Of a DNA stretch of 64,000 bases, positions 1 through 64,000 are shown one piece after another. Source of the stretch: Rhytidiadelphus loreus (lineage: Eukaryota > Streptophyta > Bryopsida > Hypnales > Hylocomiaceae); NCBI GenBank assembly GCA_947034895.1, contig OX344762.1, positions 1,366,501 through 1,430,500 of the forward strand. The letters run 5' to 3'. The notes under the pieces were generated by a model that did no database searches, had not been told where the DNA came from, and saw only the letters and a list, made by a program, of their open reading frames with translations. The position numbers and the translations under genes are program-made. Within the stretch, counting starts at the first letter, position 1, and every line of letters starts with the position of its first letter.

Positions 1-192
1 CAATATTTTATCTGCAGACCATTCTTATTTGCAATTGACTACGAGGAATCCCGAGCATAAAACTGTATGCTTATTACGCAAATTGAGTTTGACTTTACTT
101 CGTGGTCATTTGCCGGCTTTAGTTGCTGGAAAATTTCTGTCAATGTGTGTTGATCAAAGTACCCTCGCATGCACCGGCACTGACTAAAGCAG

Positions 193-3100
193 ACAATTGA
201 AGTCCCACAATCGGCAAGCATGTGTCACTATGTGGAGAAAGGCCAGTATGACGATGCTTATAAGGTGGCATGTCTTGGAGTCACCGAGGCAGACTGGCGA
301 ATGCTAGCTCTGGCGGCTCTGAAAGGAGCTGCCTGGGATGTGGCGAAGAAGGGATTCATCCGCTTGCGGGATGTCTGCTACCTGGATCTGCTCCACAAGA
401 TGGAGCAAGGTCATTGCTCGCACGTCCAAAAGTCAACCATTGGTGCTCTTGTTCTTGCTTACCAGGTTCGTTAGCACATCCTCTGAAATTCAGTACAAAT
501 AATGTAGAAGTACTTCATTTTAAACAAAGCGAAGTTCTCTGCTGTGAGAACAACAAATGAAAATGAGACGCGCAGAAAGTGGGGTTCACTTGATATTGCA
601 TGCCTTTCAATTGATCAATGGCAGGGCAAATTTAAAGAAGCAGCCGATGCGTACATTGAAGCAGGCCAGGTGGGCATGGCCATGGAGATGTACACTGATC
701 TTCGCATGTTTGAAGAAGCTAAGGCACTGGCTGAAACCAAGGTAATACAGGAAGAGATCGACAATACCGTCACCCCAAGCAAAAGAGAAGTTGATGTGCA
801 GGAAATCATTCAACGTCAAGCGGAATGGACGGAAGAAACAAAGGATCATGAAACTGCAGCAGATATGTACCTCGTTGCTGGCCAGCCGGAGCGGGCCTTC
901 ACTCTCCTTGTGGAGCACGGCCCAGCCTCCAAACTCATTGAGGTGAAAAATTATGAGTATTGGTTCAATAGCATTGCACGAGAAAGCTGTTACACAGGTC
1001 ACCTCCCTGAGGCCGTCATACTCTGTGTTTCAGGTGGCAAGGCGGCTAAAGAAGACACAAGTGAAGGAGTTGATCCGCTGTGCAACTTTAATGAGGCGTG
1101 GAGGCCAGTTTGCACATGCCTTTGAGACATACACGAAGCTTGGTGATTTTAGGTCTGTCTCCAAGCCTCTGGGCTTTTCATAGATTACGCCCAAACAGGT
1201 TTTAGCATCTATATGGCTTACTGGAATCTAAAATGAAAAGATATTTGAAATTCATGTATGTGGGTTGTGACTATTGGATTTTGTTCATTCTCTCTGTATT
1301 TTAGCATCCGGGTTGGGAGATATTCCAGCGGAATGTTCATATTGAGGTGTATATTCAATGTTTCCATGGTCATATTCGTTGAAATCCTTCATGTGACACG
1401 TAGTGGATCTGTTCGAAATCAATGACAGGTCCACTCTCTCTTTGCATGTGGAGCTAGAGCAATGGGAGGATGCGTTTGCCATCAAGAGGTTGCACCCAGA
1501 AATCGAAGATGATGTTACGCTTCCATACGCGCAGTGGCTGATCAACCATGACCGCTATGATCATGCTCGACTGGCGTATTCCCATGCAGGACGACCAGAT
1601 TTGTCAGAGCGCTTGCTCGCTCAACTGATGGACAATGCCGTGAGTACTTACTAATTCGCGATACGGTAACACAGATTGAGTTTTTTCTGTTCCTGCATGT
1701 CTTTGTCATCATGCAATGTCAAAACCCGCTATAACAACCGATACGCATAAATTGTTTAATTATCCCTCTGGGTTACTTTTGCTAATTCTAATCAACTAAA
1801 TTATTTTGACTGATTATTTTCTTAATTCGGAAAATGACCATCAGTTGAAGGAGAAGAGGTTCAAGGATGGAGCGCGTCTATGCAGGAAGTTGGCTATGGA
1901 AGTCCTGGCACAGGGATCAGTGATTGCCAAAACCAACGACACAGTGAAGGAGAGGTTGAAATTTGAAGAATACGTGGAGTTCAGGCTGCGTGCGGACATT
2001 TTTTATGCATACTCCTTCATATATCAGTCGATCAACGAGCCATTTCGTACATCAATGCCTGAGACGCTGTTCAATATTTCTCGCTTTCTGTTAGCAAGGA
2101 TTCCACAAGACCCACCACGCCGAGTGTCGCTTGTCAATATACTGGTTACTCTTGCCAGGCATAGCGAGCAGCTTGGTGAGCCCGCTAAGCCACAACAGAT
2201 TAGACTCCTTGCTGTTTCTTATTGGTTGTTTTTGTCCAAATTCAAGCCCTTGAAGGATATCTTCAATTCCGTTAGCTGAGTTCAAAGTGGGGGCCAAAAG
2301 AGAAGTTTCACACCATAAGTTTTGGATAACTCTATTAAAACATAAAATTTGCCTTCAAAATCTCTCTCTAATCTGCTCTCTGCAGATGTTAAAGATCAAA
2401 TAAACGTCTGTGAAAGCTCGAGTTTGGATTATGGCACTTACCGAGTAAAGGACTCATGCGCCGGTAGGATGTGAGGTTGAGTTTCTTGGTTTAGAATTTC
2501 GTTTGCTACAACACGTGATCTTGGAATCTGTTTCAGGATTTTACAAGATATCAAGGCACAGCTACGAAAGGTTACAAAAGTACAAAGTGCCTAAGAGTTG
2601 GGTGGACAAAGTAGAGGTTGCAACACTAATGATGCGAGGCAAATCCCGGAGGCCAGATGAACCCTCAATAGACATACCCATCTGCTATGCTTGCTCCTTG
2701 CCCTTACCTATGACCTCATCCGCAACAGGAGACGTTTGCAGCAACTGCTCTCAGCCTATCTTCCGCTCTTTCATTACGTTTGATCAGCTACCACTGGTAA
2801 GCTAGCACAACCTTGATCAATCCAATACCTACAACGAGATTTCATTACTAAATGAGGAAACACTTGTACTATCTGTTGCATTTCACCCATTATTTGATTT
2901 GTACTGTGGATTACTCCAATACTATGTACTACTATGTCTTCAACCTTGTCAATCATGTGCACTTTGCGGTTCAATCTTTGACTCTATATTCAAAGTAATT
3001 GTGGAGAACCATGCAGTACTTTGAAGTACCCAGTTCCAATTTTTTTAACGGAGAGTCGATTCTTCTTCATGTTCGCATCTTAAATAATCAATGGCAATCT

Positions 3101-3838
3101 AAATAAATTCAATAAAAATTCGTTATAATTGCTTACAACTTGCGTACTGCTATAAAAAAAAAGGTAGATTACGTATTGTGTGATGCAAAATAGTACAAGT
3201 GCTTCTCGCAATTGCCCAATGTGATCCCAGGTGAGTAATAAGATGCGGTGTTTCGCTTGAAACAGGTAGAGTTTGTCCTGGACGAAGGTGTCGCTCACGA
3301 ACAAGCAAACCTGTTAATTGCCGCTACAACCAAAAACTCACACTGTGCCATCGACAATAATCCTTTGGAACTGGGGCAGCAACGAACACCAAAGCAGGGC
3401 CTTCCCGTTGCTACCAAGACTATGCTGTCAAACGTGCAGGCAGCGCAGGTCCTGGTTCAGACATGTCCTGCTCAATACGAGAAGCCGAGGTATTTTTACA
3501 TGGTCGATCTCACATTGACCGTGACGCAGTGCAGCTCCTGCAACCATTTTTTTGAGCAGGAAGAACTGGAGCTGGCCATGCTGGAGCACGGCTCATGTCC
3601 GTTCTGTGGAGTCGCACCAAATTTTCCTTTCAGCAGCGGTCCAATGACTGGGCAGGCCGAAGGAACCCTGTTGCCATTACTTCCGCTGCCAAGCTCCAGG
3701 AGAGACGCAAGCCAATTACCTCCTGCCAAGCCTCTCCTCCTGGAACCGAAGAAAAACAAAGCTATGGACATCAAACTCCAGAAAGAGCCTCAGGGGCTGT
3801 TCTGTATGACCAGGCAGGACCTGGTGAGTGGAGACTAA
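193..3838 (+). CDS. IFT122: Intraflagellar transport protein 122 homologue, C-terminal part (5' end outside window)
   Basis: IFT122 is a core subunit of the IFT-A complex, which drives retrograde transport inside cilia and flagella. Seven exons join in one frame: 193-465, 625-942, 1034-1152, 1429-1639, 1845-2175, 2537-2796 and 3266-3838, giving 694 codons plus TAA, all with GT/AG borders. The text follows the family closely: ACLGVTEADWR early, then EMYTDLRMFEEAK, LPYAQWLINHDRYDHA and PETLFNISRFLL, which belong to the TPR-like alpha-solenoid. Two zinc-binding knuckles follow, CYAC...CSNC in exon 6 and CSSC...CPFC in exon 7. The N-terminal WD40 propellers lie upstream of the window. A good GT donor just before the stop (near 3829) means one more small exon is possible. 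In plants this gene is expected only where sperm are flagellated. Identity is seen directly in the sequence; ciliary function is family knowledge. Confidence 0.93.
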
Positions 3839-4602
3839 AACCACGAAGCATAGTGATAGAACCACCCATTCCCGACCTGTAGGTAGGGTGCAACCATTTC
3901 CAACCAAGGTTGGAACAGATTTCCATCCAAAGTTTGGAATGTGTTTTTTATTCCTTTTCAAGGTTGGGACTAATAAGGTCATGACACATGTCTTGAAATA
4001 GTGTGCAAGAAAGTAGGAAATAGTGAGCAGGAAAGTAACTTAGTTCTTGAATGATCAGAATTGGAAGACTCTAAACATTGGTATGGGTTCAAACCAACTT
4101 TTGGCTTCCAAAACTCAAAGTAATTTCAACGCAAGACATAAAATTACCAAAAAATTTGCAATCCCCATGATTTCTATCTTTCTACTCAGCAAAAAATTTA
4201 CATTGTATTACACTACTCAAGAAAGCTTAAGTGATCAACTATAGGTGGTTCTACCACATTCATTTTGTTGCCACATTTTATTAGAGAATATGTTTGTACA
4301 TGGCACGTACTCAACTGGTGTAATCTTACCAATTGGGGTCCCAACCTTCTCACTTGTAAATGTGTTGCAATCAATGATAGTGTGGAGGATGTTCTAGTAT
4401 GTCGTTCAAAGAAAATTTTAATTAAAAAGGAATAAAAAGTAGATTATTGGAACTACATTTTCTAAATTAAGCTCCGAGATATTTAAAACTAAGAATTTTG
4501 TAAATTCAGCTTTGACCCTAAACTATACCCCTCAAATCCATAAATCAAATCATTTTTGGAAAAGTTACTTTGGTGATAGATGTTGTTCCTTTCAAGGTTA
4601 AC

Positions 4603-5554
4603 CCTTAAAAAGACATTGTAGACGGGTTTTTTTATCTTTTGGATGACCACACCTATTTAAGTGTGTAGGATGGATAAAAATATTTTTTCATCCTATTTTA
4701 TTTGGAAGTTGCTTGAATACATTTTCAGTTAATAGTATTGTCAATCCGGCATTATAGTAGAAGTGACTTTTCTAAAGAAGAAGATGCTTACCTCTAAGTG
4801 CATAAGTCTTTTCAAGGGTGTTTTTCCTACGAAAACAAAGCATGGGCTTACAATTATCCCCAATAAAGCAAATTTTTTTTTTCAAAATCTGACTATATAA
4901 ATGTTTAAAGAGCTTGCTTATTAGTATGCTTACCAATTTTTAGTGTGAAATTGCATAGGATTTGAGAGATTATAATAAGAAAAATGTATGCATTCTATTT
5001 TGAGTATGTTGTCCTTCCCAACAATGTTTCATAAATTTGCATATAAAAGTTTTTTGGAATGGGAGGTGACATGAACAACTACAAATAGTATTAGTATAAT
5101 AAAATGCACTTTCAAAAAACTTAATTTCATACAAAAAGCTATCAAACTTATTACACAATCCACCTTGCAATTGTTGAAATGCAATTTTTTTTATAAGTAG
5201 AAATCGCAAATAACTTTAAATCTACACTTGCAAGTTTAAATTTTCAATGGTGAAAATCATGAAAACACTTTACACTTTTCATTTGGACCATTTTCAAAGC
5301 AAATGGATAAGTACAATTTCTTAAATTTCAAATCAAGTGAAATTGGCAAGCTCTACTCTTCCATCAATGGTACATGGCCTTTGCGGACCTTTCAAATATC
5401 TTAATTTTTCAATGAAAAATAAAAGCTTCCAATAATTAACCTTCAATATTGTTTGTTAAAATTTTTTAAACCAATCAAAGGAAGTTAACAGCCCACACCA
5501 AAACGAGACTAAAATTTTGGAGTAGCCATATATGGTTGCTTAGGCATTTAGGGG
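4603..5554. mobile_element. Possible piggyBac-type MITE remnant
   Basis: The segment is bounded by TTAA at 4599-4602 and at 5555-5558. Its ends begin CCCTTAAAAAG on the left and, read inward on the other strand, CCCCTAAATGCC on the right. These resemble the CCCCTAAAG ends of the piggyBac element at 6483-12134. There is no coding content. The left end is degenerate, so the assignment is tentative. Confidence 0.35.
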
Positions 5555-5582
5555 TTAATCCAAAGATCACACTTGTATTCTA

Positions 5583-6210
5583 TTTTGGCCATTTCTTGCT
5601 ATTTACTCTTGATGTGAATTTGAGCCATAAAAAAGATGTTTCTTGAATTTGAGTCCAACTAATGAAATGAAGATTATCAAGTGCACTTTTTACTCCAACT
5701 GCAAATTTTGAAATTTCAATATTTCAATATTTTATAGCAATATGGTTTGTTATAACCTTTAAAAGTTTGATAAGAATTAGAAGTTGGTTCAAATTTTTAT
5801 TTTATTTTTCAGAAATGAAGTCTTATGTCTACAAGGCATAAAATTTTCAAATTTATAGGGAAAATTTGAAATTCCTGTGAATTTCTTAAAAAAGAAATGA
5901 AGAAAATTCATAACAAATATAGAATATATATTCAAAAAATCTGAAATTTTCACCATAGATGTATACTACATCATGATATGAACCAAAGTTATTTTGTCAC
6001 TCTAAAATTAGACAATAAACAAACCATGCTTATAGGTCCAAAGTTCATATTGCTATAAAATATTGAAATATTAAATTTTTCAAAATTTTCATTTGGAGTA
6101 GAAATCACATTTAATAATCTTCATTTTATTAGTTGGAATAAAATTCAAAGAACATCATTTTTATGGCTAAAATTCACATCAAGAGTAAATAGCAAGAAAT
6201 GGCTAAAATT
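5583..6210. repeat. Long imperfect inverted repeat
   Basis: The arms lie at about 5583-5760 and 6040-6210. The left arm contains GCCATTTCTTGCTATTTACT and the right arm contains its near-exact complement ending near 6205. The internal motif ATTTTATAGCAATATG also appears inverted. The spacer is about 280 bp. It would form a long hairpin in RNA. Confidence 0.7.
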
Positions 6211-6389
6211 ATACACTATTAGGGTGATTGGTGGATTAAGCATCTTCTTCTTTAGAAAAGTCAATACTACTATAATGAAAAAATTTGCAATACTATTCAC
6301 CAACGATGCAGGACAAAATTGGTGTATAGTAGAAGCATCCATTATGGATTGGAGATGTAATTCCGACCAAATCTAGGGATGGTGCTCAT

Positions 6390-6482
6390 TTAAGAATTTA
6401 AATGTTCCGACACCATAGATTGCTTATTGGGCTGATCCAAAATGATAAGCAATCTATGGTGTTGGAACATTTAAGTTCTTAA
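6390..6482. repeat. 93-bp TTAA-ended near-perfect hairpin
   Basis: The sequence starts and ends with TTAA. Its arms of about 38 bp (core ACACCATAGATTGCTTAT on the left, its complement on the right) differ at only a few positions around a short loop near 6428-6441. The right TTAA is shared with the piggyBac element that begins at 6483. It behaves like a minimal TTAA-targeting MITE. Confidence 0.7.
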
Positions 6483-7661
6483 CCCCTAAAGTCCCAAGGC
6501 ATTTCCTAGGATTTTCTGCTTCAAAAAACACTAAAAACTGTCATTTCTAATGCATTGATCAAAAAATTTGAAAAATGATTTTTTTTCAAAATGTAACCGT
6601 AAGATCTTGTACTAAACTTACATGAGATTATGTGGTAAAAATTTTGTGAAATTAGACCGTATGGATCAAAAGATAATTACTTTCAAAGTGACAAGTTTTT
6701 TTTTTTTGGGCCTTACCCGAAAATTTCAGATGACTTTGACCGCCTCTTGCGATTGATTTTTACACTATGGACTTCAAATTTAATTTTTTTCCATAAGCAA
6801 AATCATGTTAGGCATATGTCTATCAATTTTCAAGTCAATCCAAGACATAGAACATATCCAAAAAAATCCTGCAATGCAACTATGTCTCAAGATTCGACAA
6901 TACATTGTTCAATTTTTGCACACATTTTTTCAACACATAGTTCAAAAACTTAGTAATCCCAACGGTAGATTGAAGTATATAATCACAATGAACAAGCCAA
7001 AACAAAACAAAATCAAAAATTTGAAAATCTCTAATTTCTATGTCAATTTGTAGCTGAATGTGAGCTCCAAGACATGGGCAGCTCTTGCATAATGGTTTCT
7101 TCACTGCTCCCGAGATGTTCCCTTTCGTTTCCAAGATGTTCCCATGTTCTCAATGTCCCCTTGCTGCCGTTCATGTTCCCCTCGAGTTCCCGTAATTAGC
7201 CTTGGTACCTTCGAGGGGCATCAACTCCCCTTCCTAATTGAGTGCCTGTGGTCACATCATGCTCTGTGAATCACTGTCTCTCCTGTTGCTTACACAATGC
7301 ATTGCTGAAAATAATTCATTATTTGGTTCAGTAATGCCCCATTCGTAATGCAACTGGAAGACTAAAAATGAAAATAAATTCCCAATGCCTAAGTGAATGA
7401 CAAATTAATTATAATGAAGGTTTTTGATATTCATAGTATTCTCATTCTGTATCCTAAAATTGAACTTTTTGAAAATTTCGCAAATTACTTGTCACTACCT
7501 ATAATATATTCTTGCAACATTTTTCAACACTAATGACATGAACCATCTTCAAATTCATACTACAAAAATTGAATGTAGTATTTTTTTGGACACTTCAAAA
7601 AATTTGAAAAAATAAATGAAATAACTTGGGTAAAAAAACACCTCATAGTATAAATGGATAA

Positions 7662-9365
7662 TCATTGAAGACGTTCATGGAAGCGATGGAAGCAACCCTT
7701 TTTCCAACACATAAATTTGTTGCCATGAGATGCGCAATATGTTTTGGGCCTTGTCACTGGGCCCGGACGGTTGTTGCAAACAACGCATGGCTTTCGGACG
7801 TTTGTGAAAACTGGATAACAAGCTCCTGTACGTCGAGTAGGAACAATACACTCTCCTCACTTTTTTTTCACCCAATTTACAGTTAGAGCTTCACATAATT
7901 GAGTCCGAAATTGTAAATGTGTCATTGGTTGACGAGGTGGATCACATGTCTTGCATTTGTCAATGTCAATGATGTACATGTTCACAATAGTTGTATCAAT
8001 GAGAAAAAAGAAAACCCGATGCCACCATTTGTGAGACCGGGTTTGACACGTATAAGAAGCTCGCAATTGATCAGCTACATCTACACCATGCATGTGTGTA
8101 GTGTACTCTAGGTGCACCGGTGAAGTATGAATGTCATCTCAAATTGAACCATTCCGCCTTGGAACCGAAGCCACTGGAAATTGGCATGGAAATTGAAGTG
8201 GCATTGAGTGTGTTGAAATTATAAGGACCGGTTTTTTGTCTTTCCAAATGATGGCACTAATTTGCCGCGACTCGTGCATGCGCCAATCCAAGGTCCCTTG
8301 AGGATTTTTGTTGAAGTCTTTTGTATTTTTCAATGCTTCAGGAAGACCTACTCGATTGCACTGTATGGTCCCTGTTGCATAAGTGCCTCTCTCCAATAAA
8401 TCTTTGAATAGGGCTATGCTTGAAAAAAAATTATCCATAGCAATAATGTGACCTTTCCCTTCATTTCCTCTCAACAAACGTAACACTACATTGTGTGCTA
8501 GCCTAGCCTCTCCACGATTCCCCCCCCATGTCACATGGACCTCCTCATTGACCACAGGGTCTTTTCCACAATAAACCTCAAAGTTTGAGACATATTTGAA
8601 ATTTGAATCCACAAAGCACCACACTTTCGAGCCCCATTTTTGGGGCTTCTGCGGCATGTATTGCCTTGCCGGGCAATATGTGCCTTTATAGCGGATCATC
8701 ATCTCATCTACGGTAACAAATTTGTCCACATTCCATGATTTTATGCAATTTTCACGAATGGCATTGATGAGCCACCGGACTTGACCCATTTTATCATACC
8801 CCGGCATGGTCTTGTCCTTCTCATAGGTTGATGGGTCAGTAACATGCAAGCACCTAGTAAGAAGTTGAAAATGATTACGAGACATGAGACTTGAAATTGT
8901 AGGGCAATGAAAAATAGAGCCCTTTTTATGCCAATAAGTTTTGACATTTGGTTGTCGCTTCATGCCCATGTACAAAACAATAGCTATAAAAGTTTTCAAC
9001 TCCTCCAAAGATAAAGCTTTCCATTGTGGCCCTCCATAAGTCTTCCCGTTTGTATTCACCATAGTGGCATAGCGGTTTGTCTCCACCACAATGGCCCGTA
9101 AAATGGAGATGGGCCAAAAAAGGTCAAATAAATTTGCAAAAGTAGGGAAGTACCGCCAAAACACTTTTGACCTTGAGGACCCCATAAATTCTTGGGGCTC
9201 TGGATAGTACGTCATGAATTGTTGGGACCAAGTGGAATCCCGATAAATATGCTTGATGCTATTCACATCTTCAATATCACCACCATCATCACTAGAATCG
9301 GATGAATCATTCTCTAGCTCTGATGCACTCCCGCTATCATAATTCATGGTTGTGACACGCCCCAT
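7662..9365 (-). pseudogene. piggyBac transposase (DDE_Tnp_1_7 type), interrupted by two in-frame TGA codons
   Basis: This is the cut-and-paste enzyme of the piggyBac element. The start at 9365 is followed by an acidic N-terminus, then the family text from DLFWPISILRAIVVETN onward. The catalytic aspartate motifs are present: VDEMMIRYKG, AMDNFFSS and GVDVADQLR. A C-terminal cysteine-rich finger (PCVVCNNR ... KTYCASHG ... CWKKGCFHRFH) lies at about 7668-7800. The frame stays open throughout except for TGA at 8139-8141, between the second and third catalytic blocks, and TGA at 7857-7859, just before the finger. Neither break shifts the frame, so both look like point mutations (CGA to TGA fits). 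The final stop is TGA at 7662-7664. The protein would be about 565 residues, usual for the family. Upstream exons may add an N-terminal extension. Confidence 0.88.
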
Positions 9366-9395
9366 TCTTGGAGGATGATGAGGTGGTCTGGCCTA

Positions 9396-11221
9396 GTTTG
9401 CTTCACCGTGAACAAATTCTCACCTTCATAATTTTCTAAACCTTGCATCATACCATCAACCATTCCCTCTCCATGTGCCAAACCCTCACCCTCCTCTTCG
9501 GAATTGCCATGACTACCCCAATCCCAAGCATTCCCATGTGAATTTTCATTGCCCTCCCCTGTACAATGTTCCAAGAAAAATGATAGCCATTTCAAAGTTA
9601 GCTTGTGGAATTGGGAAAAGAATTTGTTGCATATTTGAAAACATTGGCAAAAAATTGATGGAAAAATTTATAACATTTTTATTTGGAGTGCAAAATAGAG
9701 AAAACAACAATTTGCAACATTGGCAAAAATTGATGGAAAAATTTATAACATTTTTATTTGGAGTGCAAAATAGAGAAAAAAACAATTGGCAACATTGGCA
9801 AAAATTTGTGGGAAAATTCTATAACATTTAATTTTGAATATAGTATTTATAAGAAAAAATTTGAAATTTGAAAACATTGGCAAAAAATTGATGGAAAAAT
9901 CTATAACATTTTTATTTGGAGTGCAAAATAGAGAAAAAAAACAATTGGCAACATTGGCAAAAATTTGATGGAAAATTCTATAACATTTAATTTTGAATAT
10001 AGAATTTAAAAGAAAACATCTGAAATTTGAAAAATTTGGCAAAAATTTGATGGAGAAATCTAATACATTTTTATTTTGAGTGCAAAGTAGACAAAAAATA
10101 ATAATTAGCAATTTGAAAAAATTGACAAAAATATGGTGGAGGGCTTACTGGAGGGGTAAGGTGACTGACCTTCACTGGATGTTTCATTGATGTTCCCCTC
10201 CGTTCCCCTCCACATGGTCTCGTTCTCCACTGTTCCCTTGTGTTGGTTCTTGTTCCCCTCAGTGCCCTCCATAGCCGTTGTATTACTGGCTGTTGGATAC
10301 TTCACAGCAACTTCAGAACCACTTGCTCCTGCCCCGTCATCGTTCTCTGCTTCAACATCATTGAGACTCGCTCCCGCCTCCTCTCGTGTCGACATCATCG
10401 TGAGCCTCTTCCTGCCATAGCTGCTTCCTCCCGCATACTCCCGTGTTGTCACTTGCTCCTCTCGCCTCTTCTTGCCTTGTACTGCAAACTTTTCTCCCCG
10501 CTTATTGCTCTCAATCCGTGCTCGGGATATCTGTGCTCTCTGTTCATAGTGATCAGCATTGTGGAGGAGCTCCTCTGGCCACCACAACTCTTCCAGTGAT
10601 CTAGTCTTAGGAATTGAGTAGGAGCCTTCATCAATGTCGTCCTCTTCAAGCTCCTCACAACTGGAATGTCTTCCTTCAATTTCTTTCTCTTGGCTGTCAA
10701 CAAAATTTTGATCAAATTCACCAATATGTAGAGCGTCTTCAAGTTGGAAATTGTAGGGTGTGTGGCGTGTGACTGGAGGAACATAGAGAGGCTTTGGATA
10801 TTCTTCAATTGCTTCATGCGGAAGTATTGGGCTTCCTGGTGGTGAGGGAGAGGTACTTGACAACCTTTGAGTTTGAGCTTGGAGCAAGCGGCAGCTGCGA
10901 CGTACGGGCAGCCCATCCCAAGCAAGCTGCATTATAGAACAAAGAGCCACATTAGAAAAAAATAGCAAAGTTGGAATTTGGAAGAAGTTGGAGAGGGACA
11001 AAGTATTACCTCATGTCTAAAGCTTCTTCTTCCCCTCCATGGCATTGCTCCTCTTCGTTGTTGACAAATTTGAAGTACTCAAGGCTCATTGAGTTTGACA
11101 ACAACCTCCTCTTCAAGTGTACACAAGCATCAATTGAACTTTTGGCTTGCTTGTTTTCATGGAGTTGAGGAATTTTGAAAAAATGAAGCTTAGATTGTCT
11201 AGGTGCAACCACTTTTTCCAT
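9396..11221 (-). CDS. Accessory or N-terminal exons of the piggyBac element, function unknown
   Basis: Three open blocks read toward the transposase: 11221 to about 11009 (71 residues), about 10924 to 10170 (about 250 residues, acidic and charged, with VRRSCRLLQAQTQRL and EELWWPEELLHNADHYEQ) and about 9579 to 9396 (glycine/glutamate-rich). Good signals border them: a GAG/GTAATA donor at 11008, an acceptor ending TGCAG near 10925, a GAAG/GTCAGT donor at 10169, an acceptor ending TACAG near 9580, and a GAAG/GTGAGA donor near 9395. The middle and third blocks join in frame. The first junction is one base out of phase, and the join to the transposase is unclear. They may form an N-terminal extension of the transposase or a second protein. 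I recognise no domain. Confidence 0.4.
9625..10110. repeat. Minisatellite in a presumed intron of the piggyBac element
   Basis: Six or seven units of about 75-85 bp alternate between two sub-types. Each carries ACATTGGCAAAAATTTGATG; one type continues with TTTTTATTTGGAGTGCAAAA and the other with TTTAATTTTGAATATAG. The alternation suggests the array grew by duplication of a two-unit block. The unbroken frames across it are side effects of unit length. Confidence 0.8.
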
Positions 11222-11539
11222 GATGTGTTAGGTGGGTGAAGCATTGATGAGTAGCTGTAGAAATTTTGCTAAAATTGAGATGATTGCACAAGTAGTGGTG
11301 CCAAAGTAAGAAGTCATGGAGGAGCTAGGGTGCAAATGTAGACCAAGAGTGCTAATTTTGCATGATTTACTTGTTTGTTGTGTTGTTACTTCATTTAGGT
11401 GTTGCAAATTGCAATCAAGTCATTTATGTTTGTCAGAATTGTTGCAAATTTTGCCAATTGTAGTCTTGCAAGTGGACATTGTCAGTGCCATTGAAAAATG
11501 GCGATTTTCTAATCTACTAAAATTTCCATTGTCAAATGT

Positions 11540-12110
11540 ATAGGACGTTGTCTAAATCACTTTTTCATAAATGTAGGACAAAAAATTTCAGAAATTTGGC
11601 CTCAGAAGTGGTCAATTCCTCCGAGGAAGCTTGCTGCAGTGCGCATTGCTGCGATAGAGAAGCCTTCACAGGCGGTGCGCCTGCGAGCAGCGGCCTGCCT
11701 GTGCCCACTCCCCTCGTCCCCACCCACCAACTCCCTCCGTTCCCCACCCACCAGCTCCCCCCGTTCCCCACCTAGCTCCCCCCGTTCCCCACCAAAGCTT
11801 GCTTCCCCATTCCCAAAATCTCACTCCCCCTGTTCCTACCTACCCATCTTGAACTCGCTGCCCTGGCTTGGTCCAACAGCTGACCCCAAACTTGCCCCAA
11901 GGCAAAGTCAAACAAACAAACCTTGCCCAAGCTGCCCCCTCTCCCCCATTTTCATTAAAAAAGATCATAACTTTTGCAACAAAGGTTCATTTTATATAAA
12001 AATTATATGTCCTCGAAGCTCTTAAAAAACTGCACGTGTAGTAAAAATTTCAAAAATATGTGGTTAAAATTGAGACTAAACGAGCCTATCCGAAATCAAT
12101 TTTGTCCCCC
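11540..12110. other. C-rich microrepeat and subterminal region of the piggyBac element
   Basis: Positions 11700-11830 repeat short units such as CCCACCAACTCCC and CGTTCCCCACC. The following 300 bp resemble, in inverse orientation, the start of the MITE at 29436, including the shared blocks CCATTGTCCC and GGGGACAAA. It is probably subterminal transposon DNA. I see no convincing gene here. Confidence 0.5.
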
Positions 12111-12138
12111 GTAGGGACAATGGGACTTTAGGGGTTAA

Positions 12139-12688
12139 ATGAGCACCATCCCTAGATTTGGTCGGAATTACATCCCCGATCCGTAATGGGTGGTTCTACT
12201 ATAATTTATGAAGATGCTATAAAGGGAGCTATTTCTGCAACAAGGAATTGCATTAATAAAAACAGGAAAATATAAATAAAAAGTTGCAACAGTTAGAAAA
12301 TTCAGTACATCAACTATGGCTAGTTTTTTCTTTTCTAATTGCTCCAATTGCTAAAAGATACAAGAATATGTCAAATAATGGCAATTGTTTTTCTAAAGGT
12401 CATAAAAAGTGTTCATTTTGTAATCTTACAAAATGGATAGTCCTTTCAATTATTTTGTTGAATGATATGCTTTTCAACAAAATGGATGTCAATAATAAGG
12501 GAATTGAACCCTATTTGCTATAAGTAAGACTATCTAATTGAAGTGTTAGTGATTTTATGAGAAATTTTTATTGCATGTGGCAAAAATCCCTCCTATGGTT
12601 GGTCAATGGGGAGCATATGAGACCTTTGCCTAAATTGTCATCCAAGCAATGAACTCATATAATGTTGTTTTTAGCTAATTTTTCATTA
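12139..12688. other. Gene-free AT-rich stretch
   Basis: The first 75 bp complete the palindrome that flanks the piggyBac element. The remainder shows no coding signal or repeat that I can name. Confidence 0.6.
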
Positions 12689-12993
12689 GGGGAGATTTCA
12701 GCTACTTGGGAGACTGTTTCAGGATTGTTCCCATTGTTGGGAACCAGTCCTGTATAGTCAAAATATAATAATAATAAATAAAAATTTAAAAATTTTAAAA
12801 ATTTTAAAAATTTAAATTTTTTTTAAAAATTTTAATAAATAAAAATTTATAAAAAAAATATCATTAAAAAATAATATCTGACGTGGCCATCTCCTGGTCA
12901 CGTCAGATCAGCGTTCCCAAGGCGTTCCCATAGTGTTCCCGCAGTTCCCGCAATTCGGGAACTCACAGTCTCTTAAAACGCAAGAATCTCCCC
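12689..12993. mobile_element. MITE, about 305 bp, TA-flanked (Tc1/mariner-like)
   Basis: The ends GGGGAGATT and AATCTCCCC are exact inverted copies and each is flanked by TA (12687-12688 and 12994-12995), which fits a Tc1/mariner-type target site. The interior holds an A/T-only run and the inverted pair GACGTGGCCA / TGGTCACGTC. It has no coding capacity. Confidence 0.6.
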
Positions 12994-13005
12994 TAATGAG
13001 AGGAC

Positions 13006-13442
13006 GAATCCTACATTGGCATTCTTGAAGGGAGGCCACCACAAGCATACAATGTAGCCATTGATGTTCGTGAAGGTTTCTACCTATTTGTGAGACCAAG
13101 CTTGGACTGTCCTGAGCCCGTGTGGCTTGGCTTGGCAATAGAGAATCCACAATTTGATCCACGACCTAACCACTATCGTGAAGTTTTGGTGCGTTGTACA
13201 CACCATGTAGAAGATCAAAGAATGTGCAACAATTGTATGTGGGATGGGACACCCAATTAGGTTTCAAATGGAAGCTTGACCGGACGTGCGCTATAGTTGA
13301 CTATGTTTCAACTGATAGTATCTTGGCATCTTGGAAATCGGCAAAGAACAATGGCGAGAGCTTCGTTGCACCACGAAAGCAAGTGGGATTTACGGTGGAT
13401 AATTTACATCGATCTGCAGAACAAGAAAGGCACGGCCTATGA
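13006..13442 (+). pseudogene. Unrecognised coding remnant
   Basis: Reading from 13009, about 80 codons stay open and look protein-like (YIGILEGRPPQAYNVAID, then FYLFVRPSLDCPEPVWLGLA) before a TAG near 13260. Plausible coding then resumes in a different frame, with LGFKWKLDRTCAIVDYVSTD and SWKSAKNNGESFVAPRKQVG, up to 13442. The switch implies a frameshift or a lost intron. The text resembles multicopy plant or transposon-associated proteins, but I cannot name a family. There is no start codon context or promoter. Confidence 0.4.
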
Positions 13443-14648
13443 ATTCTCTTATGGGAACTTCTAAAACAAGACCGATGCACATGATACTCTTGTGTGTAGT
13501 AGAAGACAAATCTCTATGTATAGTGAGTTGAGTTGTAATTGTTTGTTTAGTTCGTGAATTCTAGTTTTGAATATGCAACTCTTCTCTAAGAAGCAAAGGC
13601 TACATACTTGGCAATATTTGTAGAAACCATTATATTCAACAAGAACTAGAAGCTTCTTCCCTTTCATTTCTTGTCCATTCCAGAGTGCCATATTTTAAAC
13701 TTCTTTTTTCTTGATTACAAGTTCTTAAGCAATGCAAAACCTCACATCCAAACTCATGCCTATCGTCACACATAAACCAAACACAGTCTCTCCAATTTAT
13801 TACGTACATGGCTCACCAAAGATTACTAAAATATTTCACACTTTCATATTCACATTGCATCCAAGACCATTGGCTCTTGCAATTCTTGGGAAGTACTCCA
13901 CACACATTTGACACATTCCCTTGCCACATGCCACTTCACACACCATTCTTTTTATGCACTATTGACTTTTAGGAGAAAGTGGCATGGGAATACCACCATT
14001 TTAACAAAATATCTGTTAGTTGCCCTATGTACAATATAAACACCCTATAACCACATATGGTATCAATAACATAACATAGATGCTTAGATTCGTAGGCTCA
14101 CATGCTAGTAGTAACCTTTGTTTTCCATTACGCCCAGCTCACGTCGAATACACGTCCAATAGAATACAATTTTCGTACCGACAGTTTACACCAAAAGTCA
14201 AGCTATTATTATTTGATTACTGCTGCAGGGGTTGAAGAGGGACTTTCCAGGTTATGCCTCAGACATCCGGATCGAACATATTCTGTGAAGAAATTATGCA
14301 TCTCCTGTTGATTTGTGGCCCATCTGTGGTCACAGCAAGAGCTCGTGGCCTGGATTCCCTCACTGGCCGGAAGCTAGTTAATTGGTGTTTGAAAAAATCG
14401 GCAAGGCAGAAGAATCGAAATTGGTACGGCAGAGAATCTGCGCCGCGCGACTGTTTCTTCGACTCGAGAGTCGAGACTAATTCTCACGGGCTTCTGGTTT
14501 TCCTTTGAAGCACGCGAATGAGTTGTCCTTGTACCGGCAGAATTGAAGCTAGGATCTACAAGAGTTTCTGCCAAGCCATGCTCGCTTCTCCTTCATCAGG
14601 ACGACTGAGCTAGAAGACTTATTAGCTAGTGGTGTGACTGGACGTACA
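13443..14648. other. Intergenic region upstream of the receptor kinase
   Basis: No gene or clear repeat is visible. The last few hundred bases should hold the promoter and 5' untranslated region of the receptor kinase that begins at 14649, but no TATA-type element stands out. Confidence 0.5.
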
Positions 14649-17600
14649 ATGGGCAAGCTGCTGGAGATGAGGCTGGTTACTGTCGTCGCTTTGGTTTGCA
14701 TCCTCAACGCTTCAGGAGCGTGGTCGCAGGCTGATCCAGGCCCGTGAAATCAATCTCTAGCTCAATTTTGTTGCTTGTTCTTGTATCTCAAGTTATAACG
14801 TACAAACTAATTAAGATGGTTATACACTTCTACCAGAAAAGTAGAGAACGTACGTATTACTAGATTTGTACTGTACAACAGACTTCTCTAGCTGTGAGCG
14901 TCATGCGTTTTGTTCCTTGTTTTTCAGTTTCTGAGTCTCCGACCTTCATGAGGAGGACTGATGGAAGAATCTATATAAACTTTTGAGCCTTGTAAGGCCA
15001 CACCCGTATCAGTTGTGGCTTTAGTCGCTAGCTAGGAGTCCTCACTGCCTTGGTTGGTGTGGGCAAATAATATTTGTTCATTAAAATGACGACAGAAGAT
15101 GCATCTACAGTGAGTGGATTTGAGGAAGTTTGAGTACTCGAAAAGTGAGGCAGTCCTAGCTGCTTGTTTCTTTGGAATTAGCCCCAAGAGGGACTGGCTC
15201 GTTTACTCAACCCATCGAAGGTCTTACCTTTGTCAGAAAACACTTGAAACTCCCATTTCCATTGCAAAGAACCAAAAACTGTGAAAATTGATACTTCTTT
15301 TAAAAGCAAGATGCTCCATGTAGACAAAAACATGAACTATACGAAATAAATTTTCAAAATATGTATTCAAATTTTTTTTAGATTTCTTATTTTCTTTTGC
15401 TACCTAGTGGGGGAAAAATTGTGCTTAAGATGGCATAACTTTTGCTCCCAGGCACCAATTGAAATAAGTATTATATTCCTAGAAAGCTAGTATATTTCTC
15501 TATCCCAATAAAAAGTTTTAAGAACTCAACAAAAATTGAGATTGTAGGAGCTTGCCCCCAAATCCATTCTGTCCGTTACGTACGGGTTACCCTTGAAGCA
15601 TTCGTCTCTTGTTTGGATTAGCTGCTGGATTTCTAGTTGTCACTGGAAGAAGTAATGATTCTGGATCTTGTCAGCATACATATAACATATTCCCCATCTC
15701 TCATATTTCTTAGCTTACTTTGGTTTGGCAGGGATCTTTCTCAACATCGACTGCGGTGCCTCCCTTAATACTTCTGACCCCATCACAAACTTGCGATGGT
15801 ATGCGGATGCTGGTTACATCAGCACTGGAGAGCCCTCTTCAAACGTGCCTAATTGGGATGGCTATCCTCAACTCAACACCCTCAGATACTTCAATGATAC
15901 TCGTTTTCCGAAGTACTGTTACAAGCTGCCAGTGGACACCAATTCCACGTACATGCTGAGGATAGAATTCTATTACGGAAACTACGACGGTGAGAACTCT
16001 GCTCCAACGTTCCAGGTGACCATAGATGGACTGGTGATTTGGAATATCTCCGATTCCGATGGATATTACTATGAGACAACGTACGTGGCAAAAGGGGACA
16101 CTACGTTCCTTTGCTTGCTGAGAGACCAGAGCAACGCCAACCCTTTCATTTCTGACATCTCGTTACGCCTTGTAAACGCCTACCCCAACATGTATGCCAG
16201 TCATCTGTCGCAGGGGTTCGTGGCCATTACGCTAGAGAGATACAGTTTTGGATCTAGCGACACTCCAAGGTGTGTGTTTATAGATCTGCATTCTTGTGCC
16301 TTATTTTATTTCAATTGGTTCATTTTCAATTTATGAGTGAAATTACCTCCCATGAAATTGGATTCTAACGCTCATTACTAAAACCATTGCACAGGTATCC
16401 CGATGACATTTACGATCGGTATTGGGATTCGGTTAATGCAACAGACCCAGACATACTGTCTTCCACAACTCCACTTCAAGTCCTGAACACAACGAGGCTC
16501 TTGGTTTACGCAGGTGGCAACCCTGAGTATGCTCAAGTGCCACAGATGGTTCTTCAATCTGCATTAGCTTCAAGTTCCCGCATGACTTTAAATCTGTATC
16601 ACGGTGTGGCGGACACGGGATTCCTGTTTTTGCACTTTGCGGAATTGAATCCTGCAGTAAATGCAACCTCAAGAATATTCATGGTGAATATCAGCTCGGG
16701 AGAGGAAGCTCTGGTGAACCCCTTCAACGATAGCTCGGCGGAAGGGGGCGATGCCACTGGTTGGATGTTTGATAACATTACATTCATGAGTACTGATTAT
16801 GAAACTGTGGACTTTATTCGTACTTCCTATTCTGTCTATGGCCCAAGTGTAAATGCTGCTGAGTTTTTTAAATATTTAGAGGACACGTCGCGTTCGAAGA
16901 CTCTTGACGTGGATGGTAAGTTCTAAGGTCTGCGCTTCTCTTCTTCAATTCATTTTCAGTGAGAAGATAACTAGTGTATAACCGCGAATTTACTGTAATA
17001 TTATTCAAAATGGGTCCATCAGACTGAAGGGAGACTTTCAGATTGTTGCATTGACTACTTTTGAAATGGAAGTGGCACTAATCGCTTGTGAAACTCAAGT
17101 GCAGCACTAGCCATTGACGACATCAAGTCCAGTTTGGGCCTTGGAGAGTGGACTGGTGATCCTTGTATCCCTGTTCCTCATACTTGGGTGAATTGCTCTC
17201 CAGAAGATCCTCCAACTATCGAATCAGTGTGAGTATATGTTAGCAACTCGTTGTCTTCCAAAAAGGCATTTCTTACCTCTTTAATTGTTTTGTCAGCCTG
17301 ATGATTTCATACCCCGGATCATGGTGTATGAAATTCGTCCTGCAAATATGGTCTTTCATCTCTGGAAATGCATGGACACTGTTCAACATGGATAGTGCTG
17401 TTCTTTTGCAAGGATAGAATTTGTTTTGTTCTGATGTGGTTACAGCATTTTGAGCTTTACGGAAATCTGGAAAGCTTAGAATTTTTTAAGTTTCAGACCG
17501 AGGTGATCACTTTAATTTTGTTTGCACCTTCGCAGAGACCTCTCCAACTACAATTTGACAGGGACTATACCTGCTGCATTTGCCAAGCTTCAGACGCTCA

Positions 17601-20600
17601 CCACCTTGTACGTACTTCATCCCTCATATACTTGGAAATCCAATCTACGGCAATTCAAGCTACATTAGTCACGCATACTCGCTAAAAATGTTGTGACGAG
17701 AGTTGTCATCACACTTTGCTACGAGGACTCTCTTCTCTGCTAATTTTACAATCTATTGAAATTTTATGCAGTATATTTGCTTGCAATGTGCAGAAATCTT
17801 TCTGGCAACAATTTGGAAGGGGAGTTGCCCGACTTGAGTCCTTTGACCAATCTTCGAATATTGTAAGTTTTGTGATCGTGCTAGCATCGTTGACCTTAAC
17901 CATGAGCCATCGATGTTACCCGCTCCTTATTTTGTAGTTTTACTACCTGTCGTGGGTCTAAGATCATCGCGAGGGCCTACTCTGACTACTATTTTCTCAA
18001 AATTCAGGGATCTGCAGGACAACAATCTAAATGGGTCACTGCCCGAGTGGTTAGGAAATCTAACATTTCTGACAGAACTGTAAGTATCAAAACCAATCTT
18101 CAGCTAGAACCAGTCATTTTCGGTTTATATGTGCAGCCGATGCAATGTCCATTTGTTGTGTGATTGGGGGTGACTATCACACGACTGACTCACGGATTTA
18201 GTTAGTGAAACAGCTATGTGCAGAACAATAATTTCACGGGTGCTATTCCTCCGGCTCTCAACAGAACTGGACTAACCTTCGAGTAAGATGATCTTACTTC
18301 TCTCATCTGAATTTGCAATATATTCGTTTTTGGAACTGTTCTTGCAAAGGTGCTCAATTTACCGTGCACTCATTAATGTTTGAATTTGTTTGCACATGTG
18401 TGAAGGTATCAGCCTGGAAATACTCTGGAATGGTCACAAGTGATTGATAGACATCCTCACAAGACCAATATTTGGGTCATTGTTGGTCCTGTTATTGGAG
18501 GTGCGGTAGCAGTAATTATCGCGACAATCATCATTATTTACTCTTGTGCCTGCAAAAAACGTCGGTCCGGAAACAATGTTTCTGCTACAAGTGCAGACAA
18601 GGCTCCTGCTATAGGATTAGTAAAACTTCGAGCTCCTAATGCTGGAGGAGCCAGATCCTTCTCAGTGTCAGAACTTACTAGAGCTACAGAAAACTTCAAT
18701 ACGGAGATTGGCAAAGGAGGGTTTGGATCTGTCTATTACGGAAAGCTTCCGAATGGCCTCGAGGTTGCCGTGAAGGTCCTTGACAGCGCCCCAGGCAATC
18801 AAGGAAGTAAACAAGGAGCGACTGAGTTTTTCAATGAGGTATTATAATTTCTACCTCTTCCCTGATCCATTCAAGCTACCTGACACTCAAAATTCTTTAT
18901 TTGTACTGTCTTTCCCGCGGTTTGGTTTCTTCAATTCTTCCTACTAGCACATGGAACATATTAAGCCCTAAGTGCGTGAACTAAAACTTTGTTTCAAGCT
19001 TGAAGGCAACTATAATAGGTTCCCAACCTGTTTCTATCGTTCCAAGATGTACGGACATGCTTTTCCTTTCTATTGGACATTTTGCTACCTTCCTTTCAGT
19101 TCCTGCAGATAAGGGCAGCGACCACTGTTGGCCATAAACTAAGACAGTTCGGGGGTAATCGAAATTAATTCTGCCTTGTGAGGTATTGACATGTTGATAT
19201 TGGTGTGGGAGGGCAGGTTGATGTGCTGTCCAGGGTTCATCACAGAAACTTGGTTTCATTGTTGGGCTTCTGCAATGAAACGGGAAACCAAATGTTGGTA
19301 TACGAGTATTTACCCCAGGGATCTTTACGAGACCGATTGAATGGTATGATCAATCCTAGCAAAAAATCTCACAAGTTTTTCTTCCAAATGTATTCCACAA
19401 CCTTTTTCCCTCACTGGTTGTACTGAACCCTGTCAACCTATTCTCATTTTCGGTGTCCTCCGTTCCTTCAAAACTGACACTTTTCCGTGAAATTGTAATG
19501 TACTCAAATAGCGTCAGGACATCTCGGAGTGCTTGATTTCAAGGCCCGCCTGAATGTGGCGTTGAATGCAGCGCAAGGTAGCCAAGTTCAACTTTGATCC
19601 CCTGACATGATCCCTTGCATCTGGTTCTCCATGAGTATCAATTCTTGTCCAGCGTTTTTCAGTGAAACTCACAGTCTTCGTTAGGGCATGATCAGATCCT
19701 TTTGTCAATAATAGAAGAAAACCAATCCCTGAAGTATTCCAGCAAACATAATTGCATTAAACGTAGCCATGTGTGATCATAGCATTAACGACAGTTTCTA
19801 ACGTGAAGTCCGCCAATTTTAACGCTGCTACGTTTTTTAACACACGTGAGGATTGGTTTGGGCAATTTTGTACTGAGTGTGGGACGTTGGTGAATTGAAT
19901 CTTCCAGGACTGGAGTACCTACACACTGGGTGCAATCCATGCATAGTGCACCGAGATGTGAAGAGCTCCAATATCCTGCTCACCAACACAAAAGAAGCGG
20001 CCAAAGTGGCCGACTTTGGGTTGTCGAGATTGTTCCCTGGGGAAGATGGCTCCCTCACCGTCGTCAAGGGCAGCCTAGGATACATTGACCCAGAGTAATC
20101 AGCTCACCTTATATGAGCCACCACAACATCAATGCCAATTTTGAAGAGAATTTGACAGATTGTATTGATTGAGGATTTGATTCATAACCTAAATCTTTCT
20201 TTCTTGTATTTACATTCCCTCTAAGAATCTGATTTAGAAGGTATGCAGCCAACGAGATTGAAGTGCACAATTTAGATATCGTCACTTGAAGTCAATTTAA
20301 AGTGCTAAATCCTGAAGTCCAAACTTTTGACTATTATGATTGTTTGCCATTATTATAATCAGCAACTGGAAATTGGAGAATTCGGCTGTATGACGAACAT
20401 AACATGCTTTTTACGATTTTAGAGTTGGAGTTTGCAGATTAGGTACCAAAAATAAAATTTGGAAAGATCAGATGTTGGGCGTATGATAAAAATGCCATTG
20501 TCCCGTCCTTATTCACTTCCACACATTGGTCTAAATCCCACATTATTCATGGTGATTTGAATCCTAATTTCGTCAGTTCTCTTCCTTGTCTGCAGGTATG

Positions 20601-21964
20601 TGACAACTCACTTCTTGACGTCAAAGAGTGATGTGTACAGCTTTGGCGTGGTGCTTCTGGAGCTCTTGACAGGCCGTGTCCCGCTTCCTTCAGCTTCTGA
20701 AACGCAATCCAACTTTGCTTGGACGCTCTGTGACTGGGTACCTAGTTGCTTACCACTACTTGATCTCTTCACAATGGGAGCTAGATGGGAGAAAACTTTG
20801 CCTCAATTAGCCCATGAACATAAATTCTGTGTAGGCTAGATGGCGACCTTTGCCGTGGATGTTTTCATGCACAACCAAGTGAGCAATCAAAGGGAGACTA
20901 TCTCTGGCCTTCCCAGATCGCCACCCCGGTTCACACTGTTGGCCAGCATGGAAAATCAATGCCCATTGATTCTCCCTGTTTGCTTGTTCTCCTTCCTAGT
21001 GCAAAATCACGTACCCAGTAAACGCCTGATATTCCCGTCATAGAAACAAGAATAATCTCCCTTTTTATGCTAAATAGCCGTCTGTATGAGAGAATGAACT
21101 CAATCGCCTCATGCACAGGCCGTTACTCTTCCTTGCCTATCTAATTTGATCGTCAGTTTCGTTAAATTAACGCTATAAATTCCATTAAAATGTCGCAGTG
21201 GACCCCAAGAAATTAAGGAAATGAAACGATCAGGGAGCAGGAGGGGGAAATCCTAGCCGACCAGTGCACAGTGCACAATGTTGCGTACGAAATGCAATTT
21301 GTATAGAAATAGGTAATGCATTGATAAATAGATGTGTTACAGAAGGACCAGACTAAGCAGTCAGAAAAGGGGACTGGTAGCTCAGGGGTGTAGCGGTTAG
21401 GAAGGCCATAACCACACACGGTAATGAATACTGAACAGCTATCAACGAAAGGATTAGGTAACGGTAACTGCTGCTCTAACAATTGGCAACTGGACTTGCA
21501 CATCTATGGACATAGCAAGCTTATGTCCATCTCGAAACGCCTCATGGAACACCGCCAATTAAGTGAACAGAATCGACGTTGCTCTCACTGACAGTGGACC
21601 TGATGACTTGCAGGTGCGGAGGACGCTCCAGAGTGGTGGCGACACAGACAAGATCCTGGACCCCAGCTTGAAGTCTTCCCATCCTGACAAAGAGGCGGTG
21701 TGGAAATTGACAGACATGGCGATGATGTGCGTGGAGCCCAAGTCCATTCACAGGCCTTCCATGACGGAGGTGGTCCAGGAGCTTCGAAGCGCGCTTACCA
21801 TTGAAGAAGCCAACACCGGGGCAGCTTACACTCACCAGCAGCAGCTGCAGCAGCTGCAGCAGCAACACCAACACCAACAGAAGCAGCGTTACACATCGAC
21901 TTCGTCTGATTATGATTCAGGTGCTTTTAACACCAGCGTTCCGATCTGGCCAGCTGCTCGGTGA
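14649..21964 (+). CDS. Malectin-like LRR receptor protein kinase (LRR-I type), complete, 14 exons
   Basis: This is a plasma-membrane receptor kinase of the malectin-like LRR class. Exons: 14649-14739, 15732-16269, 16395-16915, 17105-17228, 17536-17607, 17794-17862, 18008-18079, 18214-18282, 18406-18838, 19217-19343, 19518-19577, 19908-20094, 20596-20737 and 21614-21964, giving 951 residues in one frame. The order is: signal peptide (1-27), malectin-like ectodomain from [10 protein letters not shown], a WTGDPC motif, leucine-rich repeats coded by separate 69-72-bp phase-2 exons, a transmembrane helix ([20 protein letters not shown]), then a kinase. The kinase keeps its P-loop ([11 protein letters not shown]), VAVKVL lysine, [11 protein letters not shown] and GYIDPE motifs, so it looks active. 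The tail is glutamine-rich. Intron 1 appears to use a GC donor (AG/GCCCGT at 14740); every other donor is GT. The ligand cannot be inferred. Confidence 0.92.
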
Positions 21965-22293
21965 ATGGCTGAATGGTACCCAAGTACATGAATAGAGTAC
22001 ACTCAAACCTCTCGCTTTTATGTTACTGTCTTAAGTTTGGGGATTGATGCACTTCCAATGGCACTCACATTGTGACAATTGCGACACTTGATGATTGTGA
22101 AGTTGATAGGGGTGGCAGGAGTCAGGAAGCTTGTGTAGAATCCTTCACAATTCTCAAGCTCTTTGTCATCACATTGGGATGCAAGTTCTTGGGATATGGT
22201 GTGCGTGGAGGGAGTTTTGAACTGGGGAAATCTTGTATCTAAGGTTGGTGAGAGGAAGAAGGATATGATGCGTAGTAGAGGAGGCTGGTCATA
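21965..22293. other. 3' flank of the receptor kinase
   Basis: Presumed 3' untranslated and downstream region. Nothing else is recognised. Confidence 0.4.
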
Positions 22294-22297
22294 TTAA

Positions 22298-23437
22298 CCC
22301 CGCGCGCGCCCCGGGGGACCAAAAGTGTTTGTACTTAGTTAGAAGTCCAACTCAAAGTGCTATAACTTGTGCATCCAATGTCCTTATTAATAATACTTGT
22401 TGGTAAATCTGTGCTCTTTCTTCAAGTGGTGAAATTTTCAAATCAATCCAAGATGTACTGATTTTTTGAAAGTCATTCAAAGTTCTCGGGTTCAATTTGA
22501 GTTCACCTAACTTCATTTTGATGGCTGCAACTTCAAGGGCTTTGTATGTGTTTCATCTAGTGTTTGTTTTCAATAAAATTTGTTGTGTTTTATTCACCCC
22601 TTGAAGTTTAGTTACTAGAGTTCAGTATAAAGTATGTGCAATGCAGGATTAGGAGCCAAAGTTTGATTATAACATAGGACAAAACTCTTTGGAGCACCAA
22701 AACTAGAGTTTGATGGAGATTGGTACTATTCTTAGTTAAACCTTTCTCTAACACAAATTTTACAACTAAGGACAACCTTTACAATTAACTCTATTGTGAT
22801 AAAAATTTCATGGCAATCTTAGTTGTTTCAAATGTTTGAAAGCATTTCAAAGTTCAAAATCTAGACATTGGGGGATTACAATGAACTTCAATGGCTTGTT
22901 TCTTCTTCATATAGTGTCCGTTTCCAAATAATTTCTTGGGGAAAGTTGTGCATACTAGTCTAGTTTTTGTGGTCAATACAAGAAGTTAATATGAGTGTTT
23001 GAGAAGCATTTCCATAGAAGGAGGTTTAGCCGTAGATGTGTTTTATGTAACTTTTTTTGCTATTTTTTTACATTTCAAAGCCATTTTGTAAACACAATGA
23101 GTCATTTGAATGATATTTTCTTTCACCAATGTACTTGTATGTTGGTTTTGAAGCACTCTATAGTTTTATTTTTTTTTCATTTGAGTAGGTTTAGAAATTG
23201 AATTTCACCTCCAAATGTGTTGCAAAGAAAATTTCAGCATCCTTTTACAATACAAACATTACAATCTTGCAATCTATGTGGCCAAATGACTCCAAATTTG
23301 ATTCAATTCCCTTAAAACACATACTTGACAAAATTGTACATTTGAGATTTCCATACCTTAGTGACATTTAGACCTGTAATACTTCAAAAGCAACAATGTT
23401 TTTAAACCCAAAAAGGCCCTGACCGGACATTTAGGGG
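22298..23437. mobile_element. piggyBac-type MITE, about 1.1 kb
   Basis: The segment is flanked by TTAA at 22294-22297 and 23438-23441. The right end reads, on the other strand, CCCCTAAATGTCC, matching the piggyBac-family ends in this window. The left end starts CCCC and then has a GC-rich palindromic stretch (CGCGCGCGCCCCGGGGGACC). There is no transposase. It is probably mobilised by a related piggyBac enzyme. Confidence 0.6.
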
Positions 23438-23536
23438 TTAAAAAAGTTTAGATTGAGTAGCTTCACTGATTTGATTTTGGTGGTTGTGGTATGCATGTAA
23501 ATCTTGTGACTAAAATAAAAATACGAGCAGGTGTTG

Positions 23537-23792
23537 TCACTGCTGTACATTCTTAAGTTTGGGGCTATTGTGACATTGCCTCATGTGTCTTCTAAACAAA
23601 TTGAATTTTTGTTACAAAATTTTATTGGATTTGTGCCAAACTTGAGTCTTTTTTCTTTTCTCTATCACTACTGTACAATCTTAGGTTTGGGGTTGTTGTA
23701 ACGTTGCCTCATGTGTCTTCTAAACAAATTGAATTTTTGTTACAGAATTTTATTGGATTTGTGCCAATCTTGAGTTTCTTTTCTTTTCTCTG
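23537..23792. repeat. 128-bp tandem duplication
   Basis: Two copies (23537-23664 and 23665-23792) share TGCCTCATGTGTCTTCTAAA and TTTTATTGGATTTGTGCCAA with few differences. Confidence 0.85.
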
Positions 23793-25531
23793 GGTTGTTC
23801 TTCACAACAGAGAGAATGTTTTTCATACATTAGTTGTTATAAAATTCTCTTTCAAATTAGACTTGCACATATACTCGATTCACTTGTTGGATTATACTAT
23901 TGATATTGGAGTTATTATGAAAGTCTTGAAAGTCACCCTCTTGGCCTCTTCTTGGTTCTTAGTTTGCTTTTAATTTTAAATTGTTTTTGAATTTTTAGTC
24001 AACTTGTATTCATGGAGAATGAAAATAAGGCATATTTGAGTGTTTTCTATCTAATCAAATTGAATTGTCTTCTTCCTAAATTGAGGTTTAGCTAAACCTC
24101 AATTGATTTGTAAGGAATGATTTCTTGTGAGTTCTATTACAATCAAAGATGCTTCTATTTGATATTTTGTAAGTGTTCATTTATAAGTGTAGATAGTCTT
24201 GATAGCTAAACTAATGAACCTAAACTATAGTACAAATTTGATCCAAGGAGGCTTATTTAAATAGGATTGATTCAACTATTTACCTAACAGGCCATTGCAA
24301 CCAAAAGAATTTAAAAGAGTTCATTTAATTACAACTAACTATGTAATTGCTCACGCTATAATTCTAATTACTAAATTTCATCACTCCCCTCTTAAAGTCC
24401 ACAAGGATAATAATATTCTCCCAAATCAATTCTTCAATCTTCAATTCTTTTTATTTTCATTTTTTCTTCTTTCTTTATCTTTTAACTATCATTTGTTCTT
24501 TGTCTAACAATTCGGTTCTTCACAAGTCGGCATTGTAGGCTGGGGTAGGGCATTCCTAAATTGGTCTTAAACCAAGAACAACTTGGTGTGACTTCTACGC
24601 TTCAAATTTGGTTTAGCCCTTTTCTTGTTGTTCTCTGTCTTTATTCAAGGGAACCAAAAAATCTTCTTTAACCAACTTGGAATTCACACTTGTAATATAG
24701 CTTGGCTTTGAATAACTCTTGTCACTACAAAACTTACAACTCTTACAAGCCAATTTGGATTTGATCTTTTTTTTGTCCATGATACTATTTCTCTAGCACA
24801 ACCAATTAACACACCAAACATCAAGAAACAAAATATAACTCAACTAGCTGGGATTCGCACTGGACTCGCTCAACAATGGGTACCAAAACCTCCAAGAAAA
24901 ATCCTCCTAATAGAAAATCAAGAGGAGACAAGAGCCACCGACCACATTAACTAACTCAATTGATTTGACTTCACCAATTTGCATAACTTCTAATTGGACC
25001 TCACTGAACATTGGCTCCTGTTGGACACCTAAATTGGTAACCTGTTAAACATCCTCAATCGGAATCACTACCATTTGCTTCGACAGACTACCACTTCCCA
25101 TTGATTTGGACTTTAGACCACATCCCAACTTGACATTCCCGCTGGGAGTCAACCACTCCTACTCGGACTAAAAGTCACCTTAGAAATTTGATTTGATTAG
25201 CTATTACTAAACTAGCGTCTTAAATTGTAATACAACACCTTTAACTATTCCACTGAATTCAATCTGCAGCAAAAAATCACTGATTTGGATTTAAAAACCC
25301 ATCAAACACACTACCAAAATGAAGCAAAAACCACTCAAACATCTCAAAAAGCTTAAAAAATTAAGTCATGTTAGGTAATCTATAGTAAGTTTGATAATAG
25401 CATTGGACTTTGACCATGGCATTTTGAACATTAGAGTTTAATCATAGCATTTTGAACTTTAAAATTCAATCAAAAGACTCTCGTAGAGTTCTAAGTTTTC
25501 ATTGTAAACGTCAAAATGAAATAATTGGATG

Positions 25532-25713
25532 ATATTTCTCAAGGATTAAAGTGTGATGGATTTTGTGACACAGGTTGTGCCTCTACGTATTTAATATTCA
25601 CAATATATAAGGGTATTTTTTAATATTTCTCAAGGATGAAACATGATGGATTTTGTTACACGGGTTGTGACACTATTTATTTAATATTTGCAACATATGT
25701 ATGGGAATTTGTT
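25532..25713. repeat. 91-bp tandem duplication
   Basis: Two adjacent copies share ATATTTCTCAAGGAT, GATGGATTTTGT and TTTAATATT at matching positions. Confidence 0.75.
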
Positions 25714-26191
25714 CCTTTCTTATTGCGTAAATGGCATGAACTTGATATTTTGCTATTTAGATTGACTTTCCATATATGCCCTATGCATGTACAACAAAAT
25801 CACATCTATCACATGTGACTTTGTGCTACAATTGGAAAACAAAAATAGTGTCTACAAACACTAGTAGAAAAACAATGACTACCATAACAAAAAATGAACA
25901 AAAAAAGTGTTGATGTTGTTTGTATCTTCGGTCGCGTTGTTTTGGACAGTACTTAATAAAAAAATCGTTGTTCATTTTTTTATAGTAGTCAAGTCAAAAA
26001 AATAGAATAATAATTCATTTATAAATTTGCTCAATAAATGAGCACCACATGGCATATGAAAAATCGGCCCTATAAAAAATGTCACATAGGCAAAAAAAAA
26101 ACAGACAAGAATTGCAATGTAGATACGAGTTTTAAATTAATTTTTTAACTTTAAATAGATATAAGACAAGCTTCTTTTTAACTTGGTGATT

Positions 26192-26349
26192 GAAGACAAG
26201 AGACGGCAAGATCTTTATACAAATGGGGTGGTAGAAGGTAGAACAAACCATATGGGATATGTGAATTAAGACTATGAGTGGTTCACATATCCCATATGGT
26301 TTGTTCTACCTTCCTACCACGGCCCCATTTGTATAAAGAACTTGTCTTC
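26192..26349. repeat. Long hairpin with 60-70-bp arms and a 16-bp loop
   Basis: The arms are 26192-26265 and 26282-26349. The inner 23 bp around ACCATATGGGATATGTGAA pair perfectly and the outer part has a small insertion. Similar text (TTTATACAA..GGGGTGGTAG; CATATCCCATA..GTTTGT) occurs near 28530-28560 and 46935-46990, so it is part of a dispersed repeat family. Folded transcripts could be small-RNA sources. Confidence 0.8.
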
Positions 26350-27463
26350 TCCTCTCTTTTATCATTGAAGTCACTCATTTTCTATTACCGCGGTATATAA
26401 ACTTTGTCCTCTTACTATAAATTAAATATTTTATGACATAGAATTCCATATACGTTGATTTAAATATTGCCCAAATAATGAAAACTTGTTTTAAACTTTT
26501 GGATTTTAAAATCAGCATCAATTTAATGCTTTTTTGTTGATTTGAACATTGTACTATGTGAGTCAATAAAAAATTCAGTGACCATTATATTAACTTGTAC
26601 TAACTTGTACCAAATCAACAAAAAATTGTTAAAACTGTCAATATAGTATCCCAATCAACAAAAAATTCAAATTTTTTTTGTTGAGTTGGACACCATTTTC
26701 TAATAGTGGAAGACATCCCCTCATTAGACATTGCACCTATCCTATTCTTGCATTCCAAGTACATTTCTTCCATTCTAAATTACTCATATCCTAGTGTCTC
26801 CAGCAAAGGAAACAAAAATACATGACACTACATTTGCTTTGCATTTGTAGTATGTGCTAGTGGATGAGTATAATGAAATGATTGCAGCGTACTTCAAAAA
26901 TCCCACTACTTCTATTCCAAAAATTAAATTAAAATCACAGTGCATCTAATTAGCAATGCCAATGTATGCAACAAATATTCTAGAACCAATGGAAGTACTA
27001 TGGCTACTAAATGACACTCTCTACACCATAAAAAAAAAAAAAATACAATTTGACTTCTTCAACTTCTTGGACTATTTGTAATCCCTCCGAATGGGAATGA
27101 CAATGCATTGGCTGACCAATGCATATGTATGTAGCAGAAAAGCCAAGAACAAATAGAATTGTATAGAGCTACATATCGATTCTGGTATCTCCAATGGACA
27201 AAAATTCAGAAACCAACACTACTATGGAAGAAAATTTTTACTATGTACACTCAAGAAAAAAATGGAATTTGTTTGCAATAGGCTTCTAATGCAAATGTCT
27301 AAATTGGAAAGAAAAAAATGGAGTGCAAACGGTTAGCAATTTGATGAACATTGAATTGGTGGTCATAGAAGTGTAAATGTCACTGAATGTCTACCAACCA
27401 CAGAGATAACTCTTGACTCAGGCCTCTACTCTAATGATAGATACTATGTCATATATTACTTCA

Positions 27464-27728
27464 CAAATCAGGGAGAATCAGTGGACATTGATTTTCCATG
27501 CTGGCAACAATGTGAACCGGGGTGGCGATCTGGGAAGGCCAACGATAGTCTTCGTTTGATTGCTCACTTGGTTGTGCATGAAAACATCCATGGCAAAGGT
27601 CGCCATCTAGCCTACACAGAATTTATGTTCATGGGCTAATTGAGGCAAAGTTTTCTCCCATCTAGCTCACATTGCGAAGAGATCAAGTAGTGGTAAGCAA
27701 CTAGGTACCCAATCACAAAGCGTCCAAG
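27464..27728. repeat. Inverted duplicate of a receptor-kinase exon/intron fragment
   Basis: The segment matches, in reverse complement and at roughly nine bases in ten, positions 20725-20985 of the receptor-kinase gene: the end of exon 13, its splice donor and the start of intron 13. Shared blocks include GTAAGCAACTAGGTACCCA and CATTGATTTTCCATGCTGGC. The copy stops exactly at the CACTA-like element that starts at 27729. Confidence 0.88.
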
Positions 27729-29236
27729 CACTATAAGAAAATTGTGTTTTTTTGGATGTCGGACCCAAAACGTAGCATGTCTTTGGCTAGACATACTATG
27801 TCCACATGAACATTGACATGTTTACTAGACAAATGCAACGAAAGTGTATGTTTATGTGTATGTTTTAGAAAATAGAGGAAAATTATGGTCACAGCATGTA
27901 GGTGCTAGCAAAAACAACTATGCCATTAAAGACATGACTGTAGACATAATGATGTTTCAAAGATTGTCCGAGAAAACAATCATTGCCACGTCAACATCCC
28001 TAGTCCATTTTAATTGTGGATAAATTAGTAAAAATTACTGTAATCTAGGAGAAAATAATTGCCCAAGGTGAAAAAAAAAGTTGATGGGCAGGTAGTTTTG
28101 GGAAAAAAGCTAATGTGGCATGTGATATGGTATATGACATGAAAATTCAATGACATGGATATGAAAAATGCTGACGTGGCATCTAACCTGGAAATTCAGT
28201 GACATGGACATGAAAAATGCTAATGTGGCATCTGACGTGACATTGTCTGATAAGATTAATGTTGTTTTGAGCAACATCAATTTAGACGTCAACAAAAATT
28301 TTGATACTGTTTTTGGCGACATCTATTCAAATGTCTTTTGAGACATTTTCTGAGATGTCAACTTTAACATCCAAACATTTTGCAACATCAACTTTGACAT
28401 ACACCATAAAAAATAGCCCATACAAAATACATAGTACAAAATACACTATACAAAATATTTGGTATTTATGTCATACGACTTAAAAGCCAATTATTGTGTG
28501 TAAATAGACATGAAAAGACATACTATTTATACAAGTAGGGTAGTAAAGGCATGACAAACTATATAGGATATGTAATTTTTCAAAATTATACAAAGTTGTC
28601 AAACTTGACATCTTAGTTGATATCGAAAAAAACATCTAGACGTCTCAATTGATGTCTCAGTTGATATCTAAAAAAACTTTGTTAAACTTTTTGAATGGTG
28701 TCTAGGTGTGTTGATGTGGCATGCCACCTCATCCTTGTTGGATGCCATATTTTTTAATATATTTTGAATTTGAGTCCATTTAAGTGAAGTGAAGTTTGCC
28801 AAGTTTAGTTTATAAAAAGTAAATCAAATGCCACATTACTTGGCATTTTTAAAAAAAATTAAATTTTTTTAAATTTAAGAAAAAAACTTGTCTAATGGTT
28901 GACCTTCCCCTACATTTTACAGTTGGTCAGGGTTTTACCTCAATCCATAGTAACTTTCTCTAATTTAACCGAAGTTTATCCAAAAGCTCTTGCCAACGTG
29001 GCATTTCTATGTTTTCTTGGATGTTGTACAAAACACAACTATGTTTTTCTTGATGTCTTTTAGAACATTAACGTTGCATAGGACATCAACTTGTTCCACC
29101 TATGACATGCAAACGTTTTTTGAAACATCCAACTCAATTCTACCTCCTATGGCTGCAATCCCATTTTTGTGCTCTTGTTTTGAAAAACATCCTTGTTTGT
29201 TGCTAACGTTCAAAAAAATGCGGGTTTCTTATAGTG
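27729..29236. mobile_element. Non-autonomous CACTA-type element, about 1.5 kb
   Basis: The ends are CACTATAAGAAA on the left and TTTCTTATAGTG on the right. Flanking trinucleotides are AAG and AAC, so the target duplication is imperfect. The interior has repeated subterminal-like motifs such as GACGTGGCAT, TGACATGGA and CTAGACGTCT, and no transposase. The same terminal sequence defines the MITE at 38648-38993 and a decayed end near 47980. Confidence 0.6.
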
Positions 29237-29435
29237 AACCTTCCCTGTTCAGATGATGTCACATACACATCACACCCAACATCCACAATCATTACTTTTG
29301 TCATCCGATGAATGTTTTCAAGACAACATTTATTTGTAGGAGACATGGAAGTAGACAAGCTGCCCTATCCTTCAGATGTTCTACATGACATTTGCAAGCT
29401 ATCACACACATATGCAAAGAACATGGATGTATTAA
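29237..29435. other. Short spacer
   Basis: The stretch shows a brief protein-like frame near 29330-29430 but no gene can be defined. Confidence 0.3.
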
Positions 29436-30000
29436 CCCCTAAAGGACCATTGTCCCCTTAGGGGACAAATGTGTTTTCGGGCAAGTACCTACGAGCTGAA
29501 ATTTTGTTGTGATTTTTTTAAACTTCTTTTGGAGATGGAAAAACTAATAAGCTTTGTGAGAATATAATTTTTTTCACAATCGGTGCCCGGGAACAAAAGT
29601 TATGACCAAATAAGCTCAAACAAGGGGATGGGCAGTCTGGGCAGCAAAAAAAAAATAGAAAAAAATTTGAATTTTTTTTTTAATATTTTTTTCTCATAGA
29701 TTATATTTTTGTCTATCTAGAAAGCTTTGATTCATTTCATATGGATTTGTTATGAGCAAGTTATGGACATTCTTGTTTTTTGGGTAGTTAGAGCATCTTC
29801 TTGAAAAAAATAACTTGTAGGATTCATTTCTGAATGCAATTTTTTTTTTTTCAATTTTTTTTACATGGTCTGATTTACTTTCTAGAACAATCCCACCATT
29901 GGTATTAGTGAATTTTTATTCCATCTAAAATATATTAATATTTTAGATTTTCCTTCTATCTCGTACCTATTTCTATTTACACTACAAGAAAAGAGGCCTT

Positions 30001-31150
30001 AGCGTGACTGCAAAAACGTGACTGTAGAAATTGCGCGACTGAATTGTGACTTTACCTCCCTAATTGCACCACTGGGCTGATGCAGGAAACGCTAGAGTCG
30101 TTCTGCAGTCATTCTGTAGTCGCTGTTTTCACTGTCGGATGAACAGTGACTGCGCGCGCAGTTCATCCACAACAGTCCGTTCCCAGGGTCGACGATGAAG
30201 TGACGTGGCTGACTAGAACGCGATTGGAGACGACAGAGTCGCGGAGGAGTCATGCATATTCCGTTTTTGCGACTGCAGTATGACTTTTTTGTAGTCAATA
30301 TGACTTCCACGACTAGAAGCAGTCACGGGGAAAATGTTTTCTTTTACTTATGGATAAAGAAAAAGATGTCAAGTTCCTGGGCGGTCCACGGAGGATAGGA
30401 GCGGGCAAGTCTGGTATCGGATATGTGACTTCCATATGACTGCAGAATCACTGGAGACTTCTTCCCGCATATAACTAGGGACATGCAATAGGGTGTTCAG
30501 TTGAATATGACAGGGGGGCCATGCTGCAGCGGACATGACAGTTCCTCTCATATGAAATGCGATCCTACCTGACATGAAGTCATTTAGGTAGAAAGAGAGA
30601 GATGTGGGAGTACCATTATTGAAATGAAACACACTAAACATTAAAGGTAGAATGAAACTATAATACTAGTCAGTTAGCAACACGTACTGACAGCACTCCC
30701 ACAGCAGATTCGCGCTTTAGGCAGCCACCCACCTTTCATTAAAGTCTCCCTTCATGCATTCGACACCAAGGTGCATAGAAATGTGGTATACTAGCTAAAC
30801 AAGTGAAAAATTGTATTGAACATGACTGAAGTACAATGACAAATGCACTTTCATTACCCAATAAATGGCAAGACATTGATAAGAAGGGACACCTCATTGC
30901 AAGTGAAGCCTACCTGGAAGCTGTATGACTACATCATGACTGTGATGCGACTACAAAATGACTGAAGCAGGACTGGAGAATGGTAATTCATGACTCAAGT
31001 ATAACTACTCAATTTCCGACATGACTGCAAGTGGTCTACTTGCTTGACTACTGCATGATGTTGCGGTTCTGTGATGCTTCGCTTCCCATGACACAATGAG
31101 GGGCACTTATAACAATGTGGTGACCTCACAACTGTGGACCTAAGCAGCAG
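30001..31150. promoter_or_regulatory. Left subterminal region of the CACTA element with GACT-core motifs
   Basis: Both orientations of a short motif (TGACTGC, GCGACTG, TGACTTC and their complements GCAGTCA, AGTCG) occur dozens of times. In En/Spm elements such subterminal motifs are bound by the TnpA protein to bring the ends together; here the binding role is inferred. The sequence also serves as the 3' flank of the TNP2 gene. Confidence 0.6.
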
Positions 31151-31155
31151 TGTAC

Positions 31156-34100
31156 TTAGTACTGCTCTTGTGCCAACAAGTTTTCTTCCACCGATAATTC
31201 GATGGCTCCGACTAGATTGGCGGTGGAGCTTCTATCCGGCACTCTTCGTGGAGCTGTAAGTCCGATGGCCTCACCAGTAGTCGTGATGAAGGCATCTGTG
31301 CGGTCGACTACTTCTCGTTTGGAACGAGCTTCATGGTGTAAGACCACTTTCCAGCCAGGTCTGTTCGCCGCATCGGAAAAAAACACCTGTGTGGCTTGAC
31401 TCGGGAAGATGAATGGCTCAGCCATGCGAGGGAGTTTATAGTTGACCAAAAGGAATCCTGCGTCATCACGCACATATGCCGGGTTCCCTCGCGTGTCAAC
31501 TGGTTTCACCCATTCACAACGTAGGAGAACAATGTGTGTATGCAATGCGCCATAATCTAGCTCCAAGATGTCCTTGAGCACGCCGACGTATTGCACAGAA
31601 GACTCACTAGCACTTCCTTCCGGCATTTCGAACATAGACGCCACACCGCTATTGTAGCTTAGAAGTCGGAGGGTTGAGTCATCTTCGATACGGAAGTGGT
31701 TTCCAAATGCTGTGATGCGTGCATATCGAGTTGCTCTCTGTGAAGGTTTTTGGTTCATCAAGAAACGATCCAGCTCTTCATTGTTGCTCCAGTCAGGGTC
31801 AGACTGCAACACACAGTTGTGAATCCACTCTGCTAGGGGTGCTGTTGATGGATTCCGCAGTGACTCTTGCATCCACTTCCTAAAAGAATCCACAACAAAT
31901 ACCAAATGACATTCACGAGGCAGTATAGCCAGAACTATATATAAGACATCGCCCAAAACGCAACTCCAGGACACTTCACTTCAGATGGTGTCCGTCAAAA
32001 CACGACTTCAGTGCTACTTCATTACGTCGCTTACGAGTCGCACAGAAGTAATAAAATCTTTTACGACTGAAATACGACTTCAACGCAACTAGGTCGGACC
32101 CTCCGTAAATCAAACAGCCAGTACGTAGCGGCTCTGTAAGATCGCCTCCAGTATTTGATTGGAGGCATGACACGAAGAAAAAAAAATATTTACCAAGGTC
32201 TGTGGCAAGAACTTACGTATACAAATCCTGCATAACGGAGGCATTTGCCAACACGTACTGATGGGCAATGTCTCGCAGCTCAAGGGTCATAATATATGCC
32301 TTCCCAGCACCTTGAAGGACCTCCTCTGCGTCACCATATTCTTCGTCTTCGTCCCACACTCGTCGTTGCGTGGCTTCAAATTTATGGAGGTACTCAGTAA
32401 TGAAGCCTATGCACTCATCCTTGAGGTAACCCTTGGCCATGCAAGCCTCTGGACGCGCGAAATTGCGCACATGATTCTTTAGTACCTTCATGTACCTTTC
32501 GACGGGGTACATCCACCTCGCACTCACTGGTCCACAAAGGTCTAACTCTTTGGCAAGGTGATAGGGGAGGTGAGTCATTACGTCAAAAAATGACGGTGGA
32601 AATTCTATCTCCAATAAGGCCATGCTTTCCGCCACATCATTTTGTAGGGACGGGAAGTCCGCAGGGTTGTAAACCTTCGTGCATAGGCGACGGAAGACCT
32701 TGCACATGCGCATGATAGCCAAACGTGGCCCGGATTGCATGAGACCTCTAAGCGCCAACGGCATTACCTCCTGCATTAAGACGTGGTAGTCGTGACTCTT
32801 CAGCCCTCCAAAATTCTTCTTCCGAATGCACTTTCCCAAGTCTGATCCATAGCCACTCGGTGTCTTTAGCAACTCCAGGCTTCTTGCAAACTTCTCAAAC
32901 TCATCATCTGTTAGCACATACGACGCTCTGGGCTTGACCATCTTCCCCAGCCTCCGAGGATTAGGAGTCAGCCACAAGTGACGCCGCATGTTCCGCCTTT
33001 GTAAATCACGCCTCACTTTGACGGTGTCTTTTTTCCCAGTTATAGTCTTCAGTAAATTCTTAGCCAAGTTCATTTCGCAATGCATGACGTCTAGTGTATA
33101 CCGGATAACGAGATGCTGTGAGGGAAATAACAACGACAATGGTCAGCGATCGTGAATTCCACGGAGAAGGACATAACACCTTTCTTTAATCTAACAATGC
33201 TTAGTAGTCATCGTACAGATGCTAGGAGAAAGTGTCACTTCTGCATGACTTTCACAGCACTCCTACAAGACTGGGAGATGACTCGGCTACGTTCATACGA
33301 CTAGTAAATGACTTTGTGGCCTACCAAAGGCAGGACTTTTCATATGCGGACGGTGATGCACCCTCTCAGATGGAAAAAAGGGTGAACACAAAATGGCGTA
33401 GGGAAATTCTCTTGAATACCTCACTCAACCAATTTAGAGAGCAATATGGTCTAAGGGTCATTCAAATGCTGTAAGAAATCACGAAGGGCAGGTGCACACT
33501 CTTTATATAGATTACTGGGGTGTACTCACGTACAAAAAAGACCATGTCATTACATATTTAGTTCATTTACCATTTTTGTCTTTTATTTACAGCTTCCTTT
33601 AATGTAACCATCTTCCTTGAGTAATACTTGAAACAAATGCGCAGGAATGTTAAAGGGACAATGCTTAGCAGTTTTCCTACAGTCGCGTAGAAAGTGTAAC
33701 TCCTACGTGACTCTCTCACGACTTCTACAAGACTCAGAAATGACTTCACTTCTCTCATATGATTGGTAAATGACTTAGGGGCCCACAGAAGGCTCACCTT
33801 CCAATACGGCAATCTATACAAAATACTGAGGCGCTTGACACCATGTATTTTGGATGGGTCGCTTGTTACACCATCTCTGTTTCCGTTTGCTTTCCAGGCC
33901 ATGTAGTCTGCTGCATGCTGCATCTGCTCTTCAACTGAAACAGCAGACGGTGGAGGGCGGTCTTCCATCTCACCATTGAAGTGCGATTTCATGTCATGTG
34001 ATCTGTAAGGATGCTCTACTGGCAACCACCGCCTTGTGCCACCATACGTGCATTTTCCAAGCTCAACGGAATGCTCCGCGCCCAAATCTGCACCGCACCA

Positions 34101-35564
34101 TGGACAAGCGGCATAACCTTGATGTGCAAATCCTCCTACTGTTCCGTAACCTGGGAAGTCATGAATAGTCCAAAGGAGCATGGCACGAAGTTGAAATGAC
34201 CTCTGACCCATGTCCTTCGTAATGTTGTATGCAGGAACTCCAGCCCATAATTCCAGGAGCTCGTCCACCAGAGGCTCCAAATACACATCGAACACCTCAG
34301 AAGTCACAGATTCCTTGCCGGGAATTAAAAGTGCTAGTAGAATGAAAAACTTCTTTGTCGTCAACCATGGGGGGAGATTATAGTTCAACAATAGAACAGG
34401 CCATGTGGACCACGAAGTCCTATTCTGCTTGAACGGGTTAACTCCATCAGCTGCTAGCGCAAAGTGAGCATTTCTTGGATCATTACCAAAAGTAGGATCT
34501 ACATTTTCATGAAAATGCTTCCATGCCTTGGAGTCACATGGGTGTCTCACCAGCCCGTCCCCTCCATCTTGGTCACTCCGATTCTCAGCATGCCAAAGCA
34601 TCAGCTTAGAAATTGCTGGACTTCGAAACATTCGCTGAAGTCGTGGTATGATTGGAAAGTGCCTGAGAACCTTCAAGGGGAAGCAACGCCGCTCCTCATC
34701 TCTGTAACGACGTCCATTGCACTTTGGGCACCGGAGAGCATTCTCGTGTTCACCACGGAAGAGCACACATCCCCGCTCGCAAGCATGGATGCTATTGTAA
34801 GTCAAACCCAACTTCGAAGTCAGAGTTTTTGCAGCATGGTATGTCTTCGGCAAAGTGTTCTGCTCTGGGAGAATATGCTGGTGAAGGAGGCCAAAAAGTT
34901 CGTTTGCACAGTTGTTGGTCACCCCATGTACAGTGCAGAGATTCATAATCAACACTGTGGCTGCCAACTTGCTGGAGCGGGCCCTCTCATATAGTAACTG
35001 CATTGACTCCTCTAGAGCTGTGGCATCAAAGCAGCCTTCGTCAATAGGTACGCCCGCGTTCGTTTCACCACAAGCTTGGAGATCGCCAGCTTCGGCATCG
35101 CTAGCTTCTTCCATGATATGGTCATGGATGGAATCCGCTGCTGCAAAAGCATCGGCTACCTCTCGATGCGTCCTCTCTGCTATACCTTCCAGGTCAGGTA
35201 CGGTGTCTGGTTCAGGTACGTCTTGTAAGGCTTGATCAACCATGCCCTGGGTATCTACAGCAGCGTCTACTTCTTCTGGCCCTTGTCCAACTGCTGTCCA
35301 GAAATGCTGGTCCCACTCGTCATTAGAGGAGTCCCTATCGCCTGGTCCTCTCCAAATTCGACAACTTGGATGTCTTCCACTCCTGATCAAATGCTCTCTC
35401 ACATTCCGAAGTAGGATCTTCCTTCGCCCACGACATTCATTGCATGGGCAGTAAATTCTTAGCATATTATAGTGTGTTGCACGTTGGTGCTCACGAATCC
35501 ACAGTCGGTCGTCACGTAGTCGTTGCCTCCGAATATCTGAGAGAGGCAAGCATGCCGGAATCAT
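31156..35564 (-). CDS. CACTA transposase, TNP2 type, three exons, apparently intact
   Basis: This is the catalytic DDE-type enzyme of En/Spm elements. Exons read right to left: 35564-33798, 33115-32217 and 31879-31156. The GT/AG junctions join in phase, giving 1,129 residues with no internal stop. Exon 1 has the N-terminal CPCNECRGR motif, then the core (HAENRSDQDGG, HFALAADGVNPF, WTIHDFPGYGTVGG, CPWCG). The junction LPYWK/HLVIRYTLDVMHCEMN restores the conserved core. Exon 2 carries the DUF4218-type region (GLKSHDYHVLMQ, FPPSFFDVMTHL, RWMYPVERYM). Exon 3 has the DUF4216-type C-terminus (IVLLRCEWVKPVDTRG, PFIFPSQATQVFFSD). Its order and length suit a full TNP2. It is transcribed divergently from the TNP1-like gene. 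This copy could be active. Confidence 0.93.
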
Positions 35565-38500
35565 CGTCTGTGCTTCTGCACTTCATAAGGAAATTAAAGA
35601 TAGTGAGAAGTACGTCGCATCCTCTGCCGAACTTGGCACAGGAGTTCTAAGTTCTCATCACATGAACGCGACTTCAACATGACTCCAACAGACTGCATGA
35701 TGACTTCAATATGACTATGTTATGACTTCAGTATGACTTAGTAAAATAGAGCATGACTTATATACATCTTTCAACGAACTCATAGCAGACTCGAACGTCA
35801 TTTGCGGCTGTTTTCTTTGAGGAAAAGATGACGACTAGCACATGGTTCTCTAATTTCACTTGACTGAACACTCGACCAATGAAAATGAACTAAAAGAAAG
35901 GTATTTATTTCATACGTGCCTAAAACATACAAATGGGAGTAAGTCCTCCACAATGAAGGCACGGATACAATTATTTGGGATTGCCACGCGCTATGCATAC
36001 ATTTGGGGGGCGCATGGGAAAATAAAGGGAATAACGATCCCACGTTTTCTTTTCTTTTTTACTCCTACCTGTGGAGGCACGGAGAAACTATAGTGAAGCT
36101 TACAGGAACCAATCCTTTCGTTTCACGTCCTAGCAAAAAGGATATCCATTCTAACTTGCATGAAACAAGTGGATCTACATAGGCATGTTCAGTTTCTACA
36201 TTTGAACCTACACCCTCCTCCAACTTGGGGGAAAAATGCTCGTTCTCACTTCAACGGGCAGTGCATTTCACCTGTTTACAAATCACAACTCTGGAGGATG
36301 TGCTGCCCTCCATGTGCTTGAATACTTGCCAGTGTAACGAATGTCCTAATTCAACACCGATGAAAACATGTGTAAAGCTATGTTGAACACCTGCCATTCC
36401 TTGACATGTGGATTTAATCACAGAAGTAGGAAGCATGACGGAAGGACTCAGTATAGGAAGGCTATTGTCAATGTCCACCGAGTCAGTGCTTCGTCCAATT
36501 TGTCAATGAAGTGTTTTTGCGTACAGGACCTACTACAATAGCTTCCAAGTTCAACTCTGGTGTTTCCATCCTCTGTCATGGCCTACGAAATAATGGAGTG
36601 GCCTTTAGAACTGTCCTTCACAATTGATTTTTTGTGCAATACACGGCGCGTTCTCCTGAAAATTGTTTGAAAACCACCCATTCAAATGTGGAGAAGTATA
36701 ATTATTGAGAATCAGGCAGACGAGTTTTAAATGCCTTGATATTTCCCATGGTAAGCACTGACGTGCCTACAAAACTGGAGAAGGTGACTACAATGTGACT
36801 GCCAATGGAGTCACGAGAAAGTCAACAAGCACACTTGCAACTACAGAATGACTGCTACTCTCATTGTGGCTAGAAATTTTGTCTTTGGGAAGGAAGATGG
36901 ACTTACCCATTGGGCTGTGCCTTCCAAAGTTGATTCCGAGGCAATGCTTGATTCCCTACCATATTACACGTATGGGTTGTAGTATCTGAGTTGCGGAGAG
37001 CATTCCAGTGGCTACATATGCCATCTTTTACGCATATCACGTTACGCTATGCATGAGCGATGAAGATTATTTCCCTATTATCATTTTCTAGTTGTCCATG
37101 GTCACTCAGTCATGGATGATTAGCAAATAAGGGGCGGCGACAATTTGTATTCCATTTTTTTTGGCTTCACAGTCTCACACCCTGTCATTTTGCTACAATT
37201 ACCCTTCTGTAAATGGGTGCTCCTGACCTTGGACGCGTTATGAGTCATCTAGAAATAGTAATTGTCCTGGAAAGACCACGGCTTCCATCAGATGAGGACT
37301 CAATAGCCCTTACACTTCTTTGGAAAAGACTGTTTGAACAGTGCAGTACATCATCGCCACGGTCGTGCCAACATGAATCCGTGTTCCATTTTGTTTACTC
37401 GCATCTATGACACACCTTCATCCTACCTTTTTCCATCCTCCATATTCAAGTAAGTGTGCATGAGACCTCTGCACATGTATAAGGTTTAAGTCTTTATTTG
37501 AATAAGACCATACTTTATAGTATGCACGTACTTCTGTTCTCAATACTCCATACTCCGTCAATCGGTAAGTTCCCATTCCAACTGTAATGGTATTTTAGCC
37601 TTATAGGAAGGTTTAGGGTGCTCGGAGGATGGATACATTACAAAAGAGAACAGTGGCCTCTGCACCCTAAGGAAGAGGAACAAAAACCTCAACCACACAC
37701 AGATTCAGCATCAACACTAGGACTAACTCCAAGAAGTCATTTTAGAGTAACGGACCTCACAGCATGACAAACAAATAACTGCAGTAAGTTACGTATGAGT
37801 CATCTAGTCTGTTGAATGACTTCAATGTGACTTACGGGTGACTTTTTTCGTATGGGACAGTGACTGAGGGTATACGTGCGTGGACTCATAGCAGTCACAA
37901 CCACGGGGGTCACCGCCAACCGTAACGTGTACATTGAAGTCTATGAAAACAGCTAGGACTCCATCCACAAATCATAATTGTCAATGAATAATTGCACAGG
38001 AGCCACAGTACCGCAAATTAAGGAAGACGAATACTAAATTCGGGGAGTTGTCCGTGTTTAGTCCGAAGGGCCGCCCCACTTCCGCCGCCAAAGTCATGAC
38101 TTTATGATCGACCACCAACCAGATCGTAAACCATGATGACCACTCCCTTGCCCTACAACATTCAAAGTGTGATCCAAAGCACTTACAAATGCGGTGCGCG
38201 TTTGAAAACCTTAGTGCTCCGCGGAGGAGTTGGACTGTGGTGACTTGGTGCTGCGGAGTAGCAAAATTTTTGTACTGCAGTTCGGGTGCACGTCTCCGAT
38301 CGACAGTCACCGCTCGAACCCCGTGGTTGCAAATTCACTGCAGGCTTCGCGAAGAACTTCCGTGCATGAATCATGGAATCGCCGCCAGAGAGCCCGCCTC
38401 ATCCAAAGACCGCTTATGAACTTTTGCGCGACCAGAAGAAGGCGGAGATGTTGTAGGCCCTCGAACCTGTTCTTCGCGCCAGACGGGAGTTGTGAGTTCT

Positions 38501-38647
38501 ACTGAACTGGGTCTTTGCAGTTTTCGCTTCTGTCCTTCCTTTGCAATTGTCGATTTCGTCCTTTCTGCATGCATGCAGCCTCCCTGGTTCAACAACAGTC
38601 CAAGGATCCGTCACGTCTAGTATGTAACCATTGTTGTCGTCTCATAC
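35565..38647. other. Central noncoding spacer of the CACTA element
   Basis: No gene is supported in this 3-kb stretch between the two divergent genes. Clusters of TGACTTC and ATGACT motifs occur near 35660-35760, 36780-36860 and 37795-37880. It should hold both promoters. Confidence 0.55.
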
Positions 38648-38993
38648 CACTATAAGAAAACATGGTAAAAAAAAACCCCACTCGATTTTTGAGTGTGGTT
38701 CTTTTGGTCACGTTTTTGCGCAGGAAATTTTGCAGTAAAACTCAACTTCATTTGCAGTTTCCCACTGCAATTTTTGGAATTAGGAAACATATAATATACC
38801 ATTGGAAAGTCATTTTTAAGACCTTTCCAATGGTATATTATACGTTTCCTAATTCCAAAAATTGCAGTGGGAAACTGCAAATGAAGTTGAGTTTTATTGC
38901 AAAATTTCCTGCACAAAAACGTGACCAAAAGAACCGTAGTGGACGTCCACTACGGTTCGTGTGGGTTTTTTTTTACCATGTTTTCTTATAGTG
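38648..38993. mobile_element. 346-bp CACTA-type foldback MITE nested in the CACTA element
   Basis: The element is almost one hairpin: CACTATAAGAAAACATGGTA at the left end is exactly complementary to the right end, and the arms pair over most of their length around a centre near 38820. The TAC duplication at 38645-38647 and 38994-38996 fits a CACTA-type 3-bp target. It shares its terminal sequence with the element at 27729-29236, not with the host CACTA element, so a different CACTA family moved it. Confidence 0.93.
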
Positions 38994-39646
38994 TACGCAA
39001 CGGAGGCCGTTGCCCGGTAGTACCATTTCCCAATCTTGCCTTCATGGTTTGAATTTTATTTTGGTGACGTTCCGCCGCCGTCTGGTACTGTAGCGCTGCA
39101 GCCATTAATTTCGCCGCCGTTTTATTTCTTGGGGGTCGTGAAGTCGTGGACGAGTGATGATGCTGTCACGTTTTCAAACTTACGACTGCACCGTCACTAA
39201 AGAGAAGTGAAGCCACAGTAATTCTGTAGTCGTGCGTGCTCCTGTGCCGAATTGGCCATTTATTTTGCTGGTCCACGTGGAACCCGTTGCTGCTCGGTGT
39301 GCGCTCGCTGCCGCCGCCGTCCTGAAGCTCACCTTGTAACCCTAATTTCACGATCGGTCATTATGTCACATTTTTTTCTGTCTTCATTTTTGCCTCTGAT
39401 TTCCAGCGCGCTTTGTGGCTGCGTAGGCTCACGTCGTTTGTATTCTTCAAATTCAGAAGCATTCCTTCCATTGCTGCATGGTGCAGGGACAAGGAAGAAG
39501 CCGCCAAAAAACCACCCCGTGCTCCAACTGTCGGCCGGAGAAGGGAAACATTGAGGCGGAGATTTCAGCCGCGGCGAGGCCTTCGAGGACGTAGGCTGAG
39601 GCACCGTCGACCTGGACGCACTGAAGGAGATCGGGAGTTTAGCGAA

Positions 39647-42600
39647 ATGGCGAGTGAGCGGGACTCATCCTCCGAGGCGACGGAGTCCAATGAAAAGGCC
39701 ATCGCAGAAGGTATGATGCATCTTGCAATAGCTTGTGACCATGTTGAGCAGCAATCCCTCCAGGGCGCGGATGCCGCAGGTAATTTCGATGACGTTCATG
39801 CTAGGCTGTGGGCTTAGGCTTCTGACCATGCAATTAGGTCTTGCCTGCGCGTGTTCAACTAGGTGGTTCCTGTTCAGCCCATTTTGCAATTCCCTGACAT
39901 GCGTTTCGGGTTGGGACTGTTTGCGTGTTTTTGGAAATCTGCTCTCCGTCCAAGGGTTCAGGGTCCCACCTTTGCGTACGTCACTTGCCCGTGACCTAGC
40001 TAACTCTATCGATCGGTGCTCCTCTCATTGTGTAGATGCTGGGGAGTCACTAGGAGACTTGAGTGACGAGAACATGGAGGACAACGAGCCTCTAGTGGAT
40101 CGTAGGATGAAGCGTCGGAAGCTTGGCGGTCCATCAAAATCGCCGTTGAAGCAGAAATTCACGCAATCTGTCCATCCGGGTCCTCCACCTTCTGCTCCCC
40201 TACACGCACCGGGATGGACATGGCAACCAGCGTAGTGGATGCCTGAAAAACCTGCGCACCCACCACCTATCTGGAGTGGACCTCAACTACCACCATTCGG
40301 AGCACCATGGGCCGACAGTGCTGCAGCGCCTACACAAGATAGTGAGGACAGGGCTTCGCGACGAAAGAGACGCCAGGAATACGAGGCAGGGAGTCGCGAT
40401 CGTGGCGCAGGCGGGAAGAAGCCCAATTATATCTTCATGTGCGAGGGTGGTGAAGTTGATGCAGGGTGTAGGGGGAAAAATTCTTGGGATGAGGCAATCC
40501 GAGATTACACTCCCCGCATGTTGGATATGTCCTACACTACTTGGTCGAAGCAGAACCCGTTTGCTGTGCGCAAACTTAGGGAGGCTCTGGACAACAAGTT
40601 CGAGTACAAGGGACAACCCCTTAGCAATGCTGGCTTCAAGACAGCCGTAATGAGATTCATGAAGTCGGAGCGCTCTCGGTTGAAGGTGAAGTGGCTCGCA
40701 TGCATGATAGATTGCCCTGAACACATAAACGGCACACAGTGGGCGAGGCTGAAGGATTATTGGGTTACACCTGCCCAGCGCATGAAGGCGCTAAAAATGA
40801 AGACTGCAAGGCAAAGTGTGAAGCTGTCCCAGGTCATAGGAAAGAAAGGGAAAGCTGGGAAAGAGGCATCCTTTGTATGTCCTTCCGGCACTTTTTTTTT
40901 GGTCATGTATTGTTGTTGTTCCTTTTTACTTGAGATGCATTTCCGTGAGTACAAGGTTCTCCAATTTCCGTGACACTTCATCTGCTGATTTCCAATAATT
41001 TTTTTTTGTGGGATTCACTCGTGTAGAGAGAATCTCGTGAGACGACTCCAAGGATCACTAATATCGCCGATGGGCTGAACCTTAACCCCACTTCTTTTCT
41101 GGGGACAGCAGTAAATTTGCTTACCTCTGCACCTTTTTCGTTTTGTTTCATTGGTTGTTATTTTAGTCTTGTATGCAGCATAGGAATGCTGCACATCATG
41201 TGACGTACCTCACCTGGCTTGGGAGCATGTCCAAGTAGTAAAATTCAAAGCAAGTGCTCCTTTGTTTCAATTGGAAGCACGTGTCTTGGGAATGAACTTG
41301 ATTTACCCGCTGTAAGGCATTGAAGTCATTATGTTGTGATAATGTAGTCGTATTTCGACAGGCAGTCACTTTGTAGTCGTTCCTATGTCGGCTCAGAGTC
41401 ACGGTCCAGTAATGTCTGGTTTCTCAATGACTACAGAATGACTGCCTCGATGGCCTTCCTCTAGTGTAGCACATCACTGGAAAATGACAATCACTGTTAG
41501 AGTTGAATATGCTTGCTTTCTGTGATTTCTGAACTTGCTCATTTCCTAACAGCATGACTACATGTACGACTGATGTAGTATGCTGAACATTAAGTTTCTC
41601 TAGTCCAGTTGGTGTAGAACGTTTCGCACTTGTGTGTATGTGTGGCAGCAATGGATTTGTGTCACACTTCAGTATTTCTGTCCACACGCGTAGGAAAAGT
41701 AGTGGACGTCAGTATCCCGGGCAAGTGATCCTCCGAGTGTAGTTACGCCACTGGATGCGAACTCTGTCAAGAACAGTAGTGGCATTGAAGTCATTCACCA
41801 CTAGTTGAGTCATTGTTCAGTTGCTTTGTAGTCACTGAGAAGTCGTATTTCAGGTTGGAAGTCGCCAAAAAGTCATTTTCCTATTCACGTGACTAGAGTG
41901 AAACTTGAGGCGCTTCACATTTACATGGATGACTAATCAATCAAGCTTGTTTTCTTGCTGGTGCCTAGACTGATGACGCAGGGGATGGGAGCCTAAAACT
42001 TGTGGTGGAGTCTTTGAAGCGTGAGGTGGACTCCAAATTCACGCAAATTGTGCAAACAGCCACGGCCCAGGCGTCAGCAATTGCCGATCTGAAGGTCATG
42101 TTTGCGGATTTCATGGGAAGATCCCAGGGGAGCGCTTCAGGCAGCCCGTCCCTCAATGAATCGGCACTTGAAAACGAGGGCTCTGCTGGGGCCGGACAGC
42201 GCGACGCGGGAGTAGCGAGGGCAGGTTCTCAAAAGAAAGGACACCTTCTAAAGAAGACTATGGAAAACCGTGCAGGTAAGTATAGAGAGAAGAAGGCGGA
42301 GGCTCACGCAAGCGACCAGTTGGCTACAAAGGACTCCGTCACTTTGTCCTTGGACTCAGAACTCCACCCTTTGGATTTCACGAAACACCAATCACCGCGC
42401 TGGAAGGTAGGCGACCGTACCCCAGGTCTTCCGACGTTGCCCTCCCTGGTCAGCCCTGACGAGGTCGATGTAGCGGAGTCTATGATGCCAAGTACATTGG
42501 CAGCATCCCCTAACCCCTACCAACCATCGCCTGAGAAGACTACACCGAATTCTGAGCCAGCAGGTGCCCCAAATGTGAGTCCCGTAGATTTAGGTGCCTC

Positions 42601-44695
42601 GTTGGATGCCCCAGAGCAAATCGGCTCTCCAACAGAAGTCCCACCGCAACTCAGCTCCCCAATAGAAGTCCAAAAACGAATCGGCTCAGTAGTAGAAATC
42701 CCACCGCGAATCGGGTCCCCAACACAGGCCCCAAAGAAAATTGGCTCCCCCAACAGAAGCCGCGGAGAAAATTGGCTCCCCAACACAAGCCCCGGAGAAA
42801 ATCGGATCCCCAGTACAAGCCCCGGAGACAGGAGAAGCAGCCGCTGACACATCTCAATCGGACGGGGTGGAAGGGAAAACAGCCGCCTCCGACGCTGATG
42901 CGGCCCAGTCCTCCGAGGAGCGCGCACTTGTAGAGGGCGCCGTGGAGGTCAGCCCCAATGAAGGAGGCAAGGGAGTTTTCCAAGATGCCTGCCATGACCA
43001 CGGCACTGCAGCTAATGTCGCAGCAGCGCCGTCAAGGAAGGCTAAGAAAGCTCCCAAGTCTCCCTCTAAGGTTTGTATCTCCCAGCACCGAAGTCCCTGT
43101 GCGTCCGTTCCCGGGGTCCGTTTCCTTACCTTGCAGGAGCTCCTCACTAATAAGCTGGGTGGTAGTAGTTTACATAGTCGTAAGCTCCTTGTGTTCAATG
43201 TTCAAGGAACCCTCCTAGACTGCAGTTTGAGCACTGCTGTAAACCCAAACTGTAGAATCCGACCTAGCTTGAAGACAAAGTCACGTAGAGTAGTGTTTCG
43301 TCCATGGCTGAAGCACTTTTTGGACCGTTGCTTTTCGCACTTCAAAGTTGCATTCTGGTGTAGTAGGAGCGCTCCATACATGGAGGATGTGTTTCCTGAA
43401 ATGTTGACAGGGTTTTACAGTCGTGCACGTGATAGGGATCCACTCTTCTGTTGGTCATGTGCCTCTGATGACGCAAGTGGAGGGGAGCAAAATAAGGGAA
43501 CCTTGGGGCAGAAGAACTTATCCATAGTATACAACCGGTACCCTGAGTTCAATGCAAAGAACACGTTCATCGTAGACAGTAAGGTTTGTAGGGTCGTTGG
43601 CAACGCACAGGAGAATGTCCTCATCACAACTCCTTTTTATGTCAAGTGGTTGCGCACTTTGGCTGACAACAGGGAATACCTGAAGTTCTACTTGTGGCCT
43701 CTGTTGCACGCCTTCTGGAGATGCCCCGACGTCAAAACATTCCGAGCAAAGTATCCGGAAGTTGTAAACGAGTCCAAATCTGAGTGGCTCTTGAACCGCA
43801 TGCGTGGAACTGGATACAATTTCTTGGACATGGTCAGAGGTGAGGGGACTTGCAGACCGGCCGGTTTGAAACACACTGCGCCCCTCACCTTTGTTTGTTT
43901 ATGATTGTTAACTTGCACTTGTTGTCTGTGTAGGGAAGGACGGTGAAGCAGAACACAAGATCCAAGACAACCCCTGCCACGGAGAAGAAACGTGATGCTG
44001 CGACTACTAAGGTGCGAGTTCTGCACACTCATTTCACTTGGTGTGCAGCGTGCCCACCCGTCAGTCATGTTCTTGTCGTGTAGAAGTCGCCTGGAAGTCA
44101 AGTTGCCGCTGTGACTTGTTTGCAACTCGTACTGTAGTGTTAGAGAAGTCGTGAATTTAGCCCATGACTGCTCCATGACTTCAGTACTCTTGAATGTAGA
44201 GGGCCGTGCAGGGGTGTTACGTTAGGATCCGAATGGGTGCCATGACGGATTTACGGGTGACTTCTTTATATTGTTTGTAGTTCTTTACCACATTCTTGTT
44301 TTTTGATTTGAATTCATTCAGCTAGTCATCGAGGCCCAAGTCCGATTGCGGTGCGATGCAATAGTCGCGTAGGAAGTGCCCGTCTAATGTATGCTGACGC
44401 TGTCTCTTGCATGCCACAGGGTTTCAACATTGGCAATGAAGTCTTCCTCATGAATCCACGTTCGGTACGGCAGAAGGTGGCCATTGGAGTGGTTAGCGGC
44501 CTTCCGGAGTCTCATAAGTTTCACGGTAAGGACATTCCAGCATCCTGGTTGAAGGTGGATGTCCGTGAAGCTCTTGCAGTAGGGGTTCACCTCATGTTCC
44601 CTAATGCAACAGCAGACATGGAGTTTGTAGAGGACGCAAAGGGGTCTTCTGCAATGTGGAACCAGAAGTATGTAAAGTTGGCAAGCTTGATTTAG
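39647..44695 (+). pseudogene. TNP1-like second protein of the CACTA element with an embedded HAD/FCP1-like domain; reading frame damaged
   Basis: Probable exons are 39647-39779, 40036-40874, 41027-41110, 41969-43839, 43934-44011 and 44420-44695. The second exon has a Transposase_24-like block (NPFAVRKLREALDNKFEYKG). The last exon matches the TNP1/En/Spm C-terminal domain (VFLMNPRSVRQKVAIGVVSG). Between them lies a proline-rich repeat (IGSPTQAPEKIGSP units, 42600-42840) and, at about 43150-43770, a HAD/FCP1-like domain: LLVFNVQGTLLDC at the motif I position, FRPWLKHFLDRCF, FWCSRSAPYMEDVFP and NTFIVDSK. Family motif I normally carries the catalytic aspartate pair; here it reads N-x-Q, so phosphatase activity is unlikely. 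Damage: an in-frame TAG (40233-40235), one extra C in a C5 run near 42746-42750, and a phase mismatch at the 43839 donor. Confidence 0.7.
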
Positions 44696-45202
44696 GTTGT
44701 CGATTTCTATGCTGCTGTTACTAGACCTCACCTAGCTTGTACATTTCATGGAGGGGAGTTAGTACAGTTCAGGAGAAGGTTATGGACGCCATGTAATGTG
44801 GTGAATATTTTCCTTCTAGTGTGCTCCTTGTGAAATGCAAAACTATGTTCCAATTCCTTATTTGTGAGTATATAATGTTCGTGTCAATAGAATTGGACTC
44901 ACTTGGTTTGGGGAATACTCACTCTCTGTTTGCATTTTACAATCTTCTGGTTGTTGTCCTAAGCTCGTAATTAGTTGGTAGCCAGGTTTATGCAATGTAC
45001 CGTACAAGAACCGTATTTTGTAACTCCCCCCAACTTCTACGTGACTACAGCAGTACTTAGAAATTCTGAACGTGCTACTGTGACACAACTCAAAAGTGAC
45101 TGGCGCACGACTCTTAAATAACCCTAAACCGCCCCTAAATATTTGGCCATGTCAGACTTGGCTGCGACTGTATAATGACTGCCGCATGACTGCATTCGAA
45201 AT

Positions 45203-45645
45203 GTCCATGTCAGATTTAGAAAGGGTCAGTCTCAACTTCAATGTGACTGGAACGTGACTGCATGAGTGATGTCCACGTCAGATTTTAGAGGGTAAACCGC
45301 AACTCTACGATGACTGCAGTGCGACTACGTCCAAGATGTCCACCTCAGATTTTAGAGGGGTAAACCGCAACTCTACAATGACTGCAGTGCGACTACGTCG
45401 AAGATGTCCACGTCAGATTTAAAAGGGGTCAAACGCAACTTCATCATGACTGCGACGCGACTGCGTTCACGAAGTCCACGTCAGATTTAAAAGGGGTCAC
45501 ACGCAACTCCAGTGTGACTGCAACGCAACTACGTTCAAAAAGTCCACGTCAGATTTAGAAGGGGTCAAACGCAACTCCACTGTGACTACGACGTGACTAC
45601 ATTCAAAAAGTCCACGTCAGATTTTCGAGGGTCAAGTGCATGTCC
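45203..45645. repeat. About 68-bp tandem repeat in the right subterminal region of the CACTA element
   Basis: Six units and a partial seventh each start with GTCCACGTCAGATTT and contain CGCAACTC, one ATGACTGC-type motif and one GCGACTACGTT-type motif. A fainter unit precedes them near 45145. The array multiplies the GACT motifs presumed to bind the TNP1-like protein. Confidence 0.88.
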
Positions 45646-46278
45646 ACGTAGGTAAAAAAAACACGCATGGCATCTTCCCTCCATCTTTTTTAAGACTCTC
45701 TTTCTTTATCTCCCCTCAACTGAGCCTGTTCTCATCCAAAGTTCCATTCGTTGGGTGATAATATCCTTGCAGTCATTCTTGTAAATGACTTGTCCGAAAT
45801 GACTCAAAAGCCACGGAGTCACATTTTCGTTTTGCGACTGAAACATGACTGTTTTGCAGTCATTTAACGCAGTCACGGGAAGGCCTCTTTTTTTGTAGTG
45901 TTAACAATTTTTTTAAGAATGATACTTAAGTTTTTTTGAATTTTTTTTCCCCCTAAACTCTCAACTCAATTCTCCACCATAAAGATTTAAAGCTCAAAAC
46001 TCTGTAGTGCAAAAGTTTTAAGTTAAAAATGTTCAAAGTAAAAAAATCTAATCCTGCAAGGTGCTGAAAAACTTGTTTTTTTCACTTTAAACTCAGATAT
46101 CTTGCAATCTGTGCGGTGAAAAATTCTAAATTTTTTCCCACTCTCATTCTAGTTAGATGTAAGATCTTGCGGTTAGATATGAAAAAAAACAATTTTCATT
46201 TTTTTCACTCTTTGCTATAGATATGACAGTTTTGAGTGTTTTTTGGCAGAAAAAAGACCTTGGTCCTTCAGGGGTTAC

Positions 46279-47983
46279 GCTTCAACCTCAGGGATTGCAT
46301 TGTCACCTACAATGACAAAGTAGGCTCTTTTTTCATCTATGGGATGTTGCATTGGGTCCTCAACTTCTTGCATTGGTTGTAGTCCATCAAAGTCCCTATC
46401 ATTTTGCAATTGAACCATGTTCAAGATGGATTGGGTAGAGTATAGTGCCTTCCATTACTCCTAACCTCTGTTTGGCACACAACTTTCCAAAATGTTCAAT
46501 TTCCTTTCTCACGAATGTCAACCACTCCACAAAAGGTAAGAATTTTACTTAGGGTGGATAACAAACAACTCTTTGTGGTTGCAAGAGCCTTGACTATAGA
46601 CAAAAAACTCCACATCCCTTCCATCTTTAGGCCTTTGTCAAGATGTATTCCTCGCATGATACATTGTTTGGTATCATTTAGAGCACTGGTCTAAACAATT
46701 GTATGCAATGCCTTAACACCATATATGAGAACTACAAATGTCTACACTGATGCTTTTTGATCGGTGTCTAAGTTTGCAAAGACAACTATCTACAACATCT
46801 ACTTATATATTAGTGTTGATACCAATATCATAGGAGACATCAACATGTACTTTTGATGTTTTCCATGACGTCTCAGAAAATGTCTAGACGTTTAAATGTA
46901 GTCTGCAATTCTACTTCTAACAATTCTTGTGTTTTTCCATATCCCATATTGTTTGTCTAACTTTCCACCACCCCTCTTATATAAAGAGATTGTCTTCTCC
47001 TCTCAATATAATCACATCAAGTGACTTTTAAAGCCATGTACTATAATATCCAAATATGGTATATTTTGTTTGGCATATTTTGTGTGGTGGATTTTGTATT
47101 GTATATGGTGTACTATGTATGACATGTTGTATTGGACATTTTTGAAATACATTTGGAGTGATATGACATAATTCTTAGTACAATGTATTTTATATGGCAT
47201 ATTATGTATTGTATATGGTATGTTATGTATAGTATATTATATATGGTGTACTATATATGAAATGTTGTATTGTATATTATGAAATTTGAATGTGCATTAT
47301 GTAAGACTTGTGTAATTATCCATATTGACATTATGCCAAATAGCGCATTTGACCACATAAATGTCAAAGGTGACATCATTTTGTTCTTCTAAATCATATT
47401 GGATGTTGCAAGAAATATTCATGGTGAAATGAGGACATCTACAATGACATCCTATAACATCTAGATGTTTAAGTTGACGTCTCAATAAATGTCTAGACAT
47501 CTACAATGATGTCTCAAAAAACTTCTAGACGTCTAAGTTGATGTCTTTCAAAACGTTTAAACGTCTAAGTTGATGTCTTCAAAAACAATATTAAATTTCT
47601 TAAACAACATGAAAATGCACTGACGTGGCAAAAAAATGTGCTGACGTGGCGTGCCACATCATCCTTACTAAATGCAATGTTAGATGCCACCTCAGATGCC
47701 ACGTTATGGACGGGAATGGGTGAAAAAAAATCCTACATGGCTTCCTACGCATGCGTGGCACTTAGGTGGCAACCACATGGCGACCTTTCATGACCCCGAT
47801 GACCCATGTTTTTTGTAATGTCTAGTGGAAATTTTGTGATGTCCGGCCAGATTTTCGATGTTTTTGGCACGTCTGTGAGGAACGCGATTTTTTAGATGTC
47901 CTTGCAGACGTAGAAAAACGTCAATAGAGATGTGCAAATGTCTAAATCTCCAAATCTCCAAAAACATAGTTTTCTTATAGTCG
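46279..47983. other. Gene-free region with decayed CACTA-type DNA
   Basis: No gene is supported. From about 47400 the sequence repeats CTAGACGTCTAAGTTGATGT-like motifs and GACGTGGC, as in the element at 27729-29236, and it ends in TTTTCTTATAG near 47980, a damaged copy of the same terminus. Positions 47030-47290 are a degenerate TATAT/GTATGG tract. I could not find the other end. Confidence 0.5.
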
Positions 47984-48156
47984 GGGTGAACAGAGCGGGG
48001 GCAATCTGCTGCACGTTGAGGTTCTGGCTGTTCAAAGCGGCTGCAAATTGATTAATCTATCCAAACTCCACAACCTCTGAACTCTTCTGATAGACATAGT
48101 TGAAGATGGCTTGATATGTAATCTTCTCAACATTGTTCTAAAGGCTGTTGACAGCA
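47984..48156 (-). pseudogene. Downstream fragment of a coiled-coil gene cut off by the Mutator-like insertion
   Basis: Read right to left, the frame continues from the other side of the 12-kb insertion at 60200. It is protein-like (NVEKITYQAIFNYVYQKSSE, then FAAALNSQNLNVQQIAPALF) but has two in-frame TAG codons. It stops at the damaged CACTA-type end near 47983. See the companion fragment at 60200-61713. Confidence 0.55.
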
Positions 48157-48656
48157 ACGGTGCTAGATTGTGAGCCTGCGAGCACGAGCCTACGAGCAGT
48201 GAGCTTGGGTTTTGTGAGCGTGGAATTCAAGAATTAGAAAAATCTTTTAAAGAGACCATTTTCTTCTAAAAAGAGTCAATATTTTTTCAATTTCTAGTGT
48301 TGTGACTATTTTAGGATTTAGGGTGCTTATTACCGTGGACCCATTACCGTGGACTTGATACAAAGTAGTGACGACCACGAACATTTTGCTGGAGACTTAA
48401 AACCATGGTATAGGGTTCAGAATTTTGGAAATACTTTGATTTTCTGTATTTCTGGATATAATAGAGTACACATTTTAAAGACAAAGAACTGAAGTATATT
48501 AAAATTGGAATTGAGACTAAAAATAGTCCGTACTCAGTACATTTGCAAATTACAGTATTTGCCCAAATAACAGGTGATAATTCTGAAGCTATATCTCGAA
48601 ATTTAGTCTACAATCTTCAAATCCGAAATGCCATTCAATAAAGTACTATTGCACTT

Positions 48657-51600
48657 CTAAGCATGTTTACGAGTGTCGCTTGTAACCTTGATGATACCAG
48701 CCCTAATGAGAAGCAATTTGACTTCATTGAAGCTAAAGCTTGGAGAATGGATGAATTTATCATCTATCTGATTCATTTTGCAGAAATAACGAAATAAATA
48801 GTAAAGATGTTTGCAACTCACATATTGGTGTCGGCCACCAATTGCGGAGACGGCCATGTCTACAAAATCAGGACAAGTGCACTCAGAATACATGCCAAGT
48901 GTAATTCGATAAACCTTTTCTGTGGGCTCTGTTCCAGTTTGAAGGGTGATAATGGCTCCAAGTCCGGGCAAGGGGAGCATAGTAACTCCCAAAATCAATC
49001 CTTTGACATTAGCAGCACTCTCCCATTTATTGCGATGCTCTGTAGTTGGAGCATTTGCAATACGTCGAATGGTCTTGTTCTTTCAAGATGTTGGATATGT
49101 GTCCGCATTCACCGGGCTAGCTTCATTGTAAAAGTTTGCCTTGAACACATTAGACATCGTAAACAACCGTCGAGGTGACATAGGTGGCCGCTCTTAGAGT
49201 AGAAAGCCAGCTTCTTGCAATAGTAGGGTTTCGTGACGAGTCAAACTAGTGTCACTGAGCACTAGCCAGACGTCTGGAACTTGGGGCCAATCAATTACCC
49301 AAGGCCTTTTGGAGCCTCTTACACATCGGTCAATGTCATCTACACAGAACCAAAAGTCCGTCATAATCTCCTTGGTTCCACCATATTGTTTTTTGCGACC
49401 ACGGTATGTTGGGGCTGGAGTACCTTTAGATCCCTTTGCAATTTTGGCAGTGCAACGAATGTTTGTCCCTCGCTGTTGGGCGTGACATTTACAACTCGAT
49501 TTATGAGATAATCTTGCAATGTGCTATTGTGATGTGTCACAGTCACTCTCCATCACAGTAGAGACATGAGGTACATGCAACAAGTCAACAACTGGGGCTG
49601 GTTCATTAGAAACCACTGTGGGCGTACATGTAGACCGGATCTGCACTCGTGGTTGAGAGAAGTTGACCTTATCTGGACGATGAGAGTCACCATCTGACCC
49701 AACAGGTAGGTCAAGCTTACGTTTGCTGCTACCAAATACTTCTTCACCTTCCAAATGTGGAATACGTGTTCCAAGATTATCTGGTCCAGGTAGGTCATTC
49801 AGGGCCTCTGCAATCTTCTTTGGATCACCACTTCGTCTAGTGCCTCGTAACTTCAACTCTGATTTGGATGGCCCTGACCTTGATGTTGTACCATTCAAGA
49901 ATGCTCGATAGTTGGTCATTTGCATGAAGGCTCGAATGCAATCATCACAAGTGGCCGCAAACAAATCATTACCGCGATTACCAAATTGCTGCAACCACTT
50001 GTTGTGAACTGTTTCCGATAAGTTACATGATGGCATGTCTGCCATCTCATTGAGACTCAATCCCTACAAGAAAAAAAAATGAGTAGTTAGCTCCTAAATA
50101 AAAACATGCAAAAGTTAAATAATCCTACTACACACTTCATCTTCGTAAACCACTGCAACTTTGAACTATCCAGTAAGAGGTCAAGGTTCCCCTTGGCGCC
50201 GAGAGGTAAGTCCTCCACTCCCTGTAGTCAGCAAAGATCCGTGAGAAGTATATAATAGCCCTTTTTTGGGATGGCAAAAAATTATAATGATATGCAAGTA
50301 GTTCTATAGAAATAAAACTATAAGATACTGAAGGATCTACAAGGAACACATACATAGATAGAGAAAGGATTTCCATTGAAGTACCATTTGCATGAACCCG
50401 CCCCATTGGTGATATCGGAAGTGCCAGAACGCAAGCCACAACTCCAGTTCGCACAAAGATTCTTCTGAGGCTGCTCCAGATGATAGCCACCAAGAGTGGA
50501 TCGCCAAGTATCGTGTCTCAGCTTCCTCCATAGTCTTTGAATCTTTGTACTGCTTGCAAAGACGATTGTGTTGGAATTGCATGTCTGGCTTGATGAGTTT
50601 TTGAGTATGGCGATGCAATGATGTACTCCAATGTAGGAGACACGTACGTTCATGGTTCACCATCTCTATTTTAGAATCCCCTGTACCATAAACAATGCGA
50701 ACTGCATTCCAATTTGCTTGGGCACTATCAGCCATAAAGCCCTTGAAGTTTGTATTTGGCACAGCATTGCGTCTCATGACCTCGTTCAAGCACCTCCACA
50801 TAATAACTTGGACCTCAGTGTCTTCAGATTGCATGTCACAAACGGCAATTGTCATGACCTTCCTGCAACTTGTGTCATAGACGTGGCAAGCCATAGTGGT
50901 CCAATTCTTAACGCGTTTGACATGGTCAAATATAATCCATGCGTTCTCTAAATCTCCACCAGACTGCATTCGTTTCACCAAGTCCACTCCACTACCAGGA
51001 CCTTCCACCAACATCTTAAAAAGGTACACCTTCTCTTTCCCTTGTCCAGGGAAGACACTGTCATGAATGTAGTCGAACTTCAAATTCCGCTTCATATTCA
51101 TAATACTGTCAATAATCCCCCCATTGCCAGTGCTACGGAAAGAAGTAATGATATTACGGATGTTAGGAGAACTTAGCCTTTGGAACTTGTCCATGACATC
51201 CTCTAATAATTTTCCTCGCAACATATCCTTAGGCCCATCACCATTGTGTATCAACTGTCTGTCTAGAAATTGCTTACTAGCTGCTAGGGCAATAGCAGAG
51301 TTAGTGGCAGTAGGTGTTTTTGCAACCTCATTCGCGATAAGACCGGAAATAGTGTCTAAAGACTGTCTACAAACTCCTGTTGCTATAGGATGCTTGTGAT
51401 TCCCTAAATGGATGCATGCTCTAGTCATTAACGCGGTATCGCTGAAAACATAATATATTCTAGCGTCATACAAACTAACACAAGTTGGGGGATGTTTACA
51501 GATCTTGCAAAAAAGACTTGAATCCTTCAGGGGATAAACACCAACTTGGAATGGAGCACTAGTATATCCACACCACTGTGACTCGTTTCTTTTGGAGAAC

Positions 51601-52544
51601 CGCTTCAAATACTGACACTCAGGATTAGTACATACCAGATGTCCCGCACAAGAGGACTTTCTGAACTTTAGCCTCTCTTGGTTGTGGATATTGGATGTCA
51701 TGGTTCGACACCAAGCATGACCATCGTATCGTTTATCCATGCCTTGTAGATTCCCACCGCTACATGATGAAGACGAAACTTGAAGCGCCGGTAATTCGAA
51801 TACTACGTCTCCATCAAAATCTGCTGGAAGATACTGCACTTTGTGGTGGATTACTGAATCGAAGTCTAATGCAGCAACTTCATTCCTAGACCCCGGAACT
51901 GATGCAAGATTCTTTAGGCATCCAACTATGCTAATCGTTCCTATACTATTTGGATACGTTGGGGGGCGAGGATGAATTGGAAGATCAAGATTTCCAGATG
52001 GTGTGTGATACATATCTGAAGACATCTCCTGGACATTGTCAAGATCTTCACTCCAAGACTCGACTTGAAGAGTTGGCTGACTAGGGGACTCTCCTTCAGA
52101 CTCACTCGATATATCTATGATAGGGCCAAGAACTTCTTGTTTCACACGGCAAAGGACTACTGGAGTACATGCAACTGTGACATGGTCTAAATCCTGAGAA
52201 GACCGGATTCCCTGCCGAGGGATTGGCATATCCACTGTAGAGTGGTCGGATTGGCGAGGTAAAATCTCAGTGGAAACACCCATCAGGGGAGTGGACAAGC
52301 CGTAGGCTCTATAGCGGCCTTCACGGAGGTGCTAGACAGAACCAGTCTCATGTTCTAACTTTAAGATGTGGACGTACTCCTTAAGGTGTCCAGAATCGGA
52401 CATGACCTCTTCTTCGACATATATACTAGACTGCATAAAACCGAATCGGACGTACAGAAGGTGCGAAGGCAATGTAGCATACCCATCTACCCCAATAGGA
52501 AGAACAAGTGGAATTTCATGCCCATTTGCTCGAATGGAAGCCAT
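48657..52544 (-). pseudogene. MULE-type transposase with SWIM zinc finger, multi-exon, one in-frame TAG
   Basis: The first large block runs from 52544 (MASIRANGHE) to about 50390. It has a cysteine/histidine region (CAGHLVCTNPEC, CKICKHPPTC, RACIHLGNHKHP) and transposase-like text (AWIIFDHVKRVKNWTTMACH, FKGFMADSAQANWNAVRI, ERTCLLHW). Further exons lie near 50215-50130, 50055-49530 (with NKWLQQFGNRGNDLFAATCD) and 49480-49200 (FWFCVDDIDRCVRGSKRPWV). The last, about 49010-48657, carries a SWIM finger (YSECTCPDF ... SCKHLYYLF), a hallmark of Mutator-like transposases, and ends in TAG. An in-frame TAG at 52332-52334 interrupts the N-terminal region; CAG would restore glutamine. Exact internal splice sites are uncertain. 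Family placement rests on the SWIM finger and general pattern. Confidence 0.75.
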
Positions 52545-53448
52545 GGACACCTTGTTCACTATGTATATCAAGTTCAATACTATGACTATAACTCGTCGAA
52601 CCTATGAGACTGAGAAACAATGAGAGGTGTATTTGTGCAACTTATACGGATCCATTCGACTGGAGAACGGATATAAATTTCAAGGCATGTAGTGTCCACA
52701 AGTAATGACAATGAATGGTTTTCAGTGGCCCCCACAATATTAAATCTAAAACCGTCTTTGCGAGGTAATTTTCAAATGGATTTTGTGAACAAAACATTGT
52801 TCATGCTACGGAAGTCATAAATGGACTTAAAACAAAACACGATCAACTGGCAATGGATTTGAAGAGTCGGATCATATTATGATTGGGTAAATATCACAAA
52901 TTAATTTCGGTCATTTGATGAGTGAGGGTATCCATTAGATCTAATTAATGATTAAAATAATGTATAGTACTCATTTCATTATTAGACTACATGCCATATC
53001 CATAATTATTTGAGAAAATATACGGACAATTCTCCTGTAGGAAGCCAAAAGATACGATATGCAAACAGATTCTGCAGTTAACAAATTTAAGTGGATCCAC
53101 TAGAAAATATACATGTGATGGCATTGGCAGTCGACATTGATTCATCGGGATATATAAGGACCGGAGTAATGGTTTCATTTCAGAGAACTTGCTGACGATG
53201 ATCGGTCAGAAATCAAAAGGCAGGGTTTAGGATGATTTCTGAAGCAATCTTTGATACATAATTGATAACACTTAGTACATTTAGGCATCCTATAAGTGAG
53301 ACCGGTTGTATTCTCTAAAAATATAGTGAATACAGAAGGGGTTGTCCTTTTGAGTTCACATGAACCTCACATTAGAATATACACTCGCAGCACTGCATAC
53401 ATTCAGGTCACGGACGTTACACCGTTTCAGATCTATTAAGTTAGTCTC

Positions 53449-53799
53449 ATGCAGGCTGCAATATGTATAGCCGAGAGTGGATCATGTCATAGTTTTAGGA
53501 AGAGGAGGAAGAGAGGGAAACTGTTGTACTCCTCGCCAAAGGAGTTGAGAAGGTCTAGGAATAGATACAAGCAAATTGTAGTAAGAAGTACGCCTGCACG
53601 AAGTGAATCCGTCTCTCAAAATGTCAATGATCATAATAGTATTGATCAAGAAATGCAAAGAACGGCCGTTAAGTTACCATGTATTCGGATTCCTGAGTTC
53701 AATGTTTGCAAGCTCCAAATGACGTCCATGACCAGTGCAAGTGAGTGTGAGGTAAGATACTTGAACTGCGGTCGGAGTGAAGGTAGTTTCGCAATATAG
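53449..53799 (+). CDS. Small basic open frame in the divergent spacer, doubtful
   Basis: A 116-residue frame with a strongly basic stretch (FRKRRKRGKLLYSSPKELRR) lies between the two divergent genes of the Mutator-like element. No family is recognised. It might be a short exon, a separate small protein or chance. Confidence 0.2.
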   Translation: MQAAICIAESGSCHSFRKRRKRGKLLYSSPKELRRSRNRYKQIVVRSTPARSESVSQNVNDHNSIDQEMQRTAVKLPCIRIPEFNVCKLQMTSMTSASECEVRYLNCGRSEGSFAI

Positions 53800-53984
53800 C
53801 AGTGTACCATATTTATAAAATATTGTTGGATAATAAACTGATAGAAACATTTGTAGAACACTCTGCCGTGCCTTATTTAGCTTTTCATTTCATGTGCTCC
53901 AGAGGATTCTGTAGAGAGCTTGACTGCTGTAAATTATCTACTAAGTGAACTATACATTATATGAATAAATGAATTCTTGGTCCC

Positions 53985-54280
53985 CTCTCTTTCTCATCTT
54001 CCCCCTTCTTGCTTCCCCCTTCCCCCTACCCGATTCCCCCTTCCCCCATCCCCCTTCCCCCATCCCCCTTCCCGCTTCCCCGCCCTGTATGCCTCCCTGC
54101 TTCCCCGTTCTCCGCCCCCTCTACCTCCCTGCTTCCCAGGCGTCCACCTCCTCGTGCTCCTCGCTTCTCTTCCCTCTCTGCCTCCCCTTCCGCCTTCCCC
54201 CTCCCCGATTCTCCGCCCTCTTTGCCTCCCCTTCCGCCTTCCCGCTTCACCTTCCTTCCCCGTTCTTTCTACTGCCTAAA
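53985..54280. promoter_or_regulatory. Long polypyrimidine (C/T) tract upstream of the methyltransferase-like gene
   Basis: About 300 bp are almost pure C and T on the plus strand, in units such as TTCCCCC and CTTCCCCG. The tract ends about 130 bp before the likely ATG at 54410. It may be promoter or 5' leader, and could adopt triplex structures. The proline/serine-rich frames across it are side effects of composition. Confidence 0.6.
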
Positions 54281-54409
54281 CCGAATTGCGATTTCTCTTT
54301 CTTGCATTAGGTTTTGATTGCTGCCACCCGACCTGCAAACCCCCCTCCCTTAGAATACAGAAATTGATTGTAGGTCGTGACGTTGTTCCCTTTCCAGCGG
54401 AAGAAGGCC

Positions 54410-57400
54410 ATGGGGAGAAGGCCAGCTACAAGAAGTGCGGTAGCGGAAGAGCAAGAAAGTGAAGGAGATGGGAGGAGTACTCCGGTCGTTGGTGATGCAA
54501 ATATCAACCTTCAGACCGAACTGGCGAAAACCTCCGTAAGCATTTCGAATCCTCTCTTCTTTAACCATTCAAAATTCTCTTGCGTCTAGGCCGTAGGAGG
54601 GATGCTTTGGGTGTGCATTGAACGTTTGAGGGCTGTCTGACTTAATGTGGGTGGGCTTCGGGGATCCCGTATGGGCCGAGGGCAAGTGAGGATGGGGCGG
54701 GGAGTGAATGTTTGGGGGTTGTCTGTCTGATTGTACGTGGGCTTCAGGGATCCCGTATGGGCCGAGGGGAAGTGAGGACGGGGCGGGGAGTGAACGCTGG
54801 GGGTTGTCTGACTGACTGTGCGTGGGCTTCGGGGATCCCTTATGGGCCGAGGGGAAGTGAAGACGGGGCGGGGAGTGAATGTTCGGGGGCTGTCTGACTG
54901 ATTGTGCGTGGGCTTCGGGGATCCCTTATGGGCCGAGGGGAAGTGAGGATGGGGCGGGGAGTGAACGCTGGGGGTTGTCTGACTGATTGTGCGTGGGCTT
55001 CGGGGATCCCTTATGGGCCGAGGGGAAGTGAGGACGGGGCGGGGAGTGAACGTTGGGGGCTGTCTGACTGACTGTGGGTGGGCTTCGGGGATCCCGTATG
55101 GGCCGAGGGGAAGTGAGGATGGGGCGGGGAGTGAATGTTCGGGGGCTGTCTGTCTGATTGTGCGTGGGCTTCGGGGATCCCGTATGGGCCGAGGGGAAGT
55201 GAGGACGGGGCGGGGAGTGAATGTTCGGGGGCTGTCTGACTGAATGTGGGTGGGACTCGGGGATCTCGTAGGGGCCGAGGGGAAGTAAGGCTGGGATTGG
55301 ATTTAGGTGATAGGGGATGTCTGGGTAGAAAATTCTCTCATATCCTGATGACTGGAATTTAATTCCAATTTCATGCTTGATAATGTTCCAAGAAATTATG
55401 GAGGATACTAACCAACTCCCGCCTCCTGCGAGCCCCAATGTGGATGCCGCTAGGGTGGATTGCGTTGAGGAGGATAACATAACTGATGATGACATGGATA
55501 ATTCTAATCTGGACTTTACGTCCGAGGATGCATTCAGAAGGTCCCAGAAAGTTAACTCTGTTGCCTCTATAGCGTCATTGAGACTAAAACCTCATTCGAT
55601 ATCTCGTTTGAGAATTCCCTTGTGTAGACTTGTCCAGATGCCAATGGTCCGTCCAGCACTTCATTGTAACCTAACCAGACTTGAGCAAGAATTCGTCCAC
55701 GGATACAGAGATGGATCTAGTGTTTTCTACGTGTCTGTCACGAATGAGCAAGGAGAGACGGAGGAGGTTTCTGATACTGACAAGGATTTATGGGGACTTA
55801 TATGGAATGCTGAGAATGATGAATTCAATGCCAACTTACGGGCAACACCCGGCCTGAGCAATTATGAAGGCTCCAAATTTTTCGTTTGCGACGGTAATCA
55901 CAGGCTTCTTGCTTGGTCCTCATACATTTCCAAGCACCATGCTCGTGATAGAGAGTGGCACGTTTCCGTGGATTCCATAATCCTAGAGACCAAGGGCAAA
56001 ATCGGGCAGGTCATGCATGCTATGCATGATATAAACAAGTATGTCTTTCTATCTTGACTTCTTTTTTTGTATATCCTTCATTCACATCACTTGTTGCCTT
56101 CTACTAATCACCTTTTTTTATTCAGGCAAACGGAGAATTCGTTTATTAAGACCAGCCTTGTGCACACGCTTTATCGTGTACAGAAGTACGGTGTCCTCCC
56201 TTTGGACAAGTTTGCCGAGCATTTGAGTGACTCCGAGATGACTCAGTGCCAACAGAATACAAGGAAGAGTTGGTACACAATGTCTCTGGAGGTTTTCACT
56301 TCATTTATTTATCGGGTAATACTCATCTTTCAATCAATGTATGGTGTTTTAGTGTCCCTTCCTTTATTGAAATTACACTACTAATTTCTACGACATTGTG
56401 CAGTACGAGATTGCAGCTGCAACGGATGTGGCAGTCAGGAAATACAAGGAAGTCACTACGGGTGAGGATCAATCCGAAGAAGGAATCCTGGCTGCAATGA
56501 GATTGGGTACTAAAGAGCAAACCACAAAACTGACCCAGAAATTGGGGAAGTTGACAGTTGTCGCAAATCCCAATCTAGGGACGGAGTAGCTGAGAGAGGT
56601 ACGATGATATTATCAAAGCCCTTCTTCATTTCAGTTGGTTCTTCTACTTGATGAATTGTTCTAATATGATTATTATTTTTCTTCTAGATCGAGCGCCATT
56701 GGAGTTCGAATATAACACCAGAAATGACTCTGGACAAGTTACAGATCATAGCCACTTGCAACGTGAAGAGTGAACACAAGGTCAAGTGGTTGCAATGGTG
56801 GAATTCTTCAGTTCAAACACGAGAGGCAAGAAGGTTTCCCCTTAAGCCGGTCGGAGAGAATGAGTTAAAGTCCTTCTTGACTAAGGCTTGTTGGTATATA
56901 GGGGTACGTGTTTCTCACTGTACTCTAATTTCTTTATCTCCTTCTGCTATTTGCTTCAGTGGATGATTTTTGGAAATGTGGAATTGATTGATATTTGAAG
57001 TCCTTGTAATTTACAGATTGAAGATGTTGGGTTAGAAATGTTTGATGATATTGTCAAGAAGGACCAGTTGGCATTGTCTATGGAATCTCCAAAGGAGCCT
57101 GAGAGTTTTGGAGATTACATTGAAGGATGGAGAATTCGAGTTTGGGACAAAGCATTCCTGCACAATTTTAAGGGGCAAGACGTTTTTAGGAAGTCTGATG
57201 ACTTCAAAAAACGCAAGGACAACGATCTAGTTGTAAAACGTGTGCTCTACCGGTATGCTTATTTTCAATTATTTGTAGAACTTCTTCACAATTGTATTTC
57301 ATTTCAAATACAAACTTTATTTTCCTTGAATTGACATAATTTGTTCCTATAGGTACTTCAGATACGAGCTTCTTCCAAAAGGAGCCATTTCGAAGCGAGA

Positions 57401-59698
57401 TCTGCCTCCTTTCCTTGGAACGTGGTTGGATGTCTCGTCCGAGCATTGTATGTTCTCTACCTCACAGCTAAAATGGTGGACGAGTGTGCATCTGAAGTCG
57501 GGCGCTTGGTATTTGGATTGCCCACCGGAGTTCACGCCACCATCAGAGGAGTACCTGAAACAATCTATTCATTCTCATGAGGTGGTAGAAGACATTGACG
57601 AGTTCGCAGGACTTGATGAAGATGCAAAAGTTCGGGCTATGAAGAAGAGAGAGGAAGCTGACAAGAAGATAGCATTGAAGAATGCAGAGGCAGTGGAGAA
57701 GGCGAAGGAGAGGATGGCTAAGAAGGCTTCTAAACTTGCAGAGACTGGAGAGGCGTCTACAGCTAAGCAGACAAAAGGCAAGAAGGGGAAGCAACAAATT
57801 CCGCCCTCTTCCACTAAAGACGAGGGCTCCCAACACCAACAATCTGTTTCACGAGGAACCAAGCGTGATGCTGATTATGTCTCACTAAGTGATGGTGGTA
57901 TGGTGCATGGACCTGGAGCTGTGGGATTTTTAAATGACTCAGAAATTTCCATCAATGAGTTCATTCTCAATTTTTCTCTTACACAGGTGTTGGCTGATCC
58001 ACTACCCCAAGTGTATCACGACATCCTAAACTTTATTGATAAGGTTAGCACTTTCCCTAATCTACTTCAAATTACCTTTATATATACTCTTTTTAAGGTC
58101 ATTTTTTATTTTACTAACATCCGTCCATTTGTTGCAGCATAAAGGGGAGAAGCATCGTTTTTTTAAAGGAGTGAAGAGTGATAAACCGCGCGTTGACCTT
58201 ATTCTTGCTGACATGCCAGAGGGTTTGCCTGTCCCTGATTTGTCGGTGCCTTCCACAAGCATTCCCAAGTGGAACATGGACTCCCCCATTTGGTTGGAGT
58301 CATTGTTTGAGTTTGCTGATGGCCACCTCCATGATGACGGAGGTCTTATCATTATCTATCCCCTAAGAGCTATTACAAAAGCCACTATTCTGAAGTACGG
58401 TACTACATATTCTTTTGAAAAGATGAAGGATTGGTGGAGAATGAACTGGCTACATTTGGCCTCACCGGTTTCACCCTCAAGAACGGTATATTCTTTTTCC
58501 ATTTCCTTATCGACTCCACGCATCTTCTGATGATACTTGTTTAGTTTATTTGAATCCTTGCAACGGTAATGAAATCCGACGTCTGTTCATATATCTCTGG
58601 AATTGTATGCATGCCTCTGTTTTAGTTTTTAGTTTTTTAAATGAAGGTTCTGTATTTTTTTCCAATTTACATAGATCTAATGTCTACATTGTTCTTCATT
58701 GAATTTATTTGTGCAGACCCAACGATTTGGAATTGCTTTGTTGGTGAGGAACTTCCCAGGGGCTGCCCCTTCTAAGTTCAAATTCCAACCATGTCCGACC
58801 TTGAAGAAACTTGGTGTGGATGTAGCACGCGACGATGTACTACAGAATTTTACAAAGGTTGAAACTTTGACTATGGACAACAACTCCAAGCCTTGGAGAG
58901 GGGCGCGAGAAAAGGATCCTCGCTTTCTACAATGTTGATTGAAGCATGCTCATTACCAAATGATGTTGTCTTGGACTGCACTGCTTCTACTGGTAATATG
59001 AGATCCCTTGACTATCTATTTTTTGCTAATCCTTTTACCAATTCTGCTTAGATCCTTTAAGTATTGTTTACTGACTTTGTTGTTGTCATATGGTTGATGC
59101 AATTAGGTGCCTCCATCCACGCTTGCAGGATTCTGAGTAGGCACATCGTTGCACTTGAGGAGGACCAAGCCATCTTCTATGCCATTTTGGCCCCAATGAT
59201 TCGGGTCCATTCAAGTGTTCCCACCTCTACTGCAACGGTGGTATTACATTTTGATGATGAAGATGCATTGGAAGTTGAAGTTCCACACATCGTGAAGAAA
59301 TCCCGATTCAGTAAGTAAGTCTATCCAGAACTAGTTTTTTTTTCTAAGTTTAGTTCTATTTCTGTCCATTTTGTTTAACATTACTTTGTTCATTTGCATA
59401 TCATTTAATTTTTTTTTGGGATTGCAGCATGATTTCTAAAGAGGCCGGTCTTCGTCCTTTCTTCACTCTACCTGGGTTTTTCCCAAGCCCGGAGAAGTCG
59501 TTTGTACTGCCATCCTATGCAGAGGCTTTAGCTTCAACATTTGCATGTCAATCAAATCCGCGTGTGAGGAGAAATTCTAGTGTAGTAGATCCACGCGTCT
59601 TGCAGTTTGTAGATGTGATAGCCTTAGGATCAGACAATGAGACATCATCGTCTGATAGTACTGGTCACTCTGAGTCTATGTCAACATCTTCTACTTGA
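54410..59698 (+). pseudogene. ParB-like / DNA methyltransferase-like fusion gene of the Mutator-like element, 11 exons, damaged
   Basis: Probable exons: 54410-54535, 55329-56038, 56126-56315, 56404-56598, 56688-56903, 57017-57252, 57353-58043, 58138-58485, 58717-58992, 59107-59314 and 59428-59698, about 1,155 residues with in-phase GT/AG borders. Exons 2-3 hold a ParB/Srx-like core (FFVCDGNHRLLAW). Exon 7 has a lysine/glutamate-rich coiled coil. Exons 8-10 follow the order of a permuted (beta-class) N6-adenine/N4-cytosine methyltransferase: VDLILADMPEG at the motif IV position, HDDGGLIIIYPL, RFGIALLVRNF, then VVLDCTASTGASIHACRIL at motif I and IVALEED at the acidic loop. Motif IV reads DMPE rather than D/N/S-PP-Y/F/W, so catalysis is uncertain. 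Damage: in-frame TAG at 56587-56589 and a one-base frameshift around 58896-58930. The start and the exon 2 acceptor are the least certain parts. Confidence 0.72.
54587..55300. repeat. 85-86-bp minisatellite in intron 1 of the methyltransferase-like gene
   Basis: About eight units carry GGGATCCCGTATGGGCCGAG followed by GGAAGTGAGGA and GGGGCGGGGAGTGAA. The marker GGGCCGAG recurs at 54673, 54759, 54844, 54930, 55015, 55100, 55186 and 55272. The array is GC-rich, unlike its surroundings. Confidence 0.93.
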
Positions 59699-60199
59699 TT
59701 TGTTTTGGGGTTGCATTACACTATATGCCTTTCATTTTATCATCTAAAATACAATGTTTTCTAAGCCTTAGTTATCGACATTCTATGTACCCTTCATTAT
59801 TGTATTTGAAGGGTAATCTAGTTCGCAAAATTAGTGGATTTTCGGTCACAATCTTATCTATTATTTTCTAGTGTTACTGAAATGAAAGGTTGTTTTTCTC
59901 ATAAAAAAATTCAGGGATTTAAAAATTCAATGTAAATATGATTTATAATAAACAGAATTTATGACAACAGAATTCAAAATGACTTTCACTAAGCATGCCC
60001 TAAACTCATTAAGAAACACAATTTTCGTGACCATTCCCCTTTCCTGCCTAATATTCTGAGGTCACGTCATTATTCTTAAGTCCACGGTCATGGGTACTTC
60101 ATCAACTTTAAACTCTCAAAAATATATCTTAACATACTCATAGGCTCACACACTCACGCTCGCAGGCTCACGCTCATAGGCTCACAAAATAGCAACCCT

Positions 60200-61713
60200 G
60201 CTGTTGACAGCATGCGCCGTCTCGGTTAAGCTATCCATAGTATGGATGGTATCATTCAACCGATATTTACCTCTGGCCATCAAATCTAGCATGTCTTGCG
60301 TCGCACCTGATGCAGCCTTCTGCTCTGGAGAGAGATTACCGATGATTATTTTCCATTTGACTCCATCTGGTTTCTTAATCCCCAACTTTACCTCAAGTTC
60401 AACTTGCACCTTTTCAATAAGAATCCGGCGCCGTACCACATACTGTCAAGGTTATCCCTGTCACGTCAAGTCCGTCCGTCAGGATGTCTGGACGCACGTT
60501 AGGATTCAACTTGGCGTCCGTCGGAATTAAAAAAAAAAAAAAATCCCTGGACGGTCCATCCATCGACCTAGACGGGTGGTTTGTCGACCTAGACGAGTAG
60601 TCTATCGACTTGGACGGTCAGATTGTCAACCTCGACAATGGATGGATTGGCCGTCCACAAAAAAAAAAATTTTTGACGACCTGTCTGTCGACTGGTTTAC
60701 TCCAAGGTGACAAACTGGCCGTCAAATTTTTTTTTTTTTGGGCTGACAGCAATACTGACGTGTCAAAACATCCGGACGTGAAAAGCCCACGTTACGTTCG
60801 GATAGACAACCCTGCATACTATAGCTGTACATTCTTCAATAACTGGGCAGTATGGGATGTGTTCACCTGAAGGTCAGCCTTAAGCATGGCTATTGTGCTC
60901 AACAGTTTGGAATTGAGCAAATCTTGTTTTGCAACTCTGCTTTCTAAATCTGCAACTCTGCTTTCTAAATCTGCAACTCTGCTTTTAAACTCTGATTCAT
61001 GTACGACAGGCTCATCTCGTAATTGGCGAAGAGATGCTTCCAATACCTTGGACCGCCTCTCAGAAGCCTGCAATATCAAAATTTTCAATTTAAGAGTTAA
61101 GGGCACAAACCTAAAGCCATAAAAATAAACTAAAGAAGAATACAAGCCAGAAATTCAATAGACAATAAACTGTTATTCTTCAATGGGTATATAATCAATT
61201 GTTTAATTACAATTGTTTCCATAATAATTTTAATAGTTATTGTAGGAAGAAATTGACTCTAAGACAAATTGCAAGATTAATATTCGAACCTCGTTATCAA
61301 TGAGTGCTTTAGACATAGACGCCCGGCACGTCTTAAGTTGCTTTTCAAATCCGCGCTTTTCTTCACTGGTCTTCAAACTCACAAGTTACAACTACATAAT
61401 CTGAAACATGACTATAAAAACTGAACAACCCATCAGAGCTAGACTGAGGAATACCCAATCTCATACTATACTGCTCCACAACATGATCAAGAAGGCCTCT
61501 CACACCCGGATTCTCAAGGCTGAATTCGAAGTCACAAGGAATTAGACACGAAATATCCATGGAAACTTCACAATACTGAACAAGAACCGATCTCTGGCTA
61601 GAACTAGGAGGAGGATCAGATGGAGGAGTCTCTAACTCCACCTCCTTCCTCAACATTTCTTGAAAATCCAAATTCATAGAAAACTCAGATAACACTCTTT
61701 CATAGCAAAACAA
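60200..61713 (-). pseudogene. Coiled-coil protein gene of unknown function, broken by two transposon insertions
   Basis: Three blocks read right to left. The first starts near 61677 (MNLDFQEMLRKEVELE) and runs to about 61300, with one frameshift near 61365. The second, about 61069-60823, is a predicted coiled coil whose core is a 21-bp unit repeated about three times (SRVADLE). The third, 60438-60200, contains ILIEKVQVELEVKLGIKKPD and DMLDLMARGKYRLNDTIHTM. The hAT-like MITE at 60447-60814 interrupts the exon between blocks two and three, and the Mutator-like element cuts the end, which continues at 48156-47984. I recognise no family. It was probably a host gene or gene copy. Confidence 0.5.
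60447..60814. mobile_element. hAT-like MITE, 368 bp, inserted in an exon
   Basis: The left end is CAAGGTTATCC and the right end, on the other strand, is CAGGGTTGTC. The flanking 8-bp sequences are CATACTGT (60439-60446) and CATACTAT (60815-60822), one mismatch apart; 8 bp is the hAT target length. The interior repeats GTCGACCTAGACG-type motifs. Removing it joins the two coding blocks in frame. Confidence 0.65.
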
Positions 61714-62249
61714 AAAAAGTATTGATCATTTTCCTTCTAAACTAATCCAACACCACCCAATCTAAACTTAAGACGCTGCTCAACAAACTCAAACATTCAA
61801 AGTAAAGCAAAATGTGCCAAACCTGCTTTTTCTTTTTCTTCTTCTCTTTTTTCTCCTGATTTCGTTCAGCGACAATGGTCATTGACAATGGGTACATTAA
61901 ACTTGACAATGGTCATCTGGAGATTCAACAATGGTCTTTGAAAGATTTTAGAAGGATCAGGAGATCTTATGATACTCTCCAGAGATTTCACACTCATCGG
62001 GAGATCCGTCGATGCTCATTTGGAAATTCAGCAATGGTCTTAGACAGATTTTAAAATCATTATGCGATTCCAAGATGCTCATTGGGAGATCTAATAGTCA
62101 TTAGGAGATCTCAAAGTCATTGGGAGATCCCATGACGAATATATATAGACATGATTATGCGGTCTTATAATGTTATTATTCGGTGATCTACAATTGATTA
62201 GTTTAAAATTCATTGGATAGTCTAGAAGTAGTTAAATGTAGCATATTAC
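61714..62249. other. Short repeats based on GGGAGATC
   Basis: From about 61870 the sequence repeats phrases such as CATTGGGAGATC, CATTAGGAGATC and AATGGTC at irregular spacing of 20-45 bp. No gene is visible. Confidence 0.6.
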
Positions 62250-62960
62250 ACTAGTTCCGCTTGGCCTCGACATACACCATTATACTATCCTTTATAAAGA
62301 ATTATACCAGTTCAACTTGGCCTCTACAAACACCATTACATTGACCTTCTACAAAGTGATACCAGTGTAGCTTAGCCTCTACAAACATCATTACACTAAC
62401 CTTTTGCAAAGTTACACCAGTGTAGCTTGGCCTCTAAAAACATCATTACACTAACCTTTTGCAAAGTCACACCAGTGTAGCTTGGCCTCTAAAAACACCA
62501 TTACACTAACCTTCTATAAAGTTACCCCAGTGTAGCCTGGCCTCTAAAAACACTGTTACACTGTCTTTTCTAAAAAGTTACACATGTACAGCCTTGCCTC
62601 GAGGTACACCATAATGACACTTTCCTTCGTCAGGAATTACACTTGTGCAACGTGGCCTTGAAGTGCACCATCACACTTTCTTCTATAAAGACTTACACTA
62701 GTGTAGCCCAACTTCTAAATACACCATTACACTGTCCTCTCTAAAAAAGCACACCAATGCAGCCCAGCCTTCAATACACCATCACACTATCCTTGAAAAT
62801 AATTGCACCTTTGCAACTCAGTCTCCAAGTACAGCATCACACTTTCCTTCGTTAGGAATTACACTAGTGCAATGGGACCTCTAGGTACACCATTACACTG
62901 TCCTTGCTAAAGATGTACACCAGCGTATGAGGGCCTCTAGCTAAATACACCATTACATTT
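62250..62960. repeat. About 60-bp satellite-like tandem repeat
   Basis: About eleven to twelve diverged units share CACCAGTGTAGCTTGGCCTC, AAACACCATTACACTAACCT and TTTCTAAAAAGTT-like blocks. The central units (62340-62560) are the most alike and the array decays toward both ends. ACACTAGTGTAGC in some units is partly palindromic. Confidence 0.9.
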
Positions 62961-62982
62961 TTTTAAGCTTTACAAATTGATT

Positions 62983-63260
62983 AGTAACAAGCAAGGTTCT
63001 ATGGCCATCAAGAGATCCCACGATGGAAATGATCTAAACCAAAGTCACGCGTGGAGAATATTCATCATGGGATCTCTGGACAAAAGAATAGAGGGTGCTC
63101 AGACAATGGTCAAACAATACCCCAACAGAGATGATCAAATAAAAAATGATACAGCCTAAGTGTTCATCGGGAGAGCTCCCGACACAAAGTGATCAGTAAC
63201 AAGCAAGGTTCTATGGCCATCAAGAGATCCCCCGATGGAAATGATCTAACCAAAAGTGAC
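62983..63260. repeat. Duplicated block, about 66 bp, copies 212 bp apart
   Basis: The copies at 62983-63050 and 63195-63260 share AGTAACAAGCAAGGTTCTAT and GGCCATCAAGAGATCCC with few differences. The segment between them reads like more of the GGGAGATC repeat region. Confidence 0.85.
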
Positions 63261-64000
63261 GCAGGAAGTAAATTTGTAAACGTACTACATGGCAACATTT
63301 GATTTTTAATACTGAATAGTATATATTTTCATAATAGTCTTTGGGCATTGAACTACTATATTTAGGGTTAGAGTACTTCAATTATTATGCATTTGTGCGG
63401 AATACAACTTAGTCACCAAGATCTCCAAATGGATTCATGTTTGCTTTTACTGACAGTAAATTATTATCCAATACTCATACACATCATAATTTCATTTTTA
63501 TATATCATCTTTGAAAACATATATGTACAACCCTATACTTTTCTTCTACAAACAATATGTTCCTACCACTCCATCAAGCTTTACCACTAGAAGCTCCAAT
63601 TGCTCCAAAATTATATCACGCTAAAACTAAAAAACAAGTAAACACTAAAATCATAAATGTTTGGAAAATAGGAGATCGGGAAAAACCTTTCTATGTTGTC
63701 ACATGAGTGCACAACAAAAATATTCATGCTACAAACAAGTAATCTACAATGACATTGCATCCAATTCACTACTAAGCCAACAAGTACAAAATATACATGT
63801 TTGTTGATTTGGATGTGTTGACCTGGATATTGTTCAACAAAAACTTGTTGATTTCATTGTTCATTTTGACACTTCTATGTTGTTGATTAATATAAAAAGG
63901 TTCATTTCTTTATTAATTTCAACACGTATGTACATGTTGATTATTAACAAAAAAGTGTTGACAACATTGTTGATCACAACAATTTTTTGTTACTCATAAA
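63261..64000. other. Gene-free AT-rich end of the window
   Basis: No coding sequence is supported. The last 250 bp repeat TGTTGAT and CAACAAAAA motifs that also occur around 25.9-26.7 kb, probably two members of one MITE family. Confidence 0.5.

Follow-up and report, generated by a model that had tools for sequence, protein, structure and literature searches.

What would a plant DNA transposon gain from a gene that joins a ParB-like domain to a methyltransferase-like one? The question is raised by a 12-kb element of the moss Rhytidiadelphus loreus, which lies in a 64-kb stretch of DNA (hereafter the window; C2:1366501-1430500) of the 407-Mb assembly that was searched. The analysis suggests that a bacterial-style DNA-recognition system has been reused by a plant transposon, and a row of palindromes beside the gene may, as judged from its sequence, be the protein's own landing pad.

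Boundaries and copies of the element

Seven other copies were fetched for comparison with the window element. Four of them, of which one lies on C1 and three on C4, can be aligned with it between 48154/48155 and 60200-60206 at ~94.5-98% identity, one of the four carrying an internal insertion of ~0.6 kb. The left end alone is common to two copies (C4 near 245 kb and C5), and the right end alone to one (C4 near 50.7 Mb). With the ends common to the four other full-length copies, the whole transposon covers 12,046 bp, from 48155 (CAACGGTGCTAG...) to 60200 (...CAACCCTG). This bears out the 12-kb element with target repeat and inverted ends of the initial annotation, with corrected boundaries.

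The copy comparison also delimits a target-site duplication, CTGTTGACAG, at 48145-48154 on the left and 60201-60210 on the right, with one ambiguous base. The four full-length relatives display flanking duplications of their own (CCCCTATGTC, CAACACTAGT, TTATGGTGG and TTTTTGTACG), and the length is 9-10 bp in all five full-length copies, window included. Since four further copies share the ends and carry their own duplications, the direct repeat is not a chance repeat. The left terminal inverted repeat (48155-48197, plus strand), which is accompanied by subterminal repeats rich in GAGC, reads CAACGGT-GCTAGATTGTGAGCC; the right one (60144-60200, minus strand) contains 14-bp GCTCACAGGCTCAC repeats and reads CAGGGTTGCTATTTTGTGAGCC from the right end. 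Computation thus demonstrates past mobility of the element, one member of a large family of DNA transposons with two genes. At C4:50705400-50724700 (loci L014 and L021), a second gene close to that of the window has a 67% similar transposase nearby in the other orientation; this copy is perhaps nested or rearranged.

The transposase and its superfamily

On the minus strand, the first large open frame of the transposase (50337-52331) shows a D...D...CxxH pattern by eye. It is 664 aa long here and 754 aa in several other copies, a shortening overlooked in the initial annotation. The second large exon (48657-50063), with a SWIM-like CxC...CxH pattern also read by eye, is interrupted in the window and encodes 468 aa in two other copies. 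Mutator-like elements carry a zinc finger, often of the SWIM type (CxC...CxH). Kyakuja-Dileera-Zisupton or another superfamily was also considered because of the zinc-finger pattern of the transposase.

The 754-aa and 468-aa frames matched no Pfam transposase family, PF10551 included, at E up to 10, and SWIM was matched weakly (E 1.8) in the transposase of one diverged relative. The 9-10 bp duplications of the family fall inside the 8-11 bp range given for Mutator-like elements in the available text of PMC6446971. From this duplication length and the two patterns read by eye, the element is probably Mutator-like; the earlier assignment to this group fits the duplications and the SWIM-like pattern, and found no counterpart among the Pfam transposase families. 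Viral contigs contained no relative of the transposase frame or of the ParB exon.

Structure and state of the second gene

The second gene lies on the plus strand, with ten coding exons between 55398 and 59698 (splice sites placed by eye) and perhaps one more at 54410. For the latter, the ATG and the donor are read directly at 54410-54535 and the junction is a candidate, making an extra 5' coding exon plausible. A pyrimidine-rich stretch of CTTCCCC tandem repeats (53998-54260) adjoins this possible first exon upstream and occurs in some other copies too.

The ParB-like exon (55398-56038; VCDGNHRLLAW and a GxxRxxA loop), assigned by structure model and fold search, is followed by exons 3 (56126-56315), 4 (56404-56598), 5 (56688-56903) and 6 (57017-57252), the last two with counterparts in loci L053 and L054, and by exon 7 (57353-58043), a linker with a lysine/glutamate-rich stretch. 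The alignment of relatives places the methyltransferase motif IV region (DLILADMPEGLPVP) in exon 8 (58138-58485) and the end of the S-adenosylmethionine (SAM)-binding part (GASIHACRILSRHIVALEE) in exon 10 (59107-59314). Between them, exon 9 (58717-58992) reaches motif I (VLDCTASTG). Exon 11 (59428-59698), the C-terminal tail, was placed by reading the sequence and by comparison with relatives.

Two defects interrupt a reading frame that is otherwise open between 55398 and 59698: an in-frame TAG in exon 4 (56587-56589) and a frame break in exon 9 near 58920. The window copy is therefore a pseudogene. The exon order is nevertheless kept in relatives down to ~46-53% identity: of the 11-exon gene first described, the order and ten exons stand, while its broken state in this copy had gone unremarked.

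A predicted ParB/sulfiredoxin fold

A structure model of the ParB part was submitted to fold searches. The matches group in the ParB/sulfiredoxin/SbnI/serine-kinase set, with few rows of the listing outside it, and none reached E 0.001 or better in Foldseek. The modelled domain is thus predicted to have the ParB/sulfiredoxin fold. GxxRxxA is the nucleotide-binding loop of this superfamily; in 66 ParB-exon sequences DGNH is invariant, and the R and A of the loop are present at 90% or more. Modelled fold and conserved loop residues both agree with the ParB-like core (DGNHRLLAW) pointed out initially.

At the level of sequence profiles, no Pfam ParB family was matched in the 66 members at E up to 1. 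The PHROG ParB-like partition family was matched weakly by 21 of them (best E 0.039), and no other PHROG family by more than two. PDB sequence searches with the ParB part returned nothing, or two unrelated rows (E 0.54 and 1). Other weak Pfam matches to the ParB exon, each present in at most 5 of the 66 members, were scattered and treated as chance: Phage_tube_C (0.0035), dermatopontin (0.0046), DUF4998 (0.0059), HRXXH (0.033), RDM1 (0.038) and DUF1015 (0.061).

A methyltransferase-like domain with an altered motif IV

The C-terminal domain gave a profile match to CcrM over the full domain and a match to DpnA, with motif IV preceding motif I; the window's own sequence alone scored 22.1 bits against a Pfam cut-off of 26.7. 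As judged by these matches, the domain is homologous to beta-class N6/N4 methyltransferases and circularly permuted, as had been claimed. Canonical catalytic motif IV is (D/N/S)PP(Y/F/W), in which the aromatic residue is needed, and canonical motif I of the beta class is of the DPFxGSG type. Instead, motif IV is D-x-P/S-E in 6/6 members of alignment A1. In alignment A5, which contains 23 of the 42 methyltransferase-part relatives, 19 rows cover the aromatic position, 18 of them with E and one with K. Two further relatives read DVLE and NLPK, and Y, F or W was found at this position in none of these sequences. Motif I is DCTASTG-like, its SAM-binding region is conserved, and the domain probably still binds SAM. 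Among more distant relatives (P0035, P0037-P0042), several read DLTVGT at motif I and one has GRHFLGFEED after it.

Because the catalytic motif IV is changed in all sequences examined, ordinary N6/N4 methylation by the domain is doubtful, and so is the marking of DNA by methylation suggested at first. An active DNA methyltransferase that places N6-methyladenine or N4-methylcytosine on its own element, the role suggested for algal relatives, would be in keeping with the CcrM and DpnA matches, with the conserved motif I region and with purifying selection on the methyltransferase exons (see below). Self-modification has also been proposed in print for Ectocarpus Sola1-1 (available text of PMC12477816). 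The E or K found in place of the aromatic residue, as well as DVLE and NLPK, stand against such activity, and on this altered motif we downgraded a plain active methyltransferase to a quite improbable reading. In the available text of an N6-methyladenine survey (PMC12695648), a word search showed that neither moss nor Physcomitrium, Marchantia or land plants are mentioned.

Searched with PF01555 and PF02195, the genome gave matches restricted to contigs C62 to C426 and none on C1-C5, so single exons of the element family escape detection by Pfam. Frames of the bacterial N6_N4_Mtase or ParB_N type were seen on C62, C174, C199, C234, C245, C293, C295, C308, C309, C318 and C426, contigs which are probably assembly contamination.

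Pairing with the transposase and purifying selection

The ParB exon was recovered at at least 150 scored genomic places, 100% to 50% identical, of 1,389 first-look candidates; many of the scored places have no internal stop. For this exon, public protein collections gave 615 relatives at E up to 1, of which the best 120 are listed, and for the methyltransferase part 42, the moss Ceratodon purpureus being the named source of two of the 42. Both numbers were obtained with alignments of diverged copies as queries; the single spliced protein found no relative among 7,993 scored candidates. The Ceratodon hits agree with a bryophyte or other seedless plant as host, as do the malectin-like and IFT122-like frames of the window (see below).

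A ParB exon lies within 15 kb of 58 of the 67 listed transposase places, head-to-head in 57, where ~0.8 would be expected. The remaining nine say little, as both counts are lower bounds; in the reverse view, 57 of the 150 listed ParB exons have a listed transposase within 15 kb. The gene thus recurs next to transposases of the family, a pairing that the initial annotation described for the window.

Selection was estimated on 31 ParB exons (the best 30 of 150, and L054), of which 23 are stop-free; no usable ratio could be obtained for 61 of the 253 pairs. Median dN/dS was 0.275 at dS up to 0.1 (39 pairs), 0.163 at 0.1-0.3 (27 pairs), 0.109 at 0.3-0.8 (23 pairs) and 0.062 above 0.8 (103 pairs, near saturation). 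For methyltransferase exons 8, 9 and 10, the values were 0.137, 0.127 and 0.234 at dS above 0.3. Near-identical recent copies gave higher pooled ratios (transposase exon, 0.36; second gene, 0.49), and the transposase ratio of the window-C5 pair reached 1.09, as expected for dying copies. The second gene is kept beside the transposase and under purifying selection.

Mutator-like elements are prone to acquiring gene fragments (PMC6446971, available text), and the second gene could have been captured from the host or from a foreign source and be carried along as a passenger. Its head-to-head association with the transposase, selection across lineages and the number of places and candidates recovered refute this reading in substance; we dropped it as hardly credible.

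A palindrome array in the intron

Within the intron that precedes the ParB exon lies a tandem array of 7.8 units of 86 bp (54619-55295, plus strand), missed in the initial annotation and in our judgement the most informative part of the element. Eight sites within 3 mismatches of the 16-bp core CCCTCGGSSCCGAGGG are located at 54667, 54753, 54838, 54924, 55009, 55094, 55180 and 55266. Allowing 4 mismatches, at least two core sites were present upstream of the ParB exon in all 30 copies L023-L052 (the best 30 of 150), with only two in L050 and six in L031, a count there reached by one of 100 shuffles or more. At the same threshold, L061 has four sites, L058 two, and L059 and L060 none. In these last two no such array was found within 1.4 kb upstream of the ParB exon, and in L058 there is an array of 150-bp units whose inverted repeat (CTCTCG...CGAGAG, by eye) resembles the core only loosely. 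The ParB exons of L058, L059 and L060 are the most diverged (~50-55% identical).

When the consensuses of ten lineages were compared, leaving aside L050, L058, L059 and L060, identity was 0.82 in the core and 0.31 in the flanks, a comparison that is partly circular because the core was picked from these arrays and the alignment was anchored on it. In a less circular test, a motif built solely from lineage E was matched in 10 of the 13 copies that belong to other lineages, with counts that none of 300 shuffles reached; it found two sites in L050, four unevenly spaced ones in L061 and none in L058, L059 or L060. The lineage cores form 4 to 7 of 8 self-complementary pairs, the window's lineage being the poorest (4 of 8). 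Most spacings are near 86, 95, 106, 118 or 128 bp, depending on the lineage. These classes step by ~10.5 bp (R was 0.918 over 11 values and 0.94 when each class contributed a single value, the latter with a simulated p of 0.0024), in a test which, like the classes, was chosen post hoc, on related lineages and with spacings above 140 bp and single ones dropped. The computation establishes an array with a conserved core.

Outside the arrays, a scan of the 64-kb window and 19 other loci (154 kb) at up to 3 mismatches on both strands gave a single core site per element copy, between the large transposase exons: at 50190 in the window, and in six of seven left-part loci. Genome-wide, two cores 70-100 bp apart were found 174 times (73 forward, 101 reverse), many forward and reverse matches overlapping because the core is near-palindromic, and the reversed control gave none. 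Among the pair matches listed, 80 places form 26 clusters on C1-C3, 16 of which have a scored ParB exon no more than 3.5 kb away (chance ~0.0026 each). Among those with two or more pairs in the same matches, this holds for 11 of 13; of the two others, C2:64088053 is unexplained, and the second has a transposase of the family no more than 6 kb away. Of the 26, eight clusters with a single pair belong, by eye, to an unrelated AT-rich repeat away from scored ParB exons and flanked on both sides by TCGGCGCCGAGG (C1:1385805, C1:57309959, C1:84014747, C1:92057791, C2:15885198, C2:17016871, C2:53839148 and C2:61928827).

The array might instead be an ordinary minisatellite or an intronic regulatory repeat, unlinked to the protein, with a core that reflects common descent only. 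Likeness of the core beside near-random unit flanks (partly circular, as said) and the roughly constant helical phase of the spacing classes (post hoc) argue against such a repeat. Minisatellites are common in introns, the lineages are related, and the eight unrelated repeats carrying TCGGCGCCGAGG likewise speak for it; on balance we consider it somewhat unlikely.

Proposed role of the protein

We propose that the accessory ParB-methyltransferase-like protein recognises its own element via the array and, with its altered methyltransferase domain, protects it from silencing or helps pairing or transposition, a proposal to which we give about an even chance. In the protein, a ParB/sulfiredoxin-fold domain would be followed by a middle region and then by a beta-class N6/N4 methyltransferase domain. 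It would recognise the palindromes in the first intron as ParB recognises parS, and from the array may spread as a nucleotide-dependent clamp. Its C-terminal domain would probably bind SAM, with a changed motif that makes ordinary methylation doubtful. The likely benefit would be to shield this particular element from silencing by the host, much as VANC does for VANDAL elements; alternatively, the protein would help in pairing and transposition. We infer array binding, SAM binding, clamp action and counteraction of silencing. ParB binds parS through a helix-turn-helix. Speaking against array recognition are the lack of an array in L059 and L060, the weakly similar one of L058 and the poor palindrome of the window core. 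The partly circular core comparison, the clusters of the unrelated AT-rich repeat, the unexplained array at C2:64088053 and the absence of a Pfam ParB match or of a Foldseek match at E 0.001 or better also count against the proposal. A more complete version, put forward tentatively and as more likely to fail than to hold, would be a full parS-ParB-like system: the clamp would load at the phased intron palindromes and spread, the repurposed methyltransferase would shield the element from host silencing, and clamp and array would co-evolve, so that every lineage would recognise itself alone.

ParB proteins are known to bridge and cluster DNA, and the protein could act purely as a transposition cofactor that bridges the ends or sister copies, its methyltransferase domain serving only as a DNA-binding module. 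The head-to-head arrangement at 57 of the 67 listed transposase places would suit this role, as would the second genes of several Mutator-like groups (PMC6446971, available text). The array is in mid-element, not at the ends, and the one extra core-like site (50190) is internal too, and we regard such a role as unlikely.

Relation to known systems

The architecture of the moss element, a ParB-like and an N4/N6 methyltransferase domain in one protein encoded opposite the transposase, is that of an algal accessory protein. In the available text of PMC12477816, Sola1-1_Ec32 of the brown alga Ectocarpus carries such a gene opposite the transposase of a DNA transposon, with both domains in one protein of ~1,100 aa; similar proteins are cited from green and red algal transposons, and self-binding and self-modification are suggested. 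The distinct system suggested by the initial annotation is not new in kind, this domain pair having been reported already. The algal element belongs to the Sola superfamily whereas the plant one has 9-10 bp duplications and is probably Mutator-like, the two being likened by architecture alone, and neither an array nor a change of motif IV is described for Sola1-1_Ec32 in that text. To this fusion, which is already known, the present analysis adds a plant host, a transposon that is probably Mutator-like, the alteration of motif IV and the parS-like array. The open-access literature searched contained no Mutator-like or land-plant ParB-methyltransferase element, and no palindrome array in one, which is weak evidence of absence.

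Like the present protein, VANC of Arabidopsis is an accessory protein of a (probable) Mutator-like element; its target is a motif array, as that of the present protein would be, VANDAL being counted among Mutator-like groups (PMC6446971, available text). According to the accessible part of PMC5735166, VANC proteins bind the motif arrays of their own VANDAL family, introns included, and reduce DNA methylation; the arrays, often tandem repeats, differ strongly between relatives. The VANC21 motif is YAGTATTAY and the one here a 16-bp palindrome. By analogy, the window system could share the VANC logic with a ParB fold and a palindrome.

Compared with bacterial and plasmid ParB, Noc and KorB and their parS-type sites, no ParA partner was noticed here, and the domain is fused to a methyltransferase domain in an intron-bearing eukaryotic gene. 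CcrM, DpnA and MboIIA (PF01555) have the same permuted order, motif IV before I, but differ in motifs IV (D-x-P/S-E here) and I (DCTASTG-like here). In fungi, TET/JBP genes are likewise DNA-modification genes carried by several groups of DNA transposons (PMC12730594, available text); they act by methylcytosine oxidation and belong to a protein family unrelated to that of the window.

Should the protein bind the array, transposons would have a second way of recognising their own copies, apparently unrelated to VANC, in the form of a eukaryotic ParB-parS-like system. A prokaryotic DNA-methyltransferase fold would, if the reading is true, have been kept for a purpose other than base methylation. 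The array core is a directly testable target motif, and the lineages are a natural series of matched proteins and arrays.

Other features of the window

Rfam gave no match within the 64-kb window. Two further transposons were seen on the minus strand: a piggyBac-type transposase frame at 8139-9392 (DDE_Tnp_1_7, E 1e-65) and a CACTA-type transposon at 31156-35582 (Transposase_21, E 4e-65, with weak Transpos_assoc, and DUF4216). On the plus strand, a plant receptor-kinase type gene (15686-16926, continuing in the next frame) contains a malectin-like domain at 15686-16336, and a NIF-type phosphatase (42696-43904) follows degenerate IGSP-rich peptide repeats. An IFT122-like TPR frame (508-1125, plus strand; E 1e-17, below the Pfam cut-off) fits a plant with flagellate sperm.
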